A stretch of 64,000 nt of DNA from Acidobacteriota bacterium (GTDB lineage: Bacteria; Acidobacteriota; Terriglobia; 2-12-FULL-54-10), in the NCBI GenBank assembly GCA_009691245.1, contig SHUM01000012.1:1-64000 (forward strand), in the 5' to 3' direction. Every line of letters starts with the position of its first letter. The stretch's first letter is position 1. A model generated the notes under the pieces. That model had not been told where the DNA came from. It worked only from the letters and a program-made list of their open reading frames with translations, and ran no database searches. Shown piece after piece: positions 1 to 64,000 of the stretch. The position numbers and the translations under genes were made by a program.

Positions 1-82
1 TTGTCTTCCCGCTGGCCACCGCCACTTAAACCTGCCGCAACACCGTTACGATCTGCTCTGGTTTGTACCTCTGCATCGGCAT
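1..82 (-). pseudogene. IS3-type transposase OrfA N-terminus, partial, with in-frame stop
   Basis: Reading leftwards from an ATG at 82-80, the protein begins MPMQRYKPEQIVTVLRQV, then a TAA (positions 28-26), then continues in the same frame as VAVASGKT to the window edge. This matches the usual start of IS3-family OrfA proteins (K-P-E-Q-I-V..LRQ-[IV]-E-V..A.GKT), where the stop codon replaces the expected Glu. A strong AGGAGG lies 8 nt upstream at about 91-98. OrfA normally carries a helix-turn-helix that binds the element ends; the rest lies outside the window. One base change (GAA to TAA) would explain the stop, so I call it a decayed element. The family call rests on about 26 residues. Confidence 0.6.
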
Positions 83-199
83 ATTCAAATACCTCCTTCA
101 TGAGATTCTCTCTCACTTCGGCTGGTATCGAAATCGCCGGGCAGGTCACCGGGACACGCGAAGCTTTGGGAATATCTGACTGAGTTGAGGGATACTAGT

Positions 200-286
200 A
201 GCTGTTGCACAACCTGATTGACAGCATTGTAAGGGCACGGTTAAAACCGTGCCCTTACGCTCCTGGAGCGAGGTTATGCAATAGCT
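200..286. repeat. nested inverted repeat (MITE/REP-like palindrome)
   Basis: Outer arms 200-215 and 271-286 are reverse complements with two mismatches. Inside lies a perfect 14-bp inverted repeat (229-242 and 245-258) with a 2-nt loop. The element fills the gap between the transposase remnant and the UbiD gene. It could fold as a long hairpin in RNA from either strand. It has no U-run typical of a terminator. Confidence 0.6.
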
Positions 287-313
287 TCTAATCAACTATT
301 TTTCGGGGGACAC

Positions 314-1843
314 ATGCGGGATTTGCGGACTTGGCTGGCGGAAGTGGAAGCGATGGGCGAGCTGGCCACCATCAAGAAGAAGATGGACTGGAACGAGGAG
401 ACCTCGGCGCTGAACTATATTGTCGGGCAGCGCGAGGGCGCGCCCGCGCTGCTGTTTGAGAATATCAAGGACGCGCAGCCCGGCTTCCGCACCCTGCACA
501 ATCTCTTCGGCACCAGCAAGGAGCGCATCGCCACGGCCTTTGGATTTCCGACGGGCAAGTCGGTGGCCGAGCTGACCGACATGCTGCGCAAGAATTTTCG
601 CCGCAAGATTCCGCCCAAGGTGATCGACGCCAGCGCAGCGGCGGTGAATGAGAACATCAAGATGGGCGCCGATGCCGACATCACCATCTTCCCCGCGCCC
701 AAGATGTGGCCGCTCGATGGCGGCCGCTACCTCGGCACGTGGGATGTCTTCCTCACACGCGATCTGGAGGACGGCCACATTAATCTCGGGACTTATCGGC
801 AAATGGTGAAGTCGGCGCGCGAGCTGTTCGTCTATTGGTCGCCGGGCAAGGACGCGCGCCTGATGGCCGAGCGCTATTGGGCCAAGGGCCTGACCTTCCC
901 CGTGGCCACCGCTTACGGCACCGATCCGCTGCTGTTCACCGTGGGCTGCCAGACGCTGCCCAAAACCGAGTCCGAGTACGACTACGCCGGCGGACTGCGC
1001 AACGAGGCGATTGAAGTTTTCAAGAGCGACGTTACCGGGCTGCTGCTGCCGGCCTCCGCCGAGATCATCATCGAGGGCGAGATGCGCCCCGGCAATGAGG
1101 GCTTGGAAGGACCGTTCGGCGAGTTCACCGGCTACTACGGTCGGCCCGAGGCGCGCACTCCGATCATCGACGTGAAGTGCGTGCGCTACCGCAATAATCC
1201 CATCCTCACCTGCGCGCTGATGGCCGACTACCCGGCCTGCGAGCAGAGCCTGCTGTTCGCCGTGGCCCGCTCGGCGCGCATCTGGACCGACCTCGAACAA
1301 GTCGGCGTGCCGGGCATCAAGGGTGTCTATGCGTTCCCGGAAGCGGCGGGCGGATTCGGCGCGACGGCCATCTCCATCGAGCAGCGCTACGCGGGTCACG
1401 CCTCGCAAGTTGCCGCGCTGGCGGCGCAGGTGCCCAGCGGCGCGTATTACACCAAGTTCATCATCGTGGTGGATGACGACATCGACTGCACGGACATTCA
1501 TCAAGTGATGTGGGCCATGTCCACGCGCTGCGATCCGGAGACCGACCTCGACGTGCTGCGCTCAACCTGGTCGACGTATCTTGATCCCACCAAGAATCCG
1601 CCGGAAGAGCGGCCCTGGGGCTCGAAAGTGCTCATCAACGCGACCAAGGAGCACAAGTACCTGAAGGTCTTCGCCAAGCGCAACCGGATACGCAAAGAAG
1701 TCTACGACAAGATCGTAAGTGAGTGGAGTGAGTTCGGCTTCAACTTCGCCCCGCCCGTGATCCGCAACTTCGAGGAAGACAAGTCACTCGACTTCGGCCA
1801 GTACAAAGTGGCCGGCAAGAGCGAGCACCCGGAAGGGATGTAG
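314..1843 (+). CDS. UbiD-family prenyl-FMN-dependent decarboxylase
   Basis: A 509-aa protein of the UbiD family, which reversibly decarboxylates aromatic or unsaturated acids in the cytoplasm using prenylated FMN. The hallmark EGPFGE motif is at residues 265-270; its two Glu align with the catalytic Glu pair of fungal Fdc1. The NLGTYRQM segment near residue 160 supplies the expected Arg. The length is usual for the family. The ATG is preceded by GGGGGA (about 304-309). It is the first gene of a locus with secreted amidohydrolases and TonB-dependent receptors, which suggests a catabolic role rather than ubiquinone synthesis. No ubiX-like prenyltransferase is visible in the window. The substrate is unknown. 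A hairpin (1844-1868) follows the stop codon directly. Confidence 0.93.
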   Translation: MRDLRTWLAEVEAMGELATIKKKMDWNEETSALNYIVGQREGAPALLFENIKDAQPGFRTLHNLFGTSKERIATAFGFPTGKSVAELTDMLRKNFRRKIPPKVIDASAAAVNENIKMGADADITIFPAPKMWPLDGGRYLGTWDVFLTRDLEDGHINLGTYRQMVKSARELFVYWSPGKDARLMAERYWAKGLTFPVATAYGTDPLLFTVGCQTLPKTESEYDYAGGLRNEAIEVFKSDVTGLLLPASAEIIIEGEMRPGNEGLEGPFGEFTGYYGRPEARTPIIDVKCVRYRNNPILTCALMADYPACEQSLLFAVARSARIWTDLEQVGVPGIKGVYAFPEAAGGFGATAISIEQRYAGHASQVAALAAQVPSGAYYTKFIIVVDDDIDCTDIHQVMWAMSTRCDPETDLDVLRSTWSTYLDPTKNPPEERPWGSKVLINATKEHKYLKVFAKRNRIRKEVYDKIVSEWSEFGFNFAPPVIRNFEEDKSLDFGQYKVAGKSEHPEGM

Positions 1844-1912
1844 CCACGGCACGATTTTAGTGCCGTGGGCTTTTCGCCCGCTGGAACCCACGGCACAAAA
1901 AGGATGCCGTGG
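1844..1912. repeat. two consecutive hairpins after the UbiD gene
   Basis: Stem CCACGGCA/TGCCGTGG occurs at 1844-1851/1861-1868 and again at 1888-1895/1905-1912. The same 8-bp stem is used twice, so this looks like a dispersed palindromic repeat that may also protect or end the upstream mRNA. There is no clear U-tract. Confidence 0.5.
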
Positions 1913-1931
1913 ATACCTAGACAGGAAAACT

Positions 1932-2192
1932 ATGAAACGAGTAATCGTTTCGTTGATGATCGGCTTTCTTTTGCTGCTGGTCGGTGTCTGGTTCGCATTA
2001 ACGCAGCCGATCTTCACGGGAAACAGAATTCCGCGCGCTGTCACAGTAGTTCCGGATCGGCTGCGCATTCATGTTTACACTTTGGCGGAGGGGTTTGTAC
2101 CGCGGGATTACAGGCATCCGGAGAACCTTGATCGCGCCACCGTTCGGGATTTTGTCTTTGGAATTTGGGATTTGCTTGGGAATAGGGTTTAG
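1932..2192 (+). pseudogene. M28-type peptidase N-terminal remnant
   Basis: Eighty-six codons from the ATG at 1932 (GGA-rich site at 1923-1926). Residues 1-22 form a hydrophobic signal or anchor segment (MKRVIVSLMIGFLLLLVGVW). The following stretch, with LRIHVYTLAEGFVPRDY then HPENLDRA, matches the start of M28 zinc aminopeptidases (..L..HV..L...F.PRdy..peNLdrAA). Homology then stops: after LDRAT the reading frame runs into low-complexity sequence and a TAG. The catalytic zinc-binding domain, normally more than 200 residues, is absent, and the next 170 bp hold no continuation. I read this as a truncated gene. The family call is by motif recall and is moderate. Confidence 0.5.
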
Positions 2193-2365
2193 TACTTCGA
2201 GCATCTCTTCCCTGCCCCCGTGGATTGCCGCTTGACCAGCACGGACCCGGAAAGTAGAATGGCCACACTTGGCTTTCAGTGCAGAGGACCGCTGTTCGTG
2301 GGGCTTCCTGCGCTGCAAGACTCTCGGTATATAGACCATGAAGATATGATTTGAGGAGCGACTAC

Positions 2366-4270
2366 ATGCGCAAAAGGCTTGGCATCTGGATTTACTTCGT
2401 GGCAATCATGCTGGCGGCAATTCCGGGCGCTCGCATGACATATGCGCAGCAGCGGGTGTCGGTGCATCCCAAGCTGGTCGGTTATCCCGACATGATCGTC
2501 TACAACGGCAAGATTTACACCATGGACGACGAGTCCACCACCACGCGCGTGGGGACCATTGTGCAGGCCGTGGCCATTCGCGGTGATGAGTTTCTGGCCA
2601 TCGGCACCAACGCCGAGATGCTGGACCTGGCCGGGCCCAACACCGAGAAGATTGATCTCAAAGGGCAGGTGGTCATCCCCGGCATCGTCGATGCGCACAC
2701 CCACATCCACAACAACGAGTTGAACTATTGGGTGGGTCAGCATCCCGAGGTTCTCGACAAGTATTCGCGCAACTTCGTCATCCCCGGCAACAAGGACGCC
2801 GACATCACCAAGGGCATCGAGATCGTGCTCAAGGAGAGCATGTCCAACGCGCCCAAGGGCCAGTGGGCATTCCTGAACCTGAATGCCAATGAAGGCGGCT
2901 CGGGCATGGGGCGCGGCGTCGGCTATGTGCAGGACCACATCATGCCGCTGGCCAATCTGAACAAGCTGGCGCCCACCAATCCCGTCTTCGTCGCCGCGCA
3001 TCCGGCCTATATGATTAATGACGCGGCGCGCAAAGCCATCAAGGAACTCTACGGCTTCGAGCCGGTGGTGGGCATCGGCGAGGAGATGGACGAGAATCAG
3101 CAGGGCGGCCTGGTGCTCTACGCGCGCGCGCTGATCGTGGACGGCTACTTCAAGGACCACATCCCCGAGTTGGCGCAGATCATTGAGGACGGCCTCTTGA
3201 AGAACGCCGCGACCGGCATCACCACCTTTACCTCGCACATGATGGGCCTGCGCTTCATGGACGGCTATCGCCATCTGGATAACGCCGGGCGGCTCCCCGT
3301 GCGCTTCGCCTTCACGCACTACTACGGCTTCCAGGACAACCCTGACCCGGCGGCGTTCTACACGCGCCTGGGCGACTTCGCCGGCATGGGCTCGAAGTGG
3401 TTCTGGACCACCGGCGTCGGCGTGGGCAACATTGACGATGGCCCGCCCATGTTTTGCTCCACGATGGAGGCGCCGCAGGAAGTCAAGAAGCGCGAGTATT
3501 GCAAGAACGCGCCGGGGACGTCGCAGGGCGCGGGCATCTACGCCGCGATCCTGTCGCGCAACCGCGTGGCGCTCGGCCATGCCTACGCCGACAAGGGCGT
3601 CGATTACTTCATGGACGCCATCGAGCAGGGCATGAAGGAGCAGCCCTGGATGACGCTCGACTACGTGCGCTCGCGCCGCTTCTCGTCTGACCACTGCGGC
3701 TTCTATCCGCGGCCCGATCAGATTCCCCGCATGGCCAAGCTCGGCTACCTCATCAGTTGCGGCGGCAACGTGCTGGACCGCTCGTATCCGTGGCTGAAGC
3801 TCTACGGCCTGCAGCAATACGAGAACCGCATCTCGCCCATCAAGAGCCTGGTCGATGGCGGCGTGCGAGTAGTCTTCGAGAATGAAGCGGGCGTGGCCGG
3901 AACTAAAGGCCGGACATACTTCAATGATGTAGTCCCGCTCATCACCCGCAAGAATCACGCGGGCCAGATGGTCGCGCCGCAGGAGGCCGTGGACCGCGTG
4001 ATCCTGATGAAGATGATGTCGTCGTGGCCCAGCTACTACATGCTGCGCGAGGACAAGATTGGCACCATCGCGCCGGGCAAGTGGGCCGACTTCGTGGTGC
4101 TCAACAAGGATTACTTCTCCGTGCCGGTCGATGACATCGCCGGCATCTATCCCTGGATGACGGTCAGCGGCGGCAAGATTCGCTTCCTGCACAGTGAGTT
4201 CGCCCCGCAGATCGGCAAACAGAAGACCGGCATTGAAATCACGTTTGAGAACAGTTCGCGGTATGAATAA
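2366..4270 (+). CDS. secreted metal-dependent amidohydrolase (Amidohydro_3/YtcJ-like)
   Basis: A 634-aa amidohydrolase-superfamily protein. I place the start at ATG 2366 because GAGGAG (2353-2358) sits 7 nt upstream; an in-frame TTG at 2351 is less likely. Residues 1-29 are a signal peptide ending near YAQQ, so the enzyme acts outside the cytoplasm. A beta-sandwich strand region (YNGKIYTMDD) precedes the metal-binding HTHIH motif at residues 111-115. The C-terminus has the usual family ending (GTIAPGKWADFVVLNKDYF). Members of this family hydrolyse C-N bonds in cyclic or acyl amides, but the substrate here is unknown. It is closely similar to the genes at 5457 and 55551, so it belongs to a paralogous set. 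Confidence 0.9.
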   Translation: MRKRLGIWIYFVAIMLAAIPGARMTYAQQRVSVHPKLVGYPDMIVYNGKIYTMDDESTTTRVGTIVQAVAIRGDEFLAIGTNAEMLDLAGPNTEKIDLKGQVVIPGIVDAHTHIHNNELNYWVGQHPEVLDKYSRNFVIPGNKDADITKGIEIVLKESMSNAPKGQWAFLNLNANEGGSGMGRGVGYVQDHIMPLANLNKLAPTNPVFVAAHPAYMINDAARKAIKELYGFEPVVGIGEEMDENQQGGLVLYARALIVDGYFKDHIPELAQIIEDGLLKNAATGITTFTSHMMGLRFMDGYRHLDNAGRLPVRFAFTHYYGFQDNPDPAAFYTRLGDFAGMGSKWFWTTGVGVGNIDDGPPMFCSTMEAPQEVKKREYCKNAPGTSQGAGIYAAILSRNRVALGHAYADKGVDYFMDAIEQGMKEQPWMTLDYVRSRRFSSDHCGFYPRPDQIPRMAKLGYLISCGGNVLDRSYPWLKLYGLQQYENRISPIKSLVDGGVRVVFENEAGVAGTKGRTYFNDVVPLITRKNHAGQMVAPQEAVDRVILMKMMSSWPSYYMLREDKIGTIAPGKWADFVVLNKDYFSVPVDDIAGIYPWMTVSGGKIRFLHSEFAPQIGKQKTGIEITFENSSRYE

Positions 4271-4558
4271 GTTTCGTGATGCGTTCAGCCCCGGCAGGGG
4301 CGGCATATAGTAGCCCCGGGCGTAAGCCCGGAGTTTACGGAAGGAAAGAACACCCGGCCCCGGCAGGGGCGAAAGAACCTAAATAAGTTCTCTTTCGCGC
4401 CTGCCGGGGCTGGTGCCTCCTCCTTGCATCCGCCACCCACGGCTTGCGCCGTGGGCTACTATCTATCGCCCCTACGGGGCTCAGTTGGAACTCGTAATCT
4501 CTTCACCAGTTGTGAAAGGGGTTAGTGAGTGGCTGAGAGTTAATATGGGAGACATTAA
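4271..4558. repeat. intergenic block of GC-rich palindromes
   Basis: No gene is seen. The block holds a run of short palindromes: CCCCGGCAGGGGC-type units at 4287-4302 and 4357-4370, the latter paired with an inverted copy at 4391-4410 (18 of 20 positions match), a CCCACGGC/GCCGTGGG hairpin near 4437-4455, and a CGCCCCTACGGGGC unit near 4467-4480. Such clusters are typical of REP-like repeats. They separate the first amidohydrolase from the MBL gene. Confidence 0.6.
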
Positions 4559-5413
4559 ATGAAATCATTTATACGTACTCTCTTGATACTGGCGTCGGTC
4601 GCGCCGGCGCTGGTCAACTCTGCTTTCGCGCAGCAGCAGGCGCCACCGCTGACAATTGAGAAGGTGAAGGACAACCTTTATGTAATCGTCGGCAGCGGCG
4701 GCAACGTAGGCGCGCTGGTAACCCGGGAAGGCGTAATTCTGATTGATGACAAGTTCGAGCCGAACTATGATGAGATCATGGAGAAGCTGAGGAGCGTAAC
4801 CAGCCAGCCGGTGAAGTACGTCATCAACACTCACTACCATGCCGATCACTCGGGCGGCAACGTGAAGTTTCTGCCCTCGGCCGAGGTTATCTCCACGCTG
4901 AACGCGCGGAAGAATATCCTCGATCATAAGCAGCCGAACGCCCCGGCGAATCTTGCGCCGGCGCGCATCGTGTTCACCGAAGAGACCTCCGTGTTTCTCG
5001 GCGGCATGGAGGTTCGCGCGCGGCATTTCGGACGCGGCCACACCAATGGCGACGCAGTGATCTACTTCCCCGAGCTGCGCACCATCCACACCGGCGATTT
5101 GATGTCCGGAACAACGCCGCTGATTGACTACAACGGCGGCGGCAGCGTGGTCGAGTGGACTCGCACGCTGGACGCAGTTCTCCAGATGGACTTCGAGACC
5201 GTGATCCCCGGCCACGGCCCGGTCAACACCAAGGCCGGACTCAAATCCTATCGCGACAATATCGAGAAGCTGCGCAACCGTGTGAGCGGACTGATCCGCG
5301 AAGGCAAGTCCCAGGAGGAGATTGGCAAGGTCTTGATGGCCGAGTTTGGCTGGCAGCCCAATAGCCTCCAGATGGAGTGGAGCTTGCCCGGTTTTTTCCA
5401 GGAATTGAAATAG
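4559..5413 (+). CDS. secreted metallo-beta-lactamase-fold hydrolase
   Basis: A 284-aa MBL-fold protein with a signal peptide (residues 1-24, cleavage near AFAQQ). All metal-binding motifs are present: HYHADH at residues 92-97, His161 in GRGHTNGD, Asp180 in HTGDL and His219 in PGHG. This is the layout of periplasmic MBL hydrolases related to subclass B proteins and quinoprotein relay-like MBLs, which split ester, thioester or amide bonds. A beta-lactamase role cannot be claimed from the motifs. The start is ATG 4559 with GGGAG upstream. The next gene begins 43 nt after its stop with its own AGGAGG, so the two are probably cotranscribed. Both products are predicted to be exported. Confidence 0.88.
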   Translation: MKSFIRTLLILASVAPALVNSAFAQQQAPPLTIEKVKDNLYVIVGSGGNVGALVTREGVILIDDKFEPNYDEIMEKLRSVTSQPVKYVINTHYHADHSGGNVKFLPSAEVISTLNARKNILDHKQPNAPANLAPARIVFTEETSVFLGGMEVRARHFGRGHTNGDAVIYFPELRTIHTGDLMSGTTPLIDYNGGGSVVEWTRTLDAVLQMDFETVIPGHGPVNTKAGLKSYRDNIEKLRNRVSGLIREGKSQEEIGKVLMAEFGWQPNSLQMEWSLPGFFQELK

Positions 5414-5456
5414 CAATTTTTATTCGCAAACAGCAAAGGTTCTCAGGAGGATGGCG

Positions 5457-7355
5457 ATGAAACAGATTATCCGATTTTCACTTTTGTCAATGGTCGTCGC
5501 GCTGACGCTGGCCGCTGCCTTCGCGCAGCAGCGGGCCTCGGTGCCCACGGCGATCATCTCCTACCCGGAGATGATTCTGCACAACGGCAAGATTGTCACC
5601 ATGGACAACGTGCAGATGAACACGGAGCTGGGCACCATTGCGCAGGCCGTGGCCATCCGCGACCGCAAGATTCAGGCCATCGGCTCGAACGCTGACATAC
5701 TGGCGTATGCCGGGCCGAATACGCAGAAGATTGACTTGAAGGGACGCACGGTGATTCCCGGCATTGTTGACTCACACACTCACATCCACAATAACGAAGT
5801 GGCCTACTGGGTGGAGCATCATCCCAAGGAACTGGCGACCATGGCGCGCAACTTTTCGGTCGGCGGCGAGACCAACGCCGACATCAAGCGCGGCATCGAG
5901 CTGGTGCTGAAGGAGCGCATGGCGGACGCCGAGCCAGGGATCTGGGCGGTGCTGACGCTCCCCACCAACGATCCCAAGAATCCCGGCTCGGGCACCGGCC
6001 AGGGTGTGAAGTTCGTGCAGAAGCGCGAGATGACCGCCAAGGATCTGAACGTGCTCGCGCCGGAGAATCCCGTACTGCTGGCGGCGCATCCGGCCTACAT
6101 GATGAATGAGGCGGGCAAGAAGTATATGGAGAAGCTCTACGGCTTCTACCCGCCGATGGAAGTGGCCGATGACACCGGCTTCGGCGAACTGACCGAATAC
6201 AGTCGCGCGCTGATGGTGGACGGCTACTTCAAATCGCACCCCGACACGCTGGCCGAGATCGTGGAGTCGGGCCTGCTGAAGAACGCCGCCGTGGGCATCA
6301 CCTCATTCGCCTCGCACATGATGGGCCTGCAGTTCCTGAACGCCTATCAGAAGCTGGTGCGCGAAGACCGCATGCCGATCCGCTTTGCCTACACGCATTA
6401 CTTCGGCTTCCAGAACAATCCCGACCCGGCGGCATTCTACATGCGCCTGGGCGACATGGCCGGGCTCGGCAATGACTACTTCTGGTCGGCGGGCGTGGGC
6501 ATGGGCAACGTGGACTCCGGTCCGCCGATGTTCTGCTCGACGATGGAAGCGCCGCCCGAACTGAAAGAGCGCGAGTGGTGCCGCAACACGCCGGGCAACC
6601 CCTACTGGAAGGGCATGGTCGCGGCGATCATGTCGCGCAGCCGCGTGGCACTGGGCCACTCCTATGGCGATAAGTCGGTGGACTACTTCATGGACGCGCT
6701 CGAAAACGCCTCGAAGGTTGACCCGACGATCACGCTCGACTACATCCGCTCGCGCCGGTTTTCGTCGGACCACTGCGGTTTCTATCCGCGCCCGGAGCAG
6801 ATTCCGCGCATGGCCAAGCTGGGCATGTACATCTCCTGCGGCGGCAACGTGCTGTCGCGGAGCTATCCGTGGCTGGAGATGTACGGACTGAAATACGCCA
6901 ACTGGATTTCCCCGGTGAAGAGCCTGCTCAAGGCCGGGGTGAAGACCACCTTTGAGAACGAAGCCGGCGTGGACGGCTTGGTGAGCGAGACCTACTTCAA
7001 GGAAGCCTATCCACTGATCACCCGCAAGAACGAATACGGCGCGCTGGTGGCTCCCGAAGAGGCCGTGGACCGTATCACGCTGATGAAGATGATGACCAGT
7101 TGGCCGGCGGAGTACATGCTGCGCGAGAAGCAGATCGGCACGCTCGAACCCGGCAAGCTGGCCGACCTGCTGGTGCTGAACGCCGACTACTTCACCGTCG
7201 CCGAGGACAAGATTCCAACCGTCTATCCGGTCATGACCGTGGTGGGCGGCAAGATTCTGGTGGTGCGCAACGAAGCGGCGCGCGACCTGGGCCTGCAGGC
7301 GAAGGGCCCGCAGATCGAGTTCAAGTTCTCCGGCGGACGCTACGCCGCGCAGTAA
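5457..7355 (+). CDS. secreted metal-dependent amidohydrolase (Amidohydro_3/YtcJ-like), second copy
   Basis: A 632-aa paralogue of the gene at 2366, with the same signal peptide type (ending FAQQ), metal motif HTHIH at residues 107-111 and C-terminal GTLEPGKLADLLVLNADYF. Start choice: AGGAGG ends at 5450, directly against ATG 5451, so the ATG at 5457 (6-nt spacing) is better. Long blocks around YSRALMVDGYFK and SRRFSSDHCGFYPRP are shared with the first copy, showing a fairly recent duplication with the MBL gene in between. It probably acts in the periplasm on a related substrate. It could equally be a broad-specificity C-N hydrolase; nothing in the sequence fixes the substrate. Confidence 0.9.
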   Translation: MKQIIRFSLLSMVVALTLAAAFAQQRASVPTAIISYPEMILHNGKIVTMDNVQMNTELGTIAQAVAIRDRKIQAIGSNADILAYAGPNTQKIDLKGRTVIPGIVDSHTHIHNNEVAYWVEHHPKELATMARNFSVGGETNADIKRGIELVLKERMADAEPGIWAVLTLPTNDPKNPGSGTGQGVKFVQKREMTAKDLNVLAPENPVLLAAHPAYMMNEAGKKYMEKLYGFYPPMEVADDTGFGELTEYSRALMVDGYFKSHPDTLAEIVESGLLKNAAVGITSFASHMMGLQFLNAYQKLVREDRMPIRFAYTHYFGFQNNPDPAAFYMRLGDMAGLGNDYFWSAGVGMGNVDSGPPMFCSTMEAPPELKEREWCRNTPGNPYWKGMVAAIMSRSRVALGHSYGDKSVDYFMDALENASKVDPTITLDYIRSRRFSSDHCGFYPRPEQIPRMAKLGMYISCGGNVLSRSYPWLEMYGLKYANWISPVKSLLKAGVKTTFENEAGVDGLVSETYFKEAYPLITRKNEYGALVAPEEAVDRITLMKMMTSWPAEYMLREKQIGTLEPGKLADLLVLNADYFTVAEDKIPTVYPVMTVVGGKILVVRNEAARDLGLQAKGPQIEFKFSGGRYAAQ

Positions 7356-7459
7356 GTTGCGGGTGTCATTCCAAGCCGCTTTTTTCAACAAGCCCTCAAC
7401 AAGCTCTTGGTTCGGCTGTTGAGCTTGTACAGGATTCGATAAATAGATCAATAAACTTC

Positions 7460-7523
7460 TTGCCAACTCCATCTGGTTTTGAATTACTATGGGTGCAGCT
7501 TGGTCAGTCAACTGAACGGGGCA
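7460..7523 (+). promoter_or_regulatory. promoter-like block upstream of first tandem receptor
   Basis: TTGCCA (7460-7465) and TACTAT (7485-7490) are separated by 19 bp. They are followed by CAGCTTGGTCAG (7496-7507) and GGGGCA (7518-7523). The same parts in the same order and spacing occur at 10960-11025 before the next receptor, which supports function. A 19-bp spacer is longer than the sigma-70 norm. The 5-prime leader would be about 100 nt. Confidence 0.55.
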
Positions 7524-7597
7524 ATTCCGAATCGAACAGGCCGATGCGCTACCGCCAAATCAGCGGGGCGCACCTGCGGCGCTATGGGAGGGAAAAA

Positions 7598-10500
7598 ATG
7601 AATTTGAAACAGAATCTTGCCGTGATGATGCTGGCGCTGGCCATGCCGGCGATGATCTTCGCGCAGGCCAACAGCAGCGCGCTCAGCGGCGTGGTCCGCG
7701 ATCCCAGCGCGGCCGTAATTACCGGCGCGGCCATCACCGTAACCAACTCGGAGACCGGCCTGACGCGCACGCGCGAGTCTGACCCGGCGGGCCGCTACCG
7801 CGTCGGCGAACTCCCACCCGGCACTTATCAGATCACCGTATCCATGGCGGGCTTCAATCGCGAGACGCGCAAGGACCTGGTGTTGCAAGTAGGCCAGGAA
7901 CTCGGCCTGAGCTTCACTCTGCAAATCGGCGCGCTGGAACAGGAAATTGTAGTTACTAGCGAAGCGCCGGTGGTGGAGACCACCACGGCCTCGGTGGCGC
8001 GCGTGGTCAGCCAGGAGCAGCTCCGCGAGCTGCCGCTGAACGGCCGCAGCTTCACCGACCTGATTACGCTGGACACCATGGCCTCCACGCCGGGCAATCA
8101 GGCCAAGGGCACGGCGAACTACGGCAACTCGGCCCAGCTCACCGTGGCCGGCGCGCGGTCGGACTCGAACAGCTTCACGCTGGACGGCACCGACATCAAC
8201 GGCACGGCCAACGGATCGCCAGGCAGCGCCGCCGGCGTGCAACTTGGCGTCGATACCATCCGCGAATTTCAGGTGATCACCGCCAACGCCAAGGCCGAGT
8301 ACGGGCGCAACTCCGGCGCCATCGTCAACGCCGTAACGCGCTCGGGCACCAACGATATGCACGGCACGCTGTTCGAGTTCCTGCGCAACAAGACGCTGGA
8401 CGCCCGCCGCTTCATCGACCTGCCCACGGCGCAGAACCCCAACGGGTCGCTGCCGCCCTTCAAGCGCAACCAATTCGGCGGCTCCCTGGGCGGGCGCATC
8501 AAACAGGACAAATCGTTCTACTTCCTAGCCTATGAAGGTCTGCGCCAGCGCCTGACCGAGACGCAGGTCTATCGCGTGCCCACCGCCGACGGCCGCCGCG
8601 GCATCGGCGCCGGAGTTCTGAATACCGTAACCAACACTCGACCCGATGTAGTGGTTCATCCCTCGATCGTCCCTTACGTGAATCTGTGGCCGTCGCCCAG
8701 CCTGGGCAGCCGCAGCTACGGCGACGGCACGGCGGACTACTTCGGTCCGGTGGTCCAGCCGACCAACGAAAACTTCGGCTCGGCGCGCTTTGACCACACC
8801 TACTCGGAGAAGGATTTCCTCTTCGCGCGCTACACCACCAGCCGCGGCGACAGCGTGATCCCGTCGCAACTGCTCTCGGACAGCTCGTTCCTCTCCGCCA
8901 ATCAATTCATCACCGCGCAGTACGACCGCATCATCAGCTCCACAATGCTGAACATGTTCCGCGCCGGATTCAACCGTTCATTCAACGACATCTCGCCCGG
9001 CCAGGCGCCCGGCGGCGAGAATCTCGGCTTCACGCCCGGCCAGCCCATCGGCTCTCTTGGGCCAACGCCGCTCTCGACGCTGGGCCCGGCCGGCATTGTG
9101 CGACTTTATCAGGTGCAAAACTCCTTCCAGTTCGACGACAACCTGACCATCAATCGCGGCGCGCACACCTGGAAGTTCGGCACCGCGGTGCAGCGCTTTC
9201 AATGGAACTCCGATCAGCCGGCCTTTGTGCAGGGCAGCATCACCTTCAACAGCTTTACGAACTTTCTGCTGGCCGGCCCGACCGGCACCGGCGCGACGTT
9301 CCTGCTGCCCGAATCCAGCACCTACCGCCACATCCGCACCACGATGTATGGGTTCTACGGGCAGGATGACTGGCGCGTCAGCCCCCGGCTGACCATCAAT
9401 TACGGCCTGCGCTGGGAGTTCACCACCGGCCTGAAGGAGACCGACGACCTGGTCTCCTACATTCTCGATCCGCAGACGTCGCGACTCGAGGACGTCAAGG
9501 TCGGCGAGCTGTGGGACAACAAGATCAAGAATTTCCAGCCGCGCCTGGGCCTCAACTGGTCGCTCGACGAGGAGTCGAAGACGGTGCTCAGCGGCGGCCT
9601 CGGCATCTTCCACAATCAGGTGCTGCACAACTCGATGGTCTCGTTCCGCGCGCAGCAGCCGTTTTATTTCCGCGGCTCGTTCGCCGGCATCAACTCGGTG
9701 GGCGTGTTCCCGAATGTGCGCGCCATGATTGCCACCACGGCCAACGGCGCCGACCAGCCCACCGCGGCGGCATTTCGCGTTACGCGAACGTTTGACCATG
9801 ACAACTTCAAGACGCCGACCTACTATCGCTACAATATGACCATCCAGCGCGCGCTGCCCGGCCAGCTGGTGGCGCGCGTGGGCTATGTCGGCTCCTTCTC
9901 GAGGCATCTGGCGCGGCGGCAGGGATTGAACACCTTCCCGCAACCCATCAAGCAGGCCGACGGCTCGCTGTTCTTCCCCTGCGCCACGGCCTCGGCGGTT
10001 TGCTCGACGCCGGCGCCGCAGTTCATTAATCCGAACTTCTCGCAGATCGAGTGGATGTCGTCGGACGCTAATTCGAGTTACAACGCGCTCACCGCCAACC
10101 TGCAACAGAAGTTCCGCAACGGCATGTCCTTCCAGGCGAGCTACACCTACTCGAAGTGCATAGACGACGCCTCGTCCTCCGAAACCAATTACTCGACCGC
10201 GGCCACGCTGGGCCAGTGGTCGCCGGACCGCACCCTGGAGCGGGCGCGCTGCAACTTCAATATCCCGCACGCCTTCGTGGCCAACGGCCTGTACGAGTTG
10301 CCGTTCGGGTCTGGGCGCAGCTTCATGAACTCGGGCGGCGTGGCCGACTGGGTGCTGGGCAACTGGCAAATTGGCGGCGTGCTGACCATTCAGCAAGGCC
10401 TGCCCTTCACCGTTACCACCAATTTCCGCGCGCCGGGCTTCACCGGCTTCGCCGCAAACCGGCCCAACACCTCGCCCAACGCGGACGCCACGAAAGCTAC

Positions 10501-10816
10501 CCAGGAGCCGTTCGGGACGCGTGAGCAGTTCTTCGACACCTCCATTTTCAGCAATCCCGCCGGCGGCACGCTGGGCACGGCCGGGCGCAACTACCTGCTG
10601 GGAGCGCCGCTGGTGCAGTTGAACTTCACCCTGAGCAAGTCGTTCTCGATCTCCGAGCAGACCAAGCTGCAGTTCCGCAGCGAGTACTTCAACGCATTGA
10701 ACCAGACCAACTTGTCCTTCCCGGCAACCAACATCAACGTCGCCGGCGCAGGGCGGATCACCGACACAAGCACCAAGGCGCGGCAGATCCAGTTGGCGCT
10801 GAAGCTGACGTTCTAG
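7598..10816 (+). CDS. TonB-dependent receptor, Oar-like, tandem copy 1
   Basis: A 1,072-aa outer-membrane transporter. The frame is open from 7100, but the start is ATG 7598, preceded by GGGAGGG (7586-7592) and followed by a signal peptide (ending IFAQ near residue 23). Order: signal, carboxypeptidase-regulatory-like beta domain (about 28-110, with SGVVRDPSAAVITGA), plug with the RELPLNGRSF signature (about 145-155), and a large beta-barrel ending in a C-terminal Phe (LALKLTF). Family members import large substrates using TonB energy. Its neighbour at 11103 is a clear tandem duplicate. It lies downstream of secreted hydrolases, so it may import their products. A terminator follows at 10843. 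Confidence 0.93.
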   Translation: MNLKQNLAVMMLALAMPAMIFAQANSSALSGVVRDPSAAVITGAAITVTNSETGLTRTRESDPAGRYRVGELPPGTYQITVSMAGFNRETRKDLVLQVGQELGLSFTLQIGALEQEIVVTSEAPVVETTTASVARVVSQEQLRELPLNGRSFTDLITLDTMASTPGNQAKGTANYGNSAQLTVAGARSDSNSFTLDGTDINGTANGSPGSAAGVQLGVDTIREFQVITANAKAEYGRNSGAIVNAVTRSGTNDMHGTLFEFLRNKTLDARRFIDLPTAQNPNGSLPPFKRNQFGGSLGGRIKQDKSFYFLAYEGLRQRLTETQVYRVPTADGRRGIGAGVLNTVTNTRPDVVVHPSIVPYVNLWPSPSLGSRSYGDGTADYFGPVVQPTNENFGSARFDHTYSEKDFLFARYTTSRGDSVIPSQLLSDSSFLSANQFITAQYDRIISSTMLNMFRAGFNRSFNDISPGQAPGGENLGFTPGQPIGSLGPTPLSTLGPAGIVRLYQVQNSFQFDDNLTINRGAHTWKFGTAVQRFQWNSDQPAFVQGSITFNSFTNFLLAGPTGTGATFLLPESSTYRHIRTTMYGFYGQDDWRVSPRLTINYGLRWEFTTGLKETDDLVSYILDPQTSRLEDVKVGELWDNKIKNFQPRLGLNWSLDEESKTVLSGGLGIFHNQVLHNSMVSFRAQQPFYFRGSFAGINSVGVFPNVRAMIATTANGADQPTAAAFRVTRTFDHDNFKTPTYYRYNMTIQRALPGQLVARVGYVGSFSRHLARRQGLNTFPQPIKQADGSLFFPCATASAVCSTPAPQFINPNFSQIEWMSSDANSSYNALTANLQQKFRNGMSFQASYTYSKCIDDASSSETNYSTAATLGQWSPDRTLERARCNFNIPHAFVANGLYELPFGSGRSFMNSGGVADWVLGNWQIGGVLTIQQGLPFTVTTNFRAPGFTGFAANRPNTSPNADATKATQEPFGTREQFFDTSIFSNPAGGTLGTAGRNYLLGAPLVQLNFTLSKSFSISEQTKLQFRSEYFNALNQTNLSFPATNINVAGAGRITDTSTKARQIQLALKLTF

Positions 10817-10842
10817 TCACTCGACCATTGCATTGAAATTGC

Positions 10843-10877
10843 GAGGCTCCGCCGCTGGCGGAGCCTCTTTTTATTTT
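10843..10877 (+). terminator. Rho-independent terminator after first tandem receptor
   Basis: A perfect 11-bp stem (10843-10853/10857-10867) with a 3-nt loop is followed by TTTTTATTTT. It starts 26 nt after the stop codon, so the two receptors are probably transcribed separately. Confidence 0.9.
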
Positions 10878-10959
10878 GCCCTGTCGTTCGCTATAGCCGG
10901 CCCTCGGCCGCGAGGTCGTCACGAGGATTGAACGCCCCGGCAGGCCCCCCTGATTGTTC

Positions 10960-11025
10960 TTGCCTATTCCACCCCTGATTGAATTATTATGGGGTAACAG
11001 CTTGGTCAGCTAATTTGATGGGGCA
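10960..11025 (+). promoter_or_regulatory. promoter-like block upstream of second tandem receptor
   Basis: TTGCCT (10960-10965), 19-bp spacer, TATTAT (10985-10990), then CAGCTTGGTCAG (10998-11009) and GGGGCA (11020-11025). This is the counterpart of the block at 7460-7523; spacing is kept although intervening bases differ. The conserved box downstream of the -10-like element could be an operator or a leader RNA element. Confidence 0.55.
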
Positions 11026-11102
11026 TTTGCAGTTGCAATGGGCCGTAGCGCTTCCCGCGGAGTGAGCGGCGGAAAGCCTCGGCATTTACTTGGAGGAAAA
11101 TG

Positions 11103-14100
11103 ATGAAATTGAAACAGATTCTTGCACTGCTGATGCTGGCGCTGGCGATACCAGCCATGATCTTTGCGCAGTCCAATAGCAGCGCGCTAAGCGGCGTGGT
11201 TCGCGATCCCAGCTCGGCGGTGATAACTGGCGCGGAGATAACCGTATCCAATATGGACACCGGCCTAACGCGCACGGCCACATCGAACGCCTCGGGCGTC
11301 TATCGCGTCGGCGAGCTCAATCCCGGCAGCTATCAGATCACCGCTTCGATGACGGGCTTCTCGCGCGAGACGCGCAAGGACGTTACGCTGCTGGTGGGCC
11401 AGGAACTCTCGGTGAACTTCGCGCTGCAAGTCGGCGCAGTCGAGCAGGAGATCATCATCACCGGAGAAGCGCCGGTGGTGGAGACCACCATCTCGTCGGT
11501 GGCCTCCAACGTAACCCAGGAACAACTCCGCGAGCTGCCGCTGAACGGTCGCGCGTTTACCGACCTGGTGACGCTGAACCCCGGCGCGGTTACGCCGCAC
11601 GTCGCGCAGGGCCGCGGCGCCAACTACGGCTTCGCCACCCAACTCTCGGTGGCCGGCGCGCGCACCGACTCGAACAGCTTCCGCCTCGACGGCACGGACA
11701 TGATGGACACCCGTAACATGAATCCCGGCAGCGCAGCCGGCGTGCAGCTGGGCGTGGATACGATTCGTGAGTTTCAGGTGATCACGGCGAACGGCAAGGC
11801 CGAGTACGGTCGCAACGCCGGCGCAGTCATCAACGCGGTCAGCCGCTCGGGCGAGAACACCATGCATGGCGCGCTGTTTCACTTTCTGCGCAACAACAAG
11901 CTGGACGCGCGGCGCTTTGAGAATCCCAAAGCCCTTCCGCCGTTCAAGCGCAACCAGTTTGGCGGCACCATCGGCGGCCCCATCGCGCGCGACAAGGCTT
12001 TCTACTTCTTCGGCTACGAGGGTCTCCGCCAGCGGCTGAACGAGTCGGCGGTTTATAACGTACCCACGGCGGACGGCAAGCGCGGAATCGGCGTCGGCCC
12101 CATCGTCAATGGGGCGCGCACCAATGTAGTGGTCGATCCCCGCATGGTTCCCTACATGAATCTCTACCCACTGCCCAATGGCCGCGATCTGGGCGACGGC
12201 ACAGCCCTGCTGGCTAACGATGCGAGCCGCCCCACAACTGAGAACTTTGGTTCGGGACGTGTAGACTACGCCCTATCGAGCAACGACTCGTTCTTCTCGC
12301 GCTACACCATCAGCCGGGCCGAGTCCAACTCCAACGGTAATCTTCTGTCCAAGCAGATCTCCACCACTTCGCGGCATCTGCTCACCATGCAGGAGGACCA
12401 CATCTTCGGCCCGTCCATGGTCAATACGCTGCGGCTCTCCTTCAATCGGTCGCTGGGCTTTTCCGCCCCGGGACAGGTGGAAGGCGGCGAGAGCCTGGGA
12501 TTCGCCGCCGGCGTGCCGTTGGGCGAGATGGGCGCGGGCTCCGCAGTGTCCAACATCGGCCCGATGAGCATCGGCATCGTGGACGATAAGCAGAATAGCT
12601 TTCAGTATGAGGACACGGTTTCCTATACCCGTGGGAATCACAATATGAAGTTTGGCGCGCTGGCCCAGAGGTTCCAATGGAACACGGACAACCCGGCGTT
12701 CTGGCAGGGCCAGTTCTCCTTCACGGACTTGCCCACAATGCTCCGACTCGGGAACGCCAGCGCCACCTACCGGCTGCCCCGTTCCAGCACCAATCGCGGA
12801 CTGCGCACATGGCTGATGGGTTTCTTCGGCCAGACCGACTACCGTGTAAGTCCAAGCCTGACCCTGAACGTGGGCCTGCGCTGGGAGTTCACCACCGGCG
12901 TCAGCGAGGTCCACAACAATATCTCCTACCTCGCCAATGGCCCGATCACCTCGACCCCCAATGACATCAAGCTCGGCAAGCTGTGGAACAATCACATCAA
13001 GAATTTCGAGCCGCGCTTCGGCTTCAACTGGGCGTTGGGCGCCAACCAGACCACCTCGCTCAGCGGCGGCATCGGCATCTACCACAATCAGATTTTGCAT
13101 AACAGCTTCGTCTCGTTCCGCGATCAGCTCCCGTTCAACTTCCGGGCCACCGCGACGAATGTTTCCTTCGCCGCCTTCCCGAATATTGAACAGGTGGTGT
13201 TGCAGTCCGGCCAGAACTTCAACGCCAGCCGGCATTTTGACCTTGATAATTTCAAGACGCCCACCTACTACCGCGCCAATTTGACCATCCAGCATCAGCT
13301 TCCCGGCGAGCTGGTGGTGAAGCTGGGATTTGTCGGCTCGCTCGCCCGGCACCTGGCGCGCCGCCAGTTGCTGAATACCTTCCCGAATCCGGTGGCGCGC
13401 GCCGACGGCAGCTTGTTCTTCGGCTGCGGACCGGCGGTATCGGCTACCTGCGCCAGCCCCATCCCGCAGGTGATCAATCCAAACTTCGGGCGCATCGAGT
13501 GGATGTCCAGCGACGTGAATTCATCCTACAATTCGATGGTTACTTCCATCCAGAAGCGTTTTAGCCGCGGACTTACCTTCCAGGCTAATTACACCTATTC
13601 GAAATCGATTGATGACTACTCGCAATCGGAGACCAACTACGCCGGCGAGACCGGAGCCAATGGCCAGTTCGGGCCGGACCGTGTACTGGACCGTGCGCGC
13701 TCCACGTTCAATATTCCTCACGTGTTCGTCGCCAACGGCGTCTACGAGCTGCCCCTCGGCCATGGGAAAGCCCACCTGAACTCGGGTGGCGTGGTCAACG
13801 CCATTGTGGGCGGCTGGCAGCTTGGAGGCATTCTCACCCTGCAGCAGGGACTGCCGTTCACGGTTGGATCGTTAATCGCCGACGCGGGTTACACGTTCCG
13901 CGCCAATCGCCCGAACATGAATTCCAGTGTCGACATCAATACCGTTACCAGCGGCACCTCGGCGGGATGTGTCGTGGCGGGAACCACCACCCCGATCGCC
14001 GCCGGCACGCCGATTGGAACACGCGATCGCTATTTCGATCCCTGTGTATTCGGAGCGCCGGCAGCCGGCACCATCGGCAACGTCACGCGCAACACGCTCA

Positions 14101-14339
14101 TTGGACCCGATCTGCGCAACGTGAACTTCAACCTCGGCAAGACCTTCAACATCACGGAAGGTATGCGGTTGCAGTTCCGCAGCGAGTTCTTCAATCTGTT
14201 CAACCGCGTGCAGATGCGCAATCCCGCCGCACGCGTATTCTCCAACCGCACGGGCGTTTCCGCCTCCGCCGGTCTGATCACCGAATCGCTCGACGCCAGC
14301 GCGCGTCAGATTCAGTTTGGTCTGAAGCTGACGTTCTAA
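11103..14339 (+). CDS. TonB-dependent receptor, Oar-like, tandem copy 2
   Basis: A 1,078-aa outer-membrane transporter with the same plan as its neighbour: signal peptide (ending IFAQ), regulatory beta domain with SGVVRDPSSAVITGA, plug signature RELPLNGRAF, and a barrel ending in Phe (FGLKLTF). I choose ATG 11103, 6 nt after GGAGG (11092-11096); ATG 11100 is adjacent and in frame. Identity to copy 1 is high in the N-terminal 200 residues and the barrel ends and lower in the loops. That is the pattern expected when substrate-contacting loops diverge. It has its own promoter-like block and its own terminator. Confidence 0.93.
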   Translation: MKLKQILALLMLALAIPAMIFAQSNSSALSGVVRDPSSAVITGAEITVSNMDTGLTRTATSNASGVYRVGELNPGSYQITASMTGFSRETRKDVTLLVGQELSVNFALQVGAVEQEIIITGEAPVVETTISSVASNVTQEQLRELPLNGRAFTDLVTLNPGAVTPHVAQGRGANYGFATQLSVAGARTDSNSFRLDGTDMMDTRNMNPGSAAGVQLGVDTIREFQVITANGKAEYGRNAGAVINAVSRSGENTMHGALFHFLRNNKLDARRFENPKALPPFKRNQFGGTIGGPIARDKAFYFFGYEGLRQRLNESAVYNVPTADGKRGIGVGPIVNGARTNVVVDPRMVPYMNLYPLPNGRDLGDGTALLANDASRPTTENFGSGRVDYALSSNDSFFSRYTISRAESNSNGNLLSKQISTTSRHLLTMQEDHIFGPSMVNTLRLSFNRSLGFSAPGQVEGGESLGFAAGVPLGEMGAGSAVSNIGPMSIGIVDDKQNSFQYEDTVSYTRGNHNMKFGALAQRFQWNTDNPAFWQGQFSFTDLPTMLRLGNASATYRLPRSSTNRGLRTWLMGFFGQTDYRVSPSLTLNVGLRWEFTTGVSEVHNNISYLANGPITSTPNDIKLGKLWNNHIKNFEPRFGFNWALGANQTTSLSGGIGIYHNQILHNSFVSFRDQLPFNFRATATNVSFAAFPNIEQVVLQSGQNFNASRHFDLDNFKTPTYYRANLTIQHQLPGELVVKLGFVGSLARHLARRQLLNTFPNPVARADGSLFFGCGPAVSATCASPIPQVINPNFGRIEWMSSDVNSSYNSMVTSIQKRFSRGLTFQANYTYSKSIDDYSQSETNYAGETGANGQFGPDRVLDRARSTFNIPHVFVANGVYELPLGHGKAHLNSGGVVNAIVGGWQLGGILTLQQGLPFTVGSLIADAGYTFRANRPNMNSSVDINTVTSGTSAGCVVAGTTTPIAAGTPIGTRDRYFDPCVFGAPAAGTIGNVTRNTLIGPDLRNVNFNLGKTFNITEGMRLQFRSEFFNLFNRVQMRNPAARVFSNRTGVSASAGLITESLDASARQIQFGLKLTF

Positions 14340-14360
14340 CGGATAACCATCCACCACAGA

Positions 14361-14397
14361 AGAGAGGCTCTGCTTGCGCAGAGCCTCTCTTGTTTTT
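14361..14397 (+). terminator. Rho-independent terminator after second tandem receptor
   Basis: A perfect 13-bp stem (14361-14373/14378-14390) with loop TTGC, followed by TGTTTTT, 21 nt after the receptor stop codon. Confidence 0.92.
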
Positions 14398-14405
14398 GGA
14401 CTAGG

Positions 14406-14539
14406 CCATTTTTACTTTTGCTATATAGCCATCAGAGCCCCGACCGCCAGGGAGGGGGCACGTTCAACGGTGCGTAATATTCGGCGAGCGTGCCCACTCC
14501 CTGGCGGTCGGGGCTCTGATACAGCAACTGTAAAAATGG
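14406..14539. repeat. family A long palindrome, copy 1
   Basis: Perfect 24-bp arms at 14431-14454 and 14497-14520 contain the CAGAGCC-CCGACCG motif and extend inward by eight more positions with one mismatch. Outer flanks CCATTTTTAC (14406-14415) and GTAAAAATGG (14530-14539) are also inverted. Related palindromes lie at 27232-27309 and 37343-37426. No coding capacity. Confidence 0.75.
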
Positions 14540-14546
14540 ACTGGCT

Positions 14547-14924
14547 CTATTTGGCGGACTGCACCGGGCCATAGCGGATGCTGATCCGGCGATAGAGTGC
14601 ATCGCCCACACGCCGCGCGCCGGGAAGATACACGATCAGCAGCAGCGGCCATAGGGGCGGCATGGCCAGCAGCAGTTTGCGGAATCCAGAGAAACCGGGA
14701 TAGGCCTCACGGCGGTCGATGATGAGATAGGCGGCGCGCGCGAAATCCGGTTTCAGGTGCGCGACATCGTGGCTGTGCCGGCGAAAATCGCGCCAGCTCA
14801 CGCTCGACCAGCAAATGCGTTGCGTGCGCCGCGCCCATTTGCGGCAGAATGCGCAGTTGCCGTCGTAGTAGACTTCCCAGCGGCCTTGCCGCAGCGCCCG
14901 CAACTGATCCCTCCAACTCGTCAT
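14547..14924 (-). CDS. DCC-family thiol-disulfide oxidoreductase-like protein (DUF393)
   Basis: A 125-aa protein with the family signature YYDGNCAFC near residues 19-27, whose two Cys (spaced CAFC) give the DCC family its name. It has a short Trp/Arg-rich N-terminus and a hydrophobic C-terminal half (LLLAMPPLWPLLLIVYLPG) that may sit on the membrane. A redox role is inferred for this family, and the partner is unknown. GGAG lies 4 nt before the ATG. It starts 134 bp from the divergent membrane protein gene at 15058, so the two may share a promoter region. Its 3-prime end abuts the family A palindrome. Confidence 0.82.
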   Translation of the reverse strand: MTSWRDQLRALRQGRWEVYYDGNCAFCRKWARRTQRICWSSVSWRDFRRHSHDVAHLKPDFARAAYLIIDRREAYPGFSGFRKLLLAMPPLWPLLLIVYLPGARRVGDALYRRISIRYGPVQSAK

Positions 14925-15057
14925 GATTCTCCGCGCGCGCGGCCTGCCGGAATCGCGCTATACTCGCTCCCTGCCGGCAATATTTCCATCGTAACCCGGC
15001 AGCGCAGTCCGCCGGTAGCGCAGGCCAAACGATCTCTTCCTTGTGAGTCATTCGCCG

Positions 15058-16821
15058 ATGAGTCAATTCGATAACGACCCTCCCGATACGCCGCGCGCCC
15101 AGCCAGCTCCGTGGGAGTCTTGGGTGCTGCGCGTGGGCTTCTGGATGTGCGCCATAGCCGGATGCGCGGGCGCGGCGTGGTGGGCCGTGCATGTGGGCAA
15201 AGGCGTCGGCTGGGATCAGATGAACTATCACCACTACAACGTCTACGCGTGGCTCTCCGGCCGCATGGACGCACATCTGGCTCCGGCTGGGATGCACACA
15301 TGGATCAATCCCCTGCTCTACCTGCCGAGCTACTGGATGGTAAATCATCTGCCGCCGTGGACGACCGGAGCGATCTTCGGCGGAGTGGCGGGCCTGAATC
15401 TCGCGCTTCTGTTCGCGCTGGCCTGCCTGAGCCTGCGCAATGTCTCGCCTCTTATGGCCGCCACCATCGCGCTCACCAGCGCCATCGCGGGGCTATCCGA
15501 CCCGTTCTTCCACTCCAACCTGGGGTCCAGCGACGCCGATGTTTTCCTGAGCTTGCACGTGATCGGCAGCCTCTGCCTGATATGCTGGGCGGCGAGCGAT
15601 GAACTTTCTGGGCAATGGGCGGAGCAATGGGACAAATACCGCCGCGAGTCCAAGCGCCGATGGTCGTACGCCGCCGCCGCCGCGCTGCTGGGAGCCGCCG
15701 CGGGACTTAAGCTGACTTACTTCGTATACGCCATCGCGATGACCGTCGCCGTGCTGCTTCTCTGGCGCGGGCTGCGCATGAACCTGCGGCGCTTCGCGTG
15801 CTTCGCCGCCGGAGGACTAGGCGGATATGCGTTGACCGGCGGCTATTGGAACTGGCTGATGTGGTCGCGCTACCGCAATCCCTTCATGCCCTACTTCAAC
15901 GACATCTTCCATTCGCCCTGGATGATGGACTTCTCATTCCGCGATACACGCTTCCCCACGCAGTCGTTCAGCGCCATGCTGCGCTTCCCGTTCCAGTGGC
16001 TCGTCGGCGAGCATCCCACCAGCGAGGGCCCTTTCCGCATCGCCATCTTCGCCATCATCTTTGTGATCATGCCGCTGCTGGTGATGGTGGCCACGATGCG
16101 GACGGGCAAGGCCGCGTTGGTGCGCTTCCTCAGCAATTGGCGGCACGGCGAGGACACCGCCGCCGGGCAGGCAGGCATCCGCGAAGGACTGCTCACCACC
16201 ACCACGCTGATGTGGCTGGTGGTTATCTTCTGGATTGTCTCCTACGCGCTGTGGGCCTGGATGTTCGCCATCCAGCGCTACCTGGAGCCGCTCGCCCTGC
16301 TGGCCGGCTGGATGCTCTGGCTGCTGTGTGATTATCTGCTGACCAACCGGCGCATGAAGTGGGCTGTGTTCTCATGCCTGGTGGTGTTTAGCGTTCTGTG
16401 GATGCGCGGCGAAGACCAGGGATGGCGTGTGCCGTATGGAAAGAGTTGGTTCGGAGTGAGACTGCCCGCCGCAATGCGGCAGGAGCGCACCCTATTCGTG
16501 GTGATCGGCGGCGGCCCCATGGGCTATCTAACTGCGTATCTTCCCGCGTCCACCACCACGGTGCGGTTCAACGATCTGACCATTCCGCCCAATGGGCCGG
16601 AAACCGATCTCACCCGCCGCGCCGCACGATTGATTGCCCGCCACAACGGCCCGCTGCGCAGCCTGACTTCTATTCCGCCGGGCATGCCGCTCGTCGACCA
16701 GGATCGCGCCTACCTGGCGCGCTTCGGATTGGCGCAGGTGGAGGCCGAATGCACGCAGTTCGCAACCGACGTAACCCCGTTCACCACCTGCCCGCTCTTG
16801 CGGCGGAGTCCTGCGCAGTAA
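15058..16821 (+). CDS. polytopic membrane protein, GT87/DUF2029-like
   Basis: A 587-aa integral membrane protein with about ten hydrophobic segments. The first extracytoplasmic loop reads GWDQMNYHHYNVYAWLSGR, the acidic and aromatic pattern of GT-C glycosyltransferases that use polyprenyl-phosphate sugars. A soluble C-terminal tail of about 110 residues (after VVIGGGPMGYLTAYLP) may face the periplasm. Start: ATG 15058 or GTG 15043; neither has a clear ribosome site. Its place beside GT2, DUF2304 and GT39-like genes supports cell-surface glycan assembly. Exact family membership is uncertain; it could be an unclassified GT-C protein. Confidence 0.7.
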   Translation: MSQFDNDPPDTPRAQPAPWESWVLRVGFWMCAIAGCAGAAWWAVHVGKGVGWDQMNYHHYNVYAWLSGRMDAHLAPAGMHTWINPLLYLPSYWMVNHLPPWTTGAIFGGVAGLNLALLFALACLSLRNVSPLMAATIALTSAIAGLSDPFFHSNLGSSDADVFLSLHVIGSLCLICWAASDELSGQWAEQWDKYRRESKRRWSYAAAAALLGAAAGLKLTYFVYAIAMTVAVLLLWRGLRMNLRRFACFAAGGLGGYALTGGYWNWLMWSRYRNPFMPYFNDIFHSPWMMDFSFRDTRFPTQSFSAMLRFPFQWLVGEHPTSEGPFRIAIFAIIFVIMPLLVMVATMRTGKAALVRFLSNWRHGEDTAAGQAGIREGLLTTTTLMWLVVIFWIVSYALWAWMFAIQRYLEPLALLAGWMLWLLCDYLLTNRRMKWAVFSCLVVFSVLWMRGEDQGWRVPYGKSWFGVRLPAAMRQERTLFVVIGGGPMGYLTAYLPASTTTVRFNDLTIPPNGPETDLTRRAARLIARHNGPLRSLTSIPPGMPLVDQDRAYLARFGLAQVEAECTQFATDVTPFTTCPLLRRSPAQ

Positions 16822-16832
16822 CGCGGCTGCGG

Positions 16833-17222
16833 CTACTTGTTTTGCTCCAACATTTTCTCCAACTCCCGCGTGCGCGCGGTTACTTGCTTCAGCTCATCGC
16901 CGAGCAGCGCCACCTGCTGCACCAGCACGCGGCTACGCTCGTTCAGCTTCGAGGTGGAGGCGAACAACTGGATCACCAGCAGCGTCAGCCCGAAGATCAC
17001 CACCAAAAACAACGCCGAGGTGGGAGTGGGTATGCCCAGGAACTCGGAGAGGCGGAACAAATATGGGTATCCCACCGAGGAGGCCGTCAGCAATCCCACG
17101 GAGATGGCCACCCACAGCACCGCGAAGCGCTCCGTGATGTGCCGCTGGCGGACCAGCCAAAGCACCAGCGCGAAGATGCACAGCGTAATCAGAAAAACAA
17201 ACGTCTGGCCATGCTCCTGCAT
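16833..17222 (-). CDS. DUF2304 family membrane protein
   Basis: A 129-aa protein with three hydrophobic helices (about residues 8-24, 33-50, 66-90) and a C-terminal coiled-coil stretch rich in Leu, Glu and Lys (about 92-129). This is the layout of DUF2304 proteins, which are usually encoded next to GT2 glycosyltransferases, as here: the GT2 gene ends 22 nt upstream. A likely role is as partner or membrane anchor of the GT2 enzyme, by context. AGGAGG lies just before the ATG. The genes at 16821 and 16833 converge with only 11 nt between them. Confidence 0.85.
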   Translation of the reverse strand: MQEHGQTFVFLITLCIFALVLWLVRQRHITERFAVLWVAISVGLLTASSVGYPYLFRLSEFLGIPTPTSALFLVVIFGLTLLVIQLFASTSKLNERSRVLVQQVALLGDELKQVTARTRELEKMLEQNK

Positions 17223-17244
17223 ATGAACCTCCTATCTTCACGAG

Positions 17245-18075
17245 CTATCGGGCAACTCGCGGCGCCGGCTTGCGAATCAGATTCATCGCCAGCGCCAGCG
17301 GGACCTTCACCAGAAAAATAATCGCTTGCAGCATCCCAATCGTCGAGCGCCCGGCGGTACGGCTGGCCATGCGCACCGGCACTTCGGTCATGCGCATTCC
17401 CGCCTGGTGGAGCAGTAGAATCGCCTCCACCTCCGGGTAGTCTTCCGGATATTCCTCCGCCAGCACGGCAATGGAGCGGCGATTCCAGATGCGGAACCCC
17501 GATGTCGTGTCCGTAAACTTTTGCCCACAGAGCACCGAGAGTAGCCACGAAAACAATCGAATGCCCAGCCTGCGCCCGGCGGAGGATTGAAACCCTTCCG
17601 CCTGAAGAAAGCGCGAGCCAAGCACCATGTCCCAGCCGCCCTCGTTCATCTTCTCGATCAGGCGCGGAATCTCCGACGGCGGATGCTGGCCATCGCCGTC
17701 CACCTGCACCGCCAGATCGTAGCCCTGCCGCGCGGCAAACTGCAAGCCGGTCTGCACCGCGCCGCCCACGCCCAGGTTGCAGGGCAACGTGATGAGACGA
17801 GCCGGCAGGCCCGCGACCACCTCGGCAGTGTTGTCCGTCGAGCCGTCATTCACCACCAGCACGTCCATTTGCCAAGGCGCGGCCCCGGAAACGGAACTGT
17901 GCATTGCCGCCAACTCGCTAATTAGTTTGGGTAGCGATCCGGCTTCGTTATACGCGGGAATAATCACCAGCAGGCGCGGCGGCAGGAAGGCTGACGGCGC
18001 GCAAGCGGCTGAGTGCGATCTGCTGTGTGCGTTGGGGCTGGTGGAGGCTGATCCATTGGATGTTTGCGAAGTCAT
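17245..18075 (-). CDS. GT2 glycosyltransferase, polyprenyl-phosphate sugar synthase type
   Basis: A 276-aa GT-A fold enzyme. After a Ser-rich N-terminal tail, the Rossmann-like start is LLVIIPAYNEAGSLPKL, followed by VLVVNDGSTDNT and the metal-binding VDGDGQHPP (DxD-like). These match dolichol-phosphate mannose synthase-like GT2 enzymes, which load a sugar from a nucleotide donor onto polyprenyl phosphate at the inner membrane. Such lipid-linked sugars are the donors for GT-C enzymes like those encoded next door. ATG 18075 is the first ATG in the frame; a TTG at 18120 would add 15 residues. Sugar specificity cannot be read from the sequence. Confidence 0.9.
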   Translation of the reverse strand: MTSQTSNGSASTSPNAHSRSHSAACAPSAFLPPRLLVIIPAYNEAGSLPKLISELAAMHSSVSGAAPWQMDVLVVNDGSTDNTAEVVAGLPARLITLPCNLGVGGAVQTGLQFAARQGYDLAVQVDGDGQHPPSEIPRLIEKMNEGGWDMVLGSRFLQAEGFQSSAGRRLGIRLFSWLLSVLCGQKFTDTTSGFRIWNRRSIAVLAEEYPEDYPEVEAILLLHQAGMRMTEVPVRMASRTAGRSTIGMLQAIIFLVKVPLALAMNLIRKPAPRVAR

Positions 18076-18174
18076 CTGGGTATCATCGTCTGGGTAACAT
18101 CGTCGGCAATATTTCAGCAAGTGCCGATTGTCTCACGATCCGCCGCAAGGTGATTGCGTTGGAAGTCTGCAATT

Positions 18175-19437
18175 CTACTTATACTGTATCTCCATCAGTG
18201 AGAGGTCATCCACCCAAACCTCCGAACCCCCATTCGCCGTGGCGAAAACCTCCACGGCCACAGCGCTCGCCGGCGCACATGCGGCTACGGCGCGACGCGT
18301 CCAAATGTCGAGGCCCTCATTTTCCCGAGCCGGCACAATGCGCACATCCTCGGAGATTTGCTGGTCCTGATGGTCGAACCAGCGCAACTGGAGGCGCACA
18401 TATTGCCCCGAACGATCCGCTCGCGAATAGAGCGCGTGCCGGTAGAGCACCCCCGGTTTTGCCGGAACTCTTTGGAACAAGTGCGTCAGACCATCGCTAC
18501 GATACGCCATCAAACCTGCATGGCGAATATCGCTAAGCGACCCGGCACCCGGTTCTTCCGAAGCCCTCCACTCACTGGCCTCCCCTTGCGACAAGCCCGC
18601 CAGCCCGCCCTTGCTCAATAACTCCGGACCAACCGTATTCCCCAAAGTTGCGGCCTCCACGGCAAATAGCAAAGTGAAGGCCGTCGCCCGCAGCAACTTC
18701 AGACGCCCCTGCAACATCTCCGTTTCCAGCATCCGCTCATATACTCCGCGGCCTACTGCCTCCAGAGTATGCACCAGAAAAAAATTCGCCTGATAGCGCG
18801 CCAGCTCCCGTTGCAAATCCGCAGGCCGTTCAAGATGCTTTACGAAGTCGACATAGCGCGCTGGCCCTATCCAGTCTCCGATAAAAGCGCCATCGGCAAA
18901 GTAAGTGATTTTCGTGGTGGGAAGTGAGTACACTCGGTAATCTCGCCCGCGAAGCTGATTCAGATATTCAATATCCTCGTAGGGTTCAATCGCGGCCCTT
19001 AGATATGCGCTGCGCTGCTCCAGCGTAACGGGCGGCAGGCCGTTTGCAAAAACGGTTTTCCCCGTGGGATTGAAACGCGCCTGAAGAATCAGTCCAACGC
19101 CAATAATCAAGAGAACAGGGATGGCGGTGATAATTGCGGAAGCCACAGGACGGCGCAGCGCATTCCAACGCGAACTCCAACAGAAAAGCAGTGCATCCAG
19201 CGCCGCAGCGCCGCAAAGCGAGATAAGGGGAACCACTGGAATCAGGTAGCGCAAGACCTGTACGGTTCCGAACCAAAAAACTGTGTAGACCGCTGCGCTG
19301 ACCAAAAGGACTCTACATGTCCGATTCCACAATGCATAGCCAGCAGCCAGTGGTAGCGCCGCCAGATAGATCGGCGACAGGAAAGATCCCACCGGACCAA
19401 ACCTTTCGCCACGTACAATCACATTCCACGGCAACAT
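18175..19437 (-). pseudogene. C-terminal part of GT39/ArnT-like glycosyltransferase, after in-frame stop
   Basis: This continues the reading frame of 19480-20529 after a TAA at 19482-19480; 14 codons of the same frame bridge the stop and the ATG at 19437. Residues about 20-125 form the last membrane helices. The C-terminal 130 residues are soluble, with an alternating pattern ending VEVFATANGGSEVWVDDLSLMEI, resembling jelly-roll carbohydrate-binding modules. The ATG falls inside a conserved LPWN segment, so an independent start is unlikely. Either the gene is inactivated, the stop is read through, or the base is an assembly error. With the upstream part it would make a 784-residue protein. 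Confidence 0.7.
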
Positions 19438-19479
19438 GACCAGCGCAGAGATTCCTCTCCCCAGGCCGTGAATGCTCTG

Positions 19480-20529
19480 TTAAAATTTCTGGTTGGCAAT
19501 GTCGACACCGGTCCACGGACCAAACCCAAACCATTCTGGAAAATACGGCCACACGGGATTTCCCGTGTACCAGGCATTGCGGATATACCATGGGCAGGCC
19601 ACGGCAATCGTGATCACCGAAAAAATAAGCGCCGGACGAAGACTTCGTTGCTTGACGGAATACGCCAGAAGATACGTCCCCGCGCAAAGTATGGGAAACA
19701 GCGCGAGGTACTTCGTCGTCGCCGCAAACCAGAATAGCGCGGCGGAAATCGCCAACCAGCCATGACGTTGATTCTCCGCCTCAATTTTTCGCCAATTGTA
19801 CAGACTAAAAAAGGCGAGGGTCAGATACAGGGCAAGCCCCGCATCCACATAGGCTGCCGTGCCCAGCCAGAGAACCAAGGGGTTGGATAGCCACAAGACG
19901 GCGGCCAGCGCTCCAGCGCGCTGCGTGAACATTCGAGCGCCCCAGCCATATAGCGCCAGCGCAGTCAGCGCCATCATCAGGAATTGCGTCAGTTGCGCCG
20001 CAATATCGTCAGCCAGCAGTAGCATCAGCGTGAACAGCATCTCGCTCGACTGCGGGAATACCGGGAAGCGCAGGTAAGGCGTGTAAACGACCGCTCCCTC
20101 TCGAACGTAAATCTTCGCCGATGCCAGGTGATAGCTGATCGCATCCCATTGCGTGGGCGGATATAGCGGCATTTGCAGAATAGGAATAGCAAGCGCAACG
20201 GTCAGTGCAGCGAGAGTAACCTTCAGAGGCGAAACCCTTCCGGGAAGCCGCGCGACCCACTCTCTAGTTACACTCACTGGAGGGAGTGAAATCAAGGTAA
20301 TCGCCGTCAATACCGCTAACATCACTCCACTGCTCAGAATGTGCAATAGTCCAGCAGCCAGCACGAAATGAGAGATTAGCCCAAGGCCCAGCGCTGTGCA
20401 GAAGGAGACTTTCTCCGCGGCCCCGCGGTAATCCGTGCCACGCGTAAGGCGCGCGCCCAGCAGATAGGCCACCACGGCGAACATAGCAATCAGCGCATAA
20501 TGTTCAACAAAGAACCAAGTCTGATCCAT
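19480..20529 (-). pseudogene. N-terminal part of GT39/ArnT-like glycosyltransferase, ends at premature TAA
   Basis: A 349-aa open frame with about eight membrane helices. The first periplasmic loop contains PPTQWDAISYHLASAKIY, where the Asp-aromatic pattern fits the catalytic loop of polyprenyl-sugar-using GT-C enzymes. It ends VDIANQKF at TAA 19482-19480, after which the same frame continues as QSIHGLGRGISALVMLPWN, typical of the middle of these enzymes. The GT-C core is therefore split by a nonsense codon. GAGGAG lies 15 nt before the ATG. It is the third GT39-like gene on this strand after those at 24558 and 22423. Confidence 0.75.
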
Positions 20530-20593
20530 ATCCGTACATCATTCTCCTCTTAAATGCTTCACCAGCCTCTGGCGCATAATTGTTGGTCTAATT

Positions 20594-22423
20594 CTACTCC
20601 ACGTAAAAGACGAAGATGGAGTGACCGATGCGGGCCTTGGCTGTCTTGATGGGAAGAGTGCTGCGGTAGTCGCAATGGCGATTCCACGGGGCGCCGGTAT
20701 AAATCATCGCTGACAGCGCCACCCAGCCTTTGGGTGGCTTGCCGCAGCCGACGGGACCCAGATACTTTTCCCTGAAATAATAGACCGCATCCGGCGGACC
20801 AAAGAATTCCGCGTGCAGGCCGGGGATGCCCTGCTCCTCGACGTACTGCGCCAATCGCTTCACATCCTGACCCCAATCGAGGTTTGAGTCATTCAGATAC
20901 TGCCAGCCGCCCCGCGGCCCGCCGGCTAACTCATTGAAGTAAGCAAGGTAGGAGGGAAACACGCGTAGTACGGTAATGGCCTGCCAAGTGAGTAGGATAG
21001 CCAGTGTGGCAAGCGCTGCTCGGCGAGCAGTGAGTGACTTGAGTGACTCATATAGTTTGACTACTTGACGCGAGATCAGTATAAACATGAACGGAAACGC
21101 GGGCAGCAGATGGCGCACACCGATGTTCATATTCGAACGGATCAGCGCCGTCCAATACACTGCCAGCATCACCAGAAACGCGAACTCAGTGAAGTGAGTG
21201 AGGAGCCAGCGCGTGAGTGCGCCGCGAGTACGGTCGCGCTGTTGCATTCGCCAAAACAAAAAGCCCAAGGCCGCCAGCGTCAATAGATGCAGCGCCAGCG
21301 GCTCCTTCAACAGATACGCCGCCGGGAAGTAGACGCGCAGGCCAGTCTCATGTACCTGGCCAAAGAAGAACAGGGGTTGGCCCCAGCGGGAAGCTTTCAG
21401 CGCGACCAACAGGCCCAGAAAATATTCAGCCCAGGGTTGCATCAGCGGATGCCCCGAGGCCCATATGACGATGTCCTTGGCCGTGCCGCCCATGCCGTAA
21501 ATCAAGCGATGATACTCAGCCGAGGCGCGCTGCATCTCCGGCGGATAACTCCAAACATGGTGGAGATAGATCGCGTAAATCACCACCAGAGCCACGCCCA
21601 GGATGCCTCCCGTCCGCGCCAGCGTAGCACCCAGACCCCGCCACTGCGATGCGCTCGGTAGTCGTAGAGCCAGCGCTTTTATGCGTTCATCGCCCGCGCC
21701 GCGACGCAACTCAAACAGTGGCTGCCGCTCGCGGCCTGCGCCAATGAAGGCCCATACAGTCGCCAGAAACAGATAGATGGGCAGCAAGGCAATCGTCGAG
21801 AATTTCGTCAGCAGCGCGAAGCCCAGCGCGAGGCCTGCCCATAAAATATTCTTCCGAGTCGGCGATTGCAAAAAGCGCAGGAAGGCAGTGAGTCCCACGA
21901 AAAAGCCGGCGGTGGCGCCTAAGTCAGTGGCCACAAATCGACCGTGAGCGATGAATGTAGGTGACAGTGAGTAGAAAAAAAGAGTGAGTAGGGCGACTGA
22001 GTCATCGTAGTGCTTGCGTGTCCAGAAGAATAGGACCGCGCCGAAGCCCAGCGCGAACAGGATCATCGGTAGGCGCGCGGCGTGGAAGATGGCGTCGGCG
22101 TCATTGCCGGATTGATACAGAAATTCGCGGCCCACAATGTCTGGGTCCTCCTGCGCCCAGCCGCTCATCTCCCACGGCTCATTCAGGTCCATGAACAGCA
22201 GCGGCAACGCGCCCAGGGACTTGATGAGCGGCGGATTCTGCGGTTCCAGCCGAAACTGCTGCGTGCGCAAATAGCTGTAGCCGGAGATCAGCGCGACATT
22301 GTCGTCCGAATTGGCCGTGTCATCCCAGGCGCTCAAGAACATCAGCGCGCCCATCAGCACGAGCAGCGCCGCCGCTGCAATTGATGCGAATTGTCGATGC
22401 AATGCCATTTTTATGCGGCGCAT
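20594..22423 (-). CDS. GT39-like membrane glycosyltransferase
   Basis: A 609-aa polytopic protein of the GT-C type. The first large loop has NSDDNVALISGYSYLRT with an Asp pair where the catalytic acid sits, then NPPLIKSLGALPLLF, a signature shared with the neighbour at 22444. About ten helices follow, then a periplasmic C-terminal domain with NDSNLDWGQDVKRLAQYV. It should move a sugar from a polyprenyl carrier to an envelope acceptor on the periplasmic side; acceptor and sugar are unknown. Its start lies 20 nt after the stop of the paralogous upstream gene, so both are probably on one mRNA. The start could also be the ATG five codons further in. Confidence 0.85.
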   Translation of the reverse strand: MRRIKMALHRQFASIAAAALLVLMGALMFLSAWDDTANSDDNVALISGYSYLRTQQFRLEPQNPPLIKSLGALPLLFMDLNEPWEMSGWAQEDPDIVGREFLYQSGNDADAIFHAARLPMILFALGFGAVLFFWTRKHYDDSVALLTLFFYSLSPTFIAHGRFVATDLGATAGFFVGLTAFLRFLQSPTRKNILWAGLALGFALLTKFSTIALLPIYLFLATVWAFIGAGRERQPLFELRRGAGDERIKALALRLPSASQWRGLGATLARTGGILGVALVVIYAIYLHHVWSYPPEMQRASAEYHRLIYGMGGTAKDIVIWASGHPLMQPWAEYFLGLLVALKASRWGQPLFFFGQVHETGLRVYFPAAYLLKEPLALHLLTLAALGFLFWRMQQRDRTRGALTRWLLTHFTEFAFLVMLAVYWTALIRSNMNIGVRHLLPAFPFMFILISRQVVKLYESLKSLTARRAALATLAILLTWQAITVLRVFPSYLAYFNELAGGPRGGWQYLNDSNLDWGQDVKRLAQYVEEQGIPGLHAEFFGPPDAVYYFREKYLGPVGCGKPPKGWVALSAMIYTGAPWNRHCDYRSTLPIKTAKARIGHSIFVFYVE

Positions 22424-22443
22424 TCCTACTCTTACTCATTGAC

Positions 22444-24558
22444 TCACTCAACGTGAAAGATCAGCGTGGAGTAACCTACTTTCGCAGTCAGGTTTTCCAG
22501 CGGTATCCAACGCCGGTAGTCACACGCAGGGTTCTGTGTGGAGGACTGATAGGACATCACCGACACCGCCACCCAGCCATGGCGCGGAGGGAAGCAGGTG
22601 TTGATCGCCTCCCACTTGCCGGGCAGATAGCGATTCGCGTCCGCTGACCCGAAATAGTCCAGCGCGAGTTTCTCGATGCCGCGCTGCTCGACGAACTGCG
22701 CCAGCCGCCCCATGTCCTGCCCCCAATCGGCATTCGAATCAACCGCGTTTCGCCAGCCATTCTCGGGGCCTCCCGCGAATTCGTTAAAGTAGGCCATGTG
22801 ATAGGGATGGACGCGCAGCACGCTGCTGACCTGCCAGCCGAGCAGCGCGGCAACAAACCCGAAATAGCCGATCAGCACAAGCCCGGTGTGAACGATAAAG
22901 TTTTCCCGCAGGTTCATCGCCAGCGGCAGGCGCACGGCGAACTCGCGCAACTCGCGCGCCACCAGTACGTATGTGAACGGCAGCACCGGCAGCAGGTGGC
23001 GCACTCCGATGTTCAGATTCGAGCGGATCGAGACCAGCCAGTAGACGGCCAGCACGAAGAGCATCGCCGCGGGCGCGAAATCCAGCCGCAGCGATTTGGA
23101 TATCATGCCGCGCCACCCCAGCGGCATCCCGCGCAGCAGAAACAGGCCTGTCAGCGCGGAGAGAATCGCGATCACGCTCAACACATGCAGCGCCGCAGGT
23201 TCCTTCATCAAATAGACAGCCGGAAAATATTTGCGGACACCTTGTGTGTGGAACTCGCCGAGCAGATAGGGGCCGTTGCCCTGAGCAGAGCGGATCATTG
23301 TCTGTATCACGCCGGCGAAGTAAGCCGCCCACGGCCGTAGCAGCGGCTTCCGCGCCGCCCACAGCACAAGGTCCTTGGGCGTATTGCCCACGCCGCGCCC
23401 GGTAAGGCTGAACTTGGCGCGCTCCAATTGGCGCTCCTGCGGCATGTTCCCAAGGTGATGCGCGTAGAAGGCATAGACGAAGAGAAACCCCGCGCAGATC
23501 ACGCCAGCCACGCGCGCCGCCGTCAACCGAGGCACTCTCGCGGCACTCGGCGCGACTTCACTCGACTTCCTCCACGCTTGCCTCCACGCCTTTGCAAATG
23601 ACGGGATGGCGATCAGCAGCGTGCGCCGCGTCCAGCGGATGGGCGAACCCCACTGCTTGCGCAATGGCGTCAGGCTCCCAAGGACGCTCTCCGGCAGAGG
23701 GCGCGCGCGCTTTTGAATCAGCAGATGCCAGGCCACGGCCAGCACGATGAAGATGGGCACCAGCAGAATGGTGGAGAACTTAGTCAGCAGCGCAAGACCC
23801 AGCGCCGTACCCGCCAGCAGGACGTTCGCGCCCGACGGCCGTTCCAGAAATCGCAGAAACATGATGGTGGCAATGAAGAATCCAGCCGCAGCACCGAGGT
23901 CGGTGGTTACCAGCCGCCCATGCGCCAGAATGGTCGGCGAGAAGACATAGAGCGTCAGCGCGATCACCCCTGCCACATCGCCGTAGCGGCGACGCGTCCA
24001 TGCGAACAGCGCCCAGCCGAGCAACAGGGTGAGCGCGATGATGGGCGCGCGCACGGCGAACATCGCGCGATCGGGATCGCCAGTCGAGTGGTCGAGCAGC
24101 TTCCGGCCGAACTCCCACGGATCGCCGTTGAACCAGTTGGGATCGTCCCCTAACTTTTCCCACGACAGATCCAGCTTCATGAACAGCAGCGGCAGCGCGG
24201 CAAGGTCTTTCAGCAGCGGAGGATGTTCCGTGTTGAAGTCAACCGTGCGGCGCGTCAGGTAAGTGTAACCAGCGGCGACATGGGGCTGCTCGTCGTAGGT
24301 TACAGCATCCTCCAGCGCACCAGACACCATGAGCCAGCACATCGCTGCCAGCAACAGCGCCGCCCAGCAAGGTCCGAGCCACGCGGGCGGGTGCGAATTC
24401 TCCGTGCGATCCGCACGTGGCGGCCTCGGGACAATTCTGTCCGGCTGGCCCCGGTCTGACAGCCCTAGGTTATCTGCCACGTTCGAGGCCTCGTGTAAGC
24501 GGTATTGATCAGCGGACTTGCCCTCCGGGCGGGCGCGTTGCCTGCGCCGCAGATTCAA
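22444..24558 (-). CDS. GT39-like membrane glycosyltransferase, larger paralogue
   Basis: A 704-aa GT-C protein, paralogue of the gene at 20594. It has a hydrophilic, Arg-rich N-terminus of about 60 residues, then a first helix, then the loop EDAVTYDEQPHVAAGYTYL with the Asp-Glu pair typical of GT39/PMT-type enzymes, and FNTEHPPLLKDLAALPLLF. The C-terminal domain again contains VDSNADWGQDMGRLAQFV. The N-terminal extension and the lack of an ATG before the first helix make the start uncertain: TTG 24558 or GTG 24480. The role is transfer of lipid-linked sugar to an envelope target. It is divergent from the DUF1592 gene. Confidence 0.85.
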   Translation of the reverse strand: MNLRRRQRARPEGKSADQYRLHEASNVADNLGLSDRGQPDRIVPRPPRADRTENSHPPAWLGPCWAALLLAAMCWLMVSGALEDAVTYDEQPHVAAGYTYLTRRTVDFNTEHPPLLKDLAALPLLFMKLDLSWEKLGDDPNWFNGDPWEFGRKLLDHSTGDPDRAMFAVRAPIIALTLLLGWALFAWTRRRYGDVAGVIALTLYVFSPTILAHGRLVTTDLGAAAGFFIATIMFLRFLERPSGANVLLAGTALGLALLTKFSTILLVPIFIVLAVAWHLLIQKRARPLPESVLGSLTPLRKQWGSPIRWTRRTLLIAIPSFAKAWRQAWRKSSEVAPSAARVPRLTAARVAGVICAGFLFVYAFYAHHLGNMPQERQLERAKFSLTGRGVGNTPKDLVLWAARKPLLRPWAAYFAGVIQTMIRSAQGNGPYLLGEFHTQGVRKYFPAVYLMKEPAALHVLSVIAILSALTGLFLLRGMPLGWRGMISKSLRLDFAPAAMLFVLAVYWLVSIRSNLNIGVRHLLPVLPFTYVLVARELREFAVRLPLAMNLRENFIVHTGLVLIGYFGFVAALLGWQVSSVLRVHPYHMAYFNEFAGGPENGWRNAVDSNADWGQDMGRLAQFVEQRGIEKLALDYFGSADANRYLPGKWEAINTCFPPRHGWVAVSVMSYQSSTQNPACDYRRWIPLENLTAKVGYSTLIFHVE

Positions 24559-24784
24559 CCGAGACTAGCACAGCAAGCCCTTCCTGGGAAGCCGCTTAAC
24601 CTGAAAACACCTCCTGCCCAGACCCCTATCTGATTCCCTTCCTGACCAACAAAAACTCTGTTTCTTATGGAGATAGGTTCGTGTACACTGAGGCTATAAA
24701 AGTGCGTAATTACGGCTCCGCTGCGGTGTACTGCATCCGTCCTGGCTGAGCGAAAGATCGGTGAATTGTCGGAGGTCCGCAACG

Positions 24785-27229
24785 GTGTTCCGAACTCTAG
24801 TGAGATATCTGAGCGTGATTCTGGCAGCAGCCACGCCTATGCTGGCACAGGTGCCGTTCGCCGCGCCGCACGGAGCCCCCGCAGATATCGTCGCGCGGTA
24901 CTGCGTCGGTTGCCACAACGATAAGCTCAAGACCGGCGGTCTCACTCTACAGACGATCCGCATGGATCGTCCCGCGGATAATGCCCCAGTTTGGGAGAGC
25001 GTCCTGCGCAAACTCAGCGCACGCGCCATGCCGCCCGCCGCTGCGCCCAGGCCCGACGAGGCTGCCTACAATACCTTGACTGAGTATCTGGAAACAGAAC
25101 TGGATCGCGCCGCGACCACCGCGCCCAATCCCGGACGCACCGCCGCCGCGCACCGGCTGAATCGCACCGAGTACACCAACGCGGTGCGCGACTTGCTGGC
25201 GGTCGAGATCGATTCGTCTACGCTGCTGCCCGCCGATGACTCGAGCCGCGGCTTCGACAATAATGCCGACATCCTTTCCGTCTCGCCGCTGCTGCTGGAA
25301 AAATACATGGTCGCAGCGCGGCGCATCAGCACGCTGGCCGTGGGCGACGCCGACGTCAAGACCTTCACCGCCACCTACGACGTCCCGCGCCGCCTGACGC
25401 AGGACGACCGCATGAGCGAAGACCTGCCCTTCGGCTCGCGCGGCGGCCTGGCCGTGCGCCACTTTTTCCCCGTCGATGGCGAGTACTCGATCAAAGTCCG
25501 CCTGATGAAGAACAATGACAACTACATTCGCGGCCTCGGCGACCGCCATCAATTGGACGTGCGCATGGACGGCGCGCGCGTGAAGCTGTTCAGCGTGGGC
25601 GGCGAATCGGTGGGCCGCTCCGGGCCGGTCTACGCCTTCATCAACAAGGACTACAAGGGCGACGCCGAGCAGGAGAACTACGAACTCACCGCCGACGCGC
25701 ACCTGCAAGTCCGCTTCCCGGCGACGGCGGGCACGCACACGATCGCAGTGGCCTTCCTGAATCAATTGACCGAGTACGAAGGCGAGTTGATGCCGCGGCA
25801 AAACTTCGACGAGATGTACGCTTACAAAGGCGGCGATCCCGCAGTGGACACCGTCGCCATCACCGGCCCGCTCAGCACGAAGGGTTTGGGACTCACTGAA
25901 AGCCGCCAGCGAATATTCATTTGTAACCAGAAGCCAGTCGATCCGGCGGAGAGCCGGCTCAGCATCCCGCCAGCTACCTGCGCGAAGCAGATACTCTCCG
26001 CGCTGGCGCGGCGCGCCTATCGCCGTCCCGTGCAGGATGCCGACCTGAAGGCGTTGCTGAAATTTCATGAAGTCGGGAGCAAACTGGGCGGATTCGAGGA
26101 AGGCATCCGCACTGCGATACAAGGGCTGCTGGTCAGCCCGGAGTTTCTGTTTCGCGTGGAGGCCGATCCGGTGGGCGTGAAGCCCAGAGCGGTCTATCGC
26201 AGCAGCGATGTCGCGCTGGCCTCGCGCCTCTCGTTCTTCCTGTGGTCCAGCATTCCCGATGATGAGTTGCTCACGCTGGCCGAGCAGAACAAGTTGAGCG
26301 ATCCGCAAGTGCTGGACGCTCAGACGCGGCGCATGTTGGCCGACCCGCGCTCCAGCGCGCTGATGGACAACTTCGCCTCGCAGTGGCTGGGCTTGCGCCG
26401 TCTGGCCGCCGTCTCGCCGGACCCGCTGGCCTTCCCTGACTTCGACGACAATCTGCGCCGCGCCATGCTCCAGGAAACTTTAATGCTGGCCGAGACCATT
26501 GCGCGCGAAGACCGCGGCGTGCTGGACTTCCTCACCGCCGACTATACGTTTGTGAACGAGCGCCTGGCGCGGCACTACGGCATCCCCAACATTTACGGCA
26601 GCGATTTCCAGCGCGTGGCCCTCAAGGGAACGACGCAGGACGGCACACGCGGCGGGCTGCTCGGACAGGGCAGCATCCTGACCGTTACGTCGTATGAGAA
26701 TCGCACTTCGCCCACGCTGCGCGGCAAGTGGGTGCTCGACAATTTGCTGGGCACGCCGCCGCCACCGCCGCCTCCCAACGTCCCCGCGCTGGTGGAAGAG
26801 AGCGCCGGCAATGGCAAGCAGCGCAGTATGCGCGAGCGGCTGGAGCAGCATCGCGTCAATCCCGTTTGCAGCACCTGCCATTCGCGCATGGACCCGCTGG
26901 GATTTGCGCTCGATAATTATGACGCCGTCGGCCGCTGGCGCACGCATGAAGGCACCACGCCTGTCGACGCCTCCGGCGCGCTGCCGGACGGCGCGAAGTT
27001 CAACGGCGCCGGCGAACTGAAGAAAGTAATGCTGGGACGTTCCGAGCAATTTGTTTCCACATTTACGGAAAAGCTGATGATGTACGCGCTGGGACGCGGC
27101 GTGGAATATTACGATCAGCCCGCTGTGCGCGGCATCCTGCGCGACGCGGCGGCGCAGAATTACAAATGGTCGGCGCTTGTTAGCGGCGTGGTGCGCAGCG
27201 CGCCGTTTCAGTCGCGCGTCGCGCGGTAG
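24785..27229 (+). CDS. DUF1592-family protein with planctomycete-type cytochrome c domain
   Basis: An 814-aa exported protein. GTG 24785 is chosen because GGAGG (24771-24775) lies 9 nt upstream and a signal peptide follows (ending MLAQ). Residues 34-50 carry one heme site, CVGCH (C40, C43, H44). The remaining domains fit the order DUF1587, DUF1595, DUF1592, DUF1588, DUF1585. A second CSTCH with the signature MDPLGFALDNYD is at 695-711, and the end reads LMMYALGRGVEYYD. The family is common in Planctomycetes and Acidobacteria and is always suspected of extracellular polymer or redox chemistry, but its reaction is unproven. The partner DUF1552 gene follows after a family A palindrome. Confidence 0.92.
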   Translation: MFRTLVRYLSVILAAATPMLAQVPFAAPHGAPADIVARYCVGCHNDKLKTGGLTLQTIRMDRPADNAPVWESVLRKLSARAMPPAAAPRPDEAAYNTLTEYLETELDRAATTAPNPGRTAAAHRLNRTEYTNAVRDLLAVEIDSSTLLPADDSSRGFDNNADILSVSPLLLEKYMVAARRISTLAVGDADVKTFTATYDVPRRLTQDDRMSEDLPFGSRGGLAVRHFFPVDGEYSIKVRLMKNNDNYIRGLGDRHQLDVRMDGARVKLFSVGGESVGRSGPVYAFINKDYKGDAEQENYELTADAHLQVRFPATAGTHTIAVAFLNQLTEYEGELMPRQNFDEMYAYKGGDPAVDTVAITGPLSTKGLGLTESRQRIFICNQKPVDPAESRLSIPPATCAKQILSALARRAYRRPVQDADLKALLKFHEVGSKLGGFEEGIRTAIQGLLVSPEFLFRVEADPVGVKPRAVYRSSDVALASRLSFFLWSSIPDDELLTLAEQNKLSDPQVLDAQTRRMLADPRSSALMDNFASQWLGLRRLAAVSPDPLAFPDFDDNLRRAMLQETLMLAETIAREDRGVLDFLTADYTFVNERLARHYGIPNIYGSDFQRVALKGTTQDGTRGGLLGQGSILTVTSYENRTSPTLRGKWVLDNLLGTPPPPPPPNVPALVEESAGNGKQRSMRERLEQHRVNPVCSTCHSRMDPLGFALDNYDAVGRWRTHEGTTPVDASGALPDGAKFNGAGELKKVMLGRSEQFVSTFTEKLMMYALGRGVEYYDQPAVRGILRDAAAQNYKWSALVSGVVRSAPFQSRVAR

Positions 27230-27231
27230 TG

Positions 27232-27309
27232 ACAGTGCCTCGACCGTCAGGGAGCGGGGGTTGGTTCCAGGTGAGGCCAACCCTCGCTCCCTGACGGTCG
27301 AGGCACTGT
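27232..27309. repeat. family A long palindrome, copy 2
   Basis: Arms of 33 bp (27232-27264 and 27277-27309) are reverse complements with one mismatch and contain the CGACCGTCAGGGAGCG core. It starts 2 nt after the DUF1592 stop codon and may act as a terminator or mRNA-stabilising hairpin between the paired genes. Confidence 0.8.
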
Positions 27310-27335
27310 AAAAGAATGAGGAGGGCAAACGAGCC

Positions 27336-28709
27336 ATGATGATATTCAAGAAGACGATTCCACGGCGAAGTTTTCTGCGCGGCGTGGGCGCGACTGTCGC
27401 GCTGCCGCTGCTGGATTCCATGATCCCCGCGCTGACGGCGAAGGCATTAGCCTCTGGCGCCGCCGGTCCCGACACGCGCTCGAATCTGTCGCCGGTGCGC
27501 TTCTCGGTGGTGTTTGTTCCCAATGGCCGCATCATGAAGCATTGGACGCCGGAGGCCGAGGGCGCGAACTTCACGCTGCCCACCACGCTGGCGCCGCTGG
27601 CCGCGTTCCAGAAAAACATGCTGGTGATGAGCGACCTGAACAACATGTCCAACCAGCGGCAAAACGTCAGCGGCGAGGCCGGGCCGCACGCGACAGCGAG
27701 TGGCTGTTTCCTGACCGGCGTCTATCCCAAGCCGCCCGGACAGGCGGGCATCTCCATCGACCAGATTGCGGCGAAGGAGTTGGGTCAGCAAACGCAATTC
27801 TCATCGCTTGAATTGTCGCTGGAGTCCGGCGAGACCGGCGGCGGCGGCGATGGCGCGGACTCTGACGCCTATCTGAACACCATGTCCTGGCGCAGCGCGA
27901 CCACACCGCTGCCCACCGAAAATAATCCGCGCAGGCTGTTCGAGCGCATGTTCGGCGAGGCCGATTCGACTGACCCCGCCGAGCGGAAACGCAATTGGGC
28001 GGTGGATCGCAGCGTACTGGATGTGGTCACCGGCCAGATCAGCGGCCTGACCGCGCGGCTGGGCACGCCCGACCGCGCCAAGTTGAATGAGTATCTGGAA
28101 GCGGTGCGCGATGTCGAGCGGCGCATCCACCTGGCTGAAGAGCGCACGGTGCGCGATCTGCCGGTGATCGAACGTCCGGCGGGGATGCCGGAGAATTACG
28201 AAGAGCATTCGCGGCTGATGTTCGACTTGCAGGTTCTGGCGTTCCAGACCGACATGACGCGCGTGAGCACCTTCGCCATGGCGCGTGAAAAAAGCGAGCG
28301 CGCCTACCGCGAGATCGGGCTCGATGAGGGCCATCACGCGCTGACGCATCACGGCTACGATGCCGGCATGGTGGCCAAGTGCGTGCAGATTGAAACGTAT
28401 CAATCGAAGCAGTTCGCTTACTTCCTTGAGAAGATGAAGTCCACCACCGAGGCGGGACGCACGCTGCTTGATAATTCCGTGATCCTGTTCGCCAGCAGCA
28501 TCAGCGACGGCCACGCGCACTCGCGGCGCAACCTGCCCATCGTGCTGTTCGGCGGCGGCGGCGGACGCATTCAGGGCGGCCGCCACATCCGCTACGCCAA
28601 GGACACGCCGCTCGCCAATCTGTACCTGACGGTTCTCGATATCGCCGGCGTGCGCCTCGACAACTTCGGCGACAGCAACGGCAAGCTGAACCTGCTGCCC
28701 ATCGCGTAG
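27336..28709 (+). CDS. DUF1552-family Tat-exported protein
   Basis: A 457-aa protein with a twin-arginine signal (PRRSFLRGVGATVALPLLD, residues 9-27), so it should be exported folded. The body matches DUF1552: RFSVVFVPNGRIMKHWTP near residue 55, then FLTGVYPKPPG and SIDQIAAKELG, and a C-terminal LLDNSVILFASSISDGHAHSRRNLP. These proteins resemble sulfatase/alkaline-phosphatase-like folds, but no activity is established. It nearly always pairs with DUF1592 genes, as here. GAGGAGGG lies 11 nt before the ATG. The partner heme protein suggests a redox or polysaccharide-processing complex (inference). Confidence 0.92.
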   Translation: MMIFKKTIPRRSFLRGVGATVALPLLDSMIPALTAKALASGAAGPDTRSNLSPVRFSVVFVPNGRIMKHWTPEAEGANFTLPTTLAPLAAFQKNMLVMSDLNNMSNQRQNVSGEAGPHATASGCFLTGVYPKPPGQAGISIDQIAAKELGQQTQFSSLELSLESGETGGGGDGADSDAYLNTMSWRSATTPLPTENNPRRLFERMFGEADSTDPAERKRNWAVDRSVLDVVTGQISGLTARLGTPDRAKLNEYLEAVRDVERRIHLAEERTVRDLPVIERPAGMPENYEEHSRLMFDLQVLAFQTDMTRVSTFAMAREKSERAYREIGLDEGHHALTHHGYDAGMVAKCVQIETYQSKQFAYFLEKMKSTTEAGRTLLDNSVILFASSISDGHAHSRRNLPIVLFGGGGGRIQGGRHIRYAKDTPLANLYLTVLDIAGVRLDNFGDSNGKLNLLPIA

Positions 28710-28731
28710 AAGATGGAGATGGAGTTTTTCT

Positions 28732-28968
28732 ATGGGGACTACTATTGATATCTCCAGCCTGGGCGTGGAGCAGCGACTGCTGCTACTAGAAGAAATCTGG
28801 GATAGCCTCTCGGAGTCACCGGAGGCATTCCAACTGACGGCGGCGCAGGAGGCAGAACTAAATCGCCGTGCGGATGAGATAGACGCGGGAGATACATCCG
28901 GCACTCCCTGGGAGGAAGTCGTGGAAAATATTCGAAACAAGCACAAGTCTGGAGTAGAAAGAAAATGA
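28732..28968 (+). CDS. antitoxin-like addiction-module component (PF09720-type)
   Basis: A 78-aa protein with the pattern LGVEQRLLLLEEIWDSL, then LTAAQEAELNRRADE and PWEEVVENIR, which matches the Unstab_antitox family of RelB-like antitoxins. No RelE/ParE toxin follows: the next gene encodes a secreted ankyrin protein and overlaps by ATGA (28965-28968), so translation is probably coupled. It starts 22 nt after the DUF1552 stop codon. It may be an orphan antitoxin left after loss of its toxin, or recruited as a regulator. The ribosome site is weak (GGAG, about 16 nt upstream). Confidence 0.8.
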   Translation: MGTTIDISSLGVEQRLLLLEEIWDSLSESPEAFQLTAAQEAELNRRADEIDAGDTSGTPWEEVVENIRNKHKSGVERK

Positions 28969-30566
28969 CCGGACGCAATAATGCACGTAACGCAATCATC
29001 GTAGTGCTCATGATGGTCAGCACTCAGTTGTACGCGACCGTGAACGATCTGCGGCTGGTGGAGGCGGCCAAGGCACGCAACATCGCGGCGGTGCGCGCGC
29101 TGATCGCGCAGAAGGTGGACGTGAATGAGCCTCAGGCCGATGGCGCGACCGCGCTGGCGTGGGCCGCGCATGAGGATGACGTGGAGATGGCTGGACTGCT
29201 GATCGCGGCGGGCGCGGACGCGAACATCGCCAACGATTATGGCGTAACGCCGCTGGAGTTGGCTTGCGCCAAGGGCAGCGCGGCCATGGTGGCAAAGCTG
29301 CTCTCAGGCAAGGCGGATCCCAACAAGGCGCAATGGAACGGCGCGACGCCGCTGATGAGTTGCGCGCGCTCCGGTAGCGCGGAGGCCGTCGAGGCGCTGC
29401 TGAAAGCAAAGGCGAATCCCAGCGCGAAGGAGTCGCGGCGCGGGCAGACCGCGCTGATGTGGGCCGCGGCGCAGAAACACTCCGCCGTGGTGAAGGCGCT
29501 GGTGAAGGCCGGCTCGGAGGTCAACGCCAAGTCGCAGTTGCCCGCCGATATGAAGCCGATTCTGTATCTCACCTATGGCGTGTACCGGCGCGATCCCACC
29601 ACGGTGGACCGCTTCGAGGCCGGCGACGCGCATCTGGATCCCACCAGTTCGCGCGGAGGATACACGGCGCTGATGTTCGCGGCGCAGCAGGGCGATCTGG
29701 ACTCGGCGCGCGCGCTGGTGGAGGGCGGGGCGAACGTGAATGACGTGAGCACGGAGTACGGCAGCGCGCTGGTGGTGGCCGCCGCCAGCGGACATGAGCC
29801 GCTCGCGCTCTACCTGGTCGAGAAGGGCGCCGATCCCAACGTGGCCGACGGCTGGGGCTTGAACGCACTGCACTACTCGCTGCGCGCGGGCATCATCGCC
29901 ATCGGCATGTCGCGCGACCGCATTCGCACGGACCGCTATTGGCATAAACCCGGCCTGCCTGAGCTGGCGAAGTCGCTGCTGGCGCATGGAGCCAATCCCA
30001 ACGCGCGCATCGGCAAAGGGCTGCCGCCGTTTGACTATCCGTTTTTCGCGCGCACCACGGGCAATTCGATGCCGCAGATTCGCCAGCCCGGCGCCACGCC
30101 GTTTCTGCTGGCCGCCGCCGCGTTCGACGCGTCGATGATGAAGCTGCTAATTGAGCACGGCGCGAATCCCAAATTATCCACCGATGAAGGCACCACGCCG
30201 CTGATGACCGCATCGGGCATGGGGCGCCTCGAAGACCTTTCGCCGGAGGAAGAGGCCAAAGCGCTGGTCGCCGCGCGGATGGCGCTGGAGTTGGGCAACG
30301 ACGTCAACGCCGCCAATCAGGATGGCCGCAATGCGCTGGGCGCGGCGGCATTTCTCGGCGCGAACTCCATTGTGGAACTGCTGGCCGGCAAGGGCGCGAA
30401 TCTGGAGATGCAGGACCGCTACGGGCAATCCGCACTGAGCATCGCCAAGGGACTGCCGGCGAAGATAACCGGGCAGGACAAGCGATTCCGCGGCAGCGGC
30501 GGGCACCAATCCACCGAAGAGTTGCTGCTCAAGCTGGGCGCCAAGCCCATCGCGGAAAAGAATTAG
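28965..30566 (+). CDS. exported ankyrin-repeat protein
   Basis: A 533-aa protein with a short hydrophobic N-terminal segment (residues 10-24), then ankyrin repeats from about residue 30 to the end. Clear repeats include DGATALAWAAHEDDVEMAGL, YGVTPLELACAKGSAAMVAK, GQTALMWAAAQKHSAVVKAL, GYTALMFAAQQGDLDSARAL and GRNALGAAAFLGANSIVELL. An insert of about 60 residues (around 305-370) breaks the series. Ankyrin proteins bind other proteins; the partner is unknown. The start codon overlaps the stop of the antitoxin-like gene. A family C palindrome begins at its stop codon. Confidence 0.85.
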   Translation: MTGRNNARNAIIVVLMMVSTQLYATVNDLRLVEAAKARNIAAVRALIAQKVDVNEPQADGATALAWAAHEDDVEMAGLLIAAGADANIANDYGVTPLELACAKGSAAMVAKLLSGKADPNKAQWNGATPLMSCARSGSAEAVEALLKAKANPSAKESRRGQTALMWAAAQKHSAVVKALVKAGSEVNAKSQLPADMKPILYLTYGVYRRDPTTVDRFEAGDAHLDPTSSRGGYTALMFAAQQGDLDSARALVEGGANVNDVSTEYGSALVVAAASGHEPLALYLVEKGADPNVADGWGLNALHYSLRAGIIAIGMSRDRIRTDRYWHKPGLPELAKSLLAHGANPNARIGKGLPPFDYPFFARTTGNSMPQIRQPGATPFLLAAAAFDASMMKLLIEHGANPKLSTDEGTTPLMTASGMGRLEDLSPEEEAKALVAARMALELGNDVNAANQDGRNALGAAAFLGANSIVELLAGKGANLEMQDRYGQSALSIAKGLPAKITGQDKRFRGSGGHQSTEELLLKLGAKPIAEKN

Positions 30567-30652
30567 CCACAGAGACACGGAGGCACAGAGTTTAAGAAGG
30601 GTAAGTTTTTTTTACCCTCGTTCTTATCTCTGCGTCTCCGTGCCTCCGTGGC
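30566..30652. repeat. family C palindrome
   Basis: Left arm 30566-30590 (GCCACAGAGACACGGAGGC...) pairs imperfectly with right arm 30628-30652, with a T-rich centre at 30606-30613. It starts within the ankyrin gene's TAG and ends 22 nt before the cupin start. This motif class is widespread in bacterial intergenic regions. Confidence 0.65.
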
Positions 30653-30674
30653 AAGTCATTTTGAGGAGACGATC

Positions 30675-31127
30675 ATGTCGTACACCGAAAAGTTTACCTG
30701 GGCGGGCAAGGAGCTTACGCTGAGGCGCGAGCAGTCGCCGGTGGAGAACATCTCGACGGAGAGCGCGAAGGTCAAGATCGAGAAGATCAATATCAACGAT
30801 CCCGCGCTGCGGCCCGCCAACTATGACCAGGCCGATGGCTCGGTGATGCCCATCTTTCAGGCCGACGGCGTGCGTGTGGATCTTTCCAAGCGCTCCAGTC
30901 ACGACATGCCTTTCTGGCATCGCAACATGGAGTGTGATGAGCTGATCTTTTGCTACAAAGGCGGCATTCGCTGGGAGACGGAACTCGGCAATCTGGAACT
31001 GAAGCCCGGCGAGATGTTTGTCATCCCCAAGGGCATCGCACATCGCTCGCTGTTGCCGGAAGACAATACCGACGACAACATTATCATTGAGCTGAAAATT
31101 CGCGGGGACATTGCAAAACTGATTTAG
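30675..31127 (+). CDS. cupin protein, homogentisate-dioxygenase-like
   Basis: A 150-aa single-domain cupin. GAGGAG (30663-30668) precedes the ATG. The segment HDMPFWHRNMECDELIFCYKG (residues about 75-95), then LELKPGEMFVIPKGIAHRS, resembles the metal-binding cupin core of homogentisate 1,2-dioxygenase and related ring-opening enzymes: His in WHRN, Glu in ECDE, His in IAHR. It is far shorter than HGO (about 430 aa), so it is not HGO itself. A role in oxidative ring cleavage or as a metal-dependent isomerase is inferred from the catabolic setting. It converges with the CoxG-like gene, 10 nt apart. Confidence 0.78.
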   Translation: MSYTEKFTWAGKELTLRREQSPVENISTESAKVKIEKININDPALRPANYDQADGSVMPIFQADGVRVDLSKRSSHDMPFWHRNMECDELIFCYKGGIRWETELGNLELKPGEMFVIPKGIAHRSLLPEDNTDDNIIIELKIRGDIAKLI

Positions 31128-31137
31128 CGTGACAGTG

Positions 31138-31638
31138 CTAAATACCCAGCATGGAGGTGGGCTTGGTGGGGACTTCCTGCATGACGGCGGTTCCGCCGAC
31201 GCGCGAGGCGACGTTCGAGGCAAACTCGGCCATCATCTGATCGGCCTTCTTCTTGATCATCGGCCCGCCGAACTCACCGATCTTGCCGAAGAGATTAATA
31301 TCAGAACCGGCGATGAGGCGCGTCTCGTTGGCGGAAATTTCCTCAAGGTTCATGGTCAGCTTGCCCTGGATCATGCCGCTGATGCGCTGGTCGTTGGCCT
31401 CCACGCGCATGATGGCGGTGTGAGATGCCGCATCCATCTTCTCGATCTCGATCCTGCCCGACAGGCGCAGCTTGACCACGCCCACCTTCTGCGTGATGAC
31501 GCCGACGTAGTGGGTCTCATCCTGCTTGGTGACTTCCTCCACGCCGGGCAGGCAGGTGGCTACTTTGGGGATATCGGTGAGAAACTCCCACAGCTTTTGG
31601 GGAGACGCGCTGATCAGGCAATGATTGGTAAAATTCAT
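31138..31638 (-). CDS. CoxG-like SRPBCC protein
   Basis: A 166-aa protein of the CoxG branch of the SRPBCC fold: MNFTNHCLISASPQKLWEFL, then CLPGVEEVTKQDETHYVGVITQKVG, then LSGRIEIEKMD and GKIGEFGGPMIKKKADQMM. In CO dehydrogenase clusters CoxG anchors or assists the molybdenum enzyme at the membrane. The frame is open further upstream to 31815, but homology begins at the ATG at 31638. A molybdenum hydroxylase follows 1.8 kb to the right, which supports the assignment. It is transcribed away from the amidohydrolase at 31980, with a family B palindrome in between. Confidence 0.85.
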   Translation of the reverse strand: MNFTNHCLISASPQKLWEFLTDIPKVATCLPGVEEVTKQDETHYVGVITQKVGVVKLRLSGRIEIEKMDAASHTAIMRVEANDQRISGMIQGKLTMNLEEISANETRLIAGSDINLFGKIGEFGGPMIKKKADQMMAEFASNVASRVGGTAVMQEVPTKPTSMLGI

Positions 31639-31864
31639 TTGTAGTTCACCAGCAGGCGGGCAGAAGCACTCATGCGCCGCGAGCCCTTCCATAAGTTGCA
31701 AATTGGAGGAATTAGTACAAGGGCCAGCGTATCGGAAGCGGCGGAAAATCACAAGGCGACGTGAGGCCACGCTGGAACTTCCTCGCGATTTCGCACAAGC
31801 ATCGGTGCCCGCCATTGTAAAATGGCCATTAGCTCTCGTGGCGGATCGCCGACAAACTGCTTAA

Positions 31865-31952
31865 CGTCGTCATTCCGAGCGTAGCGAGGAACCTGCTGTC
31901 CCCATCGCGCAACGTAAAAGCAGGTCCTCTTCGGTTCGCTCAGGATGACGAC
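31865..31952. repeat. family B palindrome, copy 1
   Basis: Left arm starts CGTCGTCATTCCGAGCG at 31865; the imperfect right arm ends CTCAGGATGACGACA at 31952. It is repeated more perfectly at 57535-57625. It lies in the divergent gap between the CoxG-like and amidohydrolase genes. Confidence 0.7.
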
Positions 31953-31979
31953 ATAAAGAATTAACCGAGACACTAACAC

Positions 31980-33374
31980 ATGGCTGATATTTTTCTGCAC
32001 AATGCCGATTGGCTGATTACCGTGGACCCGCAGCGGCGCATCATCACGGATGGCGCGCTGGCCATTGAGGGCGGGAAGATTGTCGCCGTCGGAAAGACGC
32101 GCGACATGGAGGCGCGGTACTCCACATCGAAGCGAACCATCGACGCGCGGAACCGGGTGGTCCTGCCCGGGTTGATCGACTGCCACATCCACACTTCATT
32201 TCAATTGGCGCGTGGACTGGCCGATGAGGTCAGCGCACAAAAATTTCTCTTCGAGCGCATGTATCCCTACGAGGGGTTGCTCACGGAAGAAGAAAGTTAT
32301 TGGAGCACGCAGCTCTGCGTGCTGGAGCTGCTGCGCAACGGCGTTACCACTTTCATTGACGCGGGTAATTACTTTCCTGATGTTACCGCGCGCGTGGTGG
32401 GCGCGGCGGGGATACGCTGCGCGCTGGCCAAGTCGGCCATGGACATCGCCAAGTCGCCCTTCGGCGCGCTGCCCGAGCGGTTCCGGGAATCCACCGAGCA
32501 GGCCATCGAGCGATCTGAGGAAACCGTGCAGCGGCTGCACGGCACTCACAACGGGCGTGTGCGCGGATGGTTCCAGTTTCGCGGCATCCCCAACTCCACT
32601 GACAAACTGGTTACGCGCATGAAGGAGCTTGCCGACCGCTACAAGACCGGGGTGCAGACTCACGCTTGTTTCGCCAAAGACACGCTGGAGGCCTGCAAGA
32701 CCTCATTCGGCGTTACGGAGATTCAGCGCCTCGAGCGCCTGGGCGCGCTGGGGCCGAACATCCTGCTGGTCCATTCCGGCTGGGTGAGTCCGCATGAGTT
32801 CGAGTTCATCCGCAAATACGACTGCAAAGTGGTGGCCGCGCCGAGTTCCAGCCTGCACAATTCCTACGGCAATATTCTGATGGGAAAGATTCCTGAGTTT
32901 ATCGAGATGGGCGTGGCCGTGGGACTCGGCTCCGACCATGCGTCGTCGGGGATTGTTGATCTGTTGCAGGAGATGTTCCTGGTCGCCGGCGTCTACAAGG
33001 AAGTGCGGTTGAACACCAGCGTGATGCCGCCGGAGCGCGTGGTGGAAATGGCCACCATCAACGGAGCGCGCTGCGCGTTGTGGGAGGACGAGATCGGGTC
33101 GATCGAAGTGGGCAAGAAGGCCGACCTGACGCTGTTCGACACGCAGATGGCGCAGTGGCAACCGCTCTACAATCCCGTTGCTAATCTGGTGTATTCCGCC
33201 ACGGGCGCCAGCGTTGATACGGTGATCTGCGACGGGCAGGTGTTGATGGAAGACAAGCAACTCAAGACGTTGAACGAGCAGGAGATTTTCCGCGAAGTGA
33301 AGCGGCTGATGCCAGGCATCCTCGAGAAGACGAAACTAGCAGACAAAATCAAGCCGACCTGGCCTATCATATAA
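31980..33374 (+). CDS. amidohydrolase/deaminase of the MtaD/SsnA type
   Basis: A 464-aa cytoplasmic enzyme without signal peptide. The N-terminal beta strand part (ADWLITVDPQRRIITDGALAIEGG) leads to the metal motif DCHIHTS (His69, His71), with further ligands in VQTHACF and LGSDHASSG. This is the layout of chlorohydrolase-like deaminases (SsnA/MtaD/guanine deaminase group), which remove amino or halide groups from N-heterocycles. The end reads GSIEVGKKADLTLFDTQ. It sits in front of the molybdenum hydroxylase genes with an 82-nt gap, which would suit an N-heteroaromatic route, though the substrate is not known. Confidence 0.88.
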   Translation: MADIFLHNADWLITVDPQRRIITDGALAIEGGKIVAVGKTRDMEARYSTSKRTIDARNRVVLPGLIDCHIHTSFQLARGLADEVSAQKFLFERMYPYEGLLTEEESYWSTQLCVLELLRNGVTTFIDAGNYFPDVTARVVGAAGIRCALAKSAMDIAKSPFGALPERFRESTEQAIERSEETVQRLHGTHNGRVRGWFQFRGIPNSTDKLVTRMKELADRYKTGVQTHACFAKDTLEACKTSFGVTEIQRLERLGALGPNILLVHSGWVSPHEFEFIRKYDCKVVAAPSSSLHNSYGNILMGKIPEFIEMGVAVGLGSDHASSGIVDLLQEMFLVAGVYKEVRLNTSVMPPERVVEMATINGARCALWEDEIGSIEVGKKADLTLFDTQMAQWQPLYNPVANLVYSATGASVDTVICDGQVLMEDKQLKTLNEQEIFREVKRLMPGILEKTKLADKIKPTWPII

Positions 33375-33402
33375 GATTCGTTGCGATTTGGTTTACGGTG
33401 CG

Positions 33403-33428
33403 GTGCCGCGAGCGTCAGCGAGCGGCAC
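33403..33428. repeat. short hairpin, family A-related fragment
   Basis: GTGCCGC (33403-33409) and GCGGCAC (33422-33428) form a stem in the gap before the 2Fe-2S subunit gene. The sequence around it resembles one arm of the family A palindromes. Confidence 0.4.
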
Positions 33429-33456
33429 TGTCACGCGCTTCGCGGAAGGGTAATTT

Positions 33457-33948
33457 ATGCAACTGGTAAAGATCACCATCAATGGCAAGGCATTTGAACA
33501 TGAGGTGGAGCCGCGGCTGCTGCTGGTCCACTACATCCGCGAGAAGGCCCAGTTGACCGGCACGCACGTCGGTTGCGACACGGGCAACTGCGGAGCCTGC
33601 ACCGTGGTTTACAACGGCAAGCTCATCAAGAGTTGCCTGATGCTGGCCGTGCAGGCCGACGGCGCCGAGATACTCACCATTGAGGGCATGAGCCAGCAGG
33701 ACCCGGAGAAGCAGAAGAACGGCCTGCACCCGATTCAGGACGCGTTCCTCGAAAAGTTCGGATTCCAGTGCGGCTACTGCACCTCAGGGATGGTGCTGAA
33801 CACGCACACACTTCTGAAATCGAATCCCAATCCATCCGAGCACGAAATTCGCGAATCGCTCGAGGGCAATCTCTGCATGTGTACTGGTTATCAACAGATC
33901 ATTGAATCCATCCAGTACGCCGCCGAGAAAATGAAGGCGAGCAAATAG
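33457..33948 (+). CDS. molybdenum hydroxylase 2Fe-2S subunit (CoxS/XdhC type)
   Basis: A 163-aa iron-sulfur subunit. The ferredoxin-type cluster motif GCDTGNCGACTV is near residues 45-56, and the second cluster motifs QCGYCTSGM and CMCTGYQ lie near 105-113 and 139-145. This is the standard small subunit that carries electrons from the molybdopterin site to FAD. A GAAGGG site is upstream of the ATG. The next subunit starts 8 nt after its stop codon. Confidence 0.95.
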   Translation: MQLVKITINGKAFEHEVEPRLLLVHYIREKAQLTGTHVGCDTGNCGACTVVYNGKLIKSCLMLAVQADGAEILTIEGMSQQDPEKQKNGLHPIQDAFLEKFGFQCGYCTSGMVLNTHTLLKSNPNPSEHEIRESLEGNLCMCTGYQQIIESIQYAAEKMKASK

Positions 33949-33956
33949 GGAAGCAC

Positions 33957-36377
33957 ATGACCACACTACTTGATTACGACAAACTATTCGTTACGCGCAA
34001 CTACGTCGGCAAGCCCATCCGCCGCAACGAGGACGAGAAGTTCGTGAAGGGCGAAGCGGTCTATGTGGACGACATTGACATGGACTGCGCGCACGTGGCC
34101 ATTCTGCGTAGCATCTTCCCGCACGCGCGGCTCAAGAAGATCGACACCAGCAAGGCCGAAGCGCTGAAGGGTGTGCTGGCCGTCATCACCGGGCCGGAAG
34201 TTGTCGCGCAGACCAAGTCGGTGCCGCCGCGCGCCATCGCCAAACCGCTGAAGCAGTATGTGATGGCGGGCGAAAAGATTCGCTATCTGGGCGAGCCTAT
34301 CGCCGCCGTGGTGGCCGAAGATCGTTACATCGCCGAAGATGCGCTGGAGTTGATCGAGGTCGAGTACGAGCCGCTACAGGGCGTGACCCGTATTGAAGAA
34401 GCGCTGAAGCCCGGCGCGCCGCTGCTGTTTGAAGAGAATGGCAGCAACGACTTGCTGCACGACACCATGACGCACGGCGACATCGACAAGGCTTTCAAGG
34501 ACGCCGATCTAGTCCTCAAGGAAAAGTTTGCGGTGCATCGCTATAGCTCGACACCGCTGGAGAACTGGGCGATGATCGCTCGGCACGACAAGGGCAATGA
34601 CTCGTTCACCATGTGGGCCAACGATCAGCAGCCCGGTCGCAGCGTCGCCAACATGAGCGCGGTGATGGGCGTGCCCATGAACAAGCTGCGCCTGATCGTT
34701 CCTGAATCCGGCGGCGGCTTCGGCATCAAGCTGGCCATATGGCCTTACATGGTCATCCTATGTCTGCTGGCGAAAAAAGTGGATAAGCCCATCAAGTGGG
34801 TACAGACGCGGCGCGAGCACTTGCTGGGCGGCACGCACGCGCCGGACTGCACGGTGGACATGGAGATGGCGCTCAAGAAGGACGGCACCGTGCTGGGCAT
34901 CTCGGTGATCGACAAGGAGAATGACGGATCGTTCATTCACACCGCCGGCATCTACTCGCTGATTAAGTTCGCCACGCTGGTCGGGTGCTATCAGATCCGG
35001 GCGTCGCGCATGGAGCTGGTGAGCGTGGCGGCGAACAAAGGCCCCACGGTGCAGAATCGCGGCGTCGGCAAACCGACCGCGATCTTCACGCTGGAACGCA
35101 TGATGGACATCGCCGCGAAAAAATTGGGGTTGGACCCGGTAGAGATACGCCGGAAGAATTTCGTCCAGCCGGAGCAGATGCCCTACACCACGCCATCGGG
35201 CGAAGTCTATGAGAGCGGCAACTATCCCGCGACGCTGGACAAAGCGTTGAAGATGGCGGACTACGAAGGTCTGCGCAAGATGCAGGCCGAGGCACGCAAG
35301 CAGGGGCGGCATATCGGCATCGGCATGAGCACGGGCGTGGAGCCGGGCACGTCGAACCTGGGCTACTACTACACGTCGTCGGGCATCCCGGAGTACATGG
35401 GGAGCGGCGAGGGCGCGATGGTGGCGCTGGACTACGACGGCAACATCAGCGCCATGATCGGTTCGGTGGATACCGGACAGGGCCACGCGACCACCATCGC
35501 GCAGGTGATCTCGGACATGCTGGGCACCACGCCCGCGCACATCTCGGTGGACAACACGCTGGACTCGTTTGTGTCGCCGTCGATTGGGCACTCGGGGTCG
35601 TACTCGAACAAGTTCAATGACGTGGACCTCGGCGCGGTGATTCGCGCGACAGAGAAGGTCCGCGACAAGATGCTGCTCATCGCGGCGCATATCCTGAAAG
35701 CCCCGCTGAGCGAGATGCGCTTCGTACCCGGCGGCACCGCCATTGGGGTGAAGGGAGACGCGGCGCGGCAGATGTCGTTCCAGGACATTGCCGGATACGC
35801 CTACAAGCGCATCACCATGCTGCCCGACGACATGGAGCCCGGACTCAAGGAGATCGCCTTCTATCGCAACAAGGCCGCGAAGATGCCCAACAAGGACAAC
35901 TTCAACGTGCAGTTGACGCACTCCAATTCCGCGCACATTGTGGTGGCCGAGGTGGACGCGCAGAGCGGCTTCGTCAATATCCTGAAATACGTGATCGTGC
36001 ATGACTGCGGCAACCAGATCAATCCCGGCATCGTGGACGGCATGGCCATCGGCTCCACCGTGCATGGACTGGGCGCGACGTTCCTCGAGGAGTTTGTCTA
36101 CGATGACAACGGCCAGTTGCTGGCCACGACCTTCATGGATTACCTGAAGCCGGTCGCCGCCGGATTGCCGCACATCGAGCTAGGCCACATGCACTCGCCC
36201 TGCCCGACGACGATGCTGGGCACGAAGTCGGCTGGCGAAGGCGGAGCGATCGGTTCACTCGCCGCCGTCGCGGGAGCCGTGGAAGACGCGCTGACTCCGT
36301 TCGGGGTGAAGATCACATCCCTACCCTTGACGCCGGAAAAAATCATGAACGCGATTCTGCGCACGAAGGTGATTTGA
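33957..36377 (+). CDS. molybdenum hydroxylase large subunit (aldehyde/xanthine dehydrogenase type)
   Basis: An 806-aa molybdopterin-binding subunit, full length for the family. The active-site loop normally AYRCSFR in form I CO dehydrogenase reads QNRGVGKP at residues 366-373, so a Cys for the copper site is absent and this is not a form I CO dehydrogenase. It is closer to the RGxGxP loop of other hydroxylases. The catalytic Glu is at 761 in KSAGEGGAIG, equal in position to Glu763 of CoxL. Such enzymes add a water-derived hydroxyl to aldehydes or N-heterocycles. It sits between the 2Fe-2S and FAD subunits. Substrate unknown; its neighbours suggest a heteroaromatic acid. Confidence 0.93.
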   Translation: MTTLLDYDKLFVTRNYVGKPIRRNEDEKFVKGEAVYVDDIDMDCAHVAILRSIFPHARLKKIDTSKAEALKGVLAVITGPEVVAQTKSVPPRAIAKPLKQYVMAGEKIRYLGEPIAAVVAEDRYIAEDALELIEVEYEPLQGVTRIEEALKPGAPLLFEENGSNDLLHDTMTHGDIDKAFKDADLVLKEKFAVHRYSSTPLENWAMIARHDKGNDSFTMWANDQQPGRSVANMSAVMGVPMNKLRLIVPESGGGFGIKLAIWPYMVILCLLAKKVDKPIKWVQTRREHLLGGTHAPDCTVDMEMALKKDGTVLGISVIDKENDGSFIHTAGIYSLIKFATLVGCYQIRASRMELVSVAANKGPTVQNRGVGKPTAIFTLERMMDIAAKKLGLDPVEIRRKNFVQPEQMPYTTPSGEVYESGNYPATLDKALKMADYEGLRKMQAEARKQGRHIGIGMSTGVEPGTSNLGYYYTSSGIPEYMGSGEGAMVALDYDGNISAMIGSVDTGQGHATTIAQVISDMLGTTPAHISVDNTLDSFVSPSIGHSGSYSNKFNDVDLGAVIRATEKVRDKMLLIAAHILKAPLSEMRFVPGGTAIGVKGDAARQMSFQDIAGYAYKRITMLPDDMEPGLKEIAFYRNKAAKMPNKDNFNVQLTHSNSAHIVVAEVDAQSGFVNILKYVIVHDCGNQINPGIVDGMAIGSTVHGLGATFLEEFVYDDNGQLLATTFMDYLKPVAAGLPHIELGHMHSPCPTTMLGTKSAGEGGAIGSLAAVAGAVEDALTPFGVKITSLPLTPEKIMNAILRTKVI

Positions 36378-36481
36378 CGATTCGACGAAGTTGGTCGCTG
36401 TGGGTTGGTCGCTGTGGTCAGAACCGCTAGAAAACTGAAAGTGGGCAATTTGGTCAAGTTTGTCAATTAAGGACGGAAAGA

Positions 36482-37333
36482 ATGTTCCCAAATCGGTTTG
36501 ATTATCATCGCCCGAAGACGATTCAGGATGCCATTGCACTGCTGGTGAAGTACCAGGATGACGCCAAGCTCCTCGCCGGCGGACAGAGCCTGATCTCCAT
36601 GCTGAAGCTGCGGCTCGCCAACCCCACCTGCCTGGTGGACCTCGCCGGCCTCGCCGGCCTGAGCTACATCCGCGAGGAGGGCAACAAGATCGCCATCGGC
36701 GCGATGACCACCTACGCCGACATCAAGGACTCCAAGTTCCTGCAGGCTCAGTGTCCGCTGCTGCCGAAGGCCGCCGCCGTAGTGGGCGACGTTCAGGTGC
36801 GCAATCGCGGGACCATCGGAGGCAGCATCGCGCACGCCGATCCCGCTGGCGATGTGCCCGCCGCAATCCTCGCGCTCGATGCCGAGATCAAGGCAACCGG
36901 TCCTAATGGTGATCGTTGGCTGCAAGCGGCGGATTTCTTCGAGGGCATGTATGCTACCGGGCTGGCCGTGGATGAGATACTCACCGAGATTCGCGTTCCT
37001 GTACAAGGCAGCGCGCGATCCGCGTATATGAAGGCAGCGCGGCGCCCGTCGGACTTCGCCATCGTGGGCATGGCTGCATACATCAAGCTGGCTGCGAATA
37101 TGACCTGCGAGAGCATCGCCATCGCGGTTACCGGCGTTACCGACAAGCCCTATCGCGCATCAGCGGCGGAAGCGAAGTTAAAGGGGACGAAGCTCGAGGC
37201 CAAGTCGATTGAAGCCGCATCGCCATTGGTTACAGAGAACATTGACCTGGTGGGCAACATGCACGGCTCCGCCGACTTTCGCCGCCATTTGGCGGGCGTC
37301 TATTTGGGACGCGTGATCGCCGCCGCCCAGTAG
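36482..37333 (+). CDS. molybdenum hydroxylase FAD subunit (CoxM type)
   Basis: A 283-aa FAD-binding subunit. Flavin contacts are visible as KLLAGGQSLI near residues 30-39 and VRNRGTIGGSIAHADPAGD near 107-125. The C-terminal domain is the CO-dehydrogenase flavoprotein type. It completes the three-subunit enzyme, with FAD passing electrons onward. The gap from the large subunit is 104 nt, longer than within the rest of the set, and GGAAAG precedes the ATG. A family A palindrome follows 9 nt after the stop codon and probably closes the transcript. Confidence 0.94.
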   Translation: MFPNRFDYHRPKTIQDAIALLVKYQDDAKLLAGGQSLISMLKLRLANPTCLVDLAGLAGLSYIREEGNKIAIGAMTTYADIKDSKFLQAQCPLLPKAAAVVGDVQVRNRGTIGGSIAHADPAGDVPAAILALDAEIKATGPNGDRWLQAADFFEGMYATGLAVDEILTEIRVPVQGSARSAYMKAARRPSDFAIVGMAAYIKLAANMTCESIAIAVTGVTDKPYRASAAEAKLKGTKLEAKSIEAASPLVTENIDLVGNMHGSADFRRHLAGVYLGRVIAAAQ

Positions 37334-37342
37334 CGAAGATCG

Positions 37343-37426
37343 AACAGAGCCGCGACCGGGACGGGAGCGGTTGCTGGAGCGTATCGAGACTTCAACCAAC
37401 CGCTCCCTCCCGGTCGCGGCTCTGTT
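37343..37426. repeat. family A long palindrome, copy 3
   Basis: Left arm 37343-37373 and right arm 37397-37426 are reverse complements with a single 1-bp gap. The arms hold AACAGAGCCGCGACCGGG. It ends in TTAAAA, so it may double as a terminator of the molybdenum hydroxylase genes. Confidence 0.78.
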
Positions 37427-37488
37427 AAAAGCAAAACCCCACGGTATCTTCGCGATGCCGTGGGGTTGCGTTTGCACCGTAGCCCTGG

Positions 37489-38499
37489 CTAGCGAGGAAT
37501 CTTGATTAGCTTGCGCGCGTTGGTCTCGTAGATCTTCACGCGGTCTGACGGCGCCAAGGTGCAGCAATCCAGTGAGCGCATGGTCTCGCGCACGTTGAAC
37601 GCGCCGCCCTCGTGATCAAAGGGCATGTCGCTGCCATAGACCACGTTGTCCACACCGAAGAAAGCGATGCCGCACTCCATTGCGCCGGGGCCGGAGACGG
37701 CCGTGTCCGCGTAGAACTTGCGGAAGTAATCGAGCGGACGCAGCTTCAGCGAGTGCTCCCACAGATGCTTATCGTGAGCAGGTGTGCGGCTGCCGAGAAT
37801 GTCGAGGCCCGGGCCGATGCGGCCTTCAAAGTAAGGGATCATCGCGCCCAGATGATGCGTGATGATCTTCAGATTGGGCAGCTCGTCGAAGATGCCCGTG
37901 AACACCAGGCGTGACATGGCGATGCTGCTCTCATAAGGCCAGCCGAACACCCACCACAGCTCGTATTTCGAGTGCGACTCGTTTTGATAATCCGGAAAAG
38001 TCGAGGGCCGCGCCGGGTGCAGCCAGATGGGAAAGTCGTACTCGGCCATCTTCTTAAACAGTGGGCGGAACTCGACTTCATCGAGCGGACGTCCGTTGAC
38101 GTTGGTGAATATTTGCACGCCGCGCGCGCCAAGCTGCGTGATGGCGCGATCCACTTCCTTCAGGCAGGCATCCATATTGTTCATGGGCAATGAGGCGGCG
38201 AAGCCCAGGAAGCGATCGGGATACTTCAAGCACAACTCGGCCATGCCATCGTTGGCGATGCGCGCCAGCTCCGGAGAAACTTTGGGATCGCAGAAATTTT
38301 CAATGCCCGGCCCGGCCAGCGTCAAAAATTGATGATAGCCCTCATGCTGATCCATCACTTTGAAGCGCAGCTCCAGGTCCACCAGCATGGGCAGATCGCG
38401 CACGCGGTTATTGTGGTACTTGGCCGCGGCCTCCGAGACTGTCATCATGCGGTCGTAGAAGCCCTGGGTAAAGATGTGGGGAAAGATATCGATTTTCAT
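37489..38499 (-). CDS. amidohydrolase-2 / ACMSD-like decarboxylase family protein
   Basis: A 336-aa TIM-barrel metal enzyme of the amidohydrolase_2 family, which includes ACMSD and gamma-resorcylate decarboxylase. The N-terminal metal motif reads IDIFPHIF: His8 is kept, but Phe6 stands where the first His of HxH is usual. Other ligands are present: His161 (WLHPAR), His215/216 (ITHHLG) and Asp291 (GSDMPFD). These enzymes usually decarboxylate or hydrolyse aromatic acids or muconates. It converges with the molybdenum hydroxylase FAD gene around a family A palindrome. Substrate unknown. Confidence 0.88.
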   Translation of the reverse strand: MKIDIFPHIFTQGFYDRMMTVSEAAAKYHNNRVRDLPMLVDLELRFKVMDQHEGYHQFLTLAGPGIENFCDPKVSPELARIANDGMAELCLKYPDRFLGFAASLPMNNMDACLKEVDRAITQLGARGVQIFTNVNGRPLDEVEFRPLFKKMAEYDFPIWLHPARPSTFPDYQNESHSKYELWWVFGWPYESSIAMSRLVFTGIFDELPNLKIITHHLGAMIPYFEGRIGPGLDILGSRTPAHDKHLWEHSLKLRPLDYFRKFYADTAVSGPGAMECGIAFFGVDNVVYGSDMPFDHEGGAFNVRETMRSLDCCTLAPSDRVKIYETNARKLIKIPR

Positions 38500-38735
38500 G
38501 CAACCCTCGTCACGCAGGAATTGGACTCATTCCAGAAATAGGCCATGCCGCGACCGCGACCGCGCCTGCGCCAGTCGCGCACCACGGCCATGTCCGTATC
38601 AGTGGAATCAAGGATTTTACGGCATGTGGAACAGCTTCGCCACTGTTTTCCTAAGATACTTTTGAAGCTCGCGGCGCAAACGCGGCTGCAGCGCCAGGGC
38701 TCCCCAGTAAGTGATGTCGCTTCCAATCATTCTGC
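38500..38735. other. intergenic region without a recognisable gene
   Basis: Between the divergent amidohydrolase (minus) and receptor (plus) genes I find no convincing gene. Small open frames here have no ribosome site and no recognisable motif. Confidence 0.5.
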
Positions 38736-38764
38736 TTGACAGTAATCCATCAATTTTATATAGT
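38736..38764 (+). promoter_or_regulatory. sigma-70-like promoter of third receptor gene
   Basis: TTGACA (38736-38741), exactly 17 bp, then TATAGT (38759-38764), 52 nt before the start codon at 38817. The -35 box is perfect and the -10 box differs from TATAAT at one position. It is the best promoter match in this window. Confidence 0.8.
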
Positions 38765-38816
38765 CCGGCCACGGGTCTAAATTGTAGAAATTGGGTATCA
38801 ATCGGGAGATTATGCG

Positions 38817-41800
38817 ATGACACTAAAGGCATTTGTGCGCGGTTATTTGTCAGGCCGCAAGATCCTTACGCTTATGGTTCTGGTGTTGCTGGGAGGCAAC
38901 TGGGCATTGGCGCAGGTTACCACCGGAACGGTCTCTGGCACGGCGACCGACAGCAGCGGCGCGGTGCTGCCCGGCGTCAAGATTGAAGTCATGAGCGAAA
39001 CCACTGGCTTGACGCGAACCGTTGTGACCAACGCCACGGGACACTACTCAGCTCCGCAGCTCACCGTCGGCGAATATCGAGTCTCGGCCACGCTCGAAGG
39101 ATTCAAGACTGAGGTGCGCAGCGGCGTGGTGCTTACCATCGGACGCGAAGCGGTGATCGACCTGCAGATGTCCGTCGGCGCAGTGGCGGAGACGGTGGAA
39201 GTGACCGGCGAAGCGCCACTCGTGCAGACCACCGAGTCCACGGTCAGCTATATCGTGGACGACCGAACCATTCGCGAGTTGCCGCTCAACGGCCGCGACA
39301 TGACGCAGCTCATCCTGCTGAACCCCGGCGTTACGATCTCCGTGAACAGCCCGGCCAACTCGGCCTTCAGCGGCTACGGCAAGCGTGTCAGCATCTCCGG
39401 CATGAGGGGCGAGGACAACATCTATCTGCTGGACGGCGGATTGATCGGCGACTTCCGCCGCCACATTCCCGCCGGACCTTCCGGTGCGCTACTCGGCATC
39501 GAAACCGTGCAGGAATTCCAGGTGCTTACCAGTTCGTTCAGCGCGCAGTACGGACGCGCTCTCGGCGGCGTGTTCAACGCCGTCTCCAAGGGCGGCACCA
39601 ACGAATTCCACGGCAACGCATATGATTTTCTGCGCAACAGCGCGGTAGACGCCCGCGACTTTTTCGACCGCAAGCGTTTCGCGGACAGCCCGCGACTGCC
39701 TCCGTTCCGCCGCAACCAGTTCGGCGCAACTTTTGGCGGACCGGTCCAGCAGGACAAGACCTTCTTCTTTTTGGCCTACGAGAGCACGCGCGAAGTAAAG
39801 ACGAGCCTGCAGGCCCCTGCCACCATGGACGCCGACTTACGCCGGGGAATTCTCAAGTTGAATGGAAACCCCACGGGAGTGACCGCGCCGATTAATCCGA
39901 TCATGATCCCTTACATCAATCAGTATCCGCTGCCCAGCCCGCAGGGGCGCGCCTTCGGCGATGGAACGGCTGAGTTTCTGTACGATTACAAGCAGCGCAG
40001 CACGGAGCATTTTGGCCAGACGCGCGTGGATTTGCCCAGTCTGACGGCGCAAGACTCGTTCTTCGTCCGCTTCACCGGATCCAGCTCGACGGGCAATGCC
40101 CCCAACTCGTTCCCCGGCTTTGAGCAGGTTTCGAGCCTGAAGTCCTGGCTGGCCACGCTGTCCGAGACGCACATCGTCTCGCCGACAACGTTGAATACCT
40201 TTCGCTTCCACTTCAATCGGGTCATTCCCCTCGATACCGGCAACGCGCCGGCTCCCGGACCAGGCATCACCTTGACGCCGGGTCAGGAAAACCTCCCGAT
40301 GGTGAGCCCCACCGGGCTTACTTCTTACGGCGGCGCGGGATTCGATACCGACCCCACCTACATGGTCAGCAATCGCTTTTCGTTTCAGGACGACGTCAAC
40401 ATAACGATAGGTGGGCATTCGCTGCAAGTGGGCGGTATGCTCGAGCGGTTGCAGTTCAACGGCAGCTTCCCGAACCGCAGCTTCGGCGTCTGGGGCTTCA
40501 CTAACGTGCCGAATTTTCTGGCGGGAGTCGCCAACACCTATCGCGGACCAATCCCCGGCCAGGGAACTTACGAGCGGGGATTCCGCAACTGGGCCTTTGC
40601 GCTTTACCTGCAGGATGACTGGCGCGTAACGCCGAAGCTGACCGTGAACCTCGGCGTGCGCTGGGAGCCGCAGACCGTTCCCACCGAAGTCGCCAACCGC
40701 ATCTCCAACCTTCGTTACATCACGGACAATCAGGGGACTGTCGGTTCGCCGTATTGGAAGAACACGTCGTGGGACGAGTTCGGCCCGCGCGTCGGGTTCG
40801 CCTATTCGCCGTTCGATGGCGGCAAGACTTCCATTCGCGGTGGAGCTGGCATGCTCTATGAACCCAACGATCCGAACCTCTACTACACCCAGATGGTACG
40901 CAACCCTCCGCTGGGATATGACTTCACCATCGCGGTCCCGGCCAATCTACAGCGCTTCCCGGATGCGCAGGCCCAGATCAACGCGCAGAACACCTCCGGG
41001 CCGGGCTATGCAATTCCCTTTGATAACATGCGGAGTCCCCATGCATTGCAGTACAACCTGAACCTCCAGCAACAGTTCGGTGCGGCGAATCTGGTGACGG
41101 TGGGATTCGTCGGCAGCCGCGGCATCAATCTTCTGTCGGTGGGCGACATCAACATGCCGCAGGCGGTGTGGGACGGCGTTTCGCTGGCGATGCCCGATGG
41201 CGCCACGCTGCGCAATCCAACGTGGTCCTCTGTGGTCTATTACGCCAATGACACCAGCTCCTTCTACAACGGCCTGCTGACGACCTATCAACGGCGATTC
41301 TCTGCCGGCCTCCAGGGTCAGGTCTCCTTTACCTGGTCGAAGAACATCTCCGAAACCGATGCCGGACAAACGGCCTCGGCGGTTACCCCCGGCGGCGGAC
41401 GCATGAAATATCCTCATGATCATTTCGCGCAACGCGGACTGAGCGGCTACGACTTCCGCCGCATCCTCACCTTCAGCTACACCTATGAATTGCCCTTCGG
41501 CAAGAATATGGGTGGAGTGCTCGGAAAGGTGCTCTCCGGCTGGCAGACCACCGGCGTGCTGACCATTCGCGATGGACAGGCGCAGTCGGTGCTGGCAACC
41601 GTTTCCGCCGCACTCACTCCGCTGGCGGTGACACCCCGCTCGCCAAATGCCAATCCGAATTACAAAGGCGAATTCAATAAGGGCGGGTCCGTCGGCTGCT
41701 CGATCAGCAGCACAGGCGTGGTCTACTTGAGCCCGGACACTCCGCCAGCCGGCACGGCGCTGTCACGCACGATCGCCGCAGGCGCGCCATTGGGAACGCC

Positions 41801-42113
41801 GGAACTGTACTTCGATCCCTGCGCGTATTCCGCTCCGGGCGCACGGCAGCTTGGCAATCTGGCACGCAATACGCTGATCGGCCCTGGCGCAATCGCCTGG
41901 AACCCCGCGCTGTCCAAGAAGACATCCATCACGGAACGCACCAGCCTGGAGTTCCGCGCTGAATTCTTCAATATCCTGAACCGACCGAACCTGGGCATCC
42001 CCGCCAGCACCGTCTACAACGGCACCGGCGCCGCAGTGGGTACTGCGGGAGTAATCAACGGCACCAGCACCACTTCGCGGCAGATGCAATTTGCTCTGAA
42101 GCTGGTTTATTAG
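38817..42113 (+). CDS. TonB-dependent receptor, Oar-like
   Basis: A 1,098-aa outer-membrane transporter. Signal peptide of about 33 residues with a longer basic N-region (MTLKAFVRGYLSGRKIL) ending LAQVTTG, then the regulatory beta domain (SGTATDSSGAVLPGVKIEV), plug with IRELPLNGRDM near 155-165, and a barrel ending in Tyr (FALKLVY). GGGAG precedes the ATG and a strong promoter-like pair lies 52 nt upstream. It belongs with the gene at 49727 rather than the tandem pair at 7.6-14.3 kb: the two share the HIPAGPSGALLGIE/LGLE block. The neighbours, an MFS carrier and UbiD enzymes, suggest uptake of aromatic acids or oligomers. Confidence 0.93.
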   Translation: MTLKAFVRGYLSGRKILTLMVLVLLGGNWALAQVTTGTVSGTATDSSGAVLPGVKIEVMSETTGLTRTVVTNATGHYSAPQLTVGEYRVSATLEGFKTEVRSGVVLTIGREAVIDLQMSVGAVAETVEVTGEAPLVQTTESTVSYIVDDRTIRELPLNGRDMTQLILLNPGVTISVNSPANSAFSGYGKRVSISGMRGEDNIYLLDGGLIGDFRRHIPAGPSGALLGIETVQEFQVLTSSFSAQYGRALGGVFNAVSKGGTNEFHGNAYDFLRNSAVDARDFFDRKRFADSPRLPPFRRNQFGATFGGPVQQDKTFFFLAYESTREVKTSLQAPATMDADLRRGILKLNGNPTGVTAPINPIMIPYINQYPLPSPQGRAFGDGTAEFLYDYKQRSTEHFGQTRVDLPSLTAQDSFFVRFTGSSSTGNAPNSFPGFEQVSSLKSWLATLSETHIVSPTTLNTFRFHFNRVIPLDTGNAPAPGPGITLTPGQENLPMVSPTGLTSYGGAGFDTDPTYMVSNRFSFQDDVNITIGGHSLQVGGMLERLQFNGSFPNRSFGVWGFTNVPNFLAGVANTYRGPIPGQGTYERGFRNWAFALYLQDDWRVTPKLTVNLGVRWEPQTVPTEVANRISNLRYITDNQGTVGSPYWKNTSWDEFGPRVGFAYSPFDGGKTSIRGGAGMLYEPNDPNLYYTQMVRNPPLGYDFTIAVPANLQRFPDAQAQINAQNTSGPGYAIPFDNMRSPHALQYNLNLQQQFGAANLVTVGFVGSRGINLLSVGDINMPQAVWDGVSLAMPDGATLRNPTWSSVVYYANDTSSFYNGLLTTYQRRFSAGLQGQVSFTWSKNISETDAGQTASAVTPGGGRMKYPHDHFAQRGLSGYDFRRILTFSYTYELPFGKNMGGVLGKVLSGWQTTGVLTIRDGQAQSVLATVSAALTPLAVTPRSPNANPNYKGEFNKGGSVGCSISSTGVVYLSPDTPPAGTALSRTIAAGAPLGTPELYFDPCAYSAPGARQLGNLARNTLIGPGAIAWNPALSKKTSITERTSLEFRAEFFNILNRPNLGIPASTVYNGTGAAVGTAGVINGTSTTSRQMQFALKLVY

Positions 42114-42330
42114 CGCGACGTTATTGCAGTGGCAGCCTCTTCGCCCAATTATGGGAAAACTCCATAAGTCGGCGAGGGGGTTGCCGCATACAACCAGCCC
42201 AGTTGAAAATGGTTTCGTTACATCTTTTAAGCTGAATATTCCTGCTCTTGAACGCCCCCTTCTGACATATCATAATCATCCGGTGAGTTCCGCGCCGTAA
42301 GCCGCCGACCGTTGGCGTGCAAAGGAGTTT

Positions 42331-43689
42331 ATGGGTCCCGCTTCGAAGAATGCCGCGCCAGACCAAGCACCAACCCAAGCCTCGGGAAACCCTGGCGCGG
42401 GTCGCCAGACCAAGCTCGTGATGCTCAGCCTGCTGAGCGGCGCGATGATGTTCTCCTTCATGATTCGCCTAGTCCTTGGCGTGGCCGCGCCCAAGCTCAG
42501 GCAAATTTACGAAATCGCTCCGAAGGACATGGGCTACCTCCTTTCCGGATGGAACTGGTCCTACACCGGTGCCCTGCCGCTGGCCGGCCCCATCGTGGAT
42601 AAGTTTGGTCCTTGGATTTCCATGGGCATCGGCTCGGCGATTTGGGGAATTTCCACTATGGCGTTGCCGCTCGCCGCGGGCTTCACAGGGATATTCATCA
42701 TGCGCTTTGTGTTCGGCATCGGCCAGGGCATCCTGATCCCCACCACCTCCACTTCGGTCTCCAGCCTCTTTCCCGCAAATGAGCGAACGCGCGCCGTCTC
42801 GGTGGCCTTCACAGGCAATGCGGTAGGATTGGCCATTGGCGCGCCCGTTGCCGCGATGATTCTGTCGCGCTGGGGGTGGGAGTGGATATTCTACATCATC
42901 GGCGGAGCCAGTCTGGTCCTGACCGCGCTGTGGTTCTGGCTCTACCCGAACAAAACGATCGGCCTGGTAAAAGCTCCGGCGTCCGCCGCGGGAGCTGATG
43001 AAGCCCCGCCCATGGCGTGGCTTTCGCTATTCCGCTATCGCTCCACCTGGGGCATCGCTTTCGGACAGTGCGGCTATCTCTATGCTTACTACTTTTTCGT
43101 GAGTTGGCTGCCCACTTATCTGGTCGACGCGCGGGGCATGACCATACTCAAATCAGGATTCGTATCCTCGCTTCCCTTCCTCGCCGGAGTGCTTGGAACC
43201 CTTGCGGGCGGATGGCTCGGCGACTTCCTGATCGCGCGCGGCGTCAGTCCAACGGTCTCGCGCAAAAGCATCATTGGTGGCGGACTGGTGGGATCTACGG
43301 TGATGGTAATCGCCGCGGCCTACATCGAGAATGTCTGGCTGGCGGTTACCCTAATTACTCTCTGTGTCGGCTCGCTGCGCCTGGCGACGGCTTCGGCGAA
43401 CTCGCTGCCGATTGATCTGGCACCGCGCACCGTGCTGGGCTCGGTTACGTCGATTCAGAATTTCTTCGGCAATATCGGTGGCCTGCTCGCGCCTATCGTC
43501 ACCGGCTACATGGTTCAAGCCAGCGGTGGATCATTCATCGGTTCGCTCGTCGTGGCCGGAGGCATGGCTACCTTCGGCGCGATATCTTATGTGTTCGTAG
43601 TGGGAGACCTCGACAAGGACCGCATTGCGCCGCGCGATACCATTGCCAAGACTGGACTCGCGGTACCGTCAGCGCAGACTGCTTCCTAG
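42331..43689 (+). CDS. MFS transporter, ACS/anion-type
   Basis: A 452-aa inner-membrane carrier with 12 predicted helices after a 30-residue Ala/Pro-rich N-terminus. The segment VDKFGPWISMGIGSAIWG after helix 2, the RFVFGIGQGILIPTTST stretch and WEWIFYIIGG fit the anion:cation symporter (ACS) group, which imports organic acids such as sugar acids and aromatic acids. AAAGGAG lies before the ATG at the usual distance. It is followed 49 nt later by a UbiD gene, so it likely brings in the acid that UbiD decarboxylates (inference). Confidence 0.9.
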   Translation: MGPASKNAAPDQAPTQASGNPGAGRQTKLVMLSLLSGAMMFSFMIRLVLGVAAPKLRQIYEIAPKDMGYLLSGWNWSYTGALPLAGPIVDKFGPWISMGIGSAIWGISTMALPLAAGFTGIFIMRFVFGIGQGILIPTTSTSVSSLFPANERTRAVSVAFTGNAVGLAIGAPVAAMILSRWGWEWIFYIIGGASLVLTALWFWLYPNKTIGLVKAPASAAGADEAPPMAWLSLFRYRSTWGIAFGQCGYLYAYYFFVSWLPTYLVDARGMTILKSGFVSSLPFLAGVLGTLAGGWLGDFLIARGVSPTVSRKSIIGGGLVGSTVMVIAAAYIENVWLAVTLITLCVGSLRLATASANSLPIDLAPRTVLGSVTSIQNFFGNIGGLLAPIVTGYMVQASGGSFIGSLVVAGGMATFGAISYVFVVGDLDKDRIAPRDTIAKTGLAVPSAQTAS

Positions 43690-43738
43690 CATCCGCTGCC
43701 CCTCAATTCTTTCGATCATGTAAAAAGGAATTTCCCGA

Positions 43739-45163
43739 ATGCCCTACAAGGACCTGCGTGAGTATCTCAAGGTTTTAGAGAGCAAAGGACTGCTCTGCCA
43801 CATTACGGCGGAAGTGGACAAGGATTGGGAGATCAGCGCGGTCTGTCGCCACACTTTCCGCAGCATTCCGCAGGAGCGCCGCCCTGCGCTGATGTTCGAC
43901 AAGATCAAGGGCCACGACATCCCGCTCGTGGTGGGCATACTGGGCGGCTCGCGCGAGATCTACGCCACCGCGCTCGGGACTGACCAGAAGGGCGTTTGGG
44001 ACACGTGGGCGCGCGGCAAAAATCCCATTGCGCCAAAAGTAGTGAGCAGCGGGCCGTGTCAGGAAGTGGTGCACATGGGCGAAGATGCGAATCTGGAGAT
44101 GCTCCCCGCGCCCATCTGGACCGTCGGCCAGGACCCCAGCCCCTACCACACTTCGCCGTTCGTCATTTCACGCGACCCGGAGACGCGCGTGCAGAACGTC
44201 GGAACTTACCGCCTGCAAGTGAAGAACGCTCATCGCGGCGGCCTGATGATCAACCCGCAACGCGGCATGCGCGTACACATGCAGAAGAACGAAGCCAAGG
44301 GCGGCGCCACCGAAGCGGCCATCGTCTTCGGCACCGACCCGGTAATCGGACTGACATCCGTGAGTCCATTCCCTGCGGGCGTGGACGAGCTGGCCGCTGC
44401 CGGCGGCATTCGCGGCGAGGCGGTGGAAGTGGTCCGCTGCAAGACGGTGGATATCGACGTGCCCGCCACCGCCGAGATTGTAGTCGAGGGCCGCGTGCCC
44501 TATCTGGGCAACGAGCCGGAAGGTCCCTTCGGCGAGTACGCCGGATATATGGGCGCGGGCGGCAACAATCCCGTCTTTGAAGTTACCTGCATCACGCACC
44601 GCAAGAACCCAATCTATCAAGCGTTTCTCAGCCAGATGCCGCCGAGCGAATCCAGTTGCATCAAGGCCTTCGGCCGCGAATTGGAGATTCGCCGCCACCT
44701 CGTGAATAATCTCGGCCTGCCCGTGCAGGATGTCTGCCTGCCGGAGAGCGGCAGCTCCACGGCCACGGTGATCGTGTCCCTCCGCAAGGCGAACCGCTTT
44801 CAGCCGTTGAAGGTCATGACGGGCGTGTGGTCGATGAACGCCGGCATCGGCAAGATCGTCATCGTGGTGGACGACGACATCAACATCCGTGACCCCTTCC
44901 AGGTCGATTGGGCCATCGCCTTCCGCATCCAACCCGATCAGGACGTCCGCATCATCTCCAACACCGATCCCATCACGCTCGACCCCTCGCAGCCGCTACG
45001 GAACGGCCAGCCAATCCCAGCCGCCGAACAGGTCAGCTCGAAGCTGGGCATCGACGCCACGCGCAAGCACGCCTACCCGCCGCCATCGGTGCCACCGAAA
45101 GAGCATCTGGACAAAGTAGCGGCGCAATGGGAGCGCTACGGCATCCGCCCCGTCGCGCAATAA
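43739..45163 (+). CDS. UbiD-family prenyl-FMN-dependent decarboxylase, first of a pair
   Basis: A 474-aa UbiD protein with the full catalytic motif EGPFGEYAGY, Glu261 and Glu266, and NVGTYRLQVKNAHRGGL supplying Arg. It lies 49 nt after an MFS transporter gene and 132 nt before a second UbiD gene, so the three form a likely transport-and-decarboxylation unit. AAGGAA precedes the ATG. Sequence similarity to the UbiD at 314 is only general, so the substrates probably differ. UbiX, needed to make prenyl-FMN, is not in the window. Confidence 0.94.
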   Translation: MPYKDLREYLKVLESKGLLCHITAEVDKDWEISAVCRHTFRSIPQERRPALMFDKIKGHDIPLVVGILGGSREIYATALGTDQKGVWDTWARGKNPIAPKVVSSGPCQEVVHMGEDANLEMLPAPIWTVGQDPSPYHTSPFVISRDPETRVQNVGTYRLQVKNAHRGGLMINPQRGMRVHMQKNEAKGGATEAAIVFGTDPVIGLTSVSPFPAGVDELAAAGGIRGEAVEVVRCKTVDIDVPATAEIVVEGRVPYLGNEPEGPFGEYAGYMGAGGNNPVFEVTCITHRKNPIYQAFLSQMPPSESSCIKAFGRELEIRRHLVNNLGLPVQDVCLPESGSSTATVIVSLRKANRFQPLKVMTGVWSMNAGIGKIVIVVDDDINIRDPFQVDWAIAFRIQPDQDVRIISNTDPITLDPSQPLRNGQPIPAAEQVSSKLGIDATRKHAYPPPSVPPKEHLDKVAAQWERYGIRPVAQ

Positions 45164-45295
45164 TGCGCCGGTCGCCACGGCATGACTCTTGTGCGTGAGA
45201 TTTACGACTTGATGGTAGCAGCGCGGACTGGTTTATTATTTTGCATTTGTGGTTTTGAGAATTACTATAGAAAAACAGTAGCAACGAGGTGTGGA

Positions 45296-46771
45296 ATGGC
45301 GTTCGGGGATTTGCGTACATGGCTGGAGCGATTCGAGGCCGCCGGCGAACTGAAGCGCGTCACGGCGGAAGTCGATTGGGACCGCGAGATCGGCACCATT
45401 GCGCGCCGGTCATTCACTAGCAAAGGCCCGGCGCTGCTGTTTGAAAATGTGAAGGGCCACAAGAATACCGTGGGCCGCAAGGTGGCCACCGCGCTATTTC
45501 ACAAGCGCACGCGCATGGCGATGCTGCTGGGCTTTCCGCCGGATACGCCGGTGCGTGAGTTGGTTCGCCATGTGCGCGAGAAAAACAAGAAGTTGATCTC
45601 TCCTGTGGTTGTTCCATCCGGACCGGTGAAGGAAAACATCCTGCGCGGCAAGGATGTGGACCTGACTCAATTCCCCGTTCCCAAGTGGCACTACCGCGAT
45701 GGCGGCCGCTACATCCTTACTTTCGCAGCGATCGTTACTCGCGACCCAGACACGGGTGTATTGAACGTGGGCGTGTATCGCGGCATGTTGGGCACTCGCG
45801 ATACCATCCCGATTCTGATCCTCGCCAGCCAGGGCGGCGGCCAAACTTTCTCCAAGTACCGGCAGCGAAAGCAACCCATGCCCGTGGCGGCGGTGATTGG
45901 CTACGATCCCATCATGGATTTCATTGCCGGCAGTCCCATGCCCTCCGGTGTCTGTGAGTACGACGTAATGGGTGGGTACCGCGACGAGCCGATGAAGCTG
46001 GTCAAATGCGAGACCAATGACTTGCTCGTCCCGGCTGGCGCCGAGATTGTCATCGAGGGATTTGTGGACCCCGACCCGAAGACATTCGAGTTGGAAGGCT
46101 CGTTCGGAGAGTATACCGGCCACAACAGCGACGTGCCGACACTGCGCCCTGTGGTCAAAGTAGAGTGCATCACCCACCGCAACGATCCCATCCTGCGTGG
46201 CACGCAGGAAGGCACGCTGCCGGGCTCGTTCAACGAGAACAGCATGATGTCCTCCATCCAGCGCGCCGCCATCGCCTGGAATGTGCTAGAGTCGCAAGGC
46301 GTGCCCGGCATCTCCAACGTGCATGTACACCCGGTAACCAATGGCACGAATATCTGCGTGGCCATCAACAAGCGCTACCAAGGACACCCCAAACAGGTGG
46401 CGTGTGCGCTGTGGGGATCGAATGCCGCCGCATGGCGCTACAAAAACGTCATCGTCACCGACGATGACATCGACATCAGCGACTACGAGCAGATTGATTG
46501 GGCCATCGCCTACCGCGTGAACGCGGGCAAGGACGACATCGTCATCTTTCCCGGCTCGTTCGGATCAAGCGCCGACCCGTCGACGCCGCTCGAAGAGCGC
46601 AACGTCGCCAAACTCGGCGCGGGCATCTGGAACCGCGTGCTGATCGACGCCACGCGCACATGGATGTTCGACCCCATGCCCGAGTGGGAGGGCCGCTTCC
46701 CTCCCACCGTGCAGCCCAGCGCGGAGGATGAAGCGCTCGTCGACGCCCGCTGGAAAGAGTACGGCTGGTAG
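45296..46771 (+). CDS. UbiD-family prenyl-FMN-dependent decarboxylase, second of a pair
   Basis: A 491-aa UbiD protein. The frame is open from 45182, but I start at ATG 45296, with GAGG at 45286-45289 upstream and the family-typical MAFGDLRTWLERFEAAGEL. The catalytic motif is EGSFGE at residues 267-272: both Glu remain, while the usual Pro is Ser. NVGVYRGM carries the Arg. A Ser in place of Pro is unusual and could alter the active-site loop. The two adjacent UbiD genes may form subunits of one enzyme or act on successive carboxyl groups. A DUF2848 gene follows 30 nt later. Confidence 0.92.
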   Translation: MAFGDLRTWLERFEAAGELKRVTAEVDWDREIGTIARRSFTSKGPALLFENVKGHKNTVGRKVATALFHKRTRMAMLLGFPPDTPVRELVRHVREKNKKLISPVVVPSGPVKENILRGKDVDLTQFPVPKWHYRDGGRYILTFAAIVTRDPDTGVLNVGVYRGMLGTRDTIPILILASQGGGQTFSKYRQRKQPMPVAAVIGYDPIMDFIAGSPMPSGVCEYDVMGGYRDEPMKLVKCETNDLLVPAGAEIVIEGFVDPDPKTFELEGSFGEYTGHNSDVPTLRPVVKVECITHRNDPILRGTQEGTLPGSFNENSMMSSIQRAAIAWNVLESQGVPGISNVHVHPVTNGTNICVAINKRYQGHPKQVACALWGSNAAAWRYKNVIVTDDDIDISDYEQIDWAIAYRVNAGKDDIVIFPGSFGSSADPSTPLEERNVAKLGAGIWNRVLIDATRTWMFDPMPEWEGRFPPTVQPSAEDEALVDARWKEYGW

Positions 46772-46801
46772 CACGGCGAAATTATATTTTGTGAAAAGAC
46801 A

Positions 46802-47491
46802 ATGCCCATTGAACTTAATCTCGTATTAACTGGCGAGCCAATAAAATTTCTCGCGCGTCGATTGGTGGCCGCCGGTTATACGGGGCGGAACCAGGATCAT
46901 GTGCGCGCTCACATCGAGGAGTTGGAGCGCCAAGGCATTCCAGCGCCGGAGAGCTTTCCCACTCTCTACGAGATTGAGCTTTCCTTGCTCACCACGCGGA
47001 ACGAGATTACTCCAAGTTCGGCAACCGTCTCTGGCGAAGCCGAAGCCGTGCTGCTTTTTATTACTGACCGATTGGAAGATGCGCTGGTCAGTGTCGGCTC
47101 AGATTTCACGGATCGTGTCGAAGAGCGCCGGTCCATCCAGCGCTCGAAGCAGCAGCCCAAGCCCATCAACACTGAGGTCTGGCGGTTCCGTGAAGTCGCT
47201 GCTGTGTGGGATGACATCGCTGTGCGCAGTTGGGTTGAGCAGGGAGCGGGCAAGCCGTTCTACCAGTCCGGAAAACTTTCGCAGTTGCTCGCGCCGCCGG
47301 TCTTGCTGGAACACCTCGGAAGCAAACTGACTTCGGGCCGCGCCGGGGAGCTTGCGGGAACGATCATGCTGATGGGCACGGTGCCGCTGTGCGATGGAGA
47401 GTTTCGCTACGCGCCATACTTTGGCTGCGAACTGGAAACGCCGGCGGGTTTGAAGCTGGCGTATTCATGCGCAGTGAAGCACCCCCGATAA
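46802..47491 (+). CDS. DUF2848 family protein
   Basis: A 229-aa protein matching DUF2848, a group related to the fumarylacetoacetate hydrolase fold. Visible family features are AAGYTGRNQDHVRAHIEELERQG, then SGEAEAVLLFITD, GSDFTDRVEERRSIQRSKQQPKPI and VWDDIAVRSWV. It sits just after two UbiD genes and 36 nt before an HpaB-like monooxygenase, so a role in hydrolysing a ring-cleavage product fits, although no enzyme activity is established. A weak GAAAAG site precedes the ATG. Confidence 0.82.
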   Translation: MPIELNLVLTGEPIKFLARRLVAAGYTGRNQDHVRAHIEELERQGIPAPESFPTLYEIELSLLTTRNEITPSSATVSGEAEAVLLFITDRLEDALVSVGSDFTDRVEERRSIQRSKQQPKPINTEVWRFREVAAVWDDIAVRSWVEQGAGKPFYQSGKLSQLLAPPVLLEHLGSKLTSGRAGELAGTIMLMGTVPLCDGEFRYAPYFGCELETPAGLKLAYSCAVKHPR

Positions 47492-47527
47492 GGGTGATGA
47501 TAATTTAACCGCTCAGAAGGATTCACC

Positions 47528-48979
47528 ATGAGGACAGGTCGCCAGTACATTGATTCGCTCGACGACGGCAGAAGTGTATTCATAGACGGCAAGCGCGTCG
47601 CGAACGTCGCTGCACACCCGGCCTTCGAGGGGATCGCCCGCACTGTCGGCTCGCTCTATGACTACGCCGCCGACCCTGCCAATGGGATGCTCTTCCACTC
47701 CCCGCACACAGACGGCGAAGCCAATAAAGTCTTTATGATTCCCCGCTCCGCCGCCGAGTTACAGGAGCGGCGGCAGGCCATCGCGCGCTGGGCCAATCTT
47801 ACCAAGGGCTGGGTGGGACGCAGCCCGGATCACGTCGGCGGATTCATGGCCGGGTTCGCCAGCTCGCCGGAGACGTTTGATAAACCGGACCGCGAGTATG
47901 GCCGCAATGTTACGGCCTTCTATCAGAAGCTGCTGGAAGAAAGTTTGTATGTCAGCTATGTGATCATCCCGCCGCAGATTGACCGCGCGACCACGGCCCA
48001 TGCGTGGAAGGAAGAGCTGCTGCAGGTGGGGGTGCTGGAAGAACGCGAAGGCGGTTTTGTCGTGCGCGGCTCGCAGATGCTGGGCACATCCACCTCGGTC
48101 TCTGACTATCTGTTCGTCAGTTGCATCAAGCCGCTTGCGCCTGCCGATGAGCGTTACGCGCTGTCGTTCGTGCTGCCGGTGAATACGCGCGGGTTGAAGA
48201 TTTATTGTCGGCGTCCTTATGCTCCAGGCCAACCCAGCCAGTTCGACTATCCACTTTCCACGCGCTTTGATGAGACCGACGCGTTGATCGTCTTCGACGA
48301 TGTGTTCGTCCCGTGGGAGAACACATTTGTTTATCGCGATGTCGAGAAGCTGCGCAATCAGTTTTTCGACACAGCCGCGCACTTGCTGGGCAATCATCAG
48401 TCGCAGGTGCGGCTTATCGCCAAGATGAAGTTCATCGCCGGAGTAGCGCGCAAAATTGCGCATGTCAACGGCATTGACGTGATCCCGTCAGTGCAGGAGA
48501 AGCTGGGTGAGATGGCCTCGCTGGCGGCGATTGTCGAAGGCATGGTGATCGCCGCCGAGGCTGCTTGCACTATCGACAAGCACGGAGTGGCCAAGCCGAA
48601 TGCGCGCTTCCTGTATGGGTCGATGGGCCTGCAAGCGGAGATCTATCCGCGCGCCATCTCCATCCTGCGCGAGCTGGCCGGCGGCGGAGTGATCCAGCTT
48701 CCTTCCTCCTACAAAGACCTGACCAACCCGGAGACACGCCCGGATTTCGAACGCTACCTGCAATCGCCGCGCGCGACCTACGACGAGCGGATCAAACTGT
48801 TCAAGCTGGCCTGGGACATGATCGGCTCGGAGTTCGCGGGTCGGCACACACAGTACGAGATGTTCTACGCAGGCGCGCCGTTCATCTCACGCGGCTACGC
48901 CTACCGCAATTATGGGTACGACGAAGCGGTGGGCAGCGTCGATGAATTTCTCTCGAGCTACGGCTTGCCCGACGCGTAA
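47528..48979 (+). CDS. HpaB-type flavin-dependent aromatic monooxygenase
   Basis: A 483-aa member of the 4-hydroxyphenylacetate 3-hydroxylase (HpaB) family: MRTGRQYIDSLDDGRSVFIDGKRV at the start, DNA-free acyl-CoA-dehydrogenase-like fold, and the late segment KLFKLAWDMIGSEFAGRHTQYEMFYAG typical of the family. Such enzymes use reduced FAD and oxygen to add a hydroxyl ortho to an aromatic hydroxyl. The partner flavin reductase (HpaC) is not in this window. AAGGA precedes the ATG. Its neighbours (UbiD, DUF2848, cupin) place it in aromatic degradation; the exact substrate is unknown. Confidence 0.92.
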   Translation: MRTGRQYIDSLDDGRSVFIDGKRVANVAAHPAFEGIARTVGSLYDYAADPANGMLFHSPHTDGEANKVFMIPRSAAELQERRQAIARWANLTKGWVGRSPDHVGGFMAGFASSPETFDKPDREYGRNVTAFYQKLLEESLYVSYVIIPPQIDRATTAHAWKEELLQVGVLEEREGGFVVRGSQMLGTSTSVSDYLFVSCIKPLAPADERYALSFVLPVNTRGLKIYCRRPYAPGQPSQFDYPLSTRFDETDALIVFDDVFVPWENTFVYRDVEKLRNQFFDTAAHLLGNHQSQVRLIAKMKFIAGVARKIAHVNGIDVIPSVQEKLGEMASLAAIVEGMVIAAEAACTIDKHGVAKPNARFLYGSMGLQAEIYPRAISILRELAGGGVIQLPSSYKDLTNPETRPDFERYLQSPRATYDERIKLFKLAWDMIGSEFAGRHTQYEMFYAGAPFISRGYAYRNYGYDEAVGSVDEFLSSYGLPDA

Positions 48980-49020
48980 ATCGGCACTGGCGAATCGACA
49001 TCGCGAAAAGGAGTGAAGAA

Positions 49021-49371
49021 GTGAGCAAGCCTGAACTGGAGTTTTTCCCCACCTCGGATATTGGGTGGACCCGCTGTCCCGGCCCCATAGATGGCCTCAC
49101 CGAGCGCATCCTGGCGCGCGACGCGGAGAACAACGTGGCCACTCGGATGCTCACCTTTGCGCCGGGCACGGACACTTCGGCGAACGGCGTGGTGGTTCAT
49201 GATTTCTGGGAAGAAGTCTACATCCTGGAAGGATCGATCATCGACCTGCCGCTGGGCAAGGAGTTCACCGCGGGCATGTACGCCTGCCGCCCGCCGGGCA
49301 TGAACCACGGGCCGTGGCAATCCCCCAATGGCTGCACCACGTTTGAAGTGCGCTACCGCGTGAAGTCCTAG
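49021..49371 (+). CDS. small cupin protein
   Basis: A 116-aa single-domain cupin starting at GTG 49021 with AAGGAG (about 49008-49013). The core reads VVHDFWEEVYILEGSIID near residues 59-76 and GMYACRPPGMNHGPW near 87-101: His and Glu residues are placed as in metal-binding cupins. Its end overlaps the amidohydrolase remnant on the other strand by 4 nt. A ring-opening or isomerase role in the HpaB pathway is possible by position, but the sequence does not decide. Confidence 0.75.
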   Translation: MSKPELEFFPTSDIGWTRCPGPIDGLTERILARDAENNVATRMLTFAPGTDTSANGVVVHDFWEEVYILEGSIIDLPLGKEFTAGMYACRPPGMNHGPWQSPNGCTTFEVRYRVKS

Positions 49372-49535
49372 CAAAACAGAGCCGCGATGGAGAAATTCTT
49401 GTCCACTGTCAGCACCTTGCCGTTGTGCAGAACCAGCGTGGGCGACTGCGCGCGCAGATAACCACCCGAACCAGTCGTCAGGCACAGCAGCATCAGGATG
49501 ACGGGCAAGCCGCTCTTGCGATTCGATGCAAACAT
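49368..49535 (-). pseudogene. truncated secreted amidohydrolase
   Basis: A 55-codon remnant. GGAGG lies 7 nt before ATG 49535, then a signal peptide (MFASNRKSGLPVILMLLCL, ending YLRAQ) and the start of an Amidohydro_3 protein, VLHNGKVLTVDKNFSIA, which in the paralogues is followed by QAVAI. Here the frame turns into ALFC and a stop exactly where CTCCATCGCGGCTCTGTTTT, a half copy of the family A palindrome, begins. So the downstream 600 codons were lost at a repeat. It is probably a fourth member of the secreted amidohydrolase group. Confidence 0.7.
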
Positions 49536-49599
49536 CTTCACACCTCCATGAATTCGCGAACGAATGACGTTCCTATCCGAATGGCCGATTTGAAAGGGG

Positions 49600-49662
49600 C
49601 ACAAAAACACCGGGGCATTCTAGCCACGGCCAGTAGAGAGTACTGGCGGACCGAATGCCCCG
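49600..49662 (-). terminator. Rho-independent terminator of the receptor gene at 49727
   Basis: On the minus strand a 10-bp stem (49662-49653/49620-49611) with an inner hairpin (49629-49635/49641-49647) is followed by GGTGTTTTTG. It starts 64 nt beyond the receptor stop codon. Confidence 0.7.
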
Positions 49663-49726
49663 TCAAGTTTTAAGATCAGCGGTAGCCGCGACCCAAGTCG
49701 CACGCTCCGCCATTTAGCATGGCGAA

Positions 49727-52700
49727 CTACCAGTTCAGCTTCAGAGCGAACTGCACCTGACGCGAAGTGGTGTTGGTGGTGCTGATAACTCCAGCGGTGT
49801 CGACTCGTGCCCCTGCCGCATTAAAGAGATTGTTGGCGGGGGGACCGAAGTTGGCCCGGTTCAAGACGTTGAAGAACTCCGTCCGGAATTCAAGGTTGGT
49901 GGATTCAGTGATGGTTATTCGCTTGGTAATCCCAGGATTCCAGGTGATCGAGCCGGGGCCGATCATGGTGTTTCTGCCCAGATTACCCAGCTCGCGCAGC
50001 CCGGGAGCGTCGTAGGCCGTTACATCGATGTAGGCGTTAGGATCGCGGCCATCGGACAAAACAGTGGTCTCACCATCTGTGCGGCCGAGGTTTGGCGAAC
50101 GCGGATTCACAGCCAACTGATTCAAGCTACAGCAAGTTGCCGTTGCACCTGTACCGGCGGCAGGCAGCGCCGTCGCCACACTTGCCACAAGGTTGAGCGG
50201 TTGTCCAGTTTTCGCGCTCAGCACGCCGCTGGTGCGCCAACCCGAGAAGATCGATCCAAGGATCCCGCTCAATCCGGGTACGGCGGGAATGTCATAGGAG
50301 TAGTTGAAGGAGAGCATGTGGCGGAAATCGTAGCCGCTCAAGCCCCACTGCGCGGATGCATCGTAAGGAACCTTCTGCCGTCCGCCGCCGCCGGATACAC
50401 CGCCACCAGTCTGACCGCTATCGGCGCCCGCCAGATTCTTCGACCAGGTGTAGGACATGGCCGCCTGCAACCCGCTCGAAAAACGCTTCTGGTAGGACAT
50501 CTGTAGCGAGTTGTAAAAGGAGTTGGTGTTATTAGCGAAAAAGTTGATGGAAGGCCATGCGGGATTCACCAGACTGGCGTTGGCGGGCAGCTCCAGTGAC
50601 CGGCCATTGTAGAATGCCCGCGGCGTGTTCAAATCGCCGACGGAGATAAGATGGTTGGCCCGATTGCCGGCGTACCCCACCGTCAATAAGCTATCTCCAC
50701 TGAGCTGCTGCTGGATATTGAAGTTCCAATGAATGGCGCGGGAAGAATCATTGTCTTCATACGGCAGCGCATAGGCCGGGCTGCGTTGAGTCCCTATCTG
50801 GGCTCTGGCGTTGGGGAACTGGCTTGCCGCGGCGTTAGCGATGGGCAGCGTGAAATCGTAGCCAAACGGCGGATTGCGATCCATCTGGTTGTAGAACGTG
50901 TTGGGATCATTTGGAGCATAGAGGATGCCAAATCCGGCGCGCACCGAAGTCTTCCCACTGGCAAAAGGAGTCCAAGCAATGCCCAGGCGCGGTCCAATGT
51001 CTCCCCAGGACCGATTGATCCAATAGGGATCACCAACGCTCGGTTCTGTATCGGTGTGATAGCGCAGGTTGGAGATCAGTCCGTTTACTTCCGTCGGAAT
51101 CGTGTAGGGCTCCCAGCGGACTCCCATGTTCAACGTGAAGCGATCCGTGACGCGCCAGTCGTCCTGGATGTATAGAGCCATGAACCACTGCCGGAAACCG
51201 CGCCGGTAGGTTTCACCCGAGAAATTGGGAATGGCTCCACGATAGGTACCAGGGGTACCAAGCAGCAGGTTATTGACGCTGGTGAATGTCCATACCCCCC
51301 ACCCGCGATTGTCCTTACGGCTGTTCAGTTGTAGGCGCTCGATGAAGCCGCCGAACTGCAGCCCGTGATTGCCCTTCCTCCAAGTCATGTCGTCCTGATA
51401 AGTGAAGCGATTGGCGATCATGAAGGTGGGCTTGGTGGCAAAGCCGCCGCCGCCGTAGCCTGTCAACCCGGTAACCGTCAACTCGGGAGCATCCGCCTGT
51501 CCCGGCACCACTGCAATTCCTTGTCCGGGAGCTGGAGCATTCCCGGTGTCAAAGGGAACCACGCGACTGAAGTGGAAGCGGGCTGTATTCAAGGCCATCG
51601 GAGAAACAATGTGCGTTTCTGATAGAGTCAGCGCCCACGACCCGTTGTTGGACGACTGTTCAAAGCCTGGGAAAGTTTCCGCCTGCGTACCCTGAGAGTT
51701 CGATCCAATGAATCGCCCGAAGATGGAGTCCTTTTCGGTCAGCGCTGGCAGGTCCACGCGCGACAAGCCATAATGCTCGATCGTTGGTTTCTTGTACTCC
51801 CAAATTAATTCCTGTACACCGCTCAGGACAGACACGGTGCTCTGGTTTGGCTGGCCCTGGTTCAAAACTACGTTCCGGGTAAACTGGCGACCCTGCGAAC
51901 TCGGGAACGGCCATTGTCTGACATACGGCGCCATCAGACTCTGCTGGGCAGCAGTCGGGTTGACTTCCTGGACCATTCCGATAGTCTGACTCCCGAGAGT
52001 GCCTATTGGTCCCAGACGCCGTCCCTGACGCCAATCGGCATCCATAGTGAGGGGCGCGAGTGTTTCGGAAAGCACTTCGCGGGTGCTTTCATAGGCAAGG
52101 AAGAAGAAAGACTTGTCGCGTTGAATTGGACCGCCCCCGGTCGCGCCGAATTGGTTGCGACGGAAGGGAGGCAGGCGGGGATCGTTCTCGTCTTCCTGCT
52201 TATCGAAGAAGTTGCGGGCGTCGAGCGCGCTGTTGCGCAGATAGTCATACGCGCTACCGTGGAATTCGTTGGTGCCGGACTTGGACACGGCGTTGAACAC
52301 GCCGCCCAGCGCGCGACCGTACTGCGCGCCGAAGGCGTTGGTCAGCACTTGGAACTCTTGCACTGCTTCAAGGCCTAGCAGAGCGCCGGAGGGTCCGGCG
52401 GGAATGTGCCGGCGGTGATCGCCGATCAGTCCGCCGTCGAGCAGATAGGTGTTGTCTTCGCCCCTCATGCCGGAGATGCTGATACGTTTGCCGTAGCCGT
52501 TGTAGGCCTCGCCGCCCGCCGTGTTCGATTGCGTAACGCCAGGCTGCAGTAGAATCAACTGGCTGAGGTCGCGGCCGTTCAAAGGCAGCTCGCGGATGGT
52601 GGAGCTTTCCACCGTGTAGCTGACGGTGGCCTCGGTGGTCTGCACCAGAGCGGCTTCACCGGTGACTTCAATGGTCTGCGAGACCGCGCCGACTTGCAGA

Positions 52701-53020
52701 TGAACGTCCACGGCGGCTTCGCGACCGACGGTGAGCACGATGCCGCTGCGAATCTCCGTCTGGAAACCTTCCTTCACTGCGTTTAGCTTGTAGTTGCCAA
52801 CCGGCAGCATTGGAGCTACATAACGCCCAGTGGCGTTGGATTCCACAACGCGAACAACTCCGGTGCCTTCATTCGTAATTTCAATCTTGGTATTCGGCAG
52901 GACCGCGCCGGAGCTATCCATCACCACGCCGGAAATAGTTCCGGTGGTTACCTGCGCATAGGATGCCGCAGCCATCAGTAGCACCACGCTCATTGCCAGC
53001 CAGATTCGCAAAGTACGCAT
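49727..53020 (-). CDS. TonB-dependent receptor, Oar-like
   Basis: A 1,097-aa outer-membrane transporter. The frame is open to 53068, but the start is ATG 53020 because a GGGGAGGG site lies 8 nt upstream and the signal peptide (MRTLRIWLAMSVVLLMAAASYAQ) begins there. Then come a regulatory beta domain (SGVVMDSSGAVLPNTKIEI), plug with IRELPLNGRDLS, and a barrel ending FALKLNW (terminal Trp rather than the usual Phe). The gene is divergent from a binding-protein gene. It shares the block RRHIPAGPSGALLG with the receptor at 38817. Confidence 0.93.
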   Translation of the reverse strand: MRTLRIWLAMSVVLLMAAASYAQVTTGTISGVVMDSSGAVLPNTKIEITNEGTGVVRVVESNATGRYVAPMLPVGNYKLNAVKEGFQTEIRSGIVLTVGREAAVDVHLQVGAVSQTIEVTGEAALVQTTEATVSYTVESSTIRELPLNGRDLSQLILLQPGVTQSNTAGGEAYNGYGKRISISGMRGEDNTYLLDGGLIGDHRRHIPAGPSGALLGLEAVQEFQVLTNAFGAQYGRALGGVFNAVSKSGTNEFHGSAYDYLRNSALDARNFFDKQEDENDPRLPPFRRNQFGATGGGPIQRDKSFFFLAYESTREVLSETLAPLTMDADWRQGRRLGPIGTLGSQTIGMVQEVNPTAAQQSLMAPYVRQWPFPSSQGRQFTRNVVLNQGQPNQSTVSVLSGVQELIWEYKKPTIEHYGLSRVDLPALTEKDSIFGRFIGSNSQGTQAETFPGFEQSSNNGSWALTLSETHIVSPMALNTARFHFSRVVPFDTGNAPAPGQGIAVVPGQADAPELTVTGLTGYGGGGFATKPTFMIANRFTYQDDMTWRKGNHGLQFGGFIERLQLNSRKDNRGWGVWTFTSVNNLLLGTPGTYRGAIPNFSGETYRRGFRQWFMALYIQDDWRVTDRFTLNMGVRWEPYTIPTEVNGLISNLRYHTDTEPSVGDPYWINRSWGDIGPRLGIAWTPFASGKTSVRAGFGILYAPNDPNTFYNQMDRNPPFGYDFTLPIANAAASQFPNARAQIGTQRSPAYALPYEDNDSSRAIHWNFNIQQQLSGDSLLTVGYAGNRANHLISVGDLNTPRAFYNGRSLELPANASLVNPAWPSINFFANNTNSFYNSLQMSYQKRFSSGLQAAMSYTWSKNLAGADSGQTGGGVSGGGGRQKVPYDASAQWGLSGYDFRHMLSFNYSYDIPAVPGLSGILGSIFSGWRTSGVLSAKTGQPLNLVASVATALPAAGTGATATCCSLNQLAVNPRSPNLGRTDGETTVLSDGRDPNAYIDVTAYDAPGLRELGNLGRNTMIGPGSITWNPGITKRITITESTNLEFRTEFFNVLNRANFGPPANNLFNAAGARVDTAGVISTTNTTSRQVQFALKLNW

Positions 53021-53165
53021 ATTCACCCTCCCCTGACTCATTTCGACTCGTCCAGTTTCTATCCTCAATTGAATGGAGAACCTCCGGTTACTGAATGGCT
53101 TTCAGAAGCAATCCAAAGAGGCCCACAAAAATAATGCCCTCATCCGTAAATCCTGTTGGCCACCG

Positions 53166-53190
53166 GATTTCCTCAGCCCGCGAGGAAATC
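53166..53190 (-). promoter_or_regulatory. hairpin in the receptor leader
   Basis: GATTTCCTC (53166-53174) and GAGGAAATC (53182-53190) form a perfect 9-bp stem with a 7-nt loop, in the leader between the promoter-like pair and the start codon at 53020. It could be a leader-RNA structure or operator; no U-tract follows. Confidence 0.45.
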
Positions 53191-53228
53191 ACCCGATTAT
53201 TCTCTAGATAGACCCTAACTCTAACGAA

Positions 53229-53257
53229 ACATTATTACTTTGGGTTAAACAAGTCAA
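53229..53257 (-). promoter_or_regulatory. sigma-70-like promoter of the receptor gene
   Basis: On the minus strand TTGACT (53257-53252), 17 bp, TAATGT (53234-53229). It lies about 210 nt upstream of the start codon, in the divergent gap with the binding-protein gene, and suggests a long leader. Confidence 0.65.
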
Positions 53258-53299
53258 GCGGCATATCATCCATTATCGGTCTAAATTGGAGGAATGCCT

Positions 53300-54304
53300 A
53301 TGATTCAATTTATGCGCTTGTCATGGACTGGTTGGTTGCTGGTTCTTTGCCTGGCGGGCGGCACGCTTCAGGCCCAGCCGCTGGCCCAGTCGCTTGTCCA
53401 GACGCTGCGCGTGGGCGTGATTAGCGAGTCCGCCAACAACTGGCCCATGTGGGTGGCCGAAGCCAACGGCTACTTCCGCGAAGAAGGTCTGGATGTGAAG
53501 GTGGTGGTCACCGGCGAGTCCATCAAGCAACTCGATGCATTGGCCAGCGGTGAGTTGGAGATCACGCACCAGGCCGCCGACCACTTCGTGAAGTCGGTCG
53601 AGCAGGGCCGGAACTTCTTTGTCTTCATGACCATCTCGCGGCCCATCTTTGATTTCATCGTAACGCCGGGCATTCGCAACTACTCCGACCTGCGCGGCAA
53701 GACCATCGCTCTCGATCAACTCACCACTGGCTATTGGCTGCTCTATCGCAAGGTGCTGGCGCAGAATGGCCTCAAGCCGGGCGATTACGTGATTCAGGGG
53801 GATTCTGGAGGGCCGGAGTTTCGCCTGAAGGCCGTGATCGAGGGTCGCGCGCAGGCCACTTACATGAATCCGCCGGCGAGCCTCGAAGCCGTTGCCGATG
53901 GTCTCACCCGCCTTACCAGCCTGGCCGAGCACTTCCCCGATTTCCCCGGCTCCTCCGGCGGCGCGCGCCGCGATTGGGCCAAACAAAATGAAGCCACGCT
54001 GGTGAAGTATCTGCGCGCCTACATCCGCGCGGTCGATTGGCTGCTCGACGCCAGCAATCGCGATGAGGCCATCGCCATCGCGGCGCGGCGCGTAAAGATC
54101 GATCCGAAATCCTGGCCGGGAAGTTACGATGCTTTCGTGAAAACGGGATTGATACCGAAGGCGGCCATCAGCCGCTCAGGTTTCCAGCAGGTGCTGGAAT
54201 TGATGGCAGAGAGTGATCTGCTCAAACCGCCGCTGGCACCCATGGAAAAATATGCGGATACTTCCCATCAGGAAAAAGCAGCAGCCAGCCTGATGGCGAA
54301 ATAG
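53300..54304 (+). CDS. TauA/NMT1-like solute-binding protein
   Basis: A 334-aa periplasmic binding protein. ATG 53300 is chosen because GGAGG (53288-53292) is 7 nt upstream; ATG 53294 is too close. A signal peptide (MRLSWTGWLLVLCLAGGTLQAQP) is followed by LRVGVISESANNWPMWVAEANGYFREEGLDV and YSDLRGKTIALDQLTTG, typical of the aliphatic sulfonate/nitrate/NMT1 group that binds small organic acids or sulfonates. No permease or ATPase is in the window, so the gene is an orphan. It is divergent from the receptor gene and its 3-prime end lies 15 nt from the DsbA-like gene. Confidence 0.87.
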   Translation: MIQFMRLSWTGWLLVLCLAGGTLQAQPLAQSLVQTLRVGVISESANNWPMWVAEANGYFREEGLDVKVVVTGESIKQLDALASGELEITHQAADHFVKSVEQGRNFFVFMTISRPIFDFIVTPGIRNYSDLRGKTIALDQLTTGYWLLYRKVLAQNGLKPGDYVIQGDSGGPEFRLKAVIEGRAQATYMNPPASLEAVADGLTRLTSLAEHFPDFPGSSGGARRDWAKQNEATLVKYLRAYIRAVDWLLDASNRDEAIAIAARRVKIDPKSWPGSYDAFVKTGLIPKAAISRSGFQQVLELMAESDLLKPPLAPMEKYADTSHQEKAAASLMAK

Positions 54305-54319
54305 TCGGATTCGGCAGAG

Positions 54320-55393
54320 TTATTTCTTCGCGGCCATCTCCAACCGGGCCAGCTCCGCGTCAATAATCGCGACGAACTCCTGCTGGGGTCGCGCGCCGTT
54401 GAGCGGGATGCCGTTGATGTAGAAAAATGGCGTACCGGGAATGGCCAAGCTCACTCCCTCGCGGAAATCAGCCTGTATCGGCTCACGAAACTTACGAGTC
54501 TCCAGGCAGGCGCTATACTGCTCCATATTGATCTTCAGCATCTCCGCGTAGCTGAGAAATACGCGGCTGCCGGTGTCATCCTGATTCTCGAAGAGCAGAT
54601 CGTGATACTCCCAGAATTTGCCCTGCTCCTGCGCGCAACGCGCCGCATCGGCAGTACCGGGGGATCCATCATCATCGCCGCCCGCCTCGCGTAAAGGCAG
54701 ATCACGGTAGGAGTGCTTCACTTTGCCTTCGTACTTCTTTAGCACTTCCTTCACCGTGGTATACGCTTGCAGGCAGTAGGGGCATTGAAAGTCAGAGAAC
54801 TCCAGAATGGTAATCGGCGCATCGGGATTACCACGAATGCGTTGCATATCAATGTCCACCGGCATACGCGGCGGCGAGAGCAGCAGCATCACGCCCGCCT
54901 TGGCGCGCAGTCCGGCAAAGTATTCGCCCCGCGCTTCGCCCAAAAACTGTTGCAGCAATTGCTCGCGGACATGTTCCTTCGTGACGTTCCCGCCGCCCTG
55001 AAACATCATTTGCACGAAGTTGTCTTCCACTTCTTCATCCGTTGGCGGCTTGATCTTTGAATCGGCCTCGCGCTTGAGCAACTCGTCTTCTTTGATCCCT
55101 ATCCGATCCGCCTCGGCCTTTAGCAATTTATTGTTGATTACATCGTCCAGCGCCTTCTTGCGCACCGTGTATTCCTGCAACTGCAACTTATAGACCTGCG
55201 GGCGGACCTGGACCTGGAACTCCTTCTCGAAGACCGGCTCCCCAGCCACCATAGCCACCGGAATGGCGCTGGAGGACTGGGCGTATGCAGTCGCAACACT
55301 GCCACCGTGCCAAAGCCCTACGGCAAACGCCAAAACCATCACCGATCCCATCAAGCAATTAGCGATTCCTATAGTTCTGATTTTGGAAATCAT
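54320..55393 (-). CDS. exported DsbA-like thiol oxidoreductase with SurA-like N-terminus
   Basis: A 357-aa exported protein. Frame open to 55435, but ATG 55393 fits with AAGGAG upstream (11-nt spacing). After a signal peptide (ending YAQS), residues about 45-160 look like the SurA N-terminal helical domain (VAGEPVFEKEFQVQVRPQVYKL), followed by a thioredoxin-like DsbA domain with the redox motif CPYC at 204-207, conserved FSDFQCPYC. It probably forms disulfides in, or chaperones, exported proteins. Domain pairing of this kind is known but not common. It converges on the binding-protein gene. Confidence 0.86.
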   Translation of the reverse strand: MISKIRTIGIANCLMGSVMVLAFAVGLWHGGSVATAYAQSSSAIPVAMVAGEPVFEKEFQVQVRPQVYKLQLQEYTVRKKALDDVINNKLLKAEADRIGIKEDELLKREADSKIKPPTDEEVEDNFVQMMFQGGGNVTKEHVREQLLQQFLGEARGEYFAGLRAKAGVMLLLSPPRMPVDIDMQRIRGNPDAPITILEFSDFQCPYCLQAYTTVKEVLKKYEGKVKHSYRDLPLREAGGDDDGSPGTADAARCAQEQGKFWEYHDLLFENQDDTGSRVFLSYAEMLKINMEQYSACLETRKFREPIQADFREGVSLAIPGTPFFYINGIPLNGARPQQEFVAIIDAELARLEMAAKK

Positions 55394-55550
55394 GGCCGAG
55401 TGACTCCTTGTCCCTGCTCCAATACCTGCGTGCACCTGCGCCTATTGTAATCCGCTTCCCTACTTTCACCAACTCACAATACGAGTGGGATTATAATGAA
55501 TGGGATTGCCGCACCAGCCCAGACGCAATCCTGAGATGGGTGTTCATCAC

Positions 55551-57512
55551 ATGTCACAACTTGGTCTGCATGGCAGTATATTACTGTCCCTGTTCCAGCA
55601 TGTCTACCGAGCCGGTTTGAGCCTCGCATGGTATCTCTCCGTGCTGTTCATTGTTCTCGCCGAGGCCCATGCGCAGCAGATGGTGCGCGTGCCGCAGGAG
55701 TTGGTGCAGTACCCCGACCTGATTATCCACAACGCCAAGATTGTCTCGATGGATGATCCGCAGGTGAACACTTCGGTGGGCCGCGTCTATCAAGCGATGG
55801 CTGTGCGCGGTGATCGGATACAACAGCTGGGAACCAACGCACAGATACTCGCTTACGCCGGTCCACGCACGCGCAAGTTTGATCTGAAGGGGCGCACGGT
55901 TGTTCCCGGCCTGATTGACACGCACAATCATCTGCATGACATCTACGTCGGCGAATGGGCGCGCAAGCATCCTCAGGAGATATTCACTTACCGCAAGCAG
56001 TTCACGGTGAGCGGTCGCAGCTTCGACGAACTCACGGCGGGGATTACGGTGCTGTTCAAAGACAATGCTCCGCAGCTCAAGCCCGGCCAGTGGATCACCA
56101 TTGACCTGCCCGGCCCCAAGAAGCGCGGCATCGGCAAGGAGTTTATTTCAGCAAAGCATATCACGCGCGCAAAGCTTGACAGCATCGCGCCCACCACGCC
56201 TGTCTATATTGAATCTGAAGGCGCGTTCCTGATGAACACCGCGGGCCGCGACGCCTTCCTAAAACTGTTTCACGTCAAACCGACTGATGAGAATGAAGCT
56301 CTTGCGCTCACCACGCCGCAGTTCAGCCGCGCGCTGCTTACGGAGATATACTTTCGCCCGCGCGTCCCACTGATGGCCGACATACTTGAAGACGGTCTCA
56401 ACCACTTCTCCGCCCTGGGATTCACGACGTTCAGCTCGCACTCCACCGGCTTCCCGATTCACGATGGCTACCTGATGCTATCGCGCCAAGGCCGCCTCCC
56501 CGTGCGCTACGCCTTCACACACCGCTTCTGCCAGATGACCTCCGCCGACATCGAAGGCTGCTTCTTCCGCCTCGGCGACGCCGCGGGTCTCGGCAATGAC
56601 ACTATGTGGAACATCGGCGTAACGCTCGGCGGCTTGGACACTGACCCGCCCAACTTCTGCAGCACCATCGCCGCGCCGCCCGAAATCAAAAAGTTGGAGC
56701 TGTGCCGCACCGTGCCCGGCACGCACTACTACGACTCCATCTACACGGCGCTGCGCTCGCGGCTGCGCTACGTGATTAATCATGTGAAGGGCGACAAGAG
56801 TCTCGACATCTTCATGGACATCGTCGACAAGGTGATGGCCGATGATCCCAGCATCACGCTCGATTATATTCGCTCGCTGCGCATCACTTCAGACCACTGC
56901 GGCTTCTATCCCCGCGCTGATCAGATTCCGCGCATGGCGCGTTTCGGCATGGCCTTCAGTTGTGGGGCTTCACAGATTGAAGACATGGGAGCGTACCTGC
57001 GCATCTATGGCGAGCAGTACGCCGACCGTATCACGCCCATCCGCAGCATGATCTCCGGCGGCCTGATGGTGGCCAATGAAGGCGGCGGCAACGGCATGGA
57101 AGCGGCCGTGCCCACGGCGTTCGCGCGCTACTACCCCTTCATCACGCGCAAGCGCTCCGATGGTTTCGTGGTTGCCCAGAAAGAGGCTGTGGATCGCGTA
57201 ACGCTGATGAAGATGTCCACCGTGTGGGCCGCGCCCTACTTGTTGCGCGAGAAACAGATCGGCACGCTGGAGCCGGGCAAGCTCGCTGATTTCGTGGTGT
57301 TCGACAAGGATTACTTCACCATTCCCGAAGGCGAGATTCCCAGCGTGATTCCATTGATGACCGTGTTGGGCGGTAAGATAAGCGTGTTACGTGAGGAGTT
57401 GGCGCAGCAGTTGGGCATCGCGCCCGAAGGGCCGCAACTCCACTTCCGTTTCGACCTGCCCGCGCGTACCATCGATCTGCAGCAACTGCTGGAACTCAAG
57501 GAAGAGTTCTAG
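55551..57512 (+). CDS. secreted metal-dependent amidohydrolase (Amidohydro_3/YtcJ-like), third copy
   Basis: A 653-aa paralogue of the genes at 2366 and 5457. I choose ATG 55551 after GAGATGGG; upstream in-frame ATGs at 55536 and 55500 are possible. The signal sequence is unusually long (about 45 residues, ending AHAQQ). The metal motif is DTHNHLH (His125, His127), where the usual HTHIH has Asn in place of Thr, and the end again reads GTLEPGKLADFVVFDKDYF. The blocks DHCGFYPRADQIPRMA and GTLEPGKLADF are shared. It belongs to the second catabolic locus. Substrate unknown. Confidence 0.88.
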   Translation: MSQLGLHGSILLSLFQHVYRAGLSLAWYLSVLFIVLAEAHAQQMVRVPQELVQYPDLIIHNAKIVSMDDPQVNTSVGRVYQAMAVRGDRIQQLGTNAQILAYAGPRTRKFDLKGRTVVPGLIDTHNHLHDIYVGEWARKHPQEIFTYRKQFTVSGRSFDELTAGITVLFKDNAPQLKPGQWITIDLPGPKKRGIGKEFISAKHITRAKLDSIAPTTPVYIESEGAFLMNTAGRDAFLKLFHVKPTDENEALALTTPQFSRALLTEIYFRPRVPLMADILEDGLNHFSALGFTTFSSHSTGFPIHDGYLMLSRQGRLPVRYAFTHRFCQMTSADIEGCFFRLGDAAGLGNDTMWNIGVTLGGLDTDPPNFCSTIAAPPEIKKLELCRTVPGTHYYDSIYTALRSRLRYVINHVKGDKSLDIFMDIVDKVMADDPSITLDYIRSLRITSDHCGFYPRADQIPRMARFGMAFSCGASQIEDMGAYLRIYGEQYADRITPIRSMISGGLMVANEGGGNGMEAAVPTAFARYYPFITRKRSDGFVVAQKEAVDRVTLMKMSTVWAAPYLLREKQIGTLEPGKLADFVVFDKDYFTIPEGEIPSVIPLMTVLGGKISVLREELAQQLGIAPEGPQLHFRFDLPARTIDLQQLLELKEEF

Positions 57513-57534
57513 GGGTGCTCCGCATTATTCCATA

Positions 57535-57625
57535 GTCGTCATTCCGAGCGCAACGAGGAACCTGCTTTTGCATTTCATGAGGAAGTATGGGAAAGCAGGT
57601 TCCTCGCTTCGCTCGGAATGACGAC
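57535..57625. repeat. family B palindrome, copy 2
   Basis: Left arm 57535-57569 starts GTCGTCATTCCGAGCG; right arm 57592-57625 is nearly its exact reverse complement. It lies between the amidohydrolase and aroA, whose 3-prime ends meet here. Confidence 0.8.
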
Positions 57626-57640
57626 CTCAAAGTAACAGGG

Positions 57641-58957
57641 TCACTCAGACACCCGGCTCAGATCATCATAGAAGCCGGGATACGACACCACCGCCGCGTC
57701 CGCGTCCTTAATGCGCGACTCGCCCTGCGCTACCAATGCGGCAACGGCAAAGGCCATGGCGATGCGATGGTCGCCGAAGGAATCGAGTTCGGTTCCTTGC
57801 AGCGTCTGCTTGCCGGGAATGTTGAATCCGTCCGGCAGCGTTTCTATCTCGGCGCCCATGCGACGCAGATTTTGTGCGACGGTCTCGATGCGGTCGGTCT
57901 CCTTGATGCGCAACTCTTTCGCGTCGCGCAACTCCAGCCCGTCTTGCGTCTGAGTTCCCAGTATCGCCAGCACGGGTATCTCGTCAATCAGGCCCGCCAC
58001 CATCTCGCCCTCGATGCGACCACCCTGCAACCTGGCATTGCCCTCACGGCTGACGTGTAAATCGCCGATTAGTTCGCCGCTGACCTCGGAAAGATTCAGC
58101 ATCTGAACCTTTGCGCCAAGCGAGGCAAGAAAATCGAGCAGCTCCGTGCGCGTCGGATTCAATCCCACGCCTTGCAGATAGAGATTGGAATCAGGCAGCA
58201 TCAGCGCCGCGCACAGGAAGAACGCCGCCGAAGACAAATCCCCAGGAACCTCCAAGCGCTGCCCATAAAGCAATTGTCCGCCGCGAACCATCGTCCGGCG
58301 CGGAGCGCGTGCGATGGCCGCACCGAACTGCGTCAGCGCGATCTCGGTGTGGTCGCGGGTGACAACCGGCTCGCTAACCGTCGTCTCGCCTTCCGCCAGC
58401 AACCCCGCCAGCAGCACCGCGCTCTTCACCTGCGCGCTGGCAACGGGAAGCAAATAGTCGATGCCGCGCAGCGCAGTTCCTTCTATCGCCAGCGGAGGAA
58501 AGTTGTCGTTCGTGGCCTGGATTTTCGCGCCCATCTGCGCGAGCGGGTACATGATGCGGCGCATCGGTCGCCGCTGCAGAGACTCATCGCCGGTGATCAC
58601 GCTGCGGAAATTCTGGCCGGCAAGAATGCCGCTCAACATGCGCATCGTCGAGCCGGAGTTGCCAGCATCCAACGTCTGCGCGGATTCCGTCAGGCCGCGC
58701 AAGCCGCGACCAGTGATCACAATATCTTCGACAGTCAGGCCATCAGCGGTCTGCACAGGTTTGCGCTCGACACCCGCGCCCAGTTGCGCAACGCAGGCCA
58801 GCGTGGAGGCGCAGTCCGCTCCGGGCGCATAGTTGCGGATGCGCGTCTCGCCTGTGGCAATTGCGGCAAGGAGGCCGTAGCGATGCGAAATCGATTTGTC
58901 TCCGGGCAGCCGCAGCGCGCCGGACAGCGTCTTCGAAGGTTTAATCACTCGTTCCAT
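57641..58957 (-). CDS. aroA: 3-phosphoshikimate 1-carboxyvinyltransferase (EPSP synthase)
   Basis: A 438-aa enzyme of the shikimate pathway, joining phosphoenolpyruvate to shikimate 3-phosphate. The phosphate-binding LPGDKSISHR is at residues 17-26, then LDAGNSGSTMRML near 96-108, with further motifs QRRPMRRI, KETDRIE and DSFGDHRIAMA. The GNSGSTMR form rather than GNAGTAMR resembles Bacillus-type (class II) EPSP synthases. The start is ATG 58957; no strong ribosome site is visible. It is the only core biosynthetic gene in the window and its placement beside catabolic genes may be chance. Confidence 0.96.
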   Translation of the reverse strand: MERVIKPSKTLSGALRLPGDKSISHRYGLLAAIATGETRIRNYAPGADCASTLACVAQLGAGVERKPVQTADGLTVEDIVITGRGLRGLTESAQTLDAGNSGSTMRMLSGILAGQNFRSVITGDESLQRRPMRRIMYPLAQMGAKIQATNDNFPPLAIEGTALRGIDYLLPVASAQVKSAVLLAGLLAEGETTVSEPVVTRDHTEIALTQFGAAIARAPRRTMVRGGQLLYGQRLEVPGDLSSAAFFLCAALMLPDSNLYLQGVGLNPTRTELLDFLASLGAKVQMLNLSEVSGELIGDLHVSREGNARLQGGRIEGEMVAGLIDEIPVLAILGTQTQDGLELRDAKELRIKETDRIETVAQNLRRMGAEIETLPDGFNIPGKQTLQGTELDSFGDHRIAMAFAVAALVAQGESRIKDADAAVVSYPGFYDDLSRVSE

Positions 58958-58974
58958 CTTTTTAGTTTACCCCG

Positions 58975-59095
58975 AATGGGAGCGCAGGAAATACCATTAC
59001 ACTGCCATCCGGAGCCCTGCGAAGTATCTGCATTTCGCCAAATGGAAGGCCACAGCATATCCGACGCTGCACTCAGGATGAGAGTGCGTGGGGGA
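58975..59095. repeat. diverged family B-like palindrome fragment
   Basis: The gap between aroA and the MFS gene holds a sequence like the family B arms (CATCCGGAGCCCTGCGAAG near 58999, then GCACTCAGGATGAGAG near 59071), imperfectly inverted. No gene seen. Confidence 0.35.
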
Positions 59096-59177
59096 TGGGA
59101 CCGTACCGTTCAGAGCTATCGCTCACTCAATGGACTGAGTTATCCTATTCACTTTACGAGTATTCCACCACTACACA

Positions 59178-60530
59178 ATGCCATCTTCCGCAATTAATTC
59201 TCCGCTGACCACAGGCAGGGCAACGCTGGAGCGTCATCATTGGCACATTCTCTTCGCCAGCCTGTTCGGACGCTTCTTCGACGGCTATGAAACGTTCATC
59301 CTTTTCGTCTCACTGACTCCGGCACTGCGCGACATTCTTCCAGCGGGACAGATGGCCCACGCCGCCGAGTACGCGGGCATCATCTTTGCCGCCACCATGA
59401 CGGGCCGCTCCATCGGCGGCATGGCCTCCGGAGTACTCGCTGACTACATCGGTCGCAAGCGCACCATGCTATGGAGCTACTTCATCTACACCATCTCCAC
59501 ACTGCTGACTGGTTTTGTCGATCACTGGGGATGGCTGGCGTTTACGCGCCTGGCAACGGGCATGGCGCTCGGCGGTGGGTTGGGGCTGGGCGCGACACTC
59601 ATCGCGGAGTCCTGGCCTGAGGGAATGCGCTCCAAGGGACAGAGTTGGATGCAATCGGCGTTCGGCGTCGGCGGCGTGCTCGCCAACATGCTCTGGTTTT
59701 TTCTGGAGCCCATCACCGGCGACGCAGGATGGCGCTGGCCATACTTTCTCGGCGCGCTGCCGGGGTTCTTCCTGCTGGCTTACACGAAGCGCAATGTCCC
59801 GGAGTCCGAGCGCTTCCTGGCCAAGATGCACCAACGACAACAGATGCGCAGCAGCGCGGCCAGGAATATGCCAGATCAAGGCAATGCAGATCAGAAAATC
59901 ATGCGGCAGTTCACCATGGTGGCTTTGTTCCGCCAGCCCGAACTGCGTAGCCCGCTCATCAAGTGCATGATCATGTCTTTCGGAACAATCGTGAGTTACT
60001 GGGCTGTCTCGACGTGGATACCCGCCTACGTCGAGTCGGTTACACGCGCAGGCGGACACACCAGCGTTCATTGGGGATCGCTCGCGGGCGCGGCCTTCGC
60101 CCTGGGAGCGATACCGGGCTACCTCGCGGCATCCTATCTAGCCGACTCCATCATCGGGCGCCGCGGCATGCTGGCGTTCTACTTTGGCGGTTCAGTGCTG
60201 AGCACCTTTGCTGTTTATCTTTGGGCCAGCGAGCCATGGTCGTTAATGATCGCAACTTTCATTCATGGGTTCTACACGCAAGGCCAGTTCGTCTGGTTCG
60301 CCATTTACCCGCCCGAGCTGTTCCCCACGGCGGTGCGTGGCTCAGCCTTAAGCACCATCTTCAATGTGTCGCGCTTCGTCTCGATTCTCGGGCCGCTATT
60401 CGCCGGCGTACTCATCACCAGATTGGGAGGCTACAGCGTGACGGCCAGCCTGTTCGGACTGCTGTACCTCGTGGCCCTCGCCGTAGTCCCCTTTTCACCG
60501 GAGACGCGCGGCAAACCGTTGCCGAACTGA
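59178..60530 (+). CDS. MFS transporter, AAHS-like (aromatic acid:H+ symporter)
   Basis: A 450-aa 12-helix carrier. It shows FFDGYETFILFVSLTPALRDIL in helix 1, the DxxGRK-like loop ADYIGRKRTMLWSY between helices 2 and 3, and a late SRFVSILGPLFAGVLITRLGGY. This pattern fits the aromatic acid:H+ symporter branch (for example PcaK/BenK-like proteins), which would suit the neighbouring aromatic catabolism genes. The central loop is long and charged (residues about 205-245). The ATG has no obvious ribosome site. Substrate remains inferred. Confidence 0.87.
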   Translation: MPSSAINSPLTTGRATLERHHWHILFASLFGRFFDGYETFILFVSLTPALRDILPAGQMAHAAEYAGIIFAATMTGRSIGGMASGVLADYIGRKRTMLWSYFIYTISTLLTGFVDHWGWLAFTRLATGMALGGGLGLGATLIAESWPEGMRSKGQSWMQSAFGVGGVLANMLWFFLEPITGDAGWRWPYFLGALPGFFLLAYTKRNVPESERFLAKMHQRQQMRSSAARNMPDQGNADQKIMRQFTMVALFRQPELRSPLIKCMIMSFGTIVSYWAVSTWIPAYVESVTRAGGHTSVHWGSLAGAAFALGAIPGYLAASYLADSIIGRRGMLAFYFGGSVLSTFAVYLWASEPWSLMIATFIHGFYTQGQFVWFAIYPPELFPTAVRGSALSTIFNVSRFVSILGPLFAGVLITRLGGYSVTASLFGLLYLVALAVVPFSPETRGKPLPN

Positions 60531-60668
60531 TCACCGCTTGGTGTTCACGAATGGTCGCCATCGAAACATATTCGCGCGTCTAATGCCCTGCCATGAGCCA
60601 GCCATTTCATCTCTGGCAACAAGCGGGTGCCGCGAGGACTGAATTGCGCGAGGAATGCAGACTGGACC

Positions 60669-60703
60669 GGGAGACGGTCAGCGCACGTGGCTGCCCGTCT
60701 CCC
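60669..60703. repeat. hairpin after the AAHS-like MFS gene
   Basis: Stem GGGAGACGG/CCGTCTCCC (60669-60677/60695-60703) with an inner CAGC/GCTG extension. No T-run follows, so a terminator role is uncertain. It lies between the MFS gene and the HTH gene. Confidence 0.45.
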
Positions 60704-60764
60704 GCTGTTCCTTGAGGAATTAAGTAAGATCAGGAAAACGAATTAGGAGCAATTTGTCCAGGGA

Positions 60765-61151
60765 TCATACGGGGCTGTTCAGAAAATGCATGGCACGCTC
60801 AACAGACGCCTCAATGATGTAAATCATGCAGCCGGGACCTCCGGGCTGCCAGGCATGAAGGCGACCACGGCGCAGCCAGGAATAGATCGCACCCGGACTC
60901 TTGTGGAGTCGATAGGCCGCTTCTTTTACGGTGAGATGCCGGACCTGGGTTTGATCCTGCGTATTGCTGACCGACGCAGGTTTCACTGCGTCTGGCTCTT
61001 TGCGAGGTTGGACGGAAAGTGCTAGGGGGTTCAGAGCAGATGGGCTGGCGGTTGCCCGTGAGCGATGCGAACCACGATGGTTAGCACGCGATGCGACAGA
61101 ACGAATTAGGGGGGCACTGGTTGGGTCTTTTCTGACTGATGTTAAACGCAT
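60765..61151 (-). CDS. excisionase-type HTH DNA-binding protein
   Basis: A 128-aa protein whose C-terminal half reads VRHLTVKEAAYRLHKSPGAIYSWLRRGRLHAWQPGGPG, the helix-turn-helix-wing of excisionase/MerR-like HTH_17 domains. The N-terminal 70 residues are basic and Ser-rich and look unstructured. The frame is open to 61235, but ATG 61151 has AAGG at 7-nt spacing. It stands alone in a gene-poor stretch with no integrase nearby in the window. It may be a transcription factor or a remnant of a mobile element. Confidence 0.72.
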   Translation of the reverse strand: MRLTSVRKDPTSAPLIRSVASRANHRGSHRSRATASPSALNPLALSVQPRKEPDAVKPASVSNTQDQTQVRHLTVKEAAYRLHKSPGAIYSWLRRGRLHAWQPGGPGCMIYIIEASVERAMHFLNSPV

Positions 61152-61902
61152 AAAATGACCTTTTCCTCCGAGTTGTAAAGCTGTCAATTTCTTGCCTTGG
61201 ATCGGCAACCATGAACAACTATCTACGGCAATCAAGTCCTCCTTTCAATATTTGTCCAAGGTGAACGAGTCCATATCTATCAATCAGAATGCGGCAAATC
61301 GCAGATTTCCAATAAGCCGCGTCCGATGTCAGGTAGTCTGGGGAATCGGAATAAGGAAATACCTTACAAGGTATTTTCTTGTTCTTGGATGTTCCCCGTT
61401 ATTTCACCTCGGCATCACACACATACGTAAGTTAGCTGGTTAGCTCTGGGAAACAAGATTCGCAGATCCAAGCAACGATGGAATTTGACCACGATGCCAT
61501 TCTTATCCAGCATTGAGACCGCTATCACACTCTCAGAGGCACGGCTAATAATCACACTACTCAAAACCAGAATACTGAAAATTAGCACCATCTAATGATG
61601 GTTATGGGTTCCGCTTTGCATCACAAGCAATAGCGGATATCTATTTGATTTCATTAGGCTGAGCTACGCAGCGCAGAGGTCCCTCTAGTGACGGACTGCT
61701 CAGTATTGTAAGCAACCATCCCAAGGCACTGGAATAATCGGTAGCCGATCCACAATATCTTGAGAGGGGATTCAGACAAACTTTCTAGGAAGTGTTCCCA
61801 TAAGCCGCAAGAAACTCACGTTGAGCAGCGGCTCGAGATTGACACGCATTTCACGGAGCTACGATTCGCCGCTGCTACGTTCGCGCAGAGACGGCAACTC
61901 CG
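61152..61902. other. 750-bp gene-poor region
   Basis: No convincing gene. Composition is more AT-rich than its neighbours. A perfect inverted repeat, AAATACCTT (61357-61365) and AAGGTATTT (61368-61376) with a 2-nt loop, is followed by a T-rich stretch and could be a terminator or operator. Short open frames here have neither ribosome sites nor known motifs. Confidence 0.5.
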
Positions 61903-62721
61903 TTAATGGCGAAAGAAAACTGCTCGCGCGGAAGCCATCACGATCAATGCGGCCCCGAAAGTGCAAGCGATGGTAGCGCCGGTGGGCAGATCGATCGCCA
62001 GCGACAAGTAAACTCCCAAGGCAGAGACTACCGCACCCATCGTCCAGCCAATCGCAAGGCGCTTGCCGATGCTGTCGGTGAACAGAATCGCTCCGACTGA
62101 AGGCACGATTAGGTAACAGAATACCAGCAGAACGCCCGCGATGGAAACCGAAGACGTCACGACGATGCCAAAGGAAACGTAGAACAGAAAATCCCACCAA
62201 CGCACTGAAATTCCATCGGCCTGGGCTTTGCGGGGATCCATCGAGATGGCCAGAAACTTCTTGCGGAAAATATAGTGAAACACTCCCACGCCCGCGTAGA
62301 GCAAAGCCGTATGGCCTACTTCCGGCCAGGAAACAGTCAGGATATTTCCCACCAGCATGTCTTTGAGATGCTCGGTCTCGCCGACGGCCTTGCTCATGGC
62401 CAGGATGGCCGCCGCGGACGACACCGCGTAGGTAATCCCAATTATGGCCTCCTGCGGAATTCGTCCGGTCCGGCTCTTCACGGTGGAGAAAACCGCCGCG
62501 CCCAGAAAAGTGAAGATGAGGCTGAACCAGTAGGCACCGCTGCCATGCGCGTCCAAGCCATATAGAATGGCTATAGTGGAACCCAGCGCGGCGATCTGGG
62601 CCAGCGCGATATCCACGAAGATGACACCACGCTCAACCACGTGCACGCCCAGATAGGCGTGAATACCCGCCAGGATTAGGCTGGCTACAAACGGTGCTGC
62701 CAAAAACATGAGCACATCCAC
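61903..62721 (-). CDS. ABC-3 type metal permease (ZnuB/TroC-like)
   Basis: A 272-aa inner-membrane permease with about eight helices: FVASLILAGIHAYLGVHVVERG, FVDIALAQIAALGS and IIGITYAVSSAAAILAMSK match the ABC-3 family, which passes Zn or Mn into the cytoplasm. GTG 62721 is the start, with AGGAGAG upstream. It follows the binding-protein gene by 28 nt, so both are on one mRNA. The ATPase subunit that must power it is not found in this window; it may lie beyond the right end or elsewhere in the genome. Confidence 0.9.
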   Translation of the reverse strand: MDVLMFLAAPFVASLILAGIHAYLGVHVVERGVIFVDIALAQIAALGSTIAILYGLDAHGSGAYWFSLIFTFLGAAVFSTVKSRTGRIPQEAIIGITYAVSSAAAILAMSKAVGETEHLKDMLVGNILTVSWPEVGHTALLYAGVGVFHYIFRKKFLAISMDPRKAQADGISVRWWDFLFYVSFGIVVTSSVSIAGVLLVFCYLIVPSVGAILFTDSIGKRLAIGWTMGAVVSALGVYLSLAIDLPTGATIACTFGAALIVMASARAVFFRH

Positions 62722-62749
62722 AGGACTCTCCTCTTGTTTTCGCCCATCA

Positions 62750-63691
62750 CTAGCGCCCCAGTGCCATCTTCAGCAGCCGAATGTTGTAATCGAATAGTTG
62801 CAGGTAATCCTTCACTTCCGGAACCCCGCCCACCGAAGGCAGCATGACGAGGACTTTTGCGCCGGATTGTTGCGCGATGGCGTTCGGCGTTTTCAGGTCG
62901 AAGTAAGGCTCCACCAGGATCAGCTTGATCTGATCTTTCTTCATTTGATTAATCAGCGCCAGCGTATGGGCCGGGGTTGGAGGGATGCCCGGCTTGGGCT
63001 CGACGTATCCCACCACCTCAACTCCGAAGTGATTAACGAAGCTTGGCCAGGATCTGTGATAGGTGATAACCGCGGTTCCCTTTAGCGGTGCCATCTCCTG
63101 CAGCCAGCGTTTATCGGCCTCCTGCAAGCGACGGTCAAAATCCTGGAAACGCTGCGTGAAGTAGGCGGTGTCCTCGGGATCAAGTTGCGCGAATCGCTCC
63201 GCGATGGCTTTGGCGATGCGCCGTCCGTTTTCCGGATCGAGCCAGTAATGTGGATTGCCCAGCGGATGCACGTCACCCATCGCGCGCGACACCTGCCCGG
63301 ACGGCTTATCAAGGACGGCCGCCGCTGCGGAGGCATCATGGTACCCTGCTCCACCGGGCTGAATGCGCGCGTTCCGACTCTGCGTGATGAGTGGCGGGAG
63401 CCAGCCGGTCTCCAGATCGAGTCCCACCACCAGCAGCACGTCGGCCTTCAGTAGCTTCAACAGAAAGCTCGGCTTGGCCTCCACGAAATGCGGGTCCTGA
63501 TAGCCGCGAGCAATGGAGTCCACCACCACGTGCTGCCCGCCGACTTCGCGCGCCAGCGCCGCCAGGTCCTCGGTGGTAGTCATTACATTTAGATTTTTCG
63601 CGGCTGCTGGGGAAACCGCAAATGCAGGCACGAGCAGCGCCGCCAGCACCGCCACCGCGCTTCTCTGTACGAACAACCGTTTCTGTTTCAT
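62750..63691 (-). CDS. zinc/manganese-type periplasmic binding protein (ZnuA-like)
   Basis: A 313-aa exported metal-binding lipoprotein-like or periplasmic protein of the ZnuA/TroA group. A signal peptide (1-31) is followed by LNVMTTTEDLAALAREVGG. Ligand positions are His68 in DPHFVE, His148 in NPHYWLDP and His212 in YHRSWP, with the fourth ligand probably an Asp/Glu in the C-terminal domain. The long His-rich loop of zinc-specific ZnuA is absent, so Mn or Zn is possible. AAGGAG precedes the ATG. It sits upstream of the permease. Confidence 0.9.
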   Translation of the reverse strand: MKQKRLFVQRSAVAVLAALLVPAFAVSPAAAKNLNVMTTTEDLAALAREVGGQHVVVDSIARGYQDPHFVEAKPSFLLKLLKADVLLVVGLDLETGWLPPLITQSRNARIQPGGAGYHDASAAAAVLDKPSGQVSRAMGDVHPLGNPHYWLDPENGRRIAKAIAERFAQLDPEDTAYFTQRFQDFDRRLQEADKRWLQEMAPLKGTAVITYHRSWPSFVNHFGVEVVGYVEPKPGIPPTPAHTLALINQMKKDQIKLILVEPYFDLKTPNAIAQQSGAKVLVMLPSVGGVPEVKDYLQLFDYNIRLLKMALGR

Positions 63692-63716
63692 GAGTACTCC
63701 TTATAAAAAATATCGA

Positions 63717-64000
63717 CTAAAACGGGTGCGCGCCGTGCGCCCCGATGTTGAACTGGAACTGGAATAGAACCTCGTTCGCCGTGGTCCCCTCGCCGTAGCG
63801 AGTACGCCGGAGCTGTCCGCGAATCTGACTGAACTCGCTCGGCCAGTACGTTAGCACCAACGACTGCGCGCTATCGTGCATCGCGGCATCGCGAGCCCGC
63901 TCCGCCCAATCCACTCGCGCTCCCGTAAACCAGCGGCGCGCGAGCTGGTAATCGGCGGAGGCGTAGAAACCGAATGCGCGCTGCGTCCCTAATTCTTCCT
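63717..64000 (-). CDS. C-terminus of an outer-membrane beta-barrel protein (metal-uptake locus), partial
   Basis: Ninety-odd codons run from the window edge to a stop at 63717: the frame is open without interruption to 64000. The end reads FQFQFNIGAHGAHPF, with alternating hydrophobic residues and a C-terminal Phe, the mark of outer-membrane barrels. Earlier, QLARRWFTGARVDWAERARD and QIRGQLRRTRYGEG look like barrel strands and turns. It ends 25 nt before the ZnuA-like gene and is read in the same direction, so it probably belongs to the same operon and could pass metal over the outer membrane. The N-terminus lies outside the window. Confidence 0.72.
   Translation of the reverse strand, partial: EELGTQRAFGFYASADYQLARRWFTGARVDWAERARDAAMHDSAQSLVLTYWPSEFSQIRGQLRRTRYGEGTTANEVLFQFQFNIGAHGAHPF

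Follow-up and report, generated by a model that had tools for sequence, protein, structure and literature searches.

Do a UbiD-family decarboxylase, an exported amidohydrolase, and an Oar-type TonB-dependent receptor that stand together at two places on one acidobacterial contig belong to a single system? The original prediction took their recurrence as its main candidate for an undescribed system and offered as a workable model that an amide-linked aromatic compound is cleaved outside the cell, imported, and decarboxylated in the cytoplasm. The window, meaning the whole stretch of DNA analyzed, comprises bases 1 to 64,000 of contig C12 (65,858 bases) from a genome of 3.43 Mb in 96 contigs (G000). 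This genome carries 9 UbiD genes in 8 places, approximately 41 genes for Amidohydro_3 enzymes (PF07969; Am3), with weak Amidohydro_1-like matches set aside, and at least 65 genes for Oar-type receptors, which also cluster among themselves. The genomes compared include G001, from the sister species of the window's species; G003, G005, and G006, from the same family; and G147, from a different family. The nearest named relative found is "Acidobacteria bacterium isolate B32T1B5," and a contig scan with the Am3_2 sequence gave matches at only six loci, which belong to two MAGs named as Acidobacteria.

Gene content of locus A

Locus A is composed of UbiD1, Am3_1, a metallo-beta-lactamase-fold gene, Am3_2, OarA1, and OarA2, all in the same (forward) direction. 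UbiD1 (positions 314 to 1843) is a UbiD-family prFMN decarboxylase with PF01977 (2e-56), UbiD_N, and UbiD_C matches, a TIGR00148 score over the cut-off, and the motifs TYR and EGPFGE; it lacks a signal peptide and is predicted to be cytoplasmic. A strong hairpin on the forward strand (1844 to 1912; −41.2 kcal/mol; z, −6.4) lies directly 3' of UbiD1 and is a possible transcription boundary. The inverted repeat GGGCACGGTTAAAACCGTGCCC is found upstream of UbiD1 at positions 231 to 254, and CACGGCA arms like those of this repeat make up the hairpin behind the gene. A replacement scar lies at positions 1880 to 2130, according to blastn breakpoints, where 251 bp take the place of about 2.2 kb in G001. 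In the sister species, a gene of 665 codons with an HExxH motif, recognized by eye, and a Solibacter C-terminal domain (TIGR03437) separates UbiD1 (98% identical) from Am3_1; homology between the two genomes stops at position 1879 and restarts at 2131, with the 665-codon gene gone.

The exported enzymes Am3_1 (2363 to 4270; PF07969, 3.6e-33; N-terminal signal sequence and His ligands) and Am3_2 (5451 to 7355; PF07969, 1.5e-40) share 59% identity. They flank an exported metallo-beta-lactamase-fold hydrolase (4559 to 5413; PF00753, 1.4e-20; nearest PDB entries 8d2z and 6uxu), which the original prediction had left out. Two TonB-dependent Oar-type receptors complete the locus: OarA1 (7598 to 10816, with the start set by the gene caller; PF25183, 3.4e-189, together with CarboxypepD_reg and Plug) and OarA2 (11100 to 14339; PF25183, 3.1e-181). 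A terminator-like hairpin with an 11-bp stem and a T run lies between them on the forward strand (10843 to 10867), from a hairpin scan whose total was not above that of shuffled sequences.

Gene content of locus B

Locus B (38.8 to 57.5 kb) contains a run of co-directional genes with short gaps, retained in G001, that encodes an MFS transporter (42331 to 43689; PF07690, with TIGR00893 below its cut-off), UbiD2 (43739 to 45163; PF01977, 1.3e-62), UbiD3 (45182 to 46771; PF01977, 2.1e-62), a DUF2848 protein (46802 to 47491; PF11010, 1.6e-47), an HpaB-type flavin monooxygenase (47528 to 48979; PF11794/PF03241; PDB 2yyk), and a small cupin (Cupin_7; 49021 to 49371; PF12973, 3.4e-9), all on the forward strand. 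The closest structures to the HpaB-type protein are those of 4-hydroxyphenylacetate 3-hydroxylase. The MFS, DUF2848, HpaB, and cupin genes had not been included in the original prediction. Upstream, on the reverse strand, an Amidohydro_2 protein (37489 to 38499; PF04909, 2.8e-32; PDB 3ij6 and 4inf) is similar to decarboxylases, for example those of 5-carboxyvanillate and gamma-resorcylate, and a three-subunit molybdenum hydroxylase is encoded at 33457 to 37333. Taken together, locus B reads as a cluster for the breakdown of an aromatic or heteroaromatic acid. UbiD2 and UbiD3 (43739 to 46771) have adjacent counterparts in G147 (contig C22; L129, 7576 to 11421) and G285 (contig C40; L151, 13 to 3444). 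The retention of the pair across three families points to a decarboxylase of two subunits.

The receptor OarB1 (38817 to 42113, forward; PF25183, 1.7e-169) precedes this run, and OarB2 (49727 to 53068, reverse; PF25183, 5.9e-168) follows it. Downstream of OarB2, G001 has an intact Am3 gene of 645 codons (L045, 12076 to 14010), of which G000 retains a stub with the first codons (49368 to 49610, reverse), 1.87 kb being absent at a junction at 49383 to 49387. The intact exported enzyme of the locus, Am3_3 (55500 to 57512, forward; PF07969, 1.6e-28), is separated from OarB2 by two unrelated genes.

Several parts of this region have counterparts elsewhere. The molybdenum hydroxylase set (30648 to 37333) is also found in the distant family, on contig C33 of G147 (L136, 4350 to 8105; large subunit, 65%; small cupin-like protein, 67%), there also near UbiD, Amidohydro_2, and Oar genes. 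On contig C126 of G269 (L147, 9420 to 11831), UbiD, a relative of the cupin at 49021 to 49371, and DUF2848 stand together without Oar or Am3. A triad of DUF1592 (PSD), DUF1552 (HXXSHH), and ankyrin-repeat genes at 24785 to 30566 is seen again in L061 (10814 to 16177) and L066 (3 to 11012); it occurs at least three times in G000, two occurrences adjoining Oar and Am3.

Catalytic sites

The catalytic Arg and Glu-x4-Glu network of UbiD enzymes (Arg173, Glu277, and Glu282 in Fdc1) has been described (PMC5818171). In UbiD1, UbiD2, and UbiD3, the UbiD_N, Rift-related, and UbiD_C domains all score over the curated cut-offs, and none of the function-specific UbiD models reaches its cut-off. The motifs TYR/VYR and EGPFGE/EGSFGE can be read in the three sequences, and we take them to represent the Arg173, Glu277, and Glu282 network of Fdc1. 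Since these are motifs of active enzymes and UbiX is encoded in the same genome (contig C6, 29940; TIGR00421, 229 bits against a cut-off of 108.9), the proposed cytoplasmic decarboxylation is plausible as judged from sequence.

The nearest solved relatives of Am3 by profile are 3icj and 3igh, with near full-length alignment. The metal ligands of 82 Am3 proteins from several genomes were scored by alignment to 3icj, and signal-like N termini were recognized in 61 of the 82 by a crude test. The four metal-binding His residues (HxH plus two further) are found in 77 to 81 of the proteins, including all three window copies, and the bridging Lys is found in none. The strand-8 Asp position holds Asp in 34 proteins and Glu in 16, including Am3_1 and Am3_2, and is unaligned in 26. 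The HxH motif is also lost in a few copies (L064, L067, and L083); with the Lys absent in all, some copies may be noncatalytic. In Bilophila, bile acids conjugated with taurine are cleaved by secreted PF07969 enzymes whose metal site comprises six residues, all of them essential (PMC13081902). The missing bridging Lys and the exchange of Asp for Glu in Am3_1 and Am3_2 set the Am3 site apart from those of characterized members; the site would be mononuclear, and amide hydrolase activity is possible. All four window receptors combine CarboxypepD_reg, Plug, and the PF25183 barrel.

The three genes against the genomic background

Co-occurrence of the triple was assessed for G000 with six radii and for G000, G147, and G269 with five. 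Given the copy numbers of the three families in G000, 13 to 16% of random positions in this genome have both Am3 and Oar within 15 kb. At this radius the triple occurs at 3 of the 8 UbiD loci, with a P value of 0.07 for interpolated contig sizes and 0.11 for an upper-bound background. A nominal P value of 0.04 is reached by the first method at 12 kb and at this radius only; at 10 kb P is 0.2 to 0.5, and at 5 kb none of the 8 UbiD loci of G000 shows the triple. With one genome and several radii, the triple is judged nonsignificant. Am3 alone lies within 5 kb of 2 of the 8 loci (P = 0.24), not above chance, and UbiD loci overall show no enrichment in G000 or G269. UbiD contigs of G192 and G285 carry 11 Am3 genes per 159 kb, compared to 4 per 121 kb in control contigs (P = 0.15).

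The components of the two loci are also only distantly related to each other: identities are 32 to 35% between UbiD1 and UbiD2 or UbiD3, 32 to 35% between the OarA and OarB receptors, and 43 to 45% between Am3_1 or Am3_2 and Am3_3. They belong to different subfamilies and are not mutual closest relatives. A UbiD-specific Oar clade was sought and none was found, and the literature searches gave nothing relevant on UbiD with amidohydrolases in Acidobacteriota. The presence of the three gene kinds at both loci, with their coordinates, is thus borne out by the Pfam matches, while their recurrence as a unit and the expected enrichment of UbiD neighborhoods in Am3 and Oar do not rise above chance in the genome itself. 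A fixed three-gene unit probably does not exist, and recurrence as a three-gene system is not shown.

UbiD1 in related species

Neither Am3 nor Oar adjoins the orthologs of UbiD1 in G003 (77%) and G006 (76%). The neighbor of close UbiD1 relatives there is a CoA ligase or an anion transporter of the DASS type, both identified by reading the sequences. None of the 12 UbiD loci of G003, G005, and G006 has Am3 beside it, several of the contigs being short (5 to 9 kb). Conversely, the Am3-Am3-Oar block of locus A is present in G006 without UbiD (53 to 72% identity, with Am3 and Oar reaching 69 to 72%). UbiD1 adjoins Am3 in the genus of the window only.

This restriction could be taken for a genus-specific operon in which UbiD1 was recently recruited to function with Am3_1, the metallo-beta-lactamase-fold hydrolase, Am3_2, and OarA1. 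Orientation and neighbors are alike in G000 and G001, and in both species a UbiD1 paralog on contig C2 (65% identity) is accompanied by two Am3 genes no more than 6 kb away. We nevertheless regard such an operon as very unlikely: the hairpin and the replaced gene separate UbiD1 from Am3_1, the sister species has its 665-codon gene at this place, and the proximity of UbiD loci to Am3 within 5 kb matches the background given above. The same interruption between UbiD1 and Am3_1, the UbiD1 orthologs standing without Am3 or Oar, the G006 block without UbiD, and the deleted Am3 next to OarB2 speak against UbiD as a fixed member of the proposed system. The last point weighs against a fixed triple at locus B in particular, as Am3 has been deleted there while UbiD2, UbiD3, and HpaB stay.

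The receptor-amidohydrolase pair

The pairing of Am3 with Oar is far stronger. In G000, 17 of the 41 Am3 genes have an Oar gene at a distance of 3 kb or less, compared to 3.6 expected (binomial P, ∼2e-8), and in the unrelated family, G147 shows 11 of 21 against 1.7 expected (P = 1.5e-7). The excess is absent from G269, a genome with 9 Oar genes only. In many pairs, Am3 follows Oar on the same strand after a gap of 25 to 267 bp, an arrangement found in several genera of the family. The divergences of Oar and Am3 in 11 pairs are uncorrelated (Mantel r = 0.03; P = 0.41), a test with little power at 55 to 75% divergence; the pairs therefore seem to have formed repeatedly and not to have been copied as cassettes. 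A co-duplicating cassette as the origin of the pairs is disfavored by the lack of a Mantel signal.

The missing co-duplication would also suit the absence of any functional link, with three large families gathering in generic flexible-genome regions and the Oar-Am3 excess reflecting regional clustering. All three families are strongly expanded, and Oar genes cluster with one another. The many repeats of same-strand tandems with such short gaps and the return of the excess in an unrelated family speak against this explanation, which we consider very unlikely. The part of the original prediction that holds Am3 to be exported and the receptors to be of the TonB type agrees with the predictions made here, and their genes show strong linkage in two unrelated families of Acidobacteriota. 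The receptor-amidohydrolase pair is the reproducible part. Searches on Amidohydro_3 with TonB receptors gave nothing relevant, and the pair appears undescribed in the literature covered, with most subscription papers lying outside it.

The UbiD3 lineage and the G147 genome

A closer association of UbiD with the two other families is seen in part of the UbiD tree. A search of 297 genomes for UbiD3 gave relatives with 45 to 47% identity in families f58 and f69. Of the 6 lineages of the UbiD3 clade that could be evaluated, from families f1, f58, and f69, 5 have Oar or Am3 no more than 3.3 kb away (P = 0.0007). This value is post hoc, as clade and distance were picked after the data had been seen, and it uses assumed backgrounds for G192 and G006; at 2 kb the count is 3 of 6 (P = 0.04). 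On contig C43 of G147, Am3, Oar, and a UbiD3 relative point in the same direction and are spaced 366 and 122 bp apart, and contig C21 carries a co-directional array of UbiD, flavoproteins, Oar, Am3, SDR, and aldehyde dehydrogenase genes. Overall, 5 of the 12 UbiD loci of G147 have an Oar gene within 3 kb (P = 0.0017) and 8 within 10 kb (P = 0.0001). Most of the receptors next to UbiD in this genome come from an expansion that is specific to G147 and not related to OarB1. Another family has, in two of its species, an Am3 gene some 150 bp behind UbiD in the same orientation (G269, contig C119, L140; G285, contig C162, L152).

These neighborhoods raise the question of a narrower three-part system of the UbiD3, perhaps also the UbiD2, lineage. 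Here, Am3 would cleave a conjugate outside the cytoplasm, Oar would import the aromatic acid, and the UbiD2/UbiD3 pair would decarboxylate it before hydroxylation by HpaB. The proximity in 5 of 6 lineages of three families, the contiguous genes and the array of G147 with its UbiD-Oar excess, and the ability of secreted PF07969 enzymes to cleave amide conjugates extracellularly (metalloBSH; PMC13081902) are in favor of it. The post hoc choice of clade and distance with the weaker result at 2 kb, the deletion of the locus B Am3 in the window's species, the genome-specific Oars of G147 without OarB1 relatives, and the unenriched UbiD loci of G000 and G269 as a whole stand against it, and we consider this reading unlikely. 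Quite unlikely, too, is the form in which exported Am3, with a nonstandard metal site that lacks the bridging Lys, and Oar constitute a capture-and-cleave module of UbiD-rich Acidobacteriota that feeds aromatic acids to a two-gene UbiD2/UbiD3 decarboxylase, the genes being contiguous in G147 and dispersed in the genus of the window. We read the neighborhoods as a real tendency, in some lineages, for receptor genes to become established next to clusters for aromatic acids, and not as proof of one system.

Two probable adjacent functions

The two loci thus probably hold two separate things side by side, Oar-Am3 pairs and UbiD genes of aromatic-acid metabolism, and no fixed triple. They would meet at both loci mainly because the genome is crowded with three expanded families. 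From the families, signal-like N termini, and strong linkage of the pair, we infer its processing: the Oar receptor most likely would bind and import an organic ligand, which the exported Am3 may cleave at the cell surface or in the periplasm, by analogy with receptor-plus-hydrolase scavenging loci. The UbiD genes would serve the cytoplasmic breakdown of aromatic or heteroaromatic acids. At locus B, uptake by the MFS transporter would be followed by decarboxylation by UbiD2/UbiD3, hydroxylation by HpaB, and later steps involving the cupin and the DUF2848 protein; UbiD1 would be an isolated relative. The products of both parts may feed each other.

As a favored Oar neighbor in two unrelated families, Am3 offers a concrete enzyme to assay toward ligands of the at least 65 Oars. 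A striking combination of neighboring genes can come about when each of three families has expanded many-fold, so neighborhood claims in such genomes need a genome-wide background.

Comparison with known systems

In the PUL/SusC-type loci of Bacteroidota, a TonB receptor stands beside an exported hydrolase, with many paralogous copies per genome. The Oar-Am3 pairs likewise combine a TonB receptor with an exported hydrolase in many paralogous copies. In contrast to these loci, the pairs consist of two genes, with receptors of the Oar/PF25183 type, an Amidohydro_3 enzyme in place of a glycosidase, and no SusD-like partner among the genes annotated here. The metalloBSH enzymes of Bilophila (PMC13081902) resemble Am3 in the Amidohydro_3 domain, export, several tandem paralogs, and four His ligands. 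Am3 differs from them by the absence of the bridging Lys (82 of 82), the Glu of Am3_1 and Am3_2 at the strand-8 Asp position, the lack of a long C-terminal domain, and a context unrelated to bile salts. The best solved relatives, the YtcJ-like amidohydrolases 3icj and 3igh, are themselves uncharacterized, and the Lys ligand is absent from Am3.

The window UbiDs show a full three-domain match with the reversible decarboxylases of the UbiD family (7pda, phenolic acid decarboxylase, phenylphosphate carboxylase subunits, and PA0254/HudA). The catalytic Arg and Glu/Glu motifs and UbiX are common to both, and the window UbiDs stay below the function-specific cut-offs. With the HpaB aromatic clusters (4-hydroxyphenylacetate 3-monooxygenase), locus B has in common the HpaB fold, an MFS transporter, and decarboxylases in one co-directional run. 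In contrast to those clusters, its HpaB scores below the equivalog cut-off, no flavin reductase gene is seen in the run, and two UbiDs and the DUF2848 protein are added.
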